From Lumbricus terrestris (Eukaryota > Annelida > Clitellata > Crassiclitellata > Lumbricidae), in contig OX457037.1 of NCBI GenBank assembly GCA_949752735.1, positions 32,544,966 to 32,608,965 on the forward strand: DNA of 64,000 nt. The letters run 5' to 3'. Each line of letters opens with the position of its first letter. Position 1 is the first letter of the stretch. Made by a program: the position numbers and the translations under genes. This document shows positions 1-64,000 of this stretch, piece after piece. The notes under the pieces are model-generated. The model made no database searches and was not told the origin of the DNA. It worked only from the letters and a program-made list of their open reading frames with translations.

Positions 1-355
1 AAAACCCCGTAAAATCGTCCGCTCACGAGCGCCTGCATCATCCCGCAATCCGGCACTAGCAGCACGAGCAAGTGAGTCCTTTCATAAAAGAGCAAGCGAA
101 AATTACACCTAAGAGTGCCATCACCACCTGGTCGCAGGCCACGATCAGAATGGTTCGAATACATCGTCGACGGACTAACGCTGGCGGCCAAGACATTGCA
201 ACGCGCGCACTGAACAGACTTTCATGTGACTAGATACAGGACAGGAACCTCCTCCTCCTCCTCCTCTGACAACTCAGAACGCTCATCATCCAAAGTTCGT
301 TCTGCAACTGTAGAACGGATCAAGAACATGAGACGGAAGGAAGGTGGCGCCATCT
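1..355. other. RAF 3' flank
   Basis: Sequence downstream of the RAF stop on the minus strand, including a short CTC repeat at 248-268. No AATAAA is visible on the minus strand here, so the poly(A) site probably lies outside the window. Confidence 0.5.
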
Positions 356-538
356 TCACTTGACGGAGAAGAACGGGAATCCCCAGACCTGGGAGTTGAT
401 TGGCGTTCTGGGCGACGCACAGCAGTACGAGTAGTCGCTGTCGTCTGACTGTAGAAACGTTCGGTTGAGGGTCGGTTCGGAGATGCTGCGGTGGACCTTC
501 GGCAATGACCGCGCCAGGCTCTCTAGCGACGCCAACAC
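356..538 (-). CDS. BRAF: RAF coding exon 16 (C-terminal tail and stop)
   Basis: [20 protein letters not shown], then PTLNR and, near the end, CCASPRTPI, finishing SVK and TGA (356-358). Ser699 in RSISEP is the activating C-terminal 14-3-3 site (BRAF Ser729). SPRTP corresponds to the BRAF ERK feedback sites SPKTP. Confidence 0.98.
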
Positions 539-3500
539 CTACACACAGAAATGCATCGTGGTTCAAAAAAAGTAAGCCAAACTGTTTTTTCATGTATCTA
601 CAATGCCTGATTATTAATCATTCTAAATTTTTCCTAATGCTTAAAGAATTGAACCAAGAATATGATTCCAAAACATCAAGTCATAAATTTGAACGGGTTG
701 AAAGATATGAAACTTTCAACTTCATCTGCCGAAATTTCAGTTTACCAGCAATTTTCTTTTGGATTTTGTAACAAAGTACTTCAAACATGAAAAAGTCTTT
801 AATATTTTTGTGAAGAAACTTGAAGTAGTCTTTGTTTGATTATTTACATAAAGAAGATTTATAGACGACAGGATTTAAATCTGGATTGTTCGGAGGCCAT
901 AATGTGGGAGAAATGAAGTATGGTGTCTCTCTTGTTAGCATTTCGATGGTTTATCTGGCTCTGTGGGCTGGGGCACTGTTCTGTAGAAAAGAAAATAGCC
1001 TTCCGGGGCTATAGATTTCTGATAACAGGTGGAAGATGTTGTGACAGCAGAACGTTGCGATAATAATTATACTCCGCTAATTTTTACTCCAGGATCACTG
1101 AAAACCAAAATTGGGAACTATCAAGCGTCGAAACTGCAACAAACACCATAACAGACTTGCTGAAAACTGATATATCGGAAGATGAAGTTTAAATATTCAT
1201 AACTCTATAATCAGTTAAAATTTATTACATGATATTTTGGAATTCTATTCTTGGTTCAATTCTCTAAATATTTGTAAATTTTAGAATGATTAATCATCAG
1301 GCGAAAGATATGAAAAACAGTTTGGCTTTCTTTTTTTTAACCATGGTGTATTACGGTCTTTCAAAAGCAACTTCTAATGTCAATTAGTTAACAAATTACT
1401 CCTCTTGCTCATTAAGTAATCTCTTTCTTTCTTAATGCTGCCAAACAGCAAGCCTAATTACTAATTAGTCACAATTTAAAAAAAATTAGATGTTTTATGT
1501 GTAGGGGACCTGGAGCACGACCATCCAATTGATGCTTGGTCATTATTAATTAGATCGCTGCATTCAATAATGCTTATTAACAACAACAACAACAACAACA
1601 ACAATAATAATATCACAATGGCATTTCGAGACACATTCAGTGTTGTTCTGTAATGAGGGCCGTTAACTCCCGAACAAAGAACTTTTTATGCTGTTTCTTA
1701 TAAAACATGTTTCGTTTAATAAATGATTGATAATAACGATAATAATAATAACAATAATAATAAATCTGCTATAATTATAATAACAACAACAACAACAACA
1801 ACAAAAAACAATATCTAAAACTCGAGCAACGACTAACCTGCTGGAAGAGAGGTCTTTCCTCTGCTTCAAATTTAACACAGTCTTGCATGAGGCGCTTCAG
1901 CGCCTTAGGTGTATCAGATCGGGCAAGGGAAATGTCCGGCTTCAGATAACCCTTGCCCACCATGAAGAGTATCTGATAAATATATCCAAAACAGATAAAT
2001 AACTGTTGGAACTGTTTTCTTAAATAAATCTTATAAGCATGTCACATTCAGTTGGCAGGTTTAAATAGAAGAATAGTATGGTTGCTAGAGAAACATTAAT
2101 TATCCATTTTTGACCGATGCTTGAATCAGAGCAACTGAAAACCACTCTGCAACTCAGTATGATTTGGCAGTGACAAAACTCAAATATTCAGCTCAAGCTT
2201 ATTCCTATCGACAGAACAAATATTTCCAATGACTTCAAGTCACCTAATGAGAACCTTTACAAAGCAAAATTCACATGAAAGATAACAATATCCAATGATG
2301 GCCGCTAAAATCAAATCTCAATGACCGTTTCCGATTTGTCAGGATATTGGAAACGTGCTGCAGCAAGGAAGTCTCAAGTTTTAGAATTCTTCACCAGGAT
2401 GCAAAGACACGATAAAAGGAGCACAATAACTGTTCTGAAGACTGCACAGACAAAAAAATGACATAGAAACATAAATTTGAATCGCTACAATAGTGATGAG
2501 GCCGAAAAGAGTCGGTTACTAAATAGTAAATGGCCATGAAGGTTATAATGAACAATGTAGAAAGGGTTGGCACGTAATGTAGAAAGGGTTGCCACATGCT
2601 ATTCGTATTACCTGGTCTTTGTTGTTGATGTTTGGATATGGCAGCTGGCCAGTCATCAGTTCATACAGCACAATTCCAAACGCATAGACATCCGACTCAA
2701 AAGAATACGGATTCTTCCCAGTCATGCGGATCACTTCTGGCGACTAAGAACAATTTAAATGATGAAACCATATATTATTGCAATCATATTATATATACAT
2801 TATACACAAATCTGTGTGTGTGTATATCATCATCATCATCAACAACCGAGGGACCAATGCCCGTAGGTGCTCGATGCCGTTCTCGTTATTCCACGCCAGG
2901 TTTGTCTCTCCAAGGCAGCGTGTGTTAGGTCCTGTAGTGGTGCTCCACACCATTCTGATATGTTATCCAGCCATTCCTTGTGTGGTCGTCCTTTCCTGTT
3001 AGATCCCTCCATTCTTCCAAGCACAACTGTCTTGATCTTTCTGCTGCTGTCCATCCTGCATATATGCCCGAAGAGGTCTAGCTTCCTGGTTATTATTTTC
3101 TGCATAAGATTCTCTGTGTGGTCTATGCGAGTATACAGTTCTGTGTTTGTTACTTTCTGCATACATCCAATTCGCAAGATCTTCCTGTAGCACCTTCTCT
3201 CGAAAGCGAGTATTCTTGCTGAGGTGGAGTGGAGTTCATGAGGTCGAGTGGAGTTACATATATACATATATATATATAGATTTATACAATAATACATATA
3301 TGAATGAATAATATGAGATTTGCAAACCAGATGCCAAATTATGTTAATCAGAGGCATCGAATATACATATATGCAAACGCACTTAGGCTTAAAACAATAT
3401 TATAGCTTAAAAACAAATTTGTCCTGGAGTTCCCTGGGTTTATCTTTTCAACCTCTCTCCGGGACCCTGGTGCTACCCTGGACCAAGAGCTCACCTTCAT

Positions 3501-6500
3501 TCAGTGTCGTGAAACAGAATGCAAACTCGTACAGGCCCACCCATACTTCGCTAACTGTGAGTGAACGTAAAGTGAAGGACAAAGCATCAAGGGGTACGGT
3601 GGTGCAGGGGTATGCTCAATGCATTGGATACCTAAGGTTGCGGGTTCGAATCCACCTCAAGCCGCCACGTAGGGACCATGAGTAAGTCCTTCACTTACAA
3701 TTGCTCATGCACTTCTGCGTGAAACTCCGCTTCAGTGTCCGTGTTGTAGTCGAGAGCGCTTCTGAGTAGTACCTTGAAGAGGTGCTACGACAAGTGCTCA
3801 CTGCTCATACATACCTACGCACATATTTAATTCATCTGCAGAGGAGGGTGAGTAAGGAGGAGCGGGGAATGGAGGGAGAACAAATCACAACAATTTCGCA
3901 GAGTAAAGCAAGTTATACCCGTAGCTTTTACCATTAAAGTCTACACTCGGCATCCTGTCATTACCGCGCAGGATGTTTGCGCGCTGTCGTTTGCGCGCCG
4001 TCATTTGCGCGCCGTCGTTTGCGCGCAGCAAAAAATGCCCGTCATTTGCGCGCCGTCATTTGCGCGCGCGCAGCTTAGACTAGTAGCCTACTATTATATC
4101 TACTATTATACCTGCCGTCCTCGTATGGTCAAACAGCGAACTCCTGTGTGATGGGTATGATATACGCGATTTGATGTGTATTCGTGTTTGTCTTCGCACA
4201 TAAACCTAAATAAAGATATTGTTCGTTGTTTTTTATTTCGCATATCAGGATACAAATAAATAAATACATGTAAATAAAGATATTATTCCTAACGCTCATT
4301 ACGTAGAAAACATTTATTCCTAACGTTTATTACTTTAAGAATAAAATTAAAGATTTTCTGTCATATGTTTCATACGTGATTTTGTTTACATTTTGAGATG
4401 AAACACTATTTTGAGAGTAAATACTTTCGCTGCGCGCAAATGACGGCGCGCAAATGTCCTGCGCGCAAATGACGTTGCGCGCAAACGACGGCGCGCAAAT
4501 GACGGCGCGCAAATGTCCTGCGCGGTAATGGCTGGACACCTCTACACTCATATGATACATATAAAATGTCTTTACCATCCATAAAATTGACCCGGTTGGC
4601 TGCTGGAACTGATGAGACCCACTCCACCTGACTTTGACTGTTGCCAAACCAAAGTCACCAATTTTCACGCAGTAGTTGTCGGCTAGGAAAATATCTGGAG
4701 GCAGCAAGAGTAGTAAGGAAACAGAACGAGATGAAAATCACATTCATCAAGTCCACTTCTATCAGATTAATCACCGAAAGCATTAATCTCATATAATTAT
4801 AATTATTTATGTTAATAAAGGTTGGAGAATTGCGGCTGTGACCTACAAACCTGCCACCACCAACAAACCCAGCAACAACATCAAAAGGATTTTCATCAAC
4901 ACCTTTAATTTAAACACCCGCACAGACAAGAAAATGGAAACAAACCAATATGAACTCCGCTCAACCTCATGAACTCCATTTGACCCCATGAACTCCACTC
5001 GACCACACGAACAACACGGTTACTCCATCTCTACCAAAACACTGACATAAGCAACAACAGCTCTATCACCAAAACTATCACAGACATAAACATCACCACA
5101 ACACCCAATGAACTCCATCTCACCCATAAACAACACCAAACACCTCCACTAGAAGTTGCACCAACATCACCTCTTGCGCCATCATGAACATCAGCATCTT
5201 TGACCATCACAGCAAGCAGTTCAAACTGCAATCCAAACTTACAAATGAGAAGACAGAACTTCACTGCAAAAGGATACTGTTTGACTTCAAATCACGGTGA
5301 ATGATTTTCTTCGCATGTAAGTAACTGAAAAAAGAAAAAAACACACAAAATTTTAAATAAGGTAGAAAATCTTGAACAGAGATAAGATGAGAAACTGTTG
5401 AACACTGCAACAATGAGCATGCATTAAACATGACTGTGAAAACAATGCAGCTCGTCATTAAAGTGTTAAACTGCAATCTTGAAGTAATTGTTTTCAAGAT
5501 CTAACTTAAAGTTACATATTTAAGCATAACATTCAAAAATGGTCCTCACAAAATTATTACGTCGTTAGGTATCAAGACAATAACAGTATATAAAAATGGT
5601 CCTCAGTATATAAAAATGGTCCTCACAGACTCAGTACGTCGTTATGTATCAAAACAATAACAGTATATATAAACCAATGATTAAATTTCCTTTCAACTCA
5701 CTTACATATATTAACTACCGATTTATTTCCCATCAAATGCAATTAAAAGGACCAAATCAAATGTTATAAAGCTAGATGTCTTCGTTTAAATGAATCTAGT
5801 TTCTTTTATAATAACTCACTCTATTAACACCATATATTTACATCTGTGTGAAGTGCAACACATAGCGCATAGCTTGAAACCTTCAACTCACATATTATTG
5901 TATTATTGAGTAACGACTTTGAACAAGCCTTCACACAACTGGAAAGTGTCATCGTTACACATTAGGCAGTGGTACTAAACAATACAAAAAAGACAGGCAT
6001 CCAAGGCCACCGCCCCTCTGTTCTGTACAGAAGAGGTGCTCTTGGCTCCATTCGCAAGCACTGCAAAAATGCAGAATCGAAGCGTTTCCATGGTGGGTTC
6101 AGTGGTCTGTAATGGGTTCCCAAAGAAGCTGCATCTGCTTCCTGAATTTTTCATTTAACTCAAAACTGCTTCTTACGTGCTAGAGTCAGGAGCACTTTTG
6201 AGTAGTCCTCTGAAGAGGCGTTATAGAAATTCCTGAATGAATGAATGAATGAATGTGTAGGACAAGTCAAAATAAACAGATCATCATCATCATCATCACT
6301 GACTCCATTCCCTGTGCCGTCTGTCGCGCAATGTCGATGAGAAGCGACACCTCGAAACGAACTTCGTTGACGTGAAGATGTTTGTAGAGACTCGAACCCT
6401 CGCACCATTGAGTGATGATCGCGAAAACTGGTTTAGATGTACAACCCATGAACAACAAGATATTCACATGTCTTGTCTTCCTAAGTTTAAAAACACATAC

Positions 6501-9500
6501 ATCATTGTAATATTTCAATGCAAAACAAAATATCTTGTCTTCCTAAATTAAAAAACACATATCATTTGTAATACTTCAATGCAAAACAAAATGTCTTGTC
6601 TTCCTAGCTAAAAAAACACATATATGATTTGTAATATTTCAATGCAAAACCGTTCAACAGATATAAAAAGATTAAAAAATCCAAGTTTACCAAACCATAA
6701 CTGCACCATTTCTATTTTCTATCGACACAGCCACACTTTGCAAAATCAACACTGCACGTTTATTTTGGCATTATTGTGTGGGACTTGAATACGCTATCCC
6801 ACACAACTGCAAAAGTGCAAATCAACAAATGCTTAGTCATAGGATAAAGGGTGGTAAAAAAGAAAGAAACATCAATATTGTAAGTCAATTCAACAGAAAC
6901 TCAGTATAACAATAACAATTCTTATCCAAAAACAAGTGAATTTTAACAAATTCATAGCTGCACCATTCCATCCACACAGTCACTCTTTTTCAAACCAACA
7001 CTGTACCTTCTCATAAAAAAACATGCAAATTTTTACCACGTCATCATGCAGCGCTATTTCTAAAATGCCTTAAACTATTTTCATACAATCACTGCACCGC
7101 TTGATTCAACTTCGGGAATCGAACTCGAGTCCGCTGATCTCCATGCCAGTAACAGTATTTTATCCACAACACTCAAATTCAGCCTCAATTTAGTGCTTAT
7201 GAATATGCTAAGGCCCTGCGCAAAGCTTCTGAGTAGCAACTTAACCATTTGGAGCCTATGATCACAATGATTCACGCCCACTAACCTAAGGACAGCCACT
7301 TCGTTCTTAAATGCCTCAAGCTGTGCTGGCGTTGGCTCCTTGACGTTGAGTCGTTTTATGGCGACTGGACCATGCCACTGACCCCGATAGACCGTCCCAA
7401 ATGAACCGGATCCAATCCGAGGACCGATGATGATGTCATCAGCGGGAATTTCCCACTCCTCGTTCGAATCACGACGAGATCGCTGTCAACACAGACAAAT
7501 TAATTAGCAAATAATTCTGCGGCTCAGAGAAACTGTCAGCATTTTCACAGTCCAGCTATCGGAAAATGTTGAATATTTTCAAATTAAATTCCAATTAACT
7601 CATAACTAACGTCTTGAATAACTTGATAAATTACCAAAACCAATTCTCTTGTGGAACATTAATAAATTTGCACATTTGGTTAGATTTATAAAACAATGAT
7701 TCATATCGAGGTATATTGTTGTCGTTTACCAGTTTCTTGTTGTCAGATTCCGCTGATCTGGCGCGCGGTGGCCGCAGTTTGGCCGTGTTCGTAGGTGACG
7801 TGTGAGCGCTGTGACTGTACGTCTTAGTGTTCGGATCAGGGCTAGAGTTGGTGTCATCAGTGTGCAGAAAGGTTGTGTTTGGACCGGCTCCTATAAAATA
7901 GATAAATAAGAACATCATGTTTGCTATTTCAAGTACTGAACTCCAACTTTAAAGATGCTCTCGAAAGTGCAAAACACGACCAATGGGTCTACAGATGTGC
8001 AAGATAAAATGAACTGAAAATGCTTTCCAAGCTCTTTCCTGGAAAATTGCACGTAAATTCAGCGCAAGACCAGTGCCTAAAGTGTGGGAAAAAAGTGCCT
8101 AGACGCCCCTTACCTTTTCAGTCTGTGCTCGCCAATAAGTGGCAGGACGGCATTCAGATTTTAAAACAAGTGCATGGACGCCGTCCATGACCGTCCAGCC
8201 ACACTTTAGGCCCTGCGCAAGACCATTCAAGAAAGATGGTCAATGCAAAAAAAGGTTAATACAGAAATTAATTCAGGACTTGGTCAATGTGAACTGCTGA
8301 ATCAATAAGACTGATTATCAACACAATGAAAAGGACAGAAAGATACTTCGAAGCCAGACTGAACAGACTAGAACTATGACATGGTGGCCATGATTCAAGC
8401 GTGAAGTTGAAAAGCATGGCATGTGCCAATATGTAAACAAACACCAAATCATTTTTCTTTAGTTTAGAGAGAAGTTCAAGTAATCGCACCACACCTGTTA
8501 GAGGAGCCTGGCGATGTAAATGCCGGTGAAAACTCTGAAAACAAGTTCCAATTTTCAGTTAGTTAGTTAGTCCACAGCAATAGAAACCAGCAAATCAGCA
8601 TATTATTATAATTACAACAGCAGTACTGATAGTCTCGTAAATACAAGTCCAAAGCTCAGAATATCACACAGTAACCCACAGCACATGTTCAAGTCAGTTT
8701 AAAAGCAGAATAGTTTTCTGTTAGATAAGAAGCACCATTTTAGCAACAGTAGCACTGTTATATAGGTGTAGCCATGACCCTCTGAATCACCAAGCCTTAT
8801 ACAACGGAAAGAAAACAGCCTGTGGTGTCACGAATGTCATAGATCTTAAACATCACCATTGTGAGGTTTATTCGAATTTAATTTATAATATTCTTTTTAT
8901 TGAACAATCCGGTTGACAGACCGCAACCGGTTATAGTGTAGTCATGTGATTGAAACAAAACACAAGAACGCAAATGACAGAAGACATAAATCTTCACTAC
9001 TAACAAACAGAACAGACCGCCTGCAATACACAGAACAAATATTTGACTTGAAATCGTCATAAATCTTGCAATTACGCTACTATTTGTTTGTATTTCATCC
9101 GTAGGTTGTAAATCGGAAGGCTATGGATCACGACAATGTTGACACCCTACACAACTCACTATCTTCGCCGTCTGCATGATACACCACTCTTGCAATGACG
9201 TCAGTGTTTAAATGAATGTAGGCTATGAACGTGTATGTGAGCAGTATAAAAAAAAGGATATTGCATGTTTGTGTGGCAATAATAATAATTATTATTATTA
9301 CTATGTAAGCAGTGCAATACCTATAAAGGCAATCCCAAAGACTGAGTGCCTGTTTACATAGACAATATGGTTGCCCACGACTCTGCTCAGAGTTAGTCCA
9401 CAGCCTTCTGGTTAGTCTTAGTGATGCAAGTTATTCGCTATTGCATGGGTTTCAACGTTGGTGGAATAAAAGTTGGGTTGACGAAAAGAATTTTTGCTAT

Positions 9501-12500
9501 GTTGGAGCCGAATTGATGAGAAATAGCCTAATTTTTGCTTCAAAAGCAGAAGGATTGATGAAAAATAATTCTCAATTAAATTAAAGTTACAAGTATTGAT
9601 GAAGAATAATTGTGGCTTAAATAGAAGCTGGAATAATTAAATGAATCGTTGCCTAAACGAAGTAAAATTTAAGAAAAGGCTTCTATTCAAAACCGAATTT
9701 TGATTAATGAAAAATAATATTGGTACAGTGTAAATAATTTACAAAACTAAATGCTAAAACTAAACGTTTAGTCTACCTTAAGTTTCAACGGTGCAAATAA
9801 ACACAGAGTGTTATTCGATTTTAAATGATTTCTTTACAAACTTCAAGAATGACACAGAATTGATGCTGTGGAAACTATGACAAAATGATAGAACACGCAC
9901 AGGAGAAATTCAGTGTTTTTCGTGTGTCTAGTGACCCAGAACATCACAAGAAATGGTTGAGAACGATTCCAAGAGAAGGATTGGAAGTCATTGAGAGGAC
10001 TGCTATGTGCGAGAAACATTTTGTGCCTGAATTCGTAATACGAGTGGATACTGTAACTCGTGCCAATGGATCTATTCTGATGGTTCCACGCAAGTATCCG
10101 AAACTGGCTGCTGATGCGTACCCGTGTCTGTTCCCGAACAATTCATCCTACCTGTCTTCTGACCCTCCAAAGAAGAGAAAGGCACCAGTTGAGAGGTTTG
10201 CTAACAATACGCACGAGACAATTGAAGAATTTCATAGATGGAAGCAACAGGATGAAATTTCTTCGTTTGACAGGTTGCTTTTAAAAATTGATGACTTAGT
10301 GAAAAAATTGATTCTCATTGGATCACACTTCGCGATAACAATTGTTTGTCTTTATACTGTTGATGTCGTTGACAAGCCATGCATTACTACAGCAATTAAA
10401 ATAGTGAGGATTTTGAAAGTTGAAGTTTACAGAGGTGAGTCGCATATGCATATCACCAGTAAAAATTTGACTTGGATTATTGGTAAACAGTGTTTGCCTC
10501 AATGCTGGTCACAGTTGTCATCATTACTTAGTCACTTTTCTACTCATGTTGGTTACTCATGTTGGTCATTTGTCTGTGAATGAACAGGTAGAAGTTGTTA
10601 AGCAGGATATGCATGAACTGATTAAAATGCTTACCGAGAGAGAAGATTATGGTTGTGATGTGTTGGCTCGATTGGCATTTCTATATGAGCAGATATCACT
10701 GCTCTTTGCTATAAAAATTAAGTACTGTCCAGATACGCTATGTGTAGCTTTCAGATTTTTCAGTTTGTCTAATGAAACTTTGTTTGCACTGAAACAGATA
10801 GTTCAGACTCTTGTTGAACTAACTATTTCAGTTATCTGCTTGTTGATATGAAATTGCATTATGTTTTGACTGTAAAATTCCAAACAGACTGTTTTGAGTT
10901 CCGTTTCAGTCAATATCAACACTTATAATATTAGAGGCAAATTTTCACATGTCTGTACAGGAAATAAAGAGTCTGAAATAAATTGAAAATAGTTAGTAAT
11001 CTGCATGCTGTATCTGATTATGTGGTAATATTACACTGAAGGATTTCATTGTACAGACAGCTGATAATGTTGACTATGATGTAAAAAAATGACATTGTCC
11101 AATGTCCAATTGTCCATGAACTGTTGTCTAGTTGTAACGCATGTGATGACATTGAAATTACCGGGTCTGAGTCACAGTCCTTAGTTTTTATTGCAGGATA
11201 TATTGGATATAAACTTGGACAGAAAACTGCATGTGAAATATGCATACATGAGCTTGTAAACGACAACACTCCGAAGTTAGATCTTAGCCCAAGTGATTAT
11301 CGTTATGTGTCACAAATTGATCGCGTTGGGTTGAAGTGGTCCAAAGGTTTTTTATTAATTAGAGATTGTGACCCAGGCATTTATGGTTTAAAAAAATGTT
11401 GTTTCCAAACAATGTAGGGCAAAGTTCTTGACTGTAGGCAGTCAAAAGAATGTCTTAAATTTGTTAATCTGCGAACAATTAAAAAAGTCAGGTGATATTG
11501 ATGGAGAATGCACTTGTAGTACAACTATGCTACTATCTCTACCACAGATGTCATTGAGTTATGTCAGAAACATATTTTTAAACAATTACTGCAGAGAATT
11601 AATTGTGACGAAGCAGAAGACAAAAAGAAAATTAAAAGCACTATAGCATTGACTTGCTGAGATTCATAATTGTCTGTGATTTTATCATATAAGTGTCATG
11701 CAAAAATAAACGCTTATTAATTACTGTAAAGACGCACTTGTTTAGAACTGTCGGGTAGCTACGTTAAACGCCTTCATGAGGTCATTGCAAAGCACCAAAT
11801 AAATGTTCATGCATACATAGTTTTACAAATATATCTCAGTATGCCTATCTGTTTCGCAGTTTTAAAAAAATTACGCTAATTAACTATTTAAACTAAAAAC
11901 ACAGTGCATTTGAGCTCATATCAGCTGCATGCATTAAGCCTCCTTCTGTGACGTTTCAAACACTTGTGTACGGCCTGTGAATTCAGAGGGTCATGGTGTA
12001 GCCAGGCAACAATTCCATAGGTTTCCTATTTTGGCGTTTTTCAATGGCTGCAAAGTAAAGACAAATAGTTCTTGAAAAGTTTACAATTATTTATTTTGGG
12101 AGCTTGAACCCGTAACATCCTTTGCCCCCACAAATACACCCATGGTGCCGTATATAAATTTGTACGTTTTTAGTCTCTGAAACCTCCTCCTTAGCAACCA
12201 CGCCTCACTATCCTACAATTTAGAATTTATTACAGAAAGCATCTGTGATGGGGAATGGGTTCAGGGCAATGGGGATTGGTTTAGGGTAATGGGGATGGGT
12301 TTAGGGTAATGGGGATGGGTTTAGAGTAATGGGGGATGGGTTTAGGGTAATGGGATGGTTTTAGGGTGATAATAACACTCTGGCACGAAGAGCGCATGGA
12401 TGCGGGATCGCTTCCCATATACCCTCCCAAAGCTACACTCAAATTTCCATATATAAATGGCATATGGCGTTGGTGATCTAGTACATGATAGAGTTTGCAC

Positions 12501-15500
12501 AGCTGCTGGCAGTTAAATTCGACTGCTGTAATAAGCTGTGATCATACGACATACCATGAATTGGTAATGTAATCATGTAATCATTCTGCGTTGTGTTAGT
12601 TTGAAATTAAACGAAGATTATTTTTAGTATTATAATTAGATCATTATTAACCAGTTTCCTTGATTTCCAAGCATAGGTGGAGACCTGGGTGGAGACTTGG
12701 GGGACGGAAAGAAATTTGATGGACGAATGGCTGAGTGTCGCAGAAAAATTTCCATCTTTTGCCGGCCAAAATTTCTGACGACCGGCGAAATCTCGAAAAA
12801 AATGTCTATTCTCGCCGCCAAAAAAGTTCATGACCTTTTTTTAGTCTTGGCGCTCAACGATTGGGGGGGAGGGACAAATGCATGGGCCGTCCTCCCAACA
12901 CCTCCGTTTGGGAGGACCGTCCCCCCTGTCCCCCCTAGGTCTCCGCCCATGTTTCCAAGCCAACAATCGCATAAACAACAAATCATGATTAGTACGAACG
13001 TAGCAAAAGCAATACACATCCTAGCGCCAAACAACCGACAGACAGACCTGCCCAAGCAGAGGATCAACGGTTACGATCTGATTGACGTTAGGTGTTGACG
13101 TCGATCGATGCTCCCCCACGTACGATCGAGATGGCAATGTTCGAGACGACAATGGTGGAGGAACAAAGAGAGGTTGCGTCTGCGGAGGCTCACATCCAGC
13201 AAGCCAGCTGAACAGAAATTATACAGAATAATATTCAGCGATGACACAACTTCAAACTACCCGGTTATTTTCGGTAATTACAGATTTTTTGTGCGACTGT
13301 GTCTGGACAAATTTCTCCTGCCTACAAGATCGCTGTCATTGGTCAGCACATCTTATCTCACTTTCAAATCCATATCAATTTACGATTACGATAATCAGCG
13401 TTGTATGCCAGAATCAGCTCATTGCTTGAAATACAGAATAAACTGCATCTGCTACCGCTACCGAAAGCATTACATGATATTATAAATGCTGTCAAGCAGT
13501 CATTTGACAGCATTAGCAATATAAACTAATCATACTAGATACTATTAGGCTGATTTTATGACCTTTTCAGCAAATGCATGGTACAGAAATGCCAGCACTT
13601 GAAAAAAAACTTGTTGTGAACTTGTGATCCACAAGATTATTCTTTAAAACTAGCTGAAGAGCAAAGTGCAGATTAGAAACCGTATCTCTTCGCATCAGAC
13701 CGAGCAGTGCTTAAAGTGTGGAAAAATAAGTTCATGGTTGCCCCTTATTTTCCAAAAGAAGTGCCTGGACGCCCCTTACCTCTCCAGGCTGCGCTGACCA
13801 ACAAGAGGCAGGACGGCATTCAGATTTTAAAATAAGTGCATGGACGCCGTCCATGACCGTCCAGCCACACTTTAAGCCCTGAGACGAAGGTTTCCTTTAA
13901 TGAATTTTTATAACTGCACAACCCCTTCTTTCCCTTCCCATCATCCTTCATGGTAACTAATCCCCAATCACATGACAATAACCTCTTTCACTATTTCTAA
14001 CTGCACAGAAGTGCTTCAACAACCACACAAATCCATTTACAACCATTGCACATTTTGTGTAGAACTGTACGCTAAAAAGCCCTGCTGCCTCAGACATCAG
14101 AGAATAGCTCAAAGACTCATCAGCAGTGAGAAGCACTCACAACTTCGTCTGTTCGCGCTTGCTGTCTTCGAAATCGGTCGCATGGCACCATCTCGACGAT
14201 CGTTCCCGACAGCGCATGTGGTACCGACCGCTGCACATCTGGCACTTGATGCCCTGGAACAGCAGCTTCCGACACGTGTCGCAGAAGGCCGGCGTGAAGA
14301 ATGTCTTGCGCATCTGTGCAAAACAACGGACAAAACAACGGACAAAAAGTCTCAGTGCTAATGAATGAAACAAGCAACTCAAACTCACGCTACCCAAGTT
14401 TCCGAAATCAATGAAAAATAACAGTACACACACCTACAGTCCTACACGCACACCTTCAGTGCTACACACACACTTACAGTCCTACGCGCACACACCTACA
14501 GTCCTACACACACACACCTTCAGTGCTACACACACACACACTTACAGTCCTACACACACACTTACAGTCCTACGCGCACACACCTACAGTCCTACACACA
14601 CACACCTTCAGTGCTAGACACACACACACTTACAGTCCTACACACACACTTACAGTCCTACACGCGCACACCTACAGTCTACACACACACCTTCAGTGCT
14701 ACACACACACACACACCTACAGTCCTACACACACAGGTCTACAGTCCTACATGCACCATGTATCTTCCCAGCAGTCATCCACACCATACACCTGCATCAC
14801 GCTGTATTTTGTCATAAACAATCAAAAAATTTACATTCAAAACTTTTCTTCCTATAAGTATCTCCATAAATCTCCGACACAGTCTTCCGCAATAACCTTT
14901 CATCTTTGTCGTCTGAAAGAACAGCGCATTCATCATCTCTCATCTCTTAGAACATCCATTTACATAACACAGGCAATGTGTCCATCTTATTGTGTAAAAA
15001 ACATAAATGTCGACTCATTCTGATGACCTAAGTAAAGACGACTTTCTCTCTTACACACTCCAAACAACAACTGAAGCAGCTGATCTTAAGGTTTAACTCA
15101 GCCACCTTCACACATCAGGTGCACATCATTATCCTGACACTTTACCTCAGGATTTGCATTCACTTAAAAGTTCTGTAATTGTAAAAAAGAATGAATTTAT
15201 TCCAACCATTTTGAACTTTCTATACATTGAAGTCTTATATTATATCTACAAAGTTTTCCAGCTGCAACACATGACTGGAATATTCTTTCGACTAAACGTG
15301 TAGAAGACTAACACATTCCTAGAACTAACAAAACAATAGAGGCAAATTTACGCATATCTTAAAAAAATTGCTGAACCAGTACAATTAAAAATGCTCATAT
15401 TATAATACAGTGAAAAAGAGAAGTTTGAAAAAAACAAGACAGAGAAAGATGAACAAAACATACGAAATGATGCTCGGTCGTCGTTTGTGAGGCGAAGGCA

Positions 15501-18500
15501 ATGGATTCTTTGAGGTCAACTGGTTCCTTTAGCTCCACGGACACTTCCTGACCGGCAAGCAGGGCAATATCCGTCTCCCAACTGACCAGCGTACTGCAAA
15601 AGACAAGACATCATCTGCTACACAAATCTAACATGCAATGGCAATGATGAAAATGGGTTCGCTGAATTCAAATCGTAGGCCTCTCAATTCAGTCCCTCCC
15701 GTACCAAGAATAAACCTTTTGGGACTTTTTCATACGTTGACGATGAGCTACACTGGTTCCCTGTCATTTTTATAGCACTTTAAAGTGTCAAGCAACAATG
15801 CCGCATTGCACACAGTCCTGTGCAGCAAACATTCTCAAAACCTAAACCAAGGCACAACATTTACTATTAAGAAGAATAATACTCATAATGATGACAAAAC
15901 GGACAACTGAAATCATTTCAGTATTTAATAACCATCTATCACAGTTCATGACCCACTGGCGGCCTTCCAGTTATTATCAGGCTCTATAATACTGCATGGG
16001 CTCGAACTTAAACTCATCTCCAGTAGAGAAAAGAAGACAGTTGTTCTGTTGTATGCCTCCTACCAAAGCAACAGAACAGACTAGCAACGATGCAACAAGG
16101 AATAACAATTTACCTGCTGTCCACCAGTTGCTCAAAACCTATCTTTAAGTCGTGGCTGGACTGGGAGCACCTCTTAGTAGACTTCATAAAGGGTGCTACA
16201 TGAATTTTTGAAATGGATGAATGAATGAACAAGAACGGAATAAGAATCAAACGTGATGTCGTCGGCATACCGTTGCTGTGCTCGATACACGATGCATTTG
16301 TCGGGGTTTAATTCCCGACGTTTCATGCCTTTCGCGAGAGCGTCTCTCAATGCGACGCCCGGCCGCACTGGAATCTGCAGACAGTGCATAAAACACATTA
16401 ATAAGTCATCTCGCTTCCATTAGACTCACACGCAATTGCTTAACCACGAAGAAGATGAGAAAGAGGAGCAGTCTCTTAAACCGGGACACAAGGGACACAC
16501 ACTGTGACACACATGAATGCAAATTTAAGTGGAACACAACACACATCTTCCATGGTTTTTTAAGCTACAAATTTTTTGCGATTCTTTGAAAGCAAAATCT
16601 GCGCACGTTTTAGTAGTCCTGTCTGAATTCCCTTTAGTACTTTAGTAGACCAATATCCACAAATACTAAAAACTCACAAGAAATTTCTTGTGAAGCTTTC
16701 TCAGTTGTAGGGCCGTCCCTCTGGAATGACCTCCTCCCTTCAATGCTGCATTCATTACATCTGGCCAACCAAACTTTCTTTCATAAATCTCTCAAGTTCT
16801 TTTTCTTTTGCACTTGAACATGTTTGTTAAGTCCTAGAGTTTTTTTTAGCTTATCTGCTTCGAATAATGAAGAAGCAATCCTGTACTTACTTGAATTTCT
16901 TCATTATGCCTTTTACTGAAGAAAGCATTCATTCATTCTATGGACTTATACAGCGTCCATTCAAGAATCCACTCGGGGCGCTCCCAGACCAGCCACAGTT
17001 TCAATCATCCTATCCCTGAAAGCTGTTCTCCTGTGCTAAAGTTTGGCTCGAAACCCCTCTAGTTAGGTATATTGGAACACTATCATGAAATGCTCTGAAT
17101 GAAAGATATGCATTCCTTCCGCACAATTTCCTAACAGATAAAATAACAATTACACCAATTTAAATGGCACAATAACAATGGTTTCACTGTTAGAACTTGT
17201 CCTGGGCACGACGTTAAACTGCATCCATCCTCTGCCACAGGGAACCAGCAACTTCCCTGTGCCGGTCCTAAGCCCGGATAAAATGAGGAAGGTTTGCCAG
17301 ATGGGTGGAGATACACTGGCAGTAAAAGACCAAGACCATTGAAATCCGCAAAAACCACGGCACAAGTGTCATAGCGACCCAGATGCTTCAAGGTGTCATG
17401 ATGTGGAGCTGACATGCACAGGCCGGTCAGTACAGACCAGTGGAGAGAGTCGGGGGGGAGAGAGCGTGGGACACATACGGGCATTGACCCAGGTTGTCCT
17501 TCGTGCCTTTCTCCCAATATTCTCTTCATCAGACAAGGTGGTCGGGCTGGTTCAAGATTCAAGATGTTAATGGTATGGACCTGCGGACCGGACAGGTTGA
17601 AGCTGGGCAACATGACGCGAGACAGACTCAAACAGAGAGTGGTGCCGGACACCTACGGGCGTTTAGCCCAAGGATTTCGATGATGATGATGATGAAAACA
17701 CTGCCATTCTGTTACGGCATTACAAGGGTGCCTTACAAAACAGACAACATCCCATAAGCAGCCACAAGCGGCGCCACTATATCACAAAATATGTCTTGCA
17801 ATAAATTTACTATCAACGCATTTTTCTCAAACGTTGCTTGTTATCAAATTTATGGGACTAGCTGGGAGAAAAAAATAACTGAAATTAATACGAAACTTGT
17901 GCCACTGACTGAATGACTTGTAGCAATGGTGCCTTGTTCTGAAATTAGTTTCAGAACCACAGATTAATGCTCGGCAATCTAATCCAAGTCCATTGTTTAT
18001 TAGCGCTTGCCTCTTGCCATACCAAGTAGTACCCCACCAAGTGCCTCCTATCAATAGCACCGTTGTCACCGCTTGTGTTGTGTTCGTAATTGGTCATAAC
18101 TTATGTGCCTATAACTGACATACTGCACTGCTTCTGATTTCAAAGAAACACTGCTCGGCAGCATGCCAGTTTAATAGTCAAGAAACTCTTGGTAACCAAT
18201 CACGAGCAACCTTACCAGGATTTTGAGTCTGACAGTTAGGAGGGGGGGAGAGAAAAGCAATGTTCCGTCAGTGCAAAATGCTGGTCTTCCTATCAATCAA
18301 GTTTTCGGGCAGTGTACATCCGTTATTTAATAAACCCCTCCATATAATTCAATTCAAACCATCTCCAATGTGCTGACCTAACACTTAAAATTGGCATTAA
18401 AATAAATATTGCATTCAGTACAACAGCTGGCCACAGACCTAAGACTTTAATTAAAATCCGTCTTTATAGTTCTCAACCCATTGCACTCAAGTAAATTGAC

Positions 18501-21500
18501 CTCTTCTAGATCTGCTCTCAATCACCCCATACCTATCAATGGACACACGTTGAATCTTGCTAAGCGTAATGTAGTGTTGTGAGGCGGAAACTTTCCTCGG
18601 AAAGTTTCATATCTTTCCGGAAAGTTTCGGAAACTTTCCGACGAATCTTTCCGGAAACTTTCCGACATATTTTTCGACCAATAAAATATTATTAAATACA
18701 TACTCAATTCTAATGAGTCCGAAATTTTCTTTCAATGTAATGTTACTAAATACTTTAATCACTATCAGAAGTTGGTGTTGTGAGGTGGAAAAATTGCCCA
18801 GAAAGTTTCATATTTTTCCGGAAACTTTCCGACGTATTTTTCCGCCAATGAAATATCATTAAATACATACTCAATTCTAAGGAGTCCGAAATTTTCTTTC
18901 AATATAATGTTACTAAATACATCCATCACTATAAGCAGTCTTAGGTGGTTATAAGTAATAGTTTATTCAATAGATAGCACTGCTAGTGTTAGTGATAATT
19001 GTTCACACAGTCCAAAAATACCGGTACATTTAGGAATTAAATGCAATTAAACCTTGCTGTAAATTTACAGAAAATATTTTTCATCATTCAGTCACCTTCA
19101 TATTTGTGAGTTATGAAAATATAAGACAGAAACAGAAATTGATGCTGTATTACTTCATGTTTATATCAGTTTTTTACACATAGCAATTTTCCAGCAACAG
19201 AGATGACTGCAGACATGCAAGCAACTAGTTTTCTATAGGCTACTCTAGTCTGAAATGCTAATGAATAGTGTTTATTGCTCATATTAATTATTTTTAAGTT
19301 CAACATTGTTTGCATCGACAGAAGTACTGTAAATAAAAGGAGTTTAAACTATAAGAAAAATTTCTGAGAGTGAAATTCTTATATTTTCTGAGTTTAATGT
19401 ATATTCTGGTTCTTCGGAAAGTTTCCGGAAACTTTCCGGAAAGTTTCCGGAAAGTTTCCGTCAAAATACTTTTCCGGAAAAGCTACATCACTAGCGTAAT
19501 GTAAAAACAGTCCAGGTTAGTTATTTAGCTTTTAAGTTTAAGTTTAAAGACATTTGTGGGGCACGGTGGTGTAGTGGGCATGTTCGTTGCCTTGCAGCCG
19601 GAGGGTTGCAGATTCGAATCCACTTTAAGCCGCTGTGTAGGGACAGGGAGCAAGTCCTTCACAAGCAATTGCGCGGCCGCTTCGGCGTGAAACTCCAATG
19701 CAGTGTCCGTGCTTTAGTCGGGAGCAACTCTAAGTAGTCAGCTTGAAGGGGCGCTTGCAGAAATGTAGAAATAAATAAACTTGCATCTTATAGCAATGAA
19801 TATTAGCATCACTTTCTCCCTCTACTCTCCTTGTCAATTAAAGATGGTTAGCTCTTGTTATGGCTCCAAGAGCAACCTTCTAATTTCAGTGTGCGTACTA
19901 AACCTGTGTGTGGTGTATGTGTACTTTGTAGGCTGTTGCTATGTGTGAGAACATAGTTTGTCCAATCAATTGGGTCACTGTGTCCTTGAAATTTCCTTTT
20001 GCGAGACTGCCGAAGAAGACCTTGATTAGGGACATTGCTCCCTGGAGAGACTGATTTCTAGTTGCTCTTAATTATTTGAAATAATAATGATAATAATAAT
20101 AATGATAATAATAATAATGATAATAATAATGATGATAATAATAATAACTTTTTCTTCGGAACTTTTGCTACATTAGGGTCGTGTCTGTTTTTTGCAATAA
20201 AGGAATTTGTTCATAATAATAATAATAATAATAATAATAGGCATTTGTTATTCAAACTGACAACTATACATGATTATGGCTATACATGAGTATGATTATT
20301 ACTAATATGGACTAGAGGGTATCAAGCGGGTTTGAGTCTCACAACCTGCTGACCCTTGATCCAGAATGGCACCATATTCAACTACGTGCTCCCTGACCAT
20401 TTCCCTATCTTCTCAAGTTGACTCTCATCTGACTACAGCTTCATCAAATGACGCCTTGTACATTGTGATAAAATGAGCTGCAGAAGTCATAAGACATCAC
20501 TAGGGTTTGCAAAATCGCTTGGCTGAATTAGCCAAGGACGCCTGCATGGATATCATATAGAAGACCTTGCTGAAGAAGTATAGAATAAAGAGCAACCATA
20601 AACAATGGAAAAGTGTGGTGGCATGGCCCCACAATGCACTGGTCAGTGTCAATTGCAACACACCAATCGACACCCAATTCTCCCAAAAGCAAGACGCCAC
20701 ACTCCACCATACACCCATGGATAGCACCGTCCACCATACACCCATGGATAACACCGTCCACCATACACCCATGAATAACACCGTCCACCATACACCCATT
20801 GATAACACCGGCCACCATAAACCCATGAATAACACCGTCCACCATACACCCATTGATAACACCGGCCACCATACACCCATGGATAACACCGGCCACCATA
20901 CACCCATTGATAACACCGGCCACCATACACCCATTGATAACACCGGCCACCATACACCCGTGGATAACACCGGCCACCATACACCCATTGATAACACCGG
21001 CCACCATACACCCATTGATAACACCGGCCACCATACACCCATGAATAACACCATCCACCATACACCCATGGATAACACCGCCCACCATACACCCATGGAT
21101 AACACCATCCACCATACACCCATGGATAACACCGTCCACCATACACCCATGGATAACACCGTCCACCATACACCCATGAATAACACCATCCACCATACAC
21201 CCATGGATAACACCGCCCACCATACACCCATGGATAACACCATCCACCATACACCCATGGATAACACCATCCACCATACACCCATGAATAACACCGGCCA
21301 CCATACACCAATTGATAACACCGTCCACCATACACCCATGGATAACACCGTCCACCATACACCCATTGATAACAAAGTCCACCATACACCTATGAATAAC
21401 ACCGTCCACCATACACCCATGGATAACAAACCCAATTCAGGCGCCTCAGAGGCCAAAGTCGCCCAACCGCCTTCCTATACGTCACTGCTCACGCAGCCTC

Positions 21501-22018
21501 GAAACATGAAACGCCGATAGCCTGAGTTTCTGCGCACTCGCCGGCCGCATCAGCATCAGCCACAGCATCACTGCATCAGTGACATCAAAGAACTGACGCA
21601 TCCAGGTTGGAGACTGACTGACGTATTGGCCGCACAAACATCTGAACGAAAGGTCAGCGAACTTATCGATTGTCTTCAACGACCGACAATCCAGGGCAGC
21701 AGCAGCAGCAGCAGCAGCAATGGACGTCACTACAGACAGCACCAGCACAGCCCGCCAAGCAGAGGCAGAGACAGGCAGACAGACATAGCGCCACATCTAA
21801 TACGTCAGTCGGAAACATGGCAAGACATTCCAGAGGAGATAGGGAGGAACACGAAATGGACAAGAAGAATGGCTACGTCACAAGCAAGCGTACACATACG
21901 TGAAGATACACGGACACATACACGCAAGAGCTTGCAGACTGACAGACAAACCTACAAATAACTTGAATTGATGTGCTCTCAAGCTGATGGACATACATCA
22001 CATCGAACTGACTGCCAG

Positions 22019-22117
<99 letters not shown>

Positions 22118-25100
22118 TAGACAGACAGACAGAGACAGACAGAGACAAAGAGATAGATAGAGACACACACCCACACCTACAGAAGTGGACAATCAGACGA
22201 CGAAGCAGAGCATGCATGAAGAGACAAGGTCTTTGGGTGGATGACGATGACGACATTGCAGCAGTAGTAGACGACGACCTCAATGTCTGTCTGTCTGTAG
22301 CCAACGAGAAATGAGCTAAATACTGGAAAGAGGGGGGGCAATGACGACGCCAGTGAGGGGGAGGGGCACTGATGTCGTCTGCTGGTCAATGAAGCGGGGA
22401 GAAAAACGGAACAGCCAGACTGAAATCCACATTCAATGCAACATCCGATCTGCAACTCTTCCAATGCTTTGAACACTCAATGAATAATTGCATGCACAGA
22501 TAACACAGTCATTCATTCATTTATCCATTGTCCTAGAATTAATATAACACCAACTGTAGACCTTATTGACCGCCAGAAAGAGCCTGATGCAATGACCTGT
22601 GAACTCTCAACAGCTCAACCATTATTAATATGTCTCATCCAATCACTGCATCTATAGAATTATACACACATGTATGCATAATTACATATATATGTACATA
22701 CATAATTACATATATTATATAGATATATACAATTATTTATACATACAAACATACATAATTACATACATACATACATACTATATATATAGATATATACAAT
22801 TATACATCTTCTTCTGGGTATCTCCTCCGTCAGGCATACGCCAATGACGAGGTCTCAACATGCCGTCTCCAACTTGCTCTGTCCATGATTTTGTCCACTG
22901 CATCTCTCATATCCATGTTCTGTGCTGCTAGATCTTCTTTTATATTGTCCATCGAAGTCTTCTCTTTCCCTCAACATGCCCGGTAGAGCTGAGGCTGGTA
23001 GCCTTTTGTCCTCCATTCGCCTGACATGCCTGAACCACGTGAGTCTTCTTTTTCTGATCTTGTCCACCACCATTTCCTTTTGTCCCAGCTCCTCCCGAGT
23101 CACCATATATACATACACATATAGATTTATAGTTAAATACATCAAATGCAATTATACATACCCGGTACACTTATACATACATACATGTTGCATACACACA
23201 GCCATTAAGTGACACATTTGCACATTGCATGTTGCTGACATGAAAAAGTGTCCTGGTAAATGGCAGAACTTATATAATGGAAGAGAAAGTTGAACACAGA
23301 CAAGTTTCTTAACACAAGATTGATTGCTTGTCTGATTGCTTAATTGATTGACTGACACAACACAAGCACTGACACAATTGGGTTATCATCAGCATAGCAA
23401 ATGCTAATTGTGTAAACATCTGCGCTGGTCAACTGTGCTTTAAACCCAGGGCATTTGCAGTAGACTGCAAACCTAGGAGACTTTTTACAGATCAATAGCA
23501 TCAGTCTCTCCAGGGACAAATGTCCCTAATCAAGGTCTTCAGCAGTCTCACAAAAGGAAATTTCAAGGACACGGTGACCCAATTGATTGGACAAACTATG
23601 TTCTCACACAAGCCGCACATAGCAACAGCCTACAAAGTACACATACACCACACACAGGTTTAGTACGCACACTGAAATTATAAGGTTGCCCTTGGAGTCA
23701 TAACAAGAGCTAATTGTCTTTAATTGAGGCCAAGTTATATAACAGAGTTATTTTTTGTAGCTGAACTAATTTTAAGAGCTAAACCTCATTACATCCGATT
23801 TTAAAGCTCCGAGCTTAAAACAAAGTCTGTGTAAGAGTCTACACTGACTGAACATTCAGTCAATTAAGACAAAACTGAAATCTGAAATTCTGCAAGTCTC
23901 ATAATAATACTTCTCCTCAATATTAACTACTCAGTCAAGGTTGCCATGTTGTCACGAAAAGCGCAAGTTGGGTTACTTTTCACTGCGCTTACAACTGAAA
24001 TTTTTTTCCTCATGAACTCGTGATATTTTGGGTTCCTTTTAATAGTCCAGTGGTCGCCACGGCAATATTGTGAGTTCTCATAAAATGACAGCTGTAGGTT
24101 ACTGGGCTAACTTTAATAGATACTAGTCATATTTCGTGTTGCTGACTTAATAATATTAAATCCATGCTGTATGGCATAAGAACTAGTCTACGTAAGAACT
24201 AGGCAGTCTGCCATCTAAATTTTTACGTCGAAGGTTTCAGCACATGACTTGTGAAGTGATTAATGGAAATAAAGAAGTACGTTTATAATGCTCAGAGCAA
24301 ACATTTGCCAATTAATTTCTTCATATAGCTGAGCACTATCTCGTGACTTTTAGACTATTTTTTCGCGTGATCTCGTGACAAAGCATTTCCAAAATGTGGC
24401 AACCCTGATCTCAGTCACAACAGCGTCTCCTGATACCAGCCATATTTAAGGCAAAAAAAATAATGTTGTGTTTCCGGTAACCCGACCGACCCTCTTTTGT
24501 TGCCGCGACTCAAAAATTTTTGTAAAAAAATGTTATTTAAAAAAAAAGTTATGAAAAAAAAATTTTTTAATAAAAAAAATTTTTCTCAAATTTTTTTGGA
24601 CATAATACGGTGACATTGCCTTCCGTATAGAGTTGGATGCTAGGCAAAAAATGTTGTGTTCCCGGTAACCCAACCGACTCACTTTTATTGCAGCGACTCG
24701 GAAAATTTTGCGTAAATTTTTTATTTACATTGACATTGCCTTAGAGTTTCACGCCTGCCTAACTACTTCCTGGCTGCCAGTCTTGAGAAACCTCGAGCCT
24801 TATCATTCTCACTTGAGTCACCTCTAACGGTGACTAGAGAAAATAAATCTAGCAACCTCTAGGTGTAACTAGTCACTGGCTCGATCAGTCTGGAACGACC
24901 CCTAGCAGTGATGTTCTGTTCGCACTCATCTTCCCCTTCCCTTCCCACTTTATCTTACCAGAAAGGATGTCAACAAAATGAAATTAATAGAATTGTTTTC
25001 TAGAGCAATTTTAGGTACAGGGAAATAGGCAGTTTATACTTGCTTAGAACACGTACTTTGTTGCAGCGTGTACCTATATGCAAAAAAAGAGTATTTCGGT

Positions 25101-25283
25101 ATAATTTTTCGTATAGTCACTGTATAAAAATATTTTACCAAAATAAAAATATATTTTGACCTATCTACCCAATTTTTTTTAGCTCTGTTACCGGAAACAC
25201 AGCATTATTTTTTTGGCCAAACTGATTTGGTGAAGGCTTTCTACAAGTCGTGAACTTGTATCAAGTATCCAGAGAATGCCTGG

Positions 25284-25324
<41 letters not shown>

Positions 25325-28300
25325 CATTCAATCAATCAATCAGAGAATGAATGAATGAATGAATGAATGAATGAATGGACTGGCTAGGAGCAAGTCCACT
25401 TTCAGGAGCACCCATGTTGCCTGTGTGTACTGCAACTCAACCCTCTGAGAACTGACCAGTGTTTGTCGTCAGACACATAAAATGTAACCAAAATAACCGT
25501 AAAAATTTGCCTGTGATTTACAATCAATAACCAAACTACGACTCACGGTTGTAATCTGCTTGTTCGGTAGGTACGCCTTCACCATGTTTCTCATCGTTCC
25601 CTTGTCCGCTGGATCCGCACTTCCACTCGGAACGGATGGAAGGCATGGCAGTGACGGTGGTGGCGGTTCATGATCGACTGGATCAAGTCGATCGTCTGGT
25701 TGGAGAGGAGAGTCAGCTGGAAGGTCTTCGGAACTCAAGTGCTCCTGCAGCTCCTGTTCACGCAGTTGCAGTTCATGGATCTTGTTCGTGAGGCCCTCGT
25801 ACTCCTGCAACACAATAACAAATCCATTGTCTCACTCAATGGGGCGCAGTGGTGTAGTGGTGGCGTCATTGCCTTGAAGCCGGAAGGTTCGAGGTTCGAA
25901 TCCACCTCGCCGCGTAGGGACCTTGGGCAAGTCCTTCACTCGCAATTACTCAGCGCTTCGGCGTGAAACTCCAATGCAGTGTCCGCTCTGCATTCGAGAG
26001 CGCCTCTGAGTAGAGATAGAGCTTGAAGGGGCGCTATAACAAGTGCACATACAAACAAAACAAACAATCCCATCGCTGGAGATTTCTGGATTTTTGCTGT
26101 CATTGTTGTAACAATGCACAAGACGTAAACAATGGTCACTTCCACAACAAAATGAAAGCCAAATTCCAAAGTACCGGTAATGGTAATTGAGACGGTAATG
26201 GTAATTGAGATGCCACCAGACTTCACGTGATCTTTAAATCCATAGTGACCCTAATTGATGTCCTTAAGCGGTTGAACCCAGCGCCCGTAATTATGTCCAG
26301 CCTGCAACTAAGACTAAATTTCCAGCTTTAGTATCATCCGCAAGCTGTTTAATATCATTTAGCTATCATACTTATAGGTCCTCCTAGCAAAAGCCTTCCA
26401 GTTTTTTCTGTGGAATATGCTGGTGGTTTTTTCTATTTTCTAACCTTAACCCTTTGAACCCAGAGCTCCCGTAACTCTATGGTTCAAAGGGTTAAAGCTT
26501 TTCTGCACTCTAGTACCATAAACTTTTTGCTTTTTTCTTCTATGGAAATTGCACAAATTTATACGAAACTTATTGCAACAATAAAAAATGGTTGTAGAAC
26601 TAAGATAAAAACAGCTAAAAATAAAAAATAAATCAATGTTGCTGCAATACAATAACAAAAACTTAAACTGATTGCTATTTGACAAAATAAATTTGGAATT
26701 TCAACAAAAAAGATCAGACCTGAGCTAAATAAGAACATAAAATAAAAAGATTTCCTGAACTGATAAACGCTCTTCATCGGCCCAAAGGTCCCTTTATTGG
26801 CCATCATAGAAGCAGGGCAGCAAAAAGGAAGTGCAGTATATTCCACAGAATAGGGTCAGCAACTGCAAAAAACACATTTATTCATTCATTCATTCCGAGA
26901 ATTTTCATAGCACGTCTTCAAGAGACCTACTCAGAAGCGCTCCCAGCCTAGCCACAGCTAAAAAGTCAGATTTGAGTGACTTATAAGTATACTTCGCGCA
27001 GTATACTATACGCCTTATTAAACAGCACTACATTACTTGTAGCTTTTACAATAGTAGCCCAATAGCCCATCTGCGTGTCTGGCTGCCTGTTCTTGTACAG
27101 ATGTAGCATTTTGTCTGTCTGTCCCTGTATAGATGCCTGTGTCACGAAATAGAGTATCCCCCGTATTAATTGTATCCCCCAAAATTAAAAAAGTCGAAAA
27201 AACCGCTTCCGCGTGTAGTTTTTTTTGCAAATTAATTTTCATCTGCTTTGTTTTGAACAATGACACTAACAGGTATGTTTTTCCGACTAGATAATTTGTT
27301 TTGCCCTGTTTTTAGAGCACTTAAAACATTTAAAACACTTAAGAACACTCAGAGTCACTAAATAAATTCGAGTTGCCTTTATCTGAGCATTGCCTAGGAC
27401 ACTTAAAACAATTAGAGTCACTTTAAATTTTGATTACAGCATAAATATTTTTATTATGCGCATTTTTAAAAAAAGGGGATAGAATGGTTTATCCCCCCGG
27501 ATAGTATAGACCGGTTAATTCCATCCGGGGGGATAGATTAATTCATCCCACCGGATAGCTTTCAGGGGGGATACTCCGTTTCATGACACCTGCATGTATG
27601 GGTTTCTAAGTTTAAGTATATAACTCCTGTGTACAAATCTCTACTAGATCCTGTGAAGATATATATCTGTGTTGGTCTGTACACATGCACAAATGTGTGT
27701 GTGTGTGTATGTTTACATGTCTATCCATGTGAATATATCTGTATGTCTATGTGTGTGTGTGTGTCCTTACACTAGTGTCTGTATTCTCATCTGTCTATCT
27801 TCATAAAGCTGGTTTCCTAAACTGTCATCCAAACTACTATAATGCAATCTGAGAACTTCTTGACTGCCAAACAGGTTTCACGGTCCATTAACTATCGTGA
27901 CAGGGTCCATTGCCTGAAGACAGACAGTAAAATAGAGTCAAACAGCAACATATCTCATGACAGCCATCTTCTCACAGACTCAGTAACAATTGCTTCACAA
28001 ACACATAGTCACCTCTATTATATATATATATATACATATTTATATATATATCTATCAGTATTTCCCAACATTTTTTTACTTTAAGGCCACTTTTTATAAA
28101 TGGGAGGACACGAGGGTCACTTTTTCTTAGTTGAGAGACAGTGGGGGGTCACAAGGCTAAAATTTAATTAACCAAAAGCAAATGAAATTGCATAATTGAA
28201 TCAAAATAGAATGTTTTATGCTATTTATAGATGGCAAAATAAAATAACTCGTAATTGTTTTAGTCAGAGCATAAACTTGTAAGTGATGGCAGCATTAGCA

Positions 28301-31300
28301 AAAGGAAGAAGCAGTCAATGGCACCTGTGAAAGGTCTATAACTTCAGAGACAACAACACAGCAAGAGAGTATAAATGTCATTGTCAGATGCTCCCAACGT
28401 AGTTATAGCAAGGCCACAAAGTCATTGAACTCAAGCCCCGGACGACATTTATATCAGCGGTCACGCTAAAATGATAACTGCAGAAAGAAGATCTGGTGCA
28501 TTTCCATTTCTCATAAGAATTACTTTTAAAATGGAAAAAAGAGATTGGCAACAACAGCTGGCACTAATTTTTGTGTGTAAATTTAATTAATATGACAAAT
28601 TTGTCTAATTAATGAATGCAGTATTACAAATACTCTCAGTTTTTATATCAATTCAAACAAATTGGACCAAAGGACTTAATTTGCTTAGAATTAATAAGCA
28701 CGAGAGAACGGATACAAATGCAGATGTCTATGAAAGCAAAGGGAAATGTTGAGCAACAAATTTATACCTTAAGATACATTGAAGGAGGATGCTTGTGATT
28801 GCCAAACTCTGCATTGAGGGCCTCCAAGTTCTCTTTCGTCAGGCGTAACACATGCTGAATGTTTCGAATCTGGAAAGAGAAGTATACCCAGGAAATTAAG
28901 ATACAATTAAACAGAGTAAACAGTAATTGTCAAACTATTGTTCGTCTGAATGCAGAACTCATGAACCAGCAGCAGCACCCATTTGAAATGCCAGCAATCA
29001 AAACAAATTGTCAAATATTTAAACCATACACACACTTTGTTCTTAGAATCACAAAAAGTCAATATTGCTTCAGACATTTTGCCTCAGACATTTACAACTT
29101 GCCACTCTGTTAGCTCAGACATTTCTATTTGGTTCGGCCATTTACTGCTCATATAATGTATACAACTGGCTTCTAATGGCATTTACAGGCACTGGCTGAA
29201 ACCACGAAAATTACGATCCTGCTCAAACTGCAGCCAAGATATTAAAGCTCACAGAGCCACAATTAGCCTTAAGATTCACTGTTTACCTACCACCCACAAG
29301 TATATACAATAGTCACAAGTACAATACACTCCAACTGTCCTGCACCCTGTAAGTAGTCAGGAACAACCAGGACTACTATTAAAGCTCCATTCTGTCACGT
29401 TCTCAGGCGAGCAAATTGTAGAGATTGTGGATCCACCACAGAACACGAAATCTTTAGTGACATGCTCTCGGACATGGCATGTCAACTGGACGGTGTTTAA
29501 AGCAGGCTAATGCAGAATTTCTAAATAACTTATTGTCTAACTAAATTCCTACATCTGTGCATCCTGTCAGTCAGTCTGTCCATCCACCCGTCTTATTGTT
29601 CATCTTATAGTGTTCAGTCCATTTGGCCATCTGTCCACCGGACCATCACTCAATACTATACCAGACCATACTGGTCAGTAACTTAATTAAGAGTACACAT
29701 CCAGTTGTACAAGACAATATTTAGCCTTATACTGCCCTTGCTGTACATAGTATTAACAGGTGCTTGTGTTAAGTTTTGGGGAGATAACAAGTCCCAACCA
29801 GTCATCATATGATATCATATGATATCATGCTTGCCTTGAGTTTCGTTCCTTAAGGATTGCCGCATCATATCGCATGTTCTCCAATGCTACATCATCGATA
29901 GGGTTGCTAAATATTAGTTTTTTTCGAACCGATAAAAAATAATTATCAATTGTAAAATCCGAACTTAAACCAATTATCGGTTTTCAATCGGCCTTCATAG
30001 AAAAAAGCCGCTCTTCAAACAACGCTGGCATCATTGCATTCTGTTTCAAAGAGGTTGTCAATCATCGTGTTCACTGTCAGCAACCTTTGTATTATTTTTC
30101 ATTTTCACTGTCACAAAATGTTAAAATCGGACGAAATGCCTGACAATATTCATGCTGCATTCGAAGTACCACATCACAGACCCATAACTTATCTTATCTT
30201 ATCTGACCATTTATAAAGCACTTCTCGCAGCAAGAGCCTTTCAGAAGCGCTTCCAGTGCGTTCAACTCATATCGTGGGTCACTCAGTTAACATTTACTTG
30301 TTGCAATTCAACTGTCCTCAGGACAACCATAAAAGCTTATAGTCAGCGCAAATGCATGAATCACATCTTAAAATTTTCATTATAAAATTATTCTCAAATC
30401 AATTTTTCGTTTTTTAAGAAATTAAAATCATTGTCTAAACCGATAATTGGATACCACCTCCAGTTCTGCATGAAAAATATGATTTGCAAACACTCCTCAA
30501 TCTTTTTCATTCTCTGTAGCAAATCTGAACCATTGTGAAAACCTCTGGACACCCTTTCAGCACCAGTATTCCACCTCAACAACAAGCTCAGAAACGTCTA
30601 GTTTCATCCAACCAATCCTAATAACAACACAAGCTCAACAAGAAAGTCATCTGGCGACAATAAATGACAGTATCCGTAGCAAGGAAATCAGCAAAGCAAC
30701 CAATGGCCATGGCAGATAGTGGCAGAGGGACATGGTCTTCAAAGCATGCTCATCAAGGCTGCTCTGTCATAGCAGTTCTCTACACGGCTGATTCAAGCAT
30801 GGCATATTGAAATAGTGGATTTTCATATGACCATTTACCATTCAATAAAGTTGACAATTTTTGTAATGAAGCCGAAGAATTCTGAGAAAGTGTAGCTAAA
30901 TGGCTTATTGTCATATTCAATGTTCATGGTAGTTATCAATTTCCTAGATAGCAAACAACACTTTTGTTTATCAAGTTATTAAAATAACCACTCAAACATG
31001 TGTCAACCGTTTTTATCACTACGGTCAAGTTGAACAGACCAAACTGTTTTTCATGCTTGCATTTTAAGAAAAACCACCATACAAAGCCGGCCATTGCCAT
31101 TGCATTACAAAACAAAAACAACAGAAACAAAGGGAATTTTCAGAGCGAATAAAAACATAAACACAGTCCCGCAGCTGTTCAAAACCACTTTACGATAAGT
31201 CCGCAAACCAACAATTATTGTTATCTTGAATAAAGGATATCAGAGTTGGACCTCACAATCAATTCAGTCTCTGCTTCTGTCTCATTCACTCAAAGATTCA

Positions 31301-33520
31301 AACGATATGAAATATATGCCAACAAAATTATTCAGAAGTCAGTAATCTCAAGCCACCATAAAGATGCGCAATATCAGTTCAGATGTATACGGTAAGATTA
31401 GAACAGGACTACTTGCATCAGCACAGCACCTACTGAACTGTTTAGCCTACACGACTCGTGTAATGTTGGCAAACCATCTTGTCATCTTAAATTCCGGTCC
31501 ATTCTGAAGAGCAAAATGCTAAGCATCTAAGCGTGGGGCTAAATTCCAAGAATCTTGCAACAGGGCCCACAATCCAGGATTTCACATGAGCAAGTCATAA
31601 ATACGCAATTATCTAACACAACTCAGCGTGCGCACTGCGCAGGCACAAAGAGGAAGATGAAGCCATATAAACAGAAGCATTGCGAAGACACAATCAAGTG
31701 CCGGCCTGCGTGGCAGAAATTTTGAAACAAAGAATTCCAGACAACATTCCTTACTAATCTCTGGCACCGTATAAAAGACTGATCTACTAAATAACTAATA
31801 GGAAAAACATCACAAATATGCCAACCCTAAAACATTTCTTTCGCATCAAGCTCTGCTGGAACGTGTATACACTTGCACAAGCTATACATACAATGCATAC
31901 ACACATATATAAATATATATGTATAATTGTGTATCTAAAACTATAAAACACAAGTTGCAACGGGTGCGTAATAAAAAATCTACTCATCCGCGCTACCGAT
32001 TTTTTCAAATAATTTACAAAACAACTTCTTAGCACCTGCGGAAAACACTATCGGAATTCGCGATCCAAAAATCTTACCCTTTCTCGAGCTTGAAATTTTT
32101 AATTTTCTATCGCAATGCTAACGCATGTGTTTAATATAAGACGCCATTTGCATAGGCTACAACCATCATTATCAACAGACATTAAAACCATCGATGATAT
32201 ATTGATGATTGAAACCAGTACATTAATGACGTCATGGCCGGTTTTAAAATTGACGTTAATTAATATCTATTACCGTATTGTATGTATCAGAAGCCTATTT
32301 AAGACGCAATAATTTTGGACGATCGGTTTTCAATGAACCAATAGATTTTTAACCTCATTTTTCGCCGAGGGCAGATCTTTTGGCATGCGGTTTCGCAAAA
32401 ATGCTGACTATAGCGTAAACATTGGCGGGTGGCAGCTGCGGGTTGGACCGAAAACATAAATTTCACGGGCAACGCCGGGCACTCAAAGTATTTGGACCGG
32501 GTTGGGCCCGATGGAAGAAGGGGAGGTGACAAGGGCGGCGTAGGAGCGGAGTCAGGCGTGGCGGGGGACGAAAACCGAAATTTCCCGGGCGTGTGAGCGT
32601 GGTCAGACGTGACTGAACAAAATCCGAAATGTCCCGAGCAACGCCGGGTAATTCAGCTAGTATATATATAATATATATAATTATATATATTATACATACA
32701 TATGTATATAGACACATACTATGCATAACATTTTAGTACTGCATGAAAAATATCTAATATAACATCAATTTAGACAAGACATAACCGAAAAATCCTAGAA
32801 TATATAAATCAGACAACGTGGAGTTCTGATTATGGGCTGCAGAAAGTAGGAGGACAGCCAAGAGAAAAATTATTACATGAGCATAGAGTGAGCCCTGAAG
32901 AACGCAGGTCATGTTACACAAAGAGGAATTCCAGCAGCACGCCAGTCTCACGACATGCACAAGCAGATAACCCATCATCTCATCCGTGAAAACGGCTAAT
33001 ATTAGCCGTGCGTTCCCCCCATAATATTAGCCGTGCATTCCCCCCATAATATTAGCCGTGCGTTCCCCCATAATATTAGCCGTGCATTCCCCCATAATAT
33101 TAGCCGTGCTTTCCCCCGTAATATTAGCCGTGCGTTCCCCCATAATATTAGCCGTGCGTTCCCCCATAATATTAGCCGTGCATTCCCCATAATATTAGCC
33201 GTGCGTTCCCCCCATAATATTAGCCGTGTGTTCCCCCCATGCAAGACGAGCCAAAGGCACGAATTCAGAAACAGGATGTCGGAGTAAACTGAGACAAATT
33301 GGCCAAAAAATTGATCTTCACAGGCAGCAGTTCAGTGGAAAAGCTTCTTCTCATCATAACTAATCTCGCAAAGACATCAGAGGAAACGCTGTGCGTCTAT
33401 AGTTAGGAGGTTTCTGCAGAAACAGAACCGAAATCAGAAACCACATTAAAGTGAATCGCTGTTCAAAGCATTTCATCATTGTTGTTATCACCATCCTCAT
33501 CTTCATCCTCAACATCAGTC

Positions 33521-33610
<90 letters not shown>

Positions 33611-36600
33611 CCACCACCACCACCACCACCACCACCACCACCACCGCCACCACCGCCGCCACCACCACCGCCACCGCCGCCACCACCACCACCACGACGA
33701 CGACAATGGAAACCGCTCAGATTGAAGAACAGCCGATAAAAGTTTAGGGTTTAACGTGGAAGGGAACGCATGGGAATGATGTTCCCACTGCCCTTTCAAT
33801 TCATGGCTTGCGTTCCCACTGCTCACCATGCATGGAACTCAATAAAACTTTTCTTCAGCGATTTCACTGCTCACACATTCGGCATTCCCAGTCTTCACCC
33901 AAAACACTTCAACCACTGTATAGGCCAGCGTTTCCCAAACTTTTTGGGCCACGGAACCCTTCACGTCCTAATATTTTCGGGCGGAACCCCAATCTCAACT
34001 AAACGCATTGAATCATGCTGAACGGACGGGAAGCAAAGGCTACTAATAATGATAAGCCTACATACCTAAATACACCAAATTTCAGAAGGTTTATTTTTCT
34101 TACAATATCATTAAAGATTAAATTGCACTGTTTTCAAAACCACGATTTGTGGATCCTACATGAGGTTAGAATGTGAAGGTTCATTGGAATTCTGCTTCAT
34201 TCGTGATAGGTCAATTAGAAATTCGTAGTCACCGTTAGAAGAGTTGGCTGCTTTTCACCTTCATTGAGTGGTTTCGTATCCTATTATCGTAATTCATGAG
34301 AAAGAAGCATTTAACCAAGTTCGCTTTCAGTCGTGAAAATTATTTGCAATTTTTGAACGATGGTTTCCTCGAGAACCATTAAAAATTGTGTGAGTTTGGA
34401 ACGCGTTCCAAGTTTCTAAATTAAATAAAAGAGGTTAGAACCCTGGCTAGCGTACGTAAAAGTCACTCAATTTTGGCAAATTTTCACACAAACAATTTTA
34501 AACTCACTATTTGTTGCTACTACTACAAGATAAGACTTGGCGATTCTTTTTAAGCTTGCGTTTTACGGTGACAAGGATGACTGCGTCTCTGTTCAGACTA
34601 TAAGGCCTAAAGCTCTGACCTGCATGTACGTTACGTTCAGCAGTGATGTCTAAGCTTACACCAGCTACATACTATGATACTAGGCTAATTATTGGATTGC
34701 TAATAATCACTGAAAGGTCGGGTGAGGACAAAACACAAAAGATGACTGACGCTAGTTTCAAACTTCCAGTGCATTTTCAAAAGTTGCTTGAAATGTTGTA
34801 TTGCAGAAAAAATTCTTTTTTTCTCAACTTCTCGCGGAACCCTTGTGCTCGCTCCGCGGAACCCCTGGGTTCCGCGGAACCCAGTTTGGGAAACGCTGGT
34901 ATAGGCAATGGGCTGATAAGCACACAAAACATCACCACCACTACCACCACCATTTGAAAGAGAAAATACTCAAATTTTTTAAATCTCTTGATCAATAAGT
35001 TATTCACGCACCTCACCCGTCTGACCCTGTCGCATATATGCATGAGAGTTTTCAGCCAGCTTGGATGTATCATTCTATGGAATCCTAGGTGTACTGAGCT
35101 ATGAAGAATATACATGTATATGTTTCTGTAGCCACACTGTAATGCAAACGGGCTGTCAGTACCTGGTGGCATTTCAAAATATACCAATTTTCACCTATGT
35201 GCTGTCAGTGCTTTTGGCTTGCCGAAGACAGATGCTATCAGCATCCTAAAAATCCTCTGTAGCGCAGCTGCCATGCCACAAGTATCATTTCCGAGTATTT
35301 TTCTAGTTTCCTGTTGCTGAACCCAATTCACCATGTTTTGCAGTTCCTCCGAGTGGTTTGTTGAAAGACGGGGTATATATAGTGCTATAACGCCTGCGCT
35401 GGTCGATGCTTTGATCTGCGCCAGGACTGCTATGGGATTGCACGGTGGAGCTGCGAATTCTACGCAATTTGCACTTGCATCAGGTGCAGTAACCCGGGTG
35501 TAACTGAACTGCAAGAACTCATAAAGAATTCGTGAGGTTATTATAAGGCACTATAATACTAGATATAAATGTCCATATACATACAACAAGCTTTATTATT
35601 ACTTCTGTGTATAATTTTACATCTCTGACTTGTAAACCTGGTGCGGTATGTCACCCTGATTGTCTTTGAAATTAAAACGAATATACTACAACAAATGTCC
35701 TGAAAGAAATCGTTAGCAACCAGCCAGGATGCTTTTTGCCAACAGATATCACTTCCCATGTATTTGTTTCAATAATTGACTGAACAATTTCACATTGCAT
35801 ACTCATTACTAGGGTGTCCCAAAAAACACTTTTTCTTGAAATTCTTTGGTCACCCCAGTCAAAAAGTTTCCTATGGAGATGATAATGTTTGTGTAATTTT
35901 TTGAATTTTTAAAATAATTTTTAGGGGTCCCCCCAGGCTCGACATTTTATATATAGCGTATTATGATATTCGTGTGCAAATATTCAATATATGAGGCAAC
36001 GCCATTCACACCACATATATTTTAAATGCTTTTGCACAAAATATGATATGTCATACTATGTAATTGCTCAAAAAATGTTATGCTGTATTTTTCTCAGACT
36101 GGTTTTGCAGTTAATTGCCTGAAATTTGACAAAATTGATATATGCACAGACTTTCATATAGGCTATTATTAGAATCTGGAATATTATTTAACCATTATTG
36201 ACTACTATAACAATTCGAGCAGTTATTCAAAAAATGGTATACTTTGAGATGGCATATTGGTACACAGTACCAAATGTGAGATAGCCACATGTTTGGTTCA
36301 ATCAGTAGTAACTTCACTACATCGGAAGAAGTGACTCAAGTGAGTCATGGTTGCAATCTGGGAAGTACTTTCGATGCTTTTCAACAGCTTGCAACTGGAA
36401 CTGTTTATGGCTTTCATTTGTTATGGCATTAAATGTCTGTATCAGGCACAGCCATTGACACATGCCAAGTTGTTCACGATTACAATGTCGTAATTGAACG
36501 ATTTTCCAGATGGTCAAACCTCTCTAGAAAGCTGTCGTCAATGCCGGTAGTCTGGAAAGAGCTTTGAGAGAAATTTAGCTCTGGTAAAGCTGTGGAAGAA

Positions 36601-39600
36601 AGTTGGCCAAGTGAGATCCAATTTCGGTGTCATGTATAGTATGAGAGTTGCTTCCTTGTGTGGTGTTAAGAGATCGGAAAACAATTCAAGAGTTGTGTGA
36701 TCTGGACCGAAGTATCAAGAATTGCATTGCATTACTTTAAGTGCAGTAATACTGAGACCACGCAGGATAATCATAATTATGCTTGTAATCTTCTAACTAA
36801 CATGATGCAATTAAATGGAGCATCAGCTGAGGTCGGACAGTGCACCAGGATAGGATGTAGGCTTACACTGATACAACAAAAATGGTTAAAGTGATTTAAT
36901 TACAAATGAATGTCTGTATATGTTAAACAGATGACAGTCTCGTTTCCATAGAACAGCAACTCCATTTTCATTGAGTAATATAACGGCCTTTGCCATACAG
37001 TGTACTCTATCTGAAGAGCATCAAACTTGCAAATACCAGTTATGTTTGGTACATCCATCCCACCATCAACTCAGCAAATGTAAGGAATTCATGGAAATCC
37101 TCCATATGGTTATGCTCTGTGAGCCTGATCCAAAAAGCAAGTTTTAAAGCCCTCAGTTTACAATAATTATCTTTGGGGATTTTTGCTGCAGAAACTGACG
37201 TTTGTTTAAATTGAACCAGTTTTCATCAGACATCTTGAAAACACAGAATATCTGCAGCCTTGTAGATGGTCAAAGACACGTATAAAAGTCGCTGGAAAGC
37301 ATCACCTCAAAGATAGCACAAGTTCTCATATAGATGGTCAATTAATCAACTTTGACAGTGCTTTAGTTTTACTGTGGCTTGCCATGACAATAAAGTTAAC
37401 CAATATTGTAATATATAAAATATGTAACCGTTAACCCATATTTGCATTAGGGCCTATGTAACAGACTGTAGTGAAAAGGATATATCAAACAGTCTGAAAT
37501 TTCGTTTTGCACACTTAACGAAATGGCTGCTCCATACATGAAAACCTACGAAACAGCAGCTCTGCATGAAATTATGTATGTATGTATATGTAATATTATA
37601 TTATATATGACTTTTCTCAAAGTATACCATTTTTTGAATAACTGCTCGAATTGTTATAGTAGTCAATAATGGTTAAATAATATTCCAAATTCTAATAATA
37701 GCCTATATGAAAGTCTGTGCATATATCAATTTTGTCAAATTTCAGGCAATTAACTGCAAAACCAGTCTGAGAAAAATACAGCATAACATTTTTTGAGCAA
37801 TTACATAGTATGACATATCATATTTTGTGCAAAAGCATTTAAAATATATGTGGTGTGAATGGCGTTGCCTCATATATTGAATATTTGCACACGAATATCA
37901 TAATACGCTATATATAAAATGTCGAGCCTGGGGGGGACCCCTAAAAATTATTTTAAAAATTCAAAAAAATTACACAAACATTATCATCTCCATAGGAAAC
38001 TTTTTGACTGGGGTGACCAAAGAATTTCAAGAAAGTGTTTTTTGGGACACCCTACTCATTACTCACTTCGCAATTTCGCAAACTGTGGCACTATAAGCGT
38101 GACAGTAACTGAGTTGGTTAAGCACTATAGTAGGTCTACAGCCTAATCTTCGGCATCTACGTTTGTAAGTGCTAAATTATAATCGTCACTGTCATAATTA
38201 GCGGCACTCAACACATCATCAACATTACTAATGCAAGGAAATGTAATTACCGGTACTAACTTCTATAGTGCCGTTCACAGCCATGGCCATTCGGTAACGT
38301 TTAACTATTTGCGTAATTATTGTCGTCGTCGTCGTCATCATCATCACTGATAAACTTGTGTCACCCTCCTCCTTTCTCCAGGCTTGGGACTGGCACTGCC
38401 AAAGGGAGCAGTTGCCGAGTTTAAACTGATCTGTGTAGAATTTCACGTTAATATATAGACCTATGATGACACAGTGTCACCCAAAACAAGGAGAAGCGAA
38501 AGTACAAAGCATTTTTGCCATTCAGCTTAAGAATGAGGCGATATTCTAGTCAGATAATTAGTAATTTGTTTGTATGTGCATTGTGCACTTGTTATGCAAT
38601 GCTATTGTTTACATGCACAAATCGGAGTTGAACTATCTGCATGCCCAGACAAGGGAAGTAGGCCACTTCCATTGCCTTAATAGAGACTGGTCTTTAGTAT
38701 AATGTTCATGAAGCAACCTGTAATGTGTGTTTACACTTAATGCATCATAATTGTTTCCAACGTTCATTGTCTGTTGAATTATTCATTCAACAATAGAACA
38801 ACAGGATGGCATTTGCATAAGTCATTCAGAGTGTATTCTGAATGACTAACAGAACATCTAAATTGTAAGTTATACATAAATTAGGAAAATCAAACATTAC
38901 AAATATCATTTGTCTGATAGTCTGCATGCACCTGCAGATGAGTGTGGTCAAATATTAACATGAGAAATAATTGCCGTTAATTCAACGTATACAAAGAAAA
39001 TTGCTGTCCATCCTTTTGCAAGAAGGGAATGGGTCAGTTTGAAACTGATGTAATAATTATATGGTCAACAGTATCAAATTGGCAGACACATCAAGATAAC
39101 AAGCGCTGTCACCCTTGTCCACAAAGGTCATTTTGATTCTTTTGAAACTCTAATAAAGTGCAGACAATTAGCAGATTGAAAAAAGATCTATGAGATTGCA
39201 TAAAGATCAAGATCATATATTCCAGATATAAATTAGAAATAATACCGGGTAATTATAAATTAGTTAAGATGCGCCTGTAGTCTGAGAGTTCATCAAGGTC
39301 AAGACAGGCTTCTTTTGTAGGGGATTAGAAGTAGAGGATTAAGTGGTGAACAATAACATGACATATGGTAGAGAGAAAAACTATCTTGCACACAACATGA
39401 AGTTATTAATTTAAGGCAGAGGTCTCAAACAGCAGTTGATGCCAGAAAACAGTTTAAACTGACAGTGAAAATTATCAAATGCAGAAAAACCAGAAGAACC
39501 AATTTTTTAATTCATCACAAAGACACAAACTTCACCAGCAAAGAAATCCAGGAATTTATTGGCAAGTTCAGGGTTAGCCGAGTGCACGATGGAAGTTATC

Positions 39601-42600
39601 ACATTTCACATGATCCTGTAGGTGAAACAGAACTCTCAAGAGAGCAAGTCAGTGGAACTCATTTAAGTCGAGTATTTTTTAAAATAAGTGAATGTTTAAC
39701 ACAGTTTCATGCGCAAACACTGTGCTAAATAACGGCCAAAACCAATCAATGGCCTCGTCTTACAACAGCTCAACAGCCCTCGTCGTATCAAATGAACAAG
39801 GCTCATAGAACAAGTGCAAACGGATTGAGTCAGCAGCTACGACTGATACCAGGACCAACGTAGTACGTTCCGCAGCTAAGGTTTCCATGCTCATGACTGA
39901 CGCTTTGGTATTAAAGACGCAGCGATTGATATCAAAAACATAGACTATTATTCTCGATCCACACCCATCTCTGATTCACACCAGGTTGTTTCACAGTTTC
40001 TGCGTGCGATTTCATTTCAAGCAACCATTGACTCATCCATCAATCCATCCATCATGCAACACGACAATGGTGCTACAGTTAAGCCATTAGATCAGAATAT
40101 CTATTCAGGATTATTTGAAAGAAGCAGAGATAATGAAGAAGCTAAAGGTAAAAACAAGAATATATAGAACATATGCATTAGGGATATGACTATTTTTAAA
40201 ACCCTTTCCCCATGTCATTTGTTGTGGAGTTTTTATGCAAAGATCAAGAAAACACCAGTGGCAAGTGTCAACTCTTAAAAAAATGTCACCCACCAAATAG
40301 AAAAACAATTTACATTGTATATAAACACTGGCACAGCTGTGCCGCACATCGGAAAATTGTATTAAACGTTTTAAAGTACAGATTTTTTAGTGTTCGTTTG
40401 ACAAAAGAAATTTAATACTCAGTTTGTCAATGCTTTTACACAGTGGAAGTAAGTCCTGCATAACTTTAATTGCTCTTTCAGCACATATATTTGACCGTTG
40501 TGTTGGAATCGGTGTTGGCTCCACAGACCAAAAGTTCCTCAATGACTTTAATGCCTTTGAATGATTTTGACACACTTCTGCTAGATTATCAAAGTTGTCA
40601 GGATTATAGTACTGGCCAGAAAACCAGATGTCACTCCAAGTACCACAAATAAAGTCACATGCTGACTGACCTTCAGGTGACTGCTGGAATTGCGGAATTA
40701 AAATGTAAGCTAGCAAGGCAAAAATTGCTCTGCTATTCCATCTTGCATTGCTTATATTTGGCAGTGTTTTGAATTCTACCATAGGAAAGCTTCCTGTACT
40801 CTTAAAATCCTTGTAACAAGCAATCAAATGGTGAAGGAAAGCCATGTCATCTCGCCAGTCAATTTGTTCTACTTTCTTCAGAGCATTTCCAGAATTGTCA
40901 AACAATGCTTTCAATTGCTCGTACTCTTCTGTTACTTTCGTAATGAACCAATAACTGAGGTTTGGTGAGGTGGTTGCTCCATCAAAACAATCATCCATAA
41001 CATGTTTCAGTATTGTGTCGAGAACATGATGTTGGCATCCAATATAAAGAGGTTTCTGTAATCCAAGCAGAACAAAATGATTCTGTAGCCGTGTGACTGC
41101 ACCAATAGATTTTCCTGTATTTGCAGAGGTTGTATCAGAAATAATTATCTTAATTGCAGGCCATAGCTCATATTCATCAAGCACAGTCTTTATTCCATTA
41201 AATATAGTCTCACCTTTTCCATTGATTAGTTCAAGAACCGATAGTTTAACTTCTCTATTTTCATTTTTCAGAACTACAACTTGATACTCTCTCTTCTTTA
41301 TGCGCTTCCCATCAAAGTGCAAGCTCCAATTCTCGTTCCTTAAAGTTTCCTTATAGTGTTGCTTTAATTGTTCTCCTGCTTTCATTGTCGCTTTGTAAAC
41401 ACCACTTTGACTTGGAGTTGGAAGAGAAATTCCACTCTTTGCAAGAGTTTTGCAGACTGTGTGCGCCTTTCTTGTACTAAGTTTTGCTGATGTCACTAAC
41501 TGTACTGCTGAATCAGTTCTTTGTCTTTTAGATGTTGTTGGAGCATCCAAATCTTCATAGGCACTGCTGGAATCCTGTTTTTCTTCTTCAGTACCACAAC
41601 TTTCTTCTTCTTCTTCACTGCTTAATTCAACATTGGTGTCTTGACTAACTTTTAACTTAATCAACTGTAGCTTTCTAGGGTGAAGTCCTTTTGTATCTGT
41701 CTTTAAGGTACAATAACCAACTTTTCCTTTAGTCGACGTCTGAAGGTCATAGAATTCTCTGTCTTCTCGGCAAAACCATTCTCCATTCTCATCTGTCACA
41801 TTGAACAAACTGGTAAAGACTTGATTACCAGGTCTTCGACAATGTTTTTCGTATTTCTTAATTACATTTTCGATTTTTCTTTCAACTGAAGATTTGCCTT
41901 GCTGGATTGGAAAGTTAAGCTTTCTCCATAAGTTTTTGACCTCTTCAGCAATTATCAGAACTCTTTCTTTTTTGCCTTTCAGTGTTGAAGCCAAAGTCTT
42001 GAATCTATTCAAGATATGCAGTTCCATAGGCATTTTTGACATCGTGTCAAGACTGCTAACAGTGTTATGTTTCCTTGAATTCTTAGCTTTTTGAAACTGT
42101 ACCAAATTTGAAGACCAAACTTTCTTGTTTCTTTCTGTAGCAGAAGGTGCCTTTTTAGACATCTTGAAAGTGTCTGTAAAGTTCAGTTGATTTTTTATTT
42201 CAACTGCAATTGCAAGAAATCTGGTGTAAGACCTTTAAATAGTTTTCAACTTCCAATCTATATACATCAAGAAAAGATTCAAGAAGCAAGATAGCAATAA
42301 AACAATTTTTTGGCGGGTGGGTGACATTTTTTAAGAGTTGACACTAACCACTATTCTTTTTCTTTTAGAAAAGCAAAAGCTCCACTCATGATACTATGGG
42401 GAATTTGAAATTCTGAAAAAATTTTTTTTGTCATATCCCTAATATGCATAAGTCATATACATATGCAAGAATAAGAATATATAAACATATGCATACCGTT
42501 AAGTCATATACGTACGCAAGAATAAGAATATATAAACATATGCATACCGGTAAGTCATATACATATGCAAGAATAAGAACATATAAACATATGCATACCG

Positions 42601-44964
42601 TTAAGTCATATACGTATGCAAGAATAAGAATATATAAACATATGCATACCGGTAAGTCATATACATATGCAAGAATAAGAACATATAAACATGCATAAGT
42701 CATATACATATGCAAGAATAAGAATATATATAAACATATGCAAGTCATATACATATGCAAGAATAAGAATATATATAAACATATGCACAAGTCATACATA
42801 TATGCAAGATAAGAATATATAAACATATGCATGAGCCATATACATACATATGCAAGAATAAGAGTATAAACATTTGCATACGTCATATACATATGCAAGA
42901 ACAAGAATACACAAAACATATGCACAAGTCATACACATATGCATAGACACAACAAGTCATTTAAGGGAACCCCGACATGCAGCCATCAACCCATGTAGGA
43001 CAACACCCAGTACTATTACCCTCCGCATATCAGACATATTCCTTGCCACCAGATCCTCCCACAGTTAGTGTGCAGACAGTGTACTCATCTACAGATGAGT
43101 TCGACAAGGGTGCAAGTATACATATATTATATATAGCAAAATCTCTAAAACATCTTTCCATACCATCAATGATTTGATTATGACCTCCTGGTTGGCAGTC
43201 CAACAGAATCGACCACTAGACCCCTTAATCCAAGCAACCCCCCAACCAAAAGCCACATAAAACATCGGTAAGTCGATATAACGTTCTGCCACCCTCTTGA
43301 AAAAACAATCAGAAACAAAGTACACATTAAAGTACATTAAAACACCAAATCAAGCTTGTCCGTGTGATTTATTCTGCCATTTAATTCCACGCCTTCACTC
43401 ACAATGCAGTGGATTAACACCCAGCAGAACACAAACTTTCTTCAAATTTAACACAATTAGCTGGCAATGTAGTATGTATGTGAATCGAAATCTTGACTGT
43501 GCAAACAGACGTTGAAACCAAAATATAAAAGAACAGAAGCAAGAACCAGTCCCTAAACACCTGAAGACAGCCAATTTCAGTTCAAAACCAAAACAGTGAG
43601 AATGTCTCCACTTAATCACAAATACAAAGCAGATAAGAGACAAAGAGAAAACATCAATCACTACTTTATTAAAGCAACTGCGTAACTACCAATAGAAATG
43701 CATTTACGAGAACAAAAACGACCATTGGCTGAAGCAAAAACATCAATATGTCACAACCAGAGTTCAGTCTTAAGAAATATGATTATCAAGGACAAGTTAA
43801 ATAATCAACGAGTTACATAGACATGGACAACATTGACATAGCGCTAAATTAAGGCCAGTTGACAGAAGTTGTCCATACCATCATCATAGGCAATACCTAC
43901 ATTTTTTATATAGCACCTTTATGTGGGCCTATATACTACATTCCAGTATGTATGCAAGTGTGAAGGCATGTGTGTATGCATTCATGCAAGCAAGCAATGT
44001 AGGTAGGTAGGCAAGAAACTAGAAAGTAAGTAAGGTCAGTAAGCCAATCAGATAATCTATGTAGTACAACAAGAATGCCAGAAAGTTCACTAAATTAATA
44101 TATGTTGTATCAAGTCATAGAGTCAATAAAGTGAAAATGCAATCGATATCACAGTCAATACATTGATCAAGCAAAGTATTAAGCCAATGTGACAAACTCC
44201 ACTGAATTGGAACTGACTCAAAGCAAGAATTAAATCAAAGTTCACGGAGTTTAAAAGGAGAAGAATTCACACGATAATAACGGCAAATACTGGACAAACC
44301 TAAGACACAATTCAAAAAATGTCTATAGCATTGTAAACCTATGATGAAACTATTATATCGAAAGTTCTAACACAGTTGGAATGGCTTCCCTGTTGTGTTT
44401 AGTGCCAAAGGGTTACACCACACTGTTCCCGAAGAATCCCAAAACTGCATATTTAGCCGTGGTTGGGCGGGGTGCGCTTCTGAGTAGCCTACCTTGAAGA
44501 GGCGCTATATAATGCTTCCTAAACAATGATTAATAATATAACAATAACTTTATGCCAGGGTAATAAAAACGAAGTTCCTTACGTTCAATCTTAAATTCTG
44601 CAAAAACGCAATCACTTTGAAAACGCATAAGGGCCGATCCTTCTCAGTTATTTACTTACTCACTAAGCAACCTCAGTGCTAATACTTGGTCGCTGCGATT
44701 GTTATGGTGCCGTAAAGACATGAGGTTCCTCAGTGTCATCACCTGTGACTGCAAGAATCCTACTCAATAGAAACCGAATGCCACGGCCCGCGTTTAAACG
44801 CAAACCAGATTCAAAACAGCAGAGTATGAGGCGTTCCTTTGAGAAAAACCAGTCCTGCCTACCTCTTTGAGCAGAAATTCTTCGTTGTAGGGACTGTCGA
44901 TTCCCATCGCTGTTTCTTCTCCCACAACGAACCGCTCCTGCCGTCCCTTATCCACAGCCGCCAT
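356..44964 (-). CDS. BRAF: B-type RAF serine/threonine kinase, complete gene of 16 coding exons
   Basis: RAF couples GTP-bound Ras at the membrane to MEK1/2 phosphorylation in the MAPK cascade. Coding exons in transcript order: 44964-44863, 28869-28768, 25804-25547, 16374-16271, 15593-15464, 14313-14141, 13207-13048, 8534-8495, 7890-7730, 7482-7286, 6480-6304, 5324-5278, 4694-4576, 2743-2612, 1972-1838, 538-356. They total 2220 nt; all junctions are GT-AG and phases match throughout, giving 739 residues. Domains: BRAF-specific region about 35-80, Ras-binding domain 143-210, C1 zinc domain 230-275, 14-3-3 site Ser327 (RSTSTP), kinase domain about 427-690, C-terminal 14-3-3 site Ser699 (RSISEP), then SPRTP. 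Kinase motifs: GSGSFG 434-439, Lys453, Glu471, HRD 544-546, DFG 564-566. The acidic SNEEW stretch (416-420) is B-type rather than RAF1-type. Oddities are Val572 and SPE at 591-593. The ATG at 44964 is inferred. Confidence 0.97.
554..1348 (-). mobile_element. Decayed Tc1/mariner element in RAF intron 15
   Basis: Ends are inverted repeats: CATCGTGGTTCAAAAAAAG on the left and the complement of a CACCATGGTT end on the right, both followed by AGCCAAACTGTTTTT-like sequence. Minus-strand translation around 870-960 gives [18 protein letters not shown] followed by [10 protein letters not shown], the signature region of mariner transposases. The third catalytic Asp (PVDY) reads PVVY here, and stops and frameshifts are frequent. 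The element end lies 16 bp from the exon-16 acceptor. Confidence 0.78.
1575..1802. repeat. AAC/AAT trinucleotide repeats
   Basis: AAC/AAT runs at about 1580-1612 and 1740-1802, the second ending 36 bp from the exon-15 donor. Confidence 0.85.
1838..1972 (-). CDS. BRAF: RAF coding exon 15 (C-lobe, alpha-G to alpha-H)
   Basis: [20 protein letters not shown], then [11 protein letters not shown] and EERPLFQQ. Matches BRAF [20 protein letters not shown] through ERPLFPQ. 135 nt, acceptor ATCAG, donor GTTAGT. Confidence 0.98.
1973..2611. other. RAF intron 14
   Basis: 639 bp of AT-rich intron. A short direct repeat of the form GTAGAAAGGGTTG occurs at about 2557-2592. Nothing else recognised. Confidence 0.6.
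2612..2743 (-). CDS. BRAF: RAF coding exon 14 (P+1 loop, alpha-F)
   Basis: [20 protein letters not shown], then [20 protein letters not shown]. The usual APE is SPE at 591-593. SDVYAFG holds the alpha-F Asp. Acceptor TCTTAG, donor GTAATA, phase 0 at both ends. Confidence 0.98.
2860..3240 (-). pseudogene. Non-LTR retrotransposon reverse transcriptase, C-terminal fragment
   Basis: Minus-strand frame contains [20 protein letters not shown], then [12 protein letters not shown] and [16 protein letters not shown], the C-terminal signature of RTE/BovB-like LINE polyproteins. A CATCAT-type repeat borders it at 2826-2840. Heavily 5'-truncated and lying in RAF intron 13 in the same orientation as RAF. 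Confidence 0.8.
3591..3797 (+). mobile_element. tRNA-derived SINE, copy 1
   Basis: Head resembles a tRNA with A-box-like GGTGGTGCAGGGG and B-box GGTTCGAATCC. The body CGTGAAACTCCG...CAGTGTCCGTG and the tail TTGAAGAGGTGCTACGACAAG are shared with copies at 19557 and 25841. Confidence 0.82.
3959..4530. mobile_element. GCGCGC-array terminal inverted repeat element
   Basis: Ends CATTACCGCGCAGGA (left) and the complement of the same sequence (right). Both ends consist of tandem copies of a 14-15 bp unit, TTTGCGCGCCGTCA, in opposite orientations, about 110 bp each, around an AT-rich core. No clear target duplication was found. It lies in RAF intron 13, 45 bp past the exon-13 donor. Confidence 0.75.
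4576..4694 (-). CDS. BRAF: RAF coding exon 13 (DFG and activation segment)
   Basis: [20 protein letters not shown], then [22 protein letters not shown] at 564-566; Thr569 and Val570 align with BRAF Thr599 and Val600. The residue equivalent to Ser602 is Val572 (codon GTC). 119 nt, matching my recollection of human BRAF exon 15. Confidence 0.98.
4695..5277. other. RAF intron 12
   Basis: 583 bp. Contains loosely repeated ATGAACTCCA motifs at about 4949-5125 and no recognised gene or element. Confidence 0.6.
5278..5324 (-). CDS. BRAF: RAF coding exon 12 (HRD catalytic loop)
   Basis: 47 nt encoding [15 protein letters not shown], phases 2 and 1. Contains catalytic Asp546. The split codon at the 3' end gives Asn551, restoring HRDLKSNNIFL across the junction. 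Human BRAF has an exon of the same length here, as I recall. Confidence 0.97.
5325..6303. repeat. RAF intron 11 with a short direct repeat and a SINE tail
   Basis: At about 5530-5665 a block containing AAAATGGTCCTCA and TAACAGTATATA is directly duplicated. At 6180-6255 is a SINE-type 3' tail (GAAGAGGCGTTATAGAAAT) followed by (AATG)n. A (CAT)n run at 6282-6298 abuts the exon-11 donor. Confidence 0.65.
6304..6480 (-). CDS. BRAF: RAF coding exon 11 (beta4, gatekeeper, hinge, alpha-E)
   Basis: [27 protein letters not shown], then [11 protein letters not shown]. Thr499 is the gatekeeper position (BRAF Thr529), and Arg479 aligns with BRAF Arg509 of the side-to-side dimer interface. The acceptor region is tandemly triplicated upstream (see findings). 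Confidence 0.98.
6470..6650. repeat. 61-62 bp tandem triplication spanning the exon-11 acceptor
   Basis: Three units each contain TCTTGTCTTCCTA, 28-30 bp of AT-rich spacer and TTTCAATGCAAAAC. On the minus strand each unit carries TAG followed by GAAGACAAGA, which is the real 3' splice site plus the first ten bases of exon 11. Unit starts are offset by 62 and 61 bp. Confidence 0.9.
6651..7285. other. Remainder of RAF intron 10
   Basis: AT-rich intron without recognised elements. Confidence 0.5.
7286..7482 (-). CDS. BRAF: RAF coding exon 10 (N-region and glycine loop)
   Basis: Residues 411-475. [11 protein letters not shown] is the N-region, with two Glu in place of the BRAF Asp pair, as in constitutively primed B-type RAFs. 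Then [17 protein letters not shown] (P-loop), VAIK with Lys453, and the alpha-C helix FKNEVAVLR with Glu471. Confidence 0.98.
7730..7890 (-). CDS. BRAF: RAF coding exon 9 (Ser/Thr-rich hinge)
   Basis: Residues 357-410, [17 protein letters not shown] to [12 protein letters not shown]. Low-complexity hinge before the kinase domain. RARSAESD is a basic Ser-containing stretch, but no family-specific site can be assigned. Acceptor TTATAG, donor GTAAAC. Confidence 0.88.
8071..8215. mobile_element. hAT-type MITE, 145 bp, with 8-bp TSD
   Basis: Starts CAGTGCCTAAAGTGTGG and ends with the complement of CAGGGCCTAAAGTGTGG. Flanked by perfect CGCAAGAC duplications (8063-8070, 8216-8223). The 145-bp body is too short to encode anything. 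A second copy is at 13705. Confidence 0.9.
8495..8534 (-). CDS. BRAF: RAF coding exon 8 (40-nt micro-exon in the hinge)
   Basis: Encodes [13 protein letters not shown] plus one base of the next codon. Supported by a TTTTCAG acceptor, a GTGTGG donor and exact phase agreement with exons 7 and 9. The hinge between CR2 and the kinase domain is poorly conserved, so homology is weak; skipping it would break the frame. Confidence 0.72.
8535..9884. other. 5' part of the 8.5-13.0 kb RAF intron
   Basis: AT-rich, with a short ATT/AAT run at about 9280-9302. No gene or element recognised. Confidence 0.5.
9885..11646 (+). pseudogene. Decayed THAP-domain/P-element-like transposase
   Basis: Three separated plus-strand frames make one broken protein. 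The first (9885-10310) resembles the second half of a THAP zinc finger: W at the WLRTIPRE motif, MCEKHF supplying C-x2-H, then a basic PPKKRK stretch. The second (about 10580-10850) has [19 protein letters not shown], like the transposase core of THAP9/P relatives. The third (about 11150-11415) has [19 protein letters not shown] and CEIC, matching the conserved C-terminal AGY...C-x2-C motif. Stops and frameshifts separate the parts, and the first Cys pair of the THAP finger is missing. Sits in RAF intron 7, antisense to RAF; no terminal repeats recognised. Confidence 0.75.
11647..12248. other. RAF intron 7, unassigned stretch
   Basis: Nothing recognised. Confidence 0.4.
12249..12372. repeat. 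20-bp tandem repeat containing TTTAGGG
   Basis: About six units of GGGGATGGGTTTAGGGTAAT with small changes. The embedded TTTAGGG is telomere-like, but the 20-bp period and intronic location make it an ordinary minisatellite. Confidence 0.9.
12672..12951. mobile_element. hAT-type MITE, 280 bp, with 8-bp TSD
   Basis: Starts CATAGGTGGAGACCTGGG and ends with the complement of CATGGGCGGAGACCTAGGG. Flanked by perfect TTTCCAAG duplications (12664-12671, 12952-12959). It lies 96 bp beyond the RAF exon-7 donor. A partial relative is at 59514. Confidence 0.88.
13048..13207 (-). CDS. BRAF: RAF coding exon 7 (CR2, inhibitory 14-3-3 site)
   Basis: Residues 290-343. No ATG-initiated frame covers this exon, but the phase inherited from exon 6 is open to the GTCTGT donor. 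It encodes [17 protein letters not shown], almost identical to the RAF1 CR2 motif RSTSTPNVH and equivalent to BRAF RSSSAPNVH. Ser327 corresponds to RAF1 Ser259/BRAF Ser365, whose phosphorylation locks RAF in the 14-3-3 autoinhibited state. Confidence 0.93.
13705..13881. mobile_element. hAT-type MITE, second copy of the 8071 family
   Basis: Starts CAGTGCTTAAAGTGTGG and ends with the complement of CAGGGCTTAAAGTGTGG. Flanks AGACCGAG and AGACGAAG match at 6 of 8 positions, consistent with an aged target duplication. Confidence 0.82.
14141..14313 (-). CDS. BRAF: RAF coding exon 6 (C1 cysteine-rich zinc domain)
   Basis: [20 protein letters not shown] followed by GIKCQMC, HMRC and WC. All C1 ligands are present: His230 (previous exon), Cys243, Cys246, Cys256, Cys259, His264, Cys267 and Cys275. 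In RAFs this domain contacts phosphatidylserine, Ras and 14-3-3. Ends in phase 2 before GTGAGT. Confidence 0.96.
14425..14752. repeat. CA-rich minisatellite in RAF intron 5
   Basis: Tandem ACACACACTTACAGTCCT-type units, with variants TTCAGTGCTA and TACGCGCACA repeated in a higher-order pattern of roughly 95 bp, about three times. Open frames across it are low-complexity artefacts. Confidence 0.88.
14753..15463. other. RAF intron 5, remainder
   Basis: AT-rich, nothing recognised. Confidence 0.5.
15464..15593 (-). CDS. BRAF: RAF coding exon 5 (end of RBD, start of C1 domain)
   Basis: Residues 189-232. [18 protein letters not shown] matches the RBD end ([20 protein letters not shown] in BRAF). 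The exon ends TEHHF, supplying the first zinc-ligand His (230) of the C1 domain. Donor GTATGT. Confidence 0.95.
15594..16270. other. RAF intron 4
   Basis: 677 bp. Contains a SINE-like 3' tail at about 16158-16230 (GGGAGCACCTCTTAGTAG ... GGATGAATGAATG). Nothing else recognised. Confidence 0.55.
16271..16374 (-). CDS. BRAF: RAF coding exon 4 (Ras-binding domain, middle)
   Basis: Residues 155-188. [20 protein letters not shown] followed by [12 protein letters not shown] is the RBD helix and following strand. Arg174 aligns with RAF1 Arg89, the key Ras contact. Acceptor CTGCAG, donor GTATGC, phase 2 end; the split codon gives Arg189. Confidence 0.95.
16692..16817 (+). pseudogene. LINE reverse-transcriptase C-terminal fragment
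   Basis: Plus-strand frame [20 protein letters not shown], then [13 protein letters not shown] and TGA. This is the usual CR1/L2-type ORF2 ending ([13 protein letters not shown]...FKSxLKTxLF). An ATTCATTCATTC run and a sequence resembling the inverted SINE tail follow at about 16925-17000. Confidence 0.75.
17200..17700. repeat. Probable LINE 3' region ending in a GATGAT tail
   Basis: GC-richer than its surroundings, with moderately long frames on both strands, ending in (GATGAT)n at 17679-17696, a tail type used by several non-LTR elements. I cannot identify the family. Confidence 0.35.
18572..19493. mobile_element. TAGTG-type hAT-like element with GGAAACTTTCC subterminal repeats
   Basis: Ends TAGTGTTGT and the complement of TAGTGATGT. 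Perfect 8-bp flanking duplication GCGTAATG (18564-18571, 19494-19501). Both ends carry clustered palindromic GGAAAGTTTCC/GGAAACTTTCC units (18586-18666 and 19417-19460). An internal copy of the left end begins near 18776. No transposase frame. Confidence 0.85.
19557..19780 (+). mobile_element. tRNA-derived SINE, copy 2
   Basis: A-box GTGGTGTAGTGGG, B-box GATTCGAATCC, conserved body CGGCGTGAAACTCCAATGCA and tail GAAGGGGCGCTTGCAGAAAT followed by AATAAATAA. Confidence 0.88.
19850..20065 (+). repeat. Dispersed repeat, plus-oriented copy
   Basis: About 200 bp containing CCAATCAATTGGGTCACTGT and GACCTTGATTAGGGACAT. An inverted copy lies at 23500-23720 in the same RAF intron. Confidence 0.82.
20080..20242. 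repeat. AAT trinucleotide repeats
   Basis: Two (AAT/GAT)n runs, 20085-20148 and 20214-20238. Confidence 0.9.
20705..21433. repeat. 27-bp minisatellite, 27 units
   Basis: Exactly 27 units of 27 bp (CACCATACACCCATGGATAA plus CACCGTC), 729 bp in all. Because the unit is a multiple of three, several frames stay open on both strands; the plus frame reads HHTPMDNTV per unit within a 317-codon frame (20567-21520). Variation is concentrated at ATG/ATT/GTG, GAT/AAT and GTC/GGC/GCC/ATC. It lies inside RAF intron 3; I see no evidence for a gene. Confidence 0.95.
22020..22155. repeat. AG dinucleotide repeat with ACAG extension
   Basis: (GA)n of about 80 bp at 22022-22101, grading into ACAGACAG repeats. 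Confidence 0.95.
22680..22805. repeat. TACA/TATA-rich repeat
   Basis: Degenerate ATACATA and TATATA runs bordering the LINE fragment at 22830. Confidence 0.8.
22830..23105 (-). pseudogene. LINE reverse-transcriptase C-terminal fragment
   Basis: Minus-strand frame [20 protein letters not shown], then [20 protein letters not shown], matches the C-terminal IKRRKLKWFGHVxRMxDxRLP motif of non-LTR polyproteins. Truncated on both sides and flanked by TATATA repeats. Confidence 0.78.
23500..23725 (-). repeat. Dispersed repeat, inverted copy of 19850-20065
   Basis: Contains the reverse complement of the 19.9-kb repeat, including ATGTCCCTAATCAAGGTCTT and GTGACCCAATTGATTGGACA-like sequence. Confidence 0.82.
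23936..24407. mobile_element. hAT-like MITE, 472 bp
   Basis: Starts CAAGGTTGCCATGTT and ends with the complement of CAGGGTTGCCACATTTT; both ends then carry TCACGA-containing sequence. Flanks TACTCAGT and ATCTCAGT share 6 of 8 bases. Confidence 0.72.
24450..25218. mobile_element. Non-autonomous TIR element (GTTTCCGGTAAC ends)
   Basis: Left end GGCAAAAAAAATAATGTTGT then TTCCGGTAAC; right end complementary to GGCCAAAAAAATAATGCTGT then TTCCGGTAAC. The left end is partly duplicated internally at about 24643-24700. No target duplication is obvious and there is no coding potential. Confidence 0.75.
25275..25378. repeat. AATC and AATG tetranucleotide repeats
   Basis: (AATC)n at 25278-25342 followed by (GAATGAAT)n at 25345-25376. 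Confidence 0.93.
25547..25804 (-). CDS. BRAF: RAF coding exon 3 (coiled segment, start of Ras-binding domain)
   Basis: Residues 69-154. Starts [20 protein letters not shown], matching BRAF EEYTSKLDALQQREQQL. A proline/aspartate-rich low-complexity linker follows, then [12 protein letters not shown], the first beta strand of the RBD (RVFLPNKQRT in vertebrates). Acceptor TTGCAG, donor GTGAGT, phase 0 on both sides. Confidence 0.96.
25841..26043 (+). mobile_element. tRNA-derived SINE, copy 3 (best preserved)
   Basis: GGGGCGCAGTGGTGTAGTGG head, B-box GGTTCGAATCC, body CGGCGTGAAACTCCAATGCA and tail TTGAAGGGGCGCTATAAC. Starts 36 bp from the RAF exon-3 acceptor. Confidence 0.92.
26406..26850. mobile_element. 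Possible TIR element with an internal hairpin
   Basis: Ends TTCTGTGGAATATGCTG and the complement of TTCTGTGGAATATACTG. Inside, 26446-26495 is a 50-bp hairpin with arms TTAACCCTTTGAACC. No target duplication was verified. Confidence 0.55.
27140..27588. mobile_element. TIR element with GTATCCCCC ends
   Basis: Left TGTCACGAAATAGAGTATCC, right complementary to TGTCATGAAACGGAGTATCC. Flanked by CCTG on both sides, perhaps a 4-bp duplication. Internal GGGGGGATA and CCGGATAG motifs recur near the right end. Confidence 0.7.
27589..28767. other. RAF intron 2, 3' part
   Basis: Contains (TG)n-type tracts at 27690-27765 and (TA)n at 28018-28055. Nothing else recognised. Confidence 0.5.
28768..28869 (-). 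CDS. BRAF: RAF coding exon 2 (BRAF-specific region, residues 35-68)
   Basis: Translates as [18 protein letters not shown] and onward to HPPSMYLK, matching the BRAF segment containing WNIKQMIKLTQEHIEAL and PPSIYLE. The BRS helps bind KSR and MEK and is absent from RAF1. Acceptor TTTCCAG, donor GTATAA. Length 102 nt equals human BRAF exon 2 as I recall it. Confidence 0.93.
28870..32379. other. RAF intron 1, unassigned 3' part
   Basis: AT-rich intron with a TCATATGATA repeat at about 29806-29830 and an inverted SINE-like tail at about 30200-30265. No gene or complete element recognised. Confidence 0.5.
32380..32660 (+). mobile_element. Probable Helitron 3' end
   Basis: GC-rich block with repeated CGGGCAACGCCGGG-type motifs ending CCGGGTAATTCAGCTAG followed by T. 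A short GC hairpin just before a CTAG terminus with a downstream T fits a Helitron 3' end. The 5' end was not located. Confidence 0.45.
32995..33242. repeat. 24-26 bp minisatellite, about ten units
   Basis: Units of TAATATTAGCCGTGCGTTCC plus a C run. Length differences come mainly from the C run (4-6), with GCGTT/GCATT/GTGTT variants. Confidence 0.95.
33519..33696. repeat. ATC then ACC/GCC trinucleotide array
   Basis: About 30 ATC units followed by ACC and GCC/ACC units. Frames through it give homopolymers (Ile, Ser, Thr, Pro) and are not genes. Confidence 0.97.
33926..34898. mobile_element. Charlie-like hAT element, non-autonomous, with 8-bp TSD
   Basis: Starts CAGCGTTTCCCAAACTTTTT and ends with the complement of CAGCGTTTCCCAAACTGGG. 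CGGAACCC motifs follow each end. Flanked by perfect GTATAGGC duplications (33918-33925, 34899-34906). No intact transposase. Confidence 0.93.
34907..35809. other. RAF intron 1, between two hAT elements
   Basis: Holds a 107-codon minus-strand frame (35191-35514) with no recognisable domain. I do not call it a gene. Confidence 0.45.
35810..38054. mobile_element. Long-arm fold-back hAT derivative, 2245 bp
   Basis: Begins TAGGGTGTCCCAAAAAACAC and ends with its complement. The inverted arms are 439 bp each (35810-36248 and 37616-38054) around a 1367-bp loop. Flanked by perfect CTCATTAC duplications (35802-35809, 38055-38062). TAGGG ends plus 8-bp duplication fit hAT. The loop has only short broken frames. 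Confidence 0.93.
38063..40170. other. RAF intron 1, unassigned
   Basis: No gene recognised. An 87-codon plus frame at 39465-39728 has no identifiable domain. Confidence 0.45.
40179..42441 (-). mobile_element. Apparently intact autonomous hAT element, 2263 bp
   Basis: Terminal repeats TAGGGATATGAC, with perfect 8-bp duplications ATATGCAT outside (40171-40178 and 42442-42449). A subterminal inverted repeat of about 35 bp (AGTGTCAACTCTTAAAAAA then TGTCACCCACC) lies at 40257-40296 and 42312-42352. Carries one uninterrupted transposase frame. Inserted next to the 42.4-kb tandem repeat. Confidence 0.95.
40387..42162 (-). CDS. hAT-family transposase, 591 residues, intact
   Basis: Would bind the element's terminal repeats and catalyse cut-and-paste transposition. 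hAT hallmarks are visible: Asp284 (HFDGK), Asp343 ([11 protein letters not shown]), the CxxH motif CQHH at 376-379, Trp475 in [13 protein letters not shown] (the hAT RWNS motif), and Glu562 ([18 protein letters not shown]) as the likely third acid. The N-terminus lacks a recognisable BED zinc finger; residues about 55-110 ([20 protein letters not shown] to [14 protein letters not shown]) look like a helical, SANT-like DNA-binding region. An acidic patch lies at 181-196 (SSEEEEE) and a basic SKRQR at 211-215. No stops or frameshifts. It is in the sense direction relative to RAF, inside intron 1. Confidence 0.9.
   Translation of the reverse strand: MSKKAPSATERNKKVWSSNLVQFQKAKNSRKHNTVSSLDTMSKMPMELHILNRFKTLASTLKGKKERVLIIAEEVKNLWRKLNFPIQQGKSSVERKIENVIKKYEKHCRRPGNQVFTSLFNVTDENGEWFCREDREFYDLQTSTKGKVGYCTLKTDTKGLHPRKLQLIKLKVSQDTNVELSSEEEEESCGTEEEKQDSSSAYEDLDAPTTSKRQRTDSAVQLVTSAKLSTRKAHTVCKTLAKSGISLPTPSQSGVYKATMKAGEQLKQHYKETLRNENWSLHFDGKRIKKREYQVVVLKNENREVKLSVLELINGKGETIFNGIKTVLDEYELWPAIKIIISDTTSANTGKSIGAVTRLQNHFVLLGLQKPLYIGCQHHVLDTILKHVMDDCFDGATTSPNLSYWFITKVTEEYEQLKALFDNSGNALKKVEQIDWRDDMAFLHHLIACYKDFKSTGSFPMVEFKTLPNISNARWNSRAIFALLAYILIPQFQQSPEGQSACDFICGTWSDIWFSGQYYNPDNFDNLAEVCQNHSKALKSLRNFWSVEPTPIPTQRSNICAERAIKVMQDLLPLCKSIDKLSIKFLLSNEH
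42440..42965. repeat. About 60-bp tandem repeat, roughly nine units
   Basis: Units contain AAGTCATATACATATGCAAG, AATAAGAATATATAAACATA and TGCATACCG. A partial unit also lies left of the hAT element at about 40153-40178, so the element inserted into this array. Confidence 0.92.
42966..44862. other. RAF intron 1, 5' part
   Basis: Nothing coding recognised. A SINE-type tail (TTGAAGAGGCGCTATATAAT) occurs at 44490-44513. Confidence 0.5.
44863..44964 (-). CDS. BRAF: RAF coding exon 1 (start codon, residues 1-34)
   Basis: Begins MAAVDKG and ends NEEFLLKE before a GTAGGC donor, phase 0. It joins exon 2 in frame to give the BRAF-specific region. The first exon is the least conserved, so the start codon rests on the open frame, the MAA start resembling vertebrate BRAF, and its position facing EFCAB10. 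Confidence 0.8.
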
Positions 44965-45631
44965 CTTGGTTGTCGTCACGTGATCCGCTCCGCGATAATT
45001 CAGCGCTTCGCGACCATCGCTCAGTGTATTCACATTAAATAGTAAGCAAAGTCGCTGAAGCGCTGATGGTTAGCGCTTGAAATTTACCGAAAGATCAAAT
45101 CAACCGCTGTATCTCACAAAATAAGCCCGAAACGTGATCATCAAAACAACGCGTGCAATATTTTGTGCTGTGCAAATACAAAAGTAGACCAAATCTATAG
45201 CATCAAAACAATCAGTTTTTTTTAAAATTTGTAACTCTCAACCAAATGTTCGTTCAGATAAGAAAAGTATGCTACTAAAACGAAACAGCAACACTGGACA
45301 CTCAATCGAATAAAAGCGCTAGATGAATCAGGCGCTAGATTATTTAAAGTTCTTCTTTTCCGGAAAACGCCGTGGTTACCAAAATTTTGGTGTTGTCAAA
45401 AGTTTATGTAATTTATGACAGTTTGTGTTCCTTGAAAAAGTAATTGAATGCTAATAAAGGATCGAAAGTGGTCGACAAGGATTTGAACGCTATCAGACAT
45501 ACTTTTGCTTTCAATTTAAACAATAGCCTTGAAATTGTGGTGAAACTTTGAACGAAATAGACTTGTTGAAATTAGGGCCAAATTGAGATTTTGTGATTTT
45601 CGCCCTGACGAGAGATCGCATAAGACAGCAA
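44965..45631. promoter_or_regulatory. Divergent RAF/EFCAB10 promoter interval
   Basis: 667 bp separate the two ATG codons. The RAF-proximal part is GC-rich with CGCGATAA and CTTCGCGACC; a perfect 14-bp palindrome ACCAAAATTTTGGT lies at 45378-45391. No TATA box is convincing. It must contain both 5' UTRs; I cannot place the start sites. Confidence 0.6.
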
Positions 45632-45749
45632 ATGGAGAATCATCTAGAAGAAAGTACACGTGAGGCTGAGGCTAGGCAGTTTTTGAAGAAACACAAGATT
45701 AAGGAATTGTTTGACAATCTGGCCTCTTTGCTCATTTATTCTCAGCCTG
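45632..45749 (+). CDS. EFCAB10: EFCAB10 exon 1 (RIIa-like helices)
   Basis: MENHLEESTREAEARQF through LASLLIYSQP plus one base. Donor GTAAGT. The first base of the split codon completes Asp with exon 2, giving QPDNPRQF. Confidence 0.9.
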
Positions 45750-46990
45750 GTAAGTCACAATTTAAAGGCTCGCCAGAATTAGCTGTATCCTGTAAGGGCC
45801 TACTGCAATCTGCAGGCTCAAGGCCGTAGCTAGGGGTAGGCCTACTGTTTGGGGTGTTTGAACACCCCCACCCCCAAAATGAAATAATGCTATAACAAAA
45901 TGATGTATTTACTAACACAATCATGAAGGAAGGACTAAGGGGATTTCATTTTGAAACTCATATTTCTATGTGACATTTTGCTATTGATTAAAATCATTAA
46001 ATCATCCTACCACCCTGTGTGCAGGCTGGTTCCGGCTGAACGATTTAAAATCAGCCACTTGGCCAAGCCTGATTAAATGAAGGTAGTGAAACGAATAGAC
46101 TATAGTCTACATTTTGATACGTCTTTGTAGTATAACTGACCATTAAATAGAAGTGATTTTGATAAAAAAAAATATTTCCTATCTAAACAGAAGTGGAGTT
46201 GATGAAACGAATTCTTGCCGAATTCTCTAAGAAAGGCTAGGGGTTGAAACCCCCTGGCAATTTTCACCCTGACTCCCACCTCAAGTGTGTGACTTCATTT
46301 ATGGACAGTTCCTAGCTATTCCAAGTATAGCATTCTGCAAAATAGCCTAGAACCTAGGAAATGTAATGTATACGCCTAAGTCTTCTAAATTTGTATACAG
46401 TTATAGGCCTATATTGGCTAAGACAGTGTGCCATATAGGTCTATAGGCCCTATACCAGTACGTGTGTGCGGAAGGCCAGATCAGCGGCGCCCGCAGGCGT
46501 ACGCACATACGCAAGTGCGGACAGCGCGGAAAGGCTAAAAAAAATTACGGCTGATGACTATAAGAAAATGTCATCAGTTTTTTCGGCGGATGGAAAAGGT
46601 ATTTTTGGGGGAAATTCGTGGCTGATGACAAAAAAAGGTCATCAGTTTTTTCGGCGACCCTGACGAAAATTTTCCCTTGTTGTGCGTACAAGAAAAAAAT
46701 CCTGGGGGCGCCGCTGGGCCAGATCATATACAGAAGCAAATTATTTACCTTAATGTCTTAAAAGACAGCCTAGGCCTATAGGTCTAATTCTGGTTGATCT
46801 TGTCTTGACAGACAATCCACGACAGTTTCTGGCTGGTGAGATTGAGCGGCTTCGTTCGTGCAAAGGAGGAGGAGGAGGAGCAGATGGTGCAGACTGTCCG
46901 CGCTTGTTCAACGGCACCAACCTGGCCACCATCTTCGACATGATAGACCCGACTGGACGAGGGACCATCTCCAGACAACAATACGAAGAC

Positions 46991-47031
<41 letters not shown>

Positions 47032-48988
47032 TATATATATTATGACTAAACTTGTATGAACTTATAGGACTGTCCATGATCCCTCTGCAATTTTGCAAAT
47101 GAGTGTGTTCGTCCGGAGCGAGATGGATGGACGAACAATAAATGGATTGATGCATGGATATAGGGTATACAGTATGAGAATTGTGTGGGAAAAGGACTGG
47201 TGGGTTGGACTATGATCCATGTGGAATTGAGGTGTAGCGGACTAGCGGATTTTACTATGAGGCTATAAAAAAGACTGGGGGTTGAGCCCCTTCAACTCCC
47301 CTGGCAATTCTCACCCTGTATATGTATAAATTGATTGGTGGGTGTATACGGCTTGAATTGGATAGGTAACAAGTTATGTACACAGACAGAAAAGCTTATA
47401 TGGCGCCAATACTGTTCATTGCACATATTCTCTTTGACCTTGAGCTCTGTACAAGTCGTACAATAGTCCTTTCAACTTTGCATGACTCGTACTTCAATAG
47501 GCCTACTATCAACAGTCAGCGCCGCTAATGCTTTTTGTAGGCTAGGACTATTTTCCGTTTTGAAATTCCATAGCGTAATAGAAATTTCAGAGTTACAGTA
47601 TAGCCGATGACCGAATAAAGCTTCAAAATTAATATGGATGATCGAAGCGATTCTTTAAAATAATGTCTTTCAATCACTTAAAATAATGAATGAAAGAAAA
47701 GCGTGACTCTTGCTGCCAATCGCTAGGTGGCGTATTTATATAAATCAATTGAGATTGTGGTATGGTTGATGACTTTCTCACCAGTACTCTATTACTGTAG
47801 ACATTCGCTAGGTGGCGCATAGAGAACAAAATCTCTCATTAGGTCAATTAACTGAACATTATTCTGAAGTGAATCCGCTGCAGCTTATGATTAAGATGAC
47901 GAGAAGCTTATGTGCTTTAATCTTGTCTTGAGAGGAGGTTGCCATTATAGGGTTGAAGCGTTACCTACTACATTTCATTAGAGTCCTATGCAGGTTACCA
48001 GCTTTATTAGTCAAATTGTCTAGTAGCCTATTGTTAAAAGGCCTTATGCTCTGCGTTAGCGACCACACAACTTTGAACTGCCTAGAAAAGATATGACTTT
48101 AATTTCATCTCTCGTGTTCTTTTTAAGACTGTTCGCAGTGTTAACTTTAGGAACTAGAAATTAATCTATCTTTGATCTTTCGCATGCCTGAATTCTGCGG
48201 ACAATCGTTACTTCAGCCTATTTACTTCTTTAAAATACTTTTTTGTTTTGTTTCATGTAATAAGTTGCGGTGTGTCAACTTAGGTTTTCTTGAATAAACG
48301 AAGTATATATATAGTGACTCTAGTCAACCTCCTCGTCGACTGTCGACATCGTCGTCATCATCATCATCATCGTCGTCGTCGTCACAGAAGCACCCATTTG
48401 AGTTAGACTACTTTATTGGTGCTCTAGGACAAGTGCTTGCATGATATAGGCCTATTTGTTATGGTAGGCCTATTTGTTATGGTAGGCCCCGTTGTTATCC
48501 TATTACTATTCCGGCAAGTCTATTAAAGCTATATCCCTAACGACGGATTTTTACTGGTTGATTAATTATTGATTAGATTAACTGATGTTTACGTAATGAA
48601 TTGCAGCGATGAGAGCGATTGGCGCTATAGAAAGTAGCGACGAAGATAGACTGGCTGTCGAGACGGACAGCATCTCAAAAGAAGTCTTCGTCAATCGAGC
48701 GTAGGATTCGGTTTTTCCTTTATAGATAGGTCTACCTAGTTATAGATCAATCATTATGGACATGCATAATCATCATAATTCATCAGTATTTTTTCTATGT
48801 CTTTTATATGCCATTTCGACTTTATTCTATTGTGATATGACATTTATATATAATATTATGATACAGTATGCATCATAATAATTATTATATTATTATTTTA
48901 ATTTTATTATTATTGTTATGGGAAGACGTTTCCAAAAATTATGTATTATTATTATTACTATTTATTATTATTACTGTTATTATTAGTA

Positions 48989-49038
<50 letters not shown>

Positions 49039-49487
49039 GGGTAAATATTGCTCCTTTGGTTATTATTAGTATTGTTATTATTATTATTATTGTTATTATT
49101 ATTATAAGGTACAATATTGTTCCTTTGGTTAGCACGCTATTACCTCCTTCGAACTATAGACCTACTCTAATTGGGCAACCCTCTGATTAGACCTTGTGCT
49201 CCTGAATAAACCGGTGCCCAGCACTTGGTTTTCGAGTGGTGCTTTAGAAATTTGGAGATTACGATTATTCAGTCACTGAATTATACTCACAGATTCAATA
49301 TCTATTTCGTTGCCTTGCTCTTCATATCACTTAATGTAATTTGATCATTACGCCTATACTCCTTGCTTCAGTGATTCATGTGATTAAATAATCGGTCTGT
49401 ATGTAATATATACAATAATACATTCTGTGGATTGTTAACTACAGGAGTCAAGGTTTGGAAAGAGCTTGGTCAACAGCTGCTGTCTGA
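45632..49487 (+). CDS. EFCAB10: EFCAB10-like protein, complete gene of 4 exons
   Basis: Exons 45632-45749, 46812-46991, 48607-48700 and 49445-49487, all GT-AG with matching phases (1, 1, 2), give 435 nt and 144 residues. Residues about 12-53 (EARQFLKKHKIKELFDNLAS, then LLIYSQPDNPRQFL) match the RIIa-like dimerisation/docking fold of EFCAB10 (REYLEKHRIMELLNHLTS...RPENPREF). Residues about 80-105 are one EF-hand (LFNGTNLATIFDMIDPTGRG, then TISRQQYEDAM); the loop lacks acidic residues at positions 3, 5 and 12, so calcium binding is doubtful, as in vertebrate EFCAB10. The C-terminus ERAWSTAAV resembles the vertebrate KEIWSAF end. A Gly run (GGGGG) precedes the EF-hand. An upstream in-frame ATG at 45593 would add 13 residues. 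Proposed roles in the family are ciliary/axonemal. Confidence 0.88.
46482..46716. mobile_element. hAT-type MITE, 235 bp, with 8-bp TSD
   Basis: Starts CAGCGGCGCCCGCAGG and ends with the complement of CAGCGGCGCCCCCAGG. Flanked by perfect GGCCAGAT duplications (46474-46481, 46717-46724). Contains a direct repeat of GTCATCAGTTTTTTCGGCG. Lies in EFCAB10 intron 1. Confidence 0.92.
46812..46991 (+). CDS. EFCAB10: EFCAB10 exon 2 (EF-hand)
   Basis: Acceptor TTGACAG. Encodes NPRQFLAGEIERLRS, then CPRLFNGTNLATIFDMIDPT and QQYED plus one base. The donor GTATAT is the first dinucleotide of a (TA)n microsatellite. Confidence 0.93.
46992..47042. repeat. TA microsatellite at the exon-2 donor
   Basis: (TA)n of about 48 bp starting directly at the 5' splice site of EFCAB10 intron 2. 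Confidence 0.95.
47043..48606. other. EFCAB10 intron 2
   Basis: Contains a CATCAT/CGTCGT run at 48350-48382. No gene recognised. Confidence 0.5.
48607..48700 (+). CDS. EFCAB10: EFCAB10 exon 3
   Basis: Acceptor TTGCAG. AMRAIGAIESSDEDRLAVE to KEVFVNR, aligning with EALKTLGLCTEDED to KFKEEVNKR of vertebrates. If not spliced, the frame stops at TAG 48702-48704; splicing at GTAGGA into exon 4 fits the family C-terminus better. Confidence 0.82.
48880..49112. repeat. ATT trinucleotide repeats in EFCAB10 intron 3
   Basis: Extended (ATT)n with interruptions at 48942-49036 and 49058-49106. GGGTAAATATTGCTCCTTTG and GGTACAATATTGTTCCTTTG follow the two runs, so the block is duplicated. Confidence 0.93.
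49445..49487 (+). CDS. EFCAB10: EFCAB10 exon 4 (C-terminus)
   Basis: Acceptor CTACAG. In phase 2 it reads ASQGLERAWSTAAV and TGA. A different frame of the same segment is open longer (to about 49552), but exon 3 cannot be joined to it by a GT donor in the correct phase. Confidence 0.7.
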
Positions 49488-49818
49488 GTGTGAAGGATCA
49501 AAAATGGCGGACGGATCAAAAGGAAGTCTTCAAAAGTTATCTAGACTATAATATAATGCATGTATAGGAACTTCAGTGTTTTGCCCTAACTTCTGAACGA
49601 AACGGTTTATAATATAATACATGTAGAACTGTTTTAATTGATTAATCTTTCTGTGAGCGTAGGCCTATAATTGCAATGTTAGATGCCATTAATTTTTAAA
49701 AGTAGTTTCATGTTTAGCTTTTGACAGAATTTGACCCTTCTCTCCATTTGTATAAACCGTAGGACCCATATATAGGTTCGTTTTGCACGTCGACTTGGAC
49801 TAGAGAGAGACAAAGGGA

Positions 49819-50228
49819 CAGTGGCGTAGCCAGTTATTTTTTCATGGGGGGCAGTGGGTGGCAGCTTAAAATGATTGGGTGGCTACCGTTGGCAATTAAA
49901 GCGTGCATCGGCATCGGTATATTGCCATAGACTATGTATTTTTAGATTTTGGATGTATTACAGTATTGGACATAATACGCATGCAAGCCTCACTAGCTTG
50001 TCTGTCCCACAGTGCACTATAGTGGCCTGTCCCTCTTTCCCATCACCCACCCTATAAGAAGTTGTACAGGAAGTTGTATAAAAAATAAAATAAGTCATAA
50101 ATTATATAACATTCTTTAATTCTTTATCACTCGTAAAAGTAAAAAGTAAAACGCAGGGATTGGGGGGACAGCTGGGGGGCAGCCCTCTCATTTGGGGGGC
50201 GGCTGCCCCCCCCGTAGTTACGCCACTG
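49819..50228. mobile_element. hAT-type MITE, 410 bp, with 8-bp TSD
   Basis: Starts CAGTGGCGTAGCCAG and ends with the complement of CAGTGGCGTAACTAC. Flanked by perfect CAAAGGGA duplications (49811-49818, 50229-50236). GGGGGGCAG motifs lie just inside both ends. An AATAAA at about 50083 could serve EFCAB10 polyadenylation, which is speculative. Confidence 0.94.
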
Positions 50229-50236
50229 CAAAGGGA

Positions 50237-51839
50237 GACACAGATAGACAGAGAGAGAGAGAGAGAGATACACACACAGACAGAGAACGTACTCAGGTGT
50301 TCATAGCAGGGAAAGAGACGTATACAATCCGACGAGATGACAACGATAGAGAGCAGGTACGATAAAGTTTCTCTTTTTCATCTATACTCCTTCAAGCATC
50401 TTCAACATTCCACTTTCATATGTTGGTACAGATTCATATTGATCGTGACCTACTGACCTTGACAGTCTTGAGTCCATAAATGCTCTCCACTCAGTTCTAC
50501 ACATAGTTGTTTACAACGGTTTTTTTTCGGTTTTTAAAAATTATTTTCCAAAAAACGTGGGGTTTTTTTCGTGTTCTTTTTTTCCCGTTTTTATATTTTT
50601 TATGTGACTTTATTTATTTATTTATTGTCTGTTATTATTTTCCTTAATTTTGTTCTGATATTTCTTACGTTTTCACTGTACTCTCAAGGATTGAGCTATA
50701 ACTAAAGTCATTATATAATTGTTTAACGACATCATTGTAGAAATACATTATATATAATATATATATTATAGTAAGTCCATATACAAGAAATGAAATTTCT
50801 AAGTTTTTTTATATAAATTTTATAATTTTATACAAGTGACAACTTTAAGTACAATAGTAGGCTATATATAATTTAGTACACATCTATAAGTCTTTACTTC
50901 TGGTTAGATTTTAATTGTTTTCTGATGATCATCATGCTCCTATGCGGACTTATATTTACAATTTATTTTTGAACAGATTTCAATACCTTTAATTTTTCTA
51001 AATTTCTTCTTAAAAGTTATAAGAATGAAAAAAAAATGCTGTAGAATGTAGATTAATGTCTTTATAATTAAATTTGGCTTAGGCATACTAATAAGTAGTG
51101 CTATTACCTGATTAAGATAAAATTGAATAAATAAGGTTTTAAAGTTTAAAATGCAGTTGGAGATGTAAAAAGTCAAATTATTTTCCGTTCCAGTTTTTTG
51201 TCGTTTTCCCCGTTTTTAATTTTTTTGAGTGAACCGATGTTTTTTCCGTTTTTTATTCCGTTTCCATCGTTTTTTACATCTATGGTTAACCGTCAGGCTC
51301 AATTGGTCGCGGCAGGTCACCCTGCCTATTTCACACTTGACCGATCTTGCGACCTGCCAGACATTCTTTAGATTCAATCAATCAGAATTTATATAGCACC
51401 CATTCAGTGTATACGCCTACCTACTCAGAGGCGCTCTCGGCCGAGATCAATCGTTAGTCTGTTTAATATCTCTTTCCATTATTTTAGTTTCTTCAACCTG
51501 CTGAATATCCTCCACGACCCTGCCAAGACCTGCAGCAGCTGAAATTGTACAGCTGGCGCCGCCACTGCCTGAATCAATTTCAATTTCCTATGGACATGCG
51601 AGCATCCATGACTGCGTTAGGCCTAAGTCTTAGACCTCTGCTGATGTCTATGGTCTAGGCGATCCTGCCGATTGTGTAAAGCGATCCATTCACCTTATTT
51701 TTGGACGAGTAAAAATGCTGGTGTTCTGGTGCTAGCCCACCACACTTCCTGTTAGTCGTCATTCGCCCAGCATTTCGAATTTTCACCCGCCTTTTACAGA
51801 AATATTGAGCCACACTAGTCCTATAGCCTACACTACTGC
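50237..51839. other. Intergenic, T-rich
   Basis: T-rich tracts with TTTTCGG/CCGTTTTT motifs at 50518-50600 and 51180-51280 on either side of an AT-rich core suggest one old TIR element (CATAGTTGT and CATAGATGT ends), without a matching target duplication. An inverted SINE-like tail occurs at about 51375-51445. Confidence 0.4.
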
Positions 51840-52354
51840 TTGCGCTATCGAATTTCTACGGCGCTGACAGCAAAGCCGTACATGCGTCGCGTCACGGCGA
51901 CGCTGGTTCCCCATTATGCTGCTGGTTTCGGACGATTGTGTTTCAGCCGGCTGGGCGTAATCCTAACGGCGGCGACTGTTTGCTCAGCGTTGTTTGCGCT
52001 GACCAAACGCTGGCTGCCCGCAAAGCCATAGACGTCGATATCAGAGGGAGGAGGAGGAGGAGGACAAGGAGGAGGGGAGGGGAGGAGAGGAGCGGGAGAA
52101 AGAGATGGATGCGTGTTGTATTGGCCGTTGGTGGCGAACTTTACGGCGCGTGTTTGTGTGCACAGCTACCGGGTGGAATTAAGGGGGCGGTCGGTGCAAA
52201 TGGGATGACGATATGGGAACGGGTGCAGCAGCGGGGAGATGTCTGTTTGATGGAAGAATTCGACGGGATTGGTCTGGTCTGGGAACAGCGCAGAAGGAGG
52301 TCGCGTGTTTGGGGTATAGGCTATGTAACGTCTCCGTTTTTATGCTTATTTTAG
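51840..52354 (+). other. GC-rich island with overlapping frames, no recognised gene
   Basis: Locally GC- and CpG-rich, with 63- and 138-codon plus-strand frames. The longer is Arg-rich (GRRRRRTRRRGGEE, from a GGA/GAG run) and shows no known domain. It could be the CpG-rich 5' end of a gene lying to the right, but I found no following exon. Confidence 0.3.
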
Positions 52355-52569
52355 CGGGTAATTGAAAATGTACTGCATTTAAATGATCTGTTCAAAGAAA
52401 CACCAATTCTTTATAAATGTATGATATAATTGAAAACTATTAAATACACAATACAATTACGCAATATTCCTATTTACTTATTTGGCGTATCACTAATTAT
52501 AATTATCTTTTAGCTTATCTGTGCTCCACAGTTGAGATATATGACATGTCGTTTCTGCAGTGTAAACGG

Positions 52570-52710
52570 TCTTGAAATAGTTCTGTAGATCTCTGTAGAT
52601 TCACTGAATGAAGATAAGCAACCCCGTGCTATATTTAAAGAAATAGTTCTGCTGATTCTCCGTAGATTCACTGAATGAAGATAAGCAACCCCGTGCTATA
52701 TTTGAAGAAG
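52570..52710. repeat. Tandem duplication of about 70 bp
   Basis: Two copies of GTAGATTCACTGAATGAAGA and TAAGCAACCCCGTGCTATAT. Confidence 0.92.
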
Positions 52711-53457
52711 GATAATGAGATACTGCCAAGCTGTGGAATCCAGATCGAATACCAGACAAGACAATATTCAATACTTCCGTAGCATCAAATTATCACACTC
52801 CAACCAATGAGAATTTCCTTCCCAATTGAAAATGACCTTGAAATGTCAACCAGAGACAACGAGCCCAAAATCGTTTCTCAACACACGAATATTGTCTCAC
52901 CAACCGTCACGATCACAATGTAGACTTCACGGACGTTAGAGTTCGCAACTTCGAATTTCTAAATCGCCTCTACTCTCACACAAATGCCTCGTACTGTTTT
53001 ACGACCAGATACGAGCATAATCATCATCCTCACCATTGAATAAACTTCAAATGAATTGCCAGCCACAACTGAACAACCATCTTTCTCAATGTTCAAGCAA
53101 GGAATCAACCGTTTATGTCGAATTTCAATGACGTGGCTGTTTCCCTTCAATTCTGTCCGTTACGCTCATTTCGATGCTTTTAATTGGTTACGCGTCAATG
53201 CAAATGTTTTCGCTTACGTAAGCGTCCGTAGTAACCGCTTGACGTCACCATGACTGCCTCGCTCATGTACGCAAAATTCGTGGTCTCCTAGTTACTAATC
53301 CACTAGACGCCAAATTATTAATCTAGATACGCCAACTAAATTACCTAGCTTAACTCCTACTTAGAATTAACATATAATATCAGACAAGTTAGTTTGATAG
53401 ATAATAGCGATTTAATACGCTACAGGCTACGTGCAAACGGAGATTCTAGTTGCTGGG

Positions 53458-53494
<37 letters not shown>

Positions 53495-53778
53495 ATATAT
53501 ATATATTTCAGTGCCACAGAGAAAAAGCACACATTGCACAGAGTTCAGTTCGGTCCGCTGTAAGGTCGGGGGTATAGCCTAGAATGGAAGGCATACCACA
53601 CATCTGCAACGGTAATAACTAATAACCCTCCGGCCAGAAACCAATTACCCACAAATAACACCTGCATGGAACGTTACCCCCGCCTTAAAACCCTCCGCCA
53701 ATGACTTTCATGCACAGTTACCCTCAAGAAAATGAGCCCTCTATTATAGCCTTGCTCTCTTTCATTAACCTCCAACCT
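52711..53778. other. Intergenic
   Basis: Contains (TA)n at 53459-53510. Nothing coding recognised. Confidence 0.5.
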
Positions 53779-53786
53779 ACGTACAT

Positions 53787-55654
53787 TAGGGTGGAGTGAA
53801 AAACACGAATATTAGAAATCGAAAATCCGTTAGCAATAAAAAGTTGTCTTATGGTATGGGGTCAAGAAATATCAAAAAAGTTTTGAAAAATATTAATGTC
53901 TTCGTTTGCCCCCAGAGGGCCAAAGTTTCGAAAAATTGGAGTTTTTTGAGAAAATTGCAGGTTTTCTTATGAAATATTTTTAGTGTAAAATAATTAACCA
54001 CCAAGCAATACATCGTTGGAAAGAGCTCTTTAAACTGAGTAAAATCATATCTTAATTTCAAGAATATTCGCATATTTGTAGGAGATATTAACTTTTTAAG
54101 ATACCCCACGTTCGCGACATGTCGCTATGCCTGAAAATGGTAAAACACTAATAACTTTTTTTATCCTTTGTGATATTTCAACTTGTAATATGTCATTCTA
54201 TTCAGTTTATGACAGTCTATCTGACGGTGCATTTAAACTTATAAGAACCTTCCATTAAGAATTTCAAAGCTCATGAAACCCTACAAAAATGAGGAAAACT
54301 AAAGGAAATGTCCTCAGAAATTGCAAAAACTTTGAAAAAGTGTAGATAATTTTTTACATTGCAGCCTGCAAATGCACCACTGACAATTGCAAATGTACCA
54401 AAGCCAGAAAGGTTCCAAGAGAGGAACAAGAGTCCTACATGATCAACAGACAATTAGAGTTATGACGATTAGCCGTCAGGATAAGATTATATCAACTTCA
54501 CTAAAGAAGCGGCATGATAGAAAGAGAAAGGAGACCATGCGCCTATAATATGTCGTAAACGTCTAGATTTCGTCAACGAACAAGCATTAGCAGACAGCAG
54601 TGTTCAAAATAATGAAACGGACAGTGAAGTAAATCCAGTAAAGTGTAAAATCTTGCCAGAAGATGAATCCAAGGGTGTGTCAGAAAAGTCAAGACCTATA
54701 GTAATCGTAATCGTAATCGTAATCTCGAGACTTCTACAGCGCCCACAAAAGCGTCTGTCTCTCTCTGTCCGTCTATATCCACCCACAAGATTTTACACTT
54801 TACTGGATTTACTTCACTGTCCGTTTCATTATTTTGAACACTGCTGTCTGCTAATGCTTGTTCGTTGACGAAATCTAGACGTTTACGACATATTATAGGC
54901 GCATGGTCTCCTTTCTCTTTCTATCATGCCGCTTCTTTAGTGAAGTTGATATAATCTTATCCTGACGGCTAATCGTCATAACTCTAATTGTCTGTTGATC
55001 ATGTAGGACTCTTGTTCCTCTCTTGGAACCTTTCTGGCTTTGGTACATTTGCAATTGTCAGTGGTGCATTTGCAGGCTGCAATGTAAAAAATTATCTACA
55101 CTTTTTTCAAAGTTTTGCAATTTCTGAGGACATTTCCTTTAGTTTTCCTCATTTTTGTAGGGTTTCATGAGCTTTGAAATTCTTAATGGAAGGTTCTTAT
55201 AAGTTTAAATGCACCGTCAGATAGACTGTCATAAACTGAATAGAATGACATATTACAAGTTGAAATATCACAAAGGATAAAAAAAGTTATTAGTGTTTTA
55301 CCATTTTCAGGCATAGCGACATGTCGCGAACGTGGGGTATCTTAAAAAGTTAATATCTCCTACAAATATGCGAATATTCTTGAAATTAAGATATGATTTT
55401 ACTCAGTTTAAAGAGCTCTTTCCAACGATGTATTGCTTGGTGGTTAATTATTTTACACTAAAAATATTTCATAAGAAAACCTGCAATTTTCTCAAAAAAC
55501 TCCAATTTTTCGAAACTTTGGCCCTCTGGGGGCAAACGAAGACATTAATATTTTTCAAAACTTTTTTGATATTTCTTGACCCCATACCATAAGACAACTT
55601 TTTATTGCTAACGGATTTTCGATTTCTAATATTCGTGTTTTTCACTCCACCCTA
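53787..55654. mobile_element. Palindromic fold-back hAT derivative, 1868 bp, carrying a LINE scar
   Basis: Starts TAGGGTGGAGTGAAAAACAC and ends with its complement. Two 869-bp inverted arms (53787-54655 and 54786-55654) are nearly identical, separated by 130 bp. Flanked by perfect ACGTACAT duplications (53779-53786, 55655-55662). Each arm is the left end of the longer element at 60936. The centre (54702-54752) is the 3' end of the LINE seen whole at 61851. The identical small frames in both arms are not host genes. Confidence 0.96.
54702..54752 (-). mobile_element. 51-bp LINE 3' end inside the fold-back
   Basis: (TAATCG)n tail then TCTCGAGACTTCTACAGCGC and CCACAAAAGC, identical to 61851-61901. 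Preceded by the same TATAG insertion site. Confidence 0.93.
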
Positions 55655-55662
55655 ACGTACAT

Positions 55663-55790
55663 GCATGCTTGCAAGCATACATACCTACATGCATACATTA
55701 CATACATGCATACATGCATACATACATACATACATGCATACATACATACATACATGCATACATACATACATACATACATACCATTAAGTT
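55663..55790. repeat. ACAT/GCAT tetranucleotide repeat
   Basis: CATACATACATGCATACATA-type tandem run. Confidence 0.95.
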
Positions 55791-56130
55791 GGTACTGGCG
55801 TATTAAATGACAGAGCGATGCTGATAAATGTAGCTAAAGTCTGCGCCAGATGACTGCGATTTAAATTTTAGATAAAAGTCTCAGCAAACAGACAGCGTAA
55901 ACAATTGTGGTTTTTTCATGACGAATTCAATCGCTAATGTGCTTTAGAATTACAAGTAAATATATAGTTCAGTCTGAAATGGAGCTTCATCCAGTTCGTC
56001 ACATCACCGATAAGTCGCCATCTCCATTTCTTCTTCCTTCTAAACTGATCTTCTTTCATCCTCCTTCTAATCCCTCGGCTCTCTATGCAAGAAAACGGTT
56101 AGCCTAAACTAAAACAACACAAAACTACCG
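55791..56130. other. Intergenic
   Basis: Nothing recognised. Confidence 0.4.
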
Positions 56131-56330
56131 ACAAACAGAGCTTACGGGAGTTTAAGCACCGCCAGAGGCCCCCTGCCATGTAACGAGCTTACGGGAGTTT
56201 AAGCCACGCCAGAGGCCCGGCAGGTCTACTACTAACTTATAGGCACAAATACGAAAACGAACGAGCAAACCCCATGGCTTACGGGATGTTAGGCCACGCC
56301 AGAGGCTCATGGGGTCGCTTAGTCACAAAC
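56131..56330 (+). repeat. Three spaced copies of a 30-bp motif
   Basis: GCTTACGGGAGTTTAAGC followed by ACCGCCAGAGGC or CACGCCAGAGGC, at about 56142, 56188 and 56278. The third is enclosed in a CCCCATG/CATGGGG inverted repeat. Confidence 0.75.
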
Positions 56331-56971
56331 AACTAGTAACAGAAACACAGACGAACAGAGCCACAGTGCAACCATAACACGCATCACAATCAATCCCTCC
56401 GCACACACACACACATCCACCCCATCTCACCATAACGGCAGAATCAGTGCCGCCAATCATGCACTGGAACCTATAAAAATACAGAAAAACCAGCAAGGTC
56501 ATTACACGTTATGCAAATATGTACCACTAGTATTGGAAATAGGCTTACAAGATTATCCGGCACTGGTGAGACTCACTTAAATATAAATATAAATATAAAG
56601 TAAAGCAAGAAGCATTAATTAACCGTATCATCAAGTCAGATTAATTATTTCACTATGCGCCGTACACATGACACAAACAACAGGCTATAACTTGCAGTGG
56701 CGCTATAGAAATGGAGAAATAAATAAATGGGTCTTAATAATTTACCTGTTAGGACTAGTTAGTTTTTTGCCAGAAAGCAGAGGTTTCAGAGAGATGCTTC
56801 CTTCAGTAGTCGCTGCAGTGTGAGCTGAACTTTTTTCAAAACACGGGCCATGCATTGGAAGCCCGTTACTTAAACCGACGCGGCACAGCAATGTATACCT
56901 TCCTCCTGGAGACTGTACAAAAAGGAAACCCATGACATTAAAAAAAAAACTGGAAAATTGCTACTCAGGAA

Positions 56972-57490
56972 CAGGGGTGGATAGAGGGGGCCAATCCAAT
57001 TTCAGGCGACTCAATATGAAATTTATCTTTGACCTGACAGAGGCGGACGAGACGGGGGTCCAGGGTTGGTAAATGCCCCCCCAATTTCGAGCAAATGTGT
57101 TTTTCGGGCAAAAGAGGCATGGACGGGCCAAAGAAATCGGAAATTTTTTCGGGCAAAACAAGTACGGGAAGATTTTTTCCGGCACGCAGGGGTAAAAAAA
57201 TCCGAAAAATCTGACGACCTTTTTTTACCTACCCACGGGAAAATTCTAAGAATTTTGGGCGAATGACTAAAAAAATTGTCAGATTTTTCAGTGGCGGATA
57301 CAGAACGTTTCGAAGAGGGAGGCCAAAAATTTCGGTCTTGGGCAAGCATAGGCGTACGGGACATTTCGGCAGTGGGGGGCAATGTTTTGTTTGCCCCCCC
57401 TCCACTGCCGAAATGTCCCGTATACGCCTATGCTTGCCCAAGACCGAAAATTTTGGCCTCCCTCTTCGAAACGTTCTGTATCCGCCACTG
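56972..57490. mobile_element. hAT-type MITE, 519 bp, with a nested near-perfect hairpin
   Basis: Starts CAGGGGTGGATAGAGG and ends with the complement of CAGTGGCGGATACAG. Perfect CTCAGGAA duplications (56964-56971, 57491-57498). The right 199 bp (57292-57490) fold as a hairpin with arms of about 95 bp, both starting CAGTGGCGGATACAGAACGT. Confidence 0.9.
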
Positions 57491-57498
57491 CTCAGGAA

Positions 57499-59513
57499 TG
57501 TGGTGCAACATCGCTAAAAATGTAGTGCCTTATCTTATTTTATCTTTAAGATAAAAAGACATAGAAATTATTCCAATTATTGTAGTGTAATGTATTGATT
57601 GATCATCATCTCTTTAAGGTGACGGATAACATGTTACTTAGGCGCTCGATCACAAAAATGTTATAGGCGCCTGATTCTGAGAATTTAATTACTGAGATTA
57701 CGACTACAAACTTTACACAAATGAAACGAAAATATATTTAACAAAATTTTATGCACGGACATACATGTAGGCTACCACATCCGTATATGACATCGTCAGT
57801 AATGTAGCGAATGCAGTTAAATGTGATGCCAAAATGTATTGCTTGGTCTGGCTAGGTGGCCTGATCTATAGGCGCACTCTGAAAATGCCAAAACATCATC
57901 TGAATAAAAAAATTATTTCTGTTATACCAAAAGATAAACATGCAAATTAATTAGACCTGTCTAATATAATATGCGATCAACCGACACAGATTGCCAATAA
58001 TTATTATCCTAATTGGCTTGATTTCGATCCCTTAAAATAGGTCTAATATGCTGTAGGCCTAAGCCGATTGAAGTTGGAGTCCAAGCTATCATGGCCTATA
58101 GTGTACTGGTTAATCATGCGAATAAAACCGAATCACTTACGTTTTACAAATTATTCATCTGTCTTCTAATTCCACTTCAAACGTCCTCATGACTTGCTCT
58201 TATTCTTCTTCAGGTAGCTTTCAGTTAGCCATATAGCGGTTTCTAAGTGACACAAGGCAAAGACTCTGTCACAACTATAAGCCGGATATGATATTTATTT
58301 CTCTAGGGTCAATTGATGCCTGTGACGTCACAATACACTTCAATCTTCATTATCTAAATCGAGTTGACGTCTGTGGTCCAAAAGTATGACGTCAAATCAA
58401 ACTTTTTAAGACCTTCTTAAGACATTAATGTTTCTACATGTAGATGAAAATGACGTCATAATACCGGTTGCGCTCATTAGACAATTTGGAAATCGGAGAC
58501 GGTCCCCACGGCCTTCTAGATTCACAAGATTCAGGGGTCATAAACAGTCTATTTCTTGAGTCTACAGTCTGTCCTAGACGACTCCGTTGCTATTGTTTCT
58601 GCATGACTTTCTCTATCTATCTGTCTCTCTGTGTCTGTATCAACCTGTCTGTCTGTCTCCGTCTTTCGGTTTTAAAAGAAGGCAATTTTTCAGTTGGATA
58701 TGTATACTTTCTAGCTAATTACTATTTACTTCTTACTTGCATCAAATTACTTTCTGCAAAGTAATTTCAAATTTACCAGACATCGTTATAGTCAATGAAT
58801 GATTATTTTTCGGTTTTTCAAATGAGGATGAGGATTTCTGTCATGATCATAAAAGACTTACTTATCGAATAATTTCTTTTTCATTTCGATGATCATCATC
58901 TGCCCATCAGTTAGGAAACTGTTGCTCGTCTTCATCTGTGCCATCTTTCGTCGTATTTTGTCAAATTTTACATCGTTTTGTCATCGTTTTCTCATTTTCA
59001 GCATCTTTTGTCGTCTTATTCGTCACAATCTTCAGCCTGCCACATTCCAGAAACTAATGAGAGAACAAATTAAAATCATAGCGTTGTGCGATGACGTCAT
59101 ATATGAGGATTGTGATGTCAGACGACTTATTAGTAAAGGGACAATCGCAACGAGTCTTGTGTCACTACCTCGTTGTCGCCATTATACTTAGCATATAATA
59201 CAAAGTATACGTATTCAATGCTATAAATTATATAGGTTCTACGCCGGATTAAATTGTTGCACGGCCTGGCGGTATGTAGTAGACCAATTTAGACTATGAG
59301 CACAATTTAGCCACACATTGAAAACACGAATCGTAAACTTTTATAAGTTGTCTCGGTCAATTAGGCCACAGAATAGATAAAACGCCGCTTTATCCATTCT
59401 GTGATTAGGCCTACATTTATTATGCTTCAACTAAGTTCCGTTTGAGTGGTGTGTGTCTGTTAGGAAACGATGTAGTTTAACCGAATCAGCCAACGCTGAT
59501 CCATGTCCTTGAG
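57499..59513. other. Intergenic
   Basis: Several small frames without recognisable domains. (CTGT)n-like tract at about 58610-58660. Nothing assigned. Confidence 0.45.
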
Positions 59514-59605
59514 CATGGGCGGAGATTTACGGGGACAAGGGGGATGGTCCTCCTCAATGGATGTGGTGGGGGTACGGCCCATGCATTTGCGCCCCCCCCA
59601 ATCGG
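59514..59605. mobile_element. Partial MITE related to 12672-12951
   Basis: CATGGGCGGAGATTTACGGG, GGTCCTCC, GGCCCATGCATTTG and CCCCCCAATCG match the right half of the 12.7-kb element in inverted order. The other end is missing. Confidence 0.65.
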
Positions 59606-60300
59606 TAATCGGTAAGTGTTAGGCGCAGAGCTCTGGTGTGTGTTAGAACCACTGCAAAAAAGACCTGGAACGCTTAACGGCCCATAATTTTTATTCCATT
59701 CATCGGGACCTGCACAGTGCACATGCACTTAATCGAGAATTTTCTAGAGTTTGTTCGGGCACGCTCAGTTCTATGAGGCTAAGTTTCTCGTGTTGTATAC
59801 GGTACAAGTGTATGTATGTCTGAGGATATGGTAAAGAGATTGGCATGGGAGATAGGCAATGTGTTGTAAGAATATCGATGCATGAATTCACACATCTGCA
59901 ATTGACAATTGTTTAATTTGTAAAACTTTTAGAATCCCGAGCTGCGTGCATAACTTTTCTGAGTGCGAGTTGTAAGGAGAAGCATGCAGCTATATTATTC
60001 TGACAATTCTATTCTGCAAAACATTAATTCTATGAAGTCCAGAGTTATAGTTAATAGATGCCCATATCATGTTACAATATATAAATAATTATATATATAT
60101 ATATATATCACAGAGTCACGCAGCATGCAGACCTTTGTGACCGTATGAGAAGTGCTAGTATAACCTATATACTATTGAATTAAGAGAAAGATCGCACTTA
60201 TATATATATATATATATATATAGGGTATACGCATATCACTGCTTTCACATCTTTACACGAATTTAAGTAGCAGAGGCCTGTAGTATTAATATATAGTAGG

Positions 60301-60572
60301 CATAGGCGTACGAGACGGGGGTCCAGAGAGAGCAAATGCCCCCCAAAATTTCGGGCAAATGTGTTTTTCGGGCAAAAGAGGCATGGACGGGCCAAAAAAA
60401 TCGGAATTTTTTCGGGCAAAACAGGTACGAGAGGATATTTTCGGGCGCGTAGGGGTAAAAAAACGTCGTCAGATTTTTCGGACGGGAAAATCCTAAGAAT
60501 TTTGGGCGTCAGATTTTTCGGGCAAACAAATTTTTTTGCCCCCCCACTGCCGAAATGTCCCGTACGCCTATG
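60301..60572. mobile_element. hAT-type MITE, 272 bp
   Basis: Starts CATAGGCGTACGAGACGGG and ends with the complement of CATAGGCGTACGGGACAT. Flanks ATAGTAGG and ATAGTAGA match at 7 of 8 positions. Its interior (TTTTTCGGGCAAAAGAGGCA) is shared with 57110-57290. Confidence 0.9.
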
Positions 60573-61850
60573 ATAGTAGACCTATTTTTTAGAGATTATC
60601 CAGACTCCAGTGAAATCAAAGTGAATTTCAGAACTCGGATGCATGTGATAGTGCATGCATGAGAGTGCATGGAATGGTGTATATCGGCGGTGCATGGTAG
60701 AAACAAGGGCAACACTTTTTAGCGCGCATGCAGTTTTAAAAATTATAATGTGCAGTTCTAAATGGATTTCTGCAGTTGTAGAAGCATGTGTATAGTTTAA
60801 AAATTAAAATAGTAAGAAAAGTTATTGTTATCCGATCGGAAGTAAGTGTATACTATGTAAGATGGGAAAGGAGAGAAGAGGTTGCGCAATTTTAAAAATT
60901 CATTAGGCTATATTATAAAAGCCTTGAGTATACATTAGGGTGGAGGGAAAAACACGAATATTAGAAATCGAAAATCCGTTAGCAATAAAAAGTTGTCTTA
61001 TGGTATGGGGTCAAGAAATATCAAAAAAGTTTTGAAAAATATTAATGTCTTCGTTTGCCCCCAGAGGGCCAAAGTTTCGAAAAATTGGAGTTTTTTGAGA
61101 AAATTGCAGGTTTTCTTATGAAATATTTTTAGTGTAAAATAATTAACCACCAAGCAATACATCGTTGGAAAGAGCTCTTTAAACTGAGTAAAATCATATC
61201 TTAATTTCAAGAATATTCGCATATTTGTAGGAGATATTAACTTTTTAAGATACCCCACGTTCGCGACATGTCGCTATGCCTGAAAATGGTAAAACACTAA
61301 TAACTTTTTTTATCCTTTGTGATATTTCAACTTGTAATATGTCATTCTATTCAGTTTATGACAGTCTATCTGACGGTGCATTTAAACTTATAAGAACCTT
61401 CCATTAAGAATTTCAAAGCTCATGAAACCCTACAAAAATGAGGAAAACTAAAGGAAATGTCCTCAGAAATTGCAAAACTATGAAAAAAGTGTAGATAATT
61501 TTTTACATTGCAGCCTGCAAATGCACCACTGACAATTGCAAATGTACCAAAGCCAGAAAGGTTCCAAGAGAGGAACAAGAGTCCTACATGATCAACAGAC
61601 AATTAGAGTTATGACGATTAGCCGTCAGGATAAGATTATATCAACTTCACTAAAGAAGCTGCATGATAGAAAGAGAAAGGAGACCATGCGCCTATAATAT
61701 GTCGTAAACGTCTAGATTTCGTCAACGAACAAGCATTAGCAGACAGCAGTGTTCAAAATAATGAAACGGACAGTGAAGTAAATCTAGTAAAGTGTAAAAT
61801 CTTGCCAGAAGATGAAACCATGGATGTGTCAGAAAAGTCAAGACCTATAG

Positions 61851-63682
61851 TAATCGTAATCGTAATCGTAATCTCGAGACTTCTACAGCGCCCACAAAAG
61901 CCAAGTTGCGGGAACCAGCTTATTCACAGGCGCTCAATCAAAACAAAATCGATAGGCAGCGGGTCAAGTCCGGAGAGTCAGGCAGGCAGATAGATGGACG
62001 ACTAAGGTGGGTGATGTTTAGAGTTGAAGTGGCGGAGGATGTGAGGAGAAGAGGAAGAATCAGGATAGGATTTGTGAAAGAGCAATGTTTTCAGTTTTGA
62101 GTGAAAGACCTGTGGGGAGATAGCGAGAGGTGGAGTTTTGGTGAGTTCGTATGATGGGTCGGAAGTTTGCCGAAGTGCTGGCGGAAGTTTGTTCCAGAGA
62201 GGTGGAACGGCAATGGCTATGGAGCGGTTTGCGAATTTCAGTGATGAAGTGATGGGAGGGCGAAGCAGTGTAATGGAGGATGAGGAGCGTGTTGAACGAG
62301 GTGGCTGGATGGTGAACAACTGACGAAGGTAGAACGGCTGGGATGATTGAAGTGTATTGTAAGTGAGTGAGAGGACTTTGTATTCAATGCGTTCAGGTAT
62401 TTTGAGCCAGTGAAGTGATTTCAGGACAGGAGTGATGTGGTGACGTTTGGGGGTTTTCGTCACTGCACGGGCGAGGGCATTCTGGATAGCTTGGAGGCGG
62501 TTAATTTGGGTTATATCAATGTTTAGGAAGAGAGAGTTGCAGTAATCAAGTTTCGCATGAACTATGGATGTGGCTATTGTGGATGCAGTTTTAAAGTCGA
62601 GCATAGGTCGGATTCTGCGGAGATCTCGTATGTGCATGAAACAAGTGCGGGAAAGTTGGGTTATGTGGTCGGAGAAGCTAAGATGCTGGTCAAAGATTAC
62701 ACCTAGGTTTCGGACAGGAGAATTTGCGGAGAAAGTGTGGTTGGAAGAAGAGTCATTGTTGAAGGAAATAGAGGGATCAGGAATTTTCTTGAGTTGTTCT
62801 CTGAGGCCAATTAGTATAAATTCTGTCTTGGAGGGGTTAAGGCAGAGGAGATTTGAGGTCATCCAAGAGGTGATTTGGGTGACCACGGAGAGAAGATTGT
62901 CTATGGAGTCAGAGAAGCTGCTTGGAGAGAAAGAGATGAATAGTTGGGTGTCGTCAGCATATAGATGATGGTCGACTGTGGATGCTTTTATGAGTGAGCT
63001 GAGTGGAGTGGTGTAGAGGATGAACAAGAGGGGTCCGAGGACAGAACCTTGCGGAACACCACAGGTGAGAGGGCATGATTGAGAAGACGTTTCAAGTGTT
63101 TTGACTGAGAAAGAGCGTGATGAGAGATAAGACTGAATCCAAAGGAGAGCATTGTCGGTAAAGCCAAAGCAGGAGGATAGTCTTTGGAGTAGTATGTTAT
63201 GGTCGATGGTGTCAAAGGCTGCAGAGACATCAAGGAGGCAAAGGCAGGAGACTTGTTGATGAGAGATGGCAGAGACAAGTTTATTGTAGAGCGAAGTGAG
63301 AAGTGTTTCGGTGGAGTGCTTTTTAGTAAAGCCGGACTGGTTTGGGTTAAGGAGTGAATTTGAAGTCAAGTAGTCATTGATGCGAGAGAGTACAACACGT
63401 TCTGTTAGTTTAGAGATGAATGACAGGTTGGAAACAGGTCGATAATTAGAAAGGATTTCCTTATCAAGTGATGGTTTTTTTAGAAGTGGAGTTACCAAAG
63501 AATGTTTGAAGAGGAGGGGAAAGTTGCCAGTGGATAAGGAGAGGTTGATTATTTTTGTGATGATGGGGACAATGATAGATGCGCACTCTTTCAGTAGGGA
63601 GGTAGGTATAGGGTCGAGTTCGCACTGCTTGTTTGGGAGAGATTGTAATAAATTGGACACTTCATTTGGAATAACCGCATAG
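61851..63682 (-). mobile_element. 5'-truncated CR1/L2-like LINE, 1832 bp
   Basis: Inserted in minus orientation between TATAG duplications (61846-61850, 63683-63687). The 3' end is (CGATTA)n preceded by GGGCGCTGTAGAAG. It carries ORF2 from the middle of the reverse transcriptase to its stop. Confidence 0.92.
62002..63660 (-). CDS. LINE ORF2 reverse transcriptase, 5'-truncated, uninterrupted
   Basis: 552 codons open to the natural stop. RT blocks in order: DPIPTSLLKEC, NYRPVSNLSFISKLTERVVL, QSGFTKKHSTETLL, LCLLDVSAAFDTIDHNILL, GVPQGSVLGPLLFILY, then HLYADDTQLFISF with the catalytic YADD, and LNPSKTEFILIGL. The C-terminal ending has VPPLWNKLPPAL and FHSKLKTLLF. The endonuclease domain and the start of the RT are missing because of 5' truncation, so the element cannot move by itself, but the frame is undamaged, implying recent insertion. 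Motifs fit the CR1/L2 (Jockey) group. Confidence 0.92.
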   Translation of the reverse strand: MSNLLQSLPNKQCELDPIPTSLLKECASIIVPIITKIINLSLSTGNFPLLFKHSLVTPLLKKPSLDKEILSNYRPVSNLSFISKLTERVVLSRINDYLTSNSLLNPNQSGFTKKHSTETLLTSLYNKLVSAISHQQVSCLCLLDVSAAFDTIDHNILLQRLSSCFGFTDNALLWIQSYLSSRSFSVKTLETSSQSCPLTCGVPQGSVLGPLLFILYTTPLSSLIKASTVDHHLYADDTQLFISFSPSSFSDSIDNLLSVVTQITSWMTSNLLCLNPSKTEFILIGLREQLKKIPDPSISFNNDSSSNHTFSANSPVRNLGVIFDQHLSFSDHITQLSRTCFMHIRDLRRIRPMLDFKTASTIATSIVHAKLDYCNSLFLNIDITQINRLQAIQNALARAVTKTPKRHHITPVLKSLHWLKIPERIEYKVLSLTYNTLQSSQPFYLRQLFTIQPPRSTRSSSSITLLRPPITSSLKFANRSIAIAVPPLWNKLPPALRQTSDPSYELTKTPPLAISPQVFHSKLKTLLFHKSYPDSSSSPHILRHFNSKHHPP

Positions 63683-64000
63683 TATAGGCCTACCTCACAA
63701 AATTAATGAAACTAAGCAAATGAGAAAGAGATTGTCGAAGTTGTCACGACTCTGTGGCCGATATGAAACATCGGATAGAGCAGATGCGGTTATTCCAAAT
63801 GCTGTACTAGAAGACCTTGGTATTCTTTCACACATCAAATCAAAGCATGTGATGGATCGCTATGAGCTTCGACGTGTGAAAGAATCACTAGACAGAATGC
63901 AATGCAGGAAGTTGAAATAAGGGATTCAACTGAGGTCCGCAAAGGTTTGTCAGCCACTCTGGGACAGAGTAAAGCAGGAAGGTGATCTGACCGACGTCTC

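Follow-up and report, generated by a model that had tools for sequence, protein, structure and literature searches.

A palindromic hAT-like element with a trapped LINE junction and its possible origin by duplication of a transposon end

RESULTS

The window analyzed here, meaning the whole 64-kb stretch of DNA, contains at positions 7081-7485 a reading frame that matches RAF kinases (best match, B-raf, 3.2e-26), indicating that the window comes from an animal genome. A THAP-domain frame (8.1e-08) followed by a frame without a Pfam match occupies 9864-11417 and, from its resemblance, may be a remnant of a P-type transposase, and a long tandem array with a 27-bp unit, open in several frames, was observed at 20563-21564. 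No Rfam match was obtained over the window at gathering thresholds. A scan for C/T-A-A/G-N-G ends bordered by an exact 8-bp duplication gave eight candidate pairs in the window. An element of 973 bp with hAT-like ends lies at 33926-34898 (16-bp terminal repeat CAGCGTTTCCCAAACT; duplication GTATAGGC), and a small near-perfect hairpin with 68-bp arms and the ends CAGTGGCGGATACAGAACG lies at 57289-57490.

The element under study is a near-perfect inverted repeat of 1868 bp at 53787-55654. The sequence-only reading that preceded this work had described two 869-bp arms copying the left end of an element at 60936 (here element E), and direct comparison bore this out. The left arm spans 53787-54655 on the plus strand, and the right arm, at 54786-55654 on the minus strand, is the left end of E in inverted copy. 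Aligning the arms, as had been proposed earlier, revealed two compensating 1-base A indels, at 54325 and 54335, as the sole differences between them. Relative to E (60936-61804), the left arm exhibits four substitutions and two indels, and the right arm exhibits the identical four substitutions and nothing further. Since both arms share these substitutions, they derive from one copy or were homogenized.

The palindrome is flanked by two copies of ACGTACAT, at 53779-53786 and 55655-55662, so the perfect 8-bp duplication claimed previously was also confirmed. These are the only two copies on the plus strand of the window, and the other strand has one, at 34624. A CATA microsatellite (55676-55781) starts 13 bp past the right copy, and no CATA array is present at the left one. 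Both ends of the palindrome read TAGGGTGGAG, and the longer terminal sequence is TAGGGTGGAGTGAAAAACAC. A single copy is visible, with no further copies of the palindrome within the 64-kb window, and its 115-aa frame has no match in Pfam. As an exact pattern, the terminal sequence gave 0 matches in viral contigs (34 bases) and 0 in prokaryote genomes (21 bases), which is no surprise for an animal element.

The 8-bp duplication and the termini fit the hAT superfamily, in which the Ac terminal sequence is C/TAGGGATGAAA (PMC3260210); the C/TAGGG terminus is matched at both palindrome ends. However, the terminal repeats typical of hAT elements are short, at 5-27 bp (PMC3517528), versus 869 bp in the palindrome, and for this reason we use the term hAT-like rather than hAT, leaving membership aside. 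Long, near-identical inverted arms, here 869 bp and two indels apart, are a Foldback-type trait. In the Buster group of hAT, the target consensus is nnnTAnnn (PMC3517528); ACGTACAT and the left flank of E, GTATACAT, fit it, but CTCATTAC and ATATGCAT, the duplications of two other TAGGG-ended elements of the window, do not.

Next, the center of the palindrome was examined. The sequence-only reading had placed a 51-bp LINE 3' end between the arms; a LINE stretch of that length is indeed present at TATAG, but the arms are separated by 130 nt in all. This interval is composed of 41 nt of element sequence, single-copy in the palindrome (54656-54696, plus strand; three substitutions relative to 61805-61845), the LINE target site TATAG (54697-54701, plus strand), 51 nt of LINE 3' end, comprising the tail repeat and the adjoining 3' region (54702-54752, minus strand; identical to 61851-61901), and 33 nt of unstranded, microsatellite-like filler (54753-54785). 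TATAG and the LINE scar together (54697-54752) are identical over 56 nt to 61846-61901 in E. The palindrome thus reads as the left 910 bp of the element with TATAG and 51 nt of LINE, then filler, and then the inverted left 869 bp. The filler matches neither the visible part of E nor any other part of the palindrome, and the closest sequence to it in the rest of the window is a simple repeat at 22117-22140 (92% over 24 nt). The 7-mer CCCACAA occurs on either side of the filler, at 54742 and 54782, and could represent microhomology. No unusual hairpin was found at the center (54650-54790, 141 nt), where 38 of 200 shuffled sequences folded equally well or better (z, -0.91). Compared with E, substitutions number 3 of 97 in the single-copy spacer and 4 of 869 in the arms (Fisher P = 0.025, for a comparison picked post hoc). 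This weakly hints at conversion or homogenization between the arms, which would weaken comparisons made with them.

Long near-perfect palindromes are a known form of chimera, and the palindrome resembles that form, so that a mirror chimera arising during assembly or library preparation was considered. We regard such an artifact as highly improbable. The symmetry reaches no further than the terminal repeats and a few bases within the flanking 8-mer; the outer flanks differ, the 130-nt center is asymmetric, the arms are two indels apart, and an 8-bp direct repeat surrounds the element.

In element E, the left 910 bp (60936-61845, plus strand) precede a first copy of TATAG (61846-61850, plus strand), and the element continues after a second copy (63683-63687, plus strand), from 63687 to 64000 on the plus strand, where it is cut by the window end; E extends beyond the window, and its right end and target duplication lie outside the visible sequence. 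An open frame starts at 61670, with 58 codons open upstream of CCT at 61844, roughly 45 of which belong to the stretch copied in the arm. Past the LINE, 77 codons are open until TAA at 63918, in the phase expected when one TATAG is counted, a phase match that chance would give in one-third of cases. The first 300 bp of E showed no subterminal repeats above shuffle maxima.

The insert itself (61851-63682, minus strand) is 1832 nt long and lies at TATAG, as the sequence-only reading had stated for the LINE as a whole; however, 18 nt of it are probably not LINE. The 5'-truncated LINE spans 61851-63662 on the minus strand, and a frame on the same strand (62002-63702) contains a reverse transcriptase domain (RVT_1, 3.7e-34). 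At its 5' junction, 63663-63680 (minus strand), just ahead of AG and the second TATAG, is an exact inverted match to 63784-63801 in E, the longest such match at 18 nt (300 shuffles: mean, 6.4; maximum, 11), suggesting an extra stretch derived from the flank. In cultured cells, the zebrafish L2-clade elements ZfL2-1 and ZfL2-2 show, respectively, a 5-bp target duplication and extra 5'-junction nucleotides that come from the flank (PMC4245944). The LINE in E (61846-63687) resembles them in its 5-bp TATAG duplication and its flank-derived 5' nucleotides, which makes its insertion an unremarkable one with a recognizable signature; the likeness to L2 is one of insertion signature only, as the RVT_1 match does not discriminate the LINE clade. 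The LINE 3' region is also matched at 49203-49267, with 77% identity over 65 nt.

The palindrome and E share the LINE junction by common descent: site, orientation, and tail (three TAATCG units followed by the greater part of a fourth) are the same. After the 51-nt scar, the palindrome has no second TATAG, and it has 0 12-mers in common with the visible post-LINE part of E. These comparisons support the descent of the left half of the palindrome from a LINE-bearing copy, either E or a near-identical sister. The claim that LINE insertion preceded the palindrome is, for the junction, well supported by sequence comparison, given the 56-nt identity, the missing second TATAG, and the absence of post-LINE element sequence. 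The possibility that a short LINE had inserted separately at this TATAG was rejected, given that the palindrome has neither a second TATAG nor any 12-mer from the part of E visible after the LINE. Tandem duplication of the locus was likewise rejected, since the 5' flank of the palindrome shows no relationship to that of E (local score, 18, against a mean of 17.6 and a maximum of 28 in shuffles).

Two other TAGGG-ended elements of the window bear on the origin of the arms. The element at 40179-42441 is complete, with a 12-bp terminal repeat, TAGGGATATGAC, the duplication ATATGCAT, and a 591-aa frame. The predicted fold of this frame best matches Hermes, with no Pfam family reaching the cut-off, and a transposase with a Hermes-like fold is predicted to be encoded. 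The element at 35810-38054 (2245 bp; duplication CTCATTAC) exhibits near-identical 440-bp arms around a 1365-bp spacer, for which no stop-to-stop frame of at least 110 aa is listed. Its ends, TAGGGTGTCCCAAAAAACAC, are alike those of the palindrome, TAGGGTGGAGTGAAAAACAC, at 15 of 20 positions, and past the ends, the comparison with E gave nothing longer than short local matches, scoring 23 to 25 without a shuffle control. This element can be read as a native long-armed relative or as another case in which an end was doubled.

DISCUSSION

The origin of the long, fold-back-like arms of DNA transposons is usually inferred from end products. In this window, about 5 kb separates a parent-like, LINE-bearing copy from its putative product, and two events can be placed in order by means of the LINE junction. 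The explanation that we favor, to which we give as a whole slightly better than an even chance, is that one transposon end was duplicated after the LINE insertion and that the product then moved to ACGTACAT. A copy of a hAT-like DNA transposon would have been hit by a LINE at TATAG, leaving the 5-bp duplication and a short flank-derived 5' stretch. Later, repair synthesis in the LINE-bearing copy, either E itself or a sister almost identical to it, would have been aborted 51 nt into the LINE, or the DNA would have broken at that point. Fold-back synthesis or the joining of sister copies would then have attached the broken end to the element's own first 869 bp, copied in inverted orientation, with 33 nt of filler at the joint. 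The resulting element, with two left ends facing outward, would then most likely have been moved as one unit to ACGTACAT by a transposase acting in trans. Fold-back inversions via single-strand hairpins have been described in yeast (PMC7467729). Filler DNA is usual in Ds2, a deletion-type hAT derivative (PMC3260210), and the filler in the palindrome therefore fits the favored route.

The inverted duplication put forward by the sequence-only reading is plausible but unproven. The inner boundary of the arm falls within an open frame. Because a terminal repeat would not normally include the start of a coding region, this position is easier to reconcile with a duplicated left end than with a repeat native to the element. 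On the other hand, the neighbor at 35810-38054, with its similar ends and near-identical arms, suggests that long repeats may be native. If the parent had native terminal inverted repeats of about 870 bp, the palindrome could be an ordinary internal deletion with filler in the style of Ds2, consisting of the left repeat with 41 nt, TATAG, and 51 nt of LINE, then filler, and then the right repeat. A single event would be enough, and in Galileo, TIRs are described that grow and absorb coding sequence and inserted elements (PMC4168063). Although it is a serious rival, we consider this internal deletion somewhat unlikely: the inner part of the arm belongs to a frame that stays open, in matching phase, on the far side of the LINE, hAT terminal repeats are mostly 5-27 bp (PMC3517528), and the complete element with TAGGG ends that begins at 40179 of this window has a repeat of 12 bp. 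Full-length relatives carrying long arms would make the palindrome an ordinary deletion. If more copies share the LINE/filler junction, an element with two left ends would be proven mobile and its age would be measurable.

The sequence-only reading also held that the palindrome transposed after it had formed. The 8-bp duplication attests to the insertion of an element with these ends, but the existence of the palindrome at that time is unproven; movement after formation is likely, not proven. The mobile fold-back family envisaged by the same reading finds no support in the window, where the palindrome occurs once. In Hermes, a hAT element, the arrangement adopted by a two-left-end complex is, according to the authors, incompatible with transposition, and about 220 bp from both ends is required in cells (PMC10368747). 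Given that arrangement, a two-left-end element need not be mobile. This objection no longer applies if the palindrome was made in place, that is, if a LINE-bearing copy was at ACGTACAT first and failed repair after excision replaced its right part with a copy of the left end through a template switch at the terminal repeat. The 8-bp repeat attests to the insertion of an element with these outer ends, whatever its interior, and the filler and abrupt junctions would suit interrupted repair. However, the repair would have to switch template inside the terminal repeat while keeping the outermost bases, and the process is less simple than inserting a finished element; formation in place thus seems to us quite improbable. 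Returning to end duplication followed by movement, a broader proposal, which we think unlikely, is that one end suffices for movement in the TAGGGTG-ended hAT-like group, that its non-autonomous families arise recurrently by fold-back doubling with filler, and that the palindrome and 35810-38054 are independent products of this process in the same 64-kb window, one of them dated by its LINE scar.

Among the matches listed from the open-licence literature, judged by title or the start of the abstract, no palindromic hAT element with a LINE scar was found. The available text on Bari MITEs (PMC4877112) and on MULEs with multiple TIRs (PMC3310237) has no bearing on the LINE scar. Three known systems resemble the palindrome more closely. 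The Ds2-type derivatives of Ac, a hAT element of maize, are non-autonomous, have an 8-bp duplication and a C/TAGGG end, and contain unrelated filler (PMC3260210), but Ds2 retains both Ac ends, whereas the palindrome has the same end twice. Galileo, a Foldback-like element, has long, near-identical arms, for which template switching during repair has been proposed, and secondary TE insertions have been taken into its TIRs (PMC4168063). It belongs to the P superfamily and has 191 copies annotated in one genome, whereas the palindrome has hAT-like ends and one copy in the window; in addition, the palindrome carries its LINE scar in the spacer rather than in the arms, unlike the insertions within the TIRs of Galileo (PMC4168063). 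The Atlantic cod MITE gadMor-hAT-1784, classed as hAT, is non-autonomous, with a palindromic consensus and TIRs of about 600 bp, but these TIRs are tandem repeats, unlike the arms studied here, and the available text of its description mentions no LINE scar (PMC12368964). Overall, the present element belongs to a known kind, that of non-autonomous elements with palindromic structure or long arms, and with its trapped LINE junction it is a well-ordered example.
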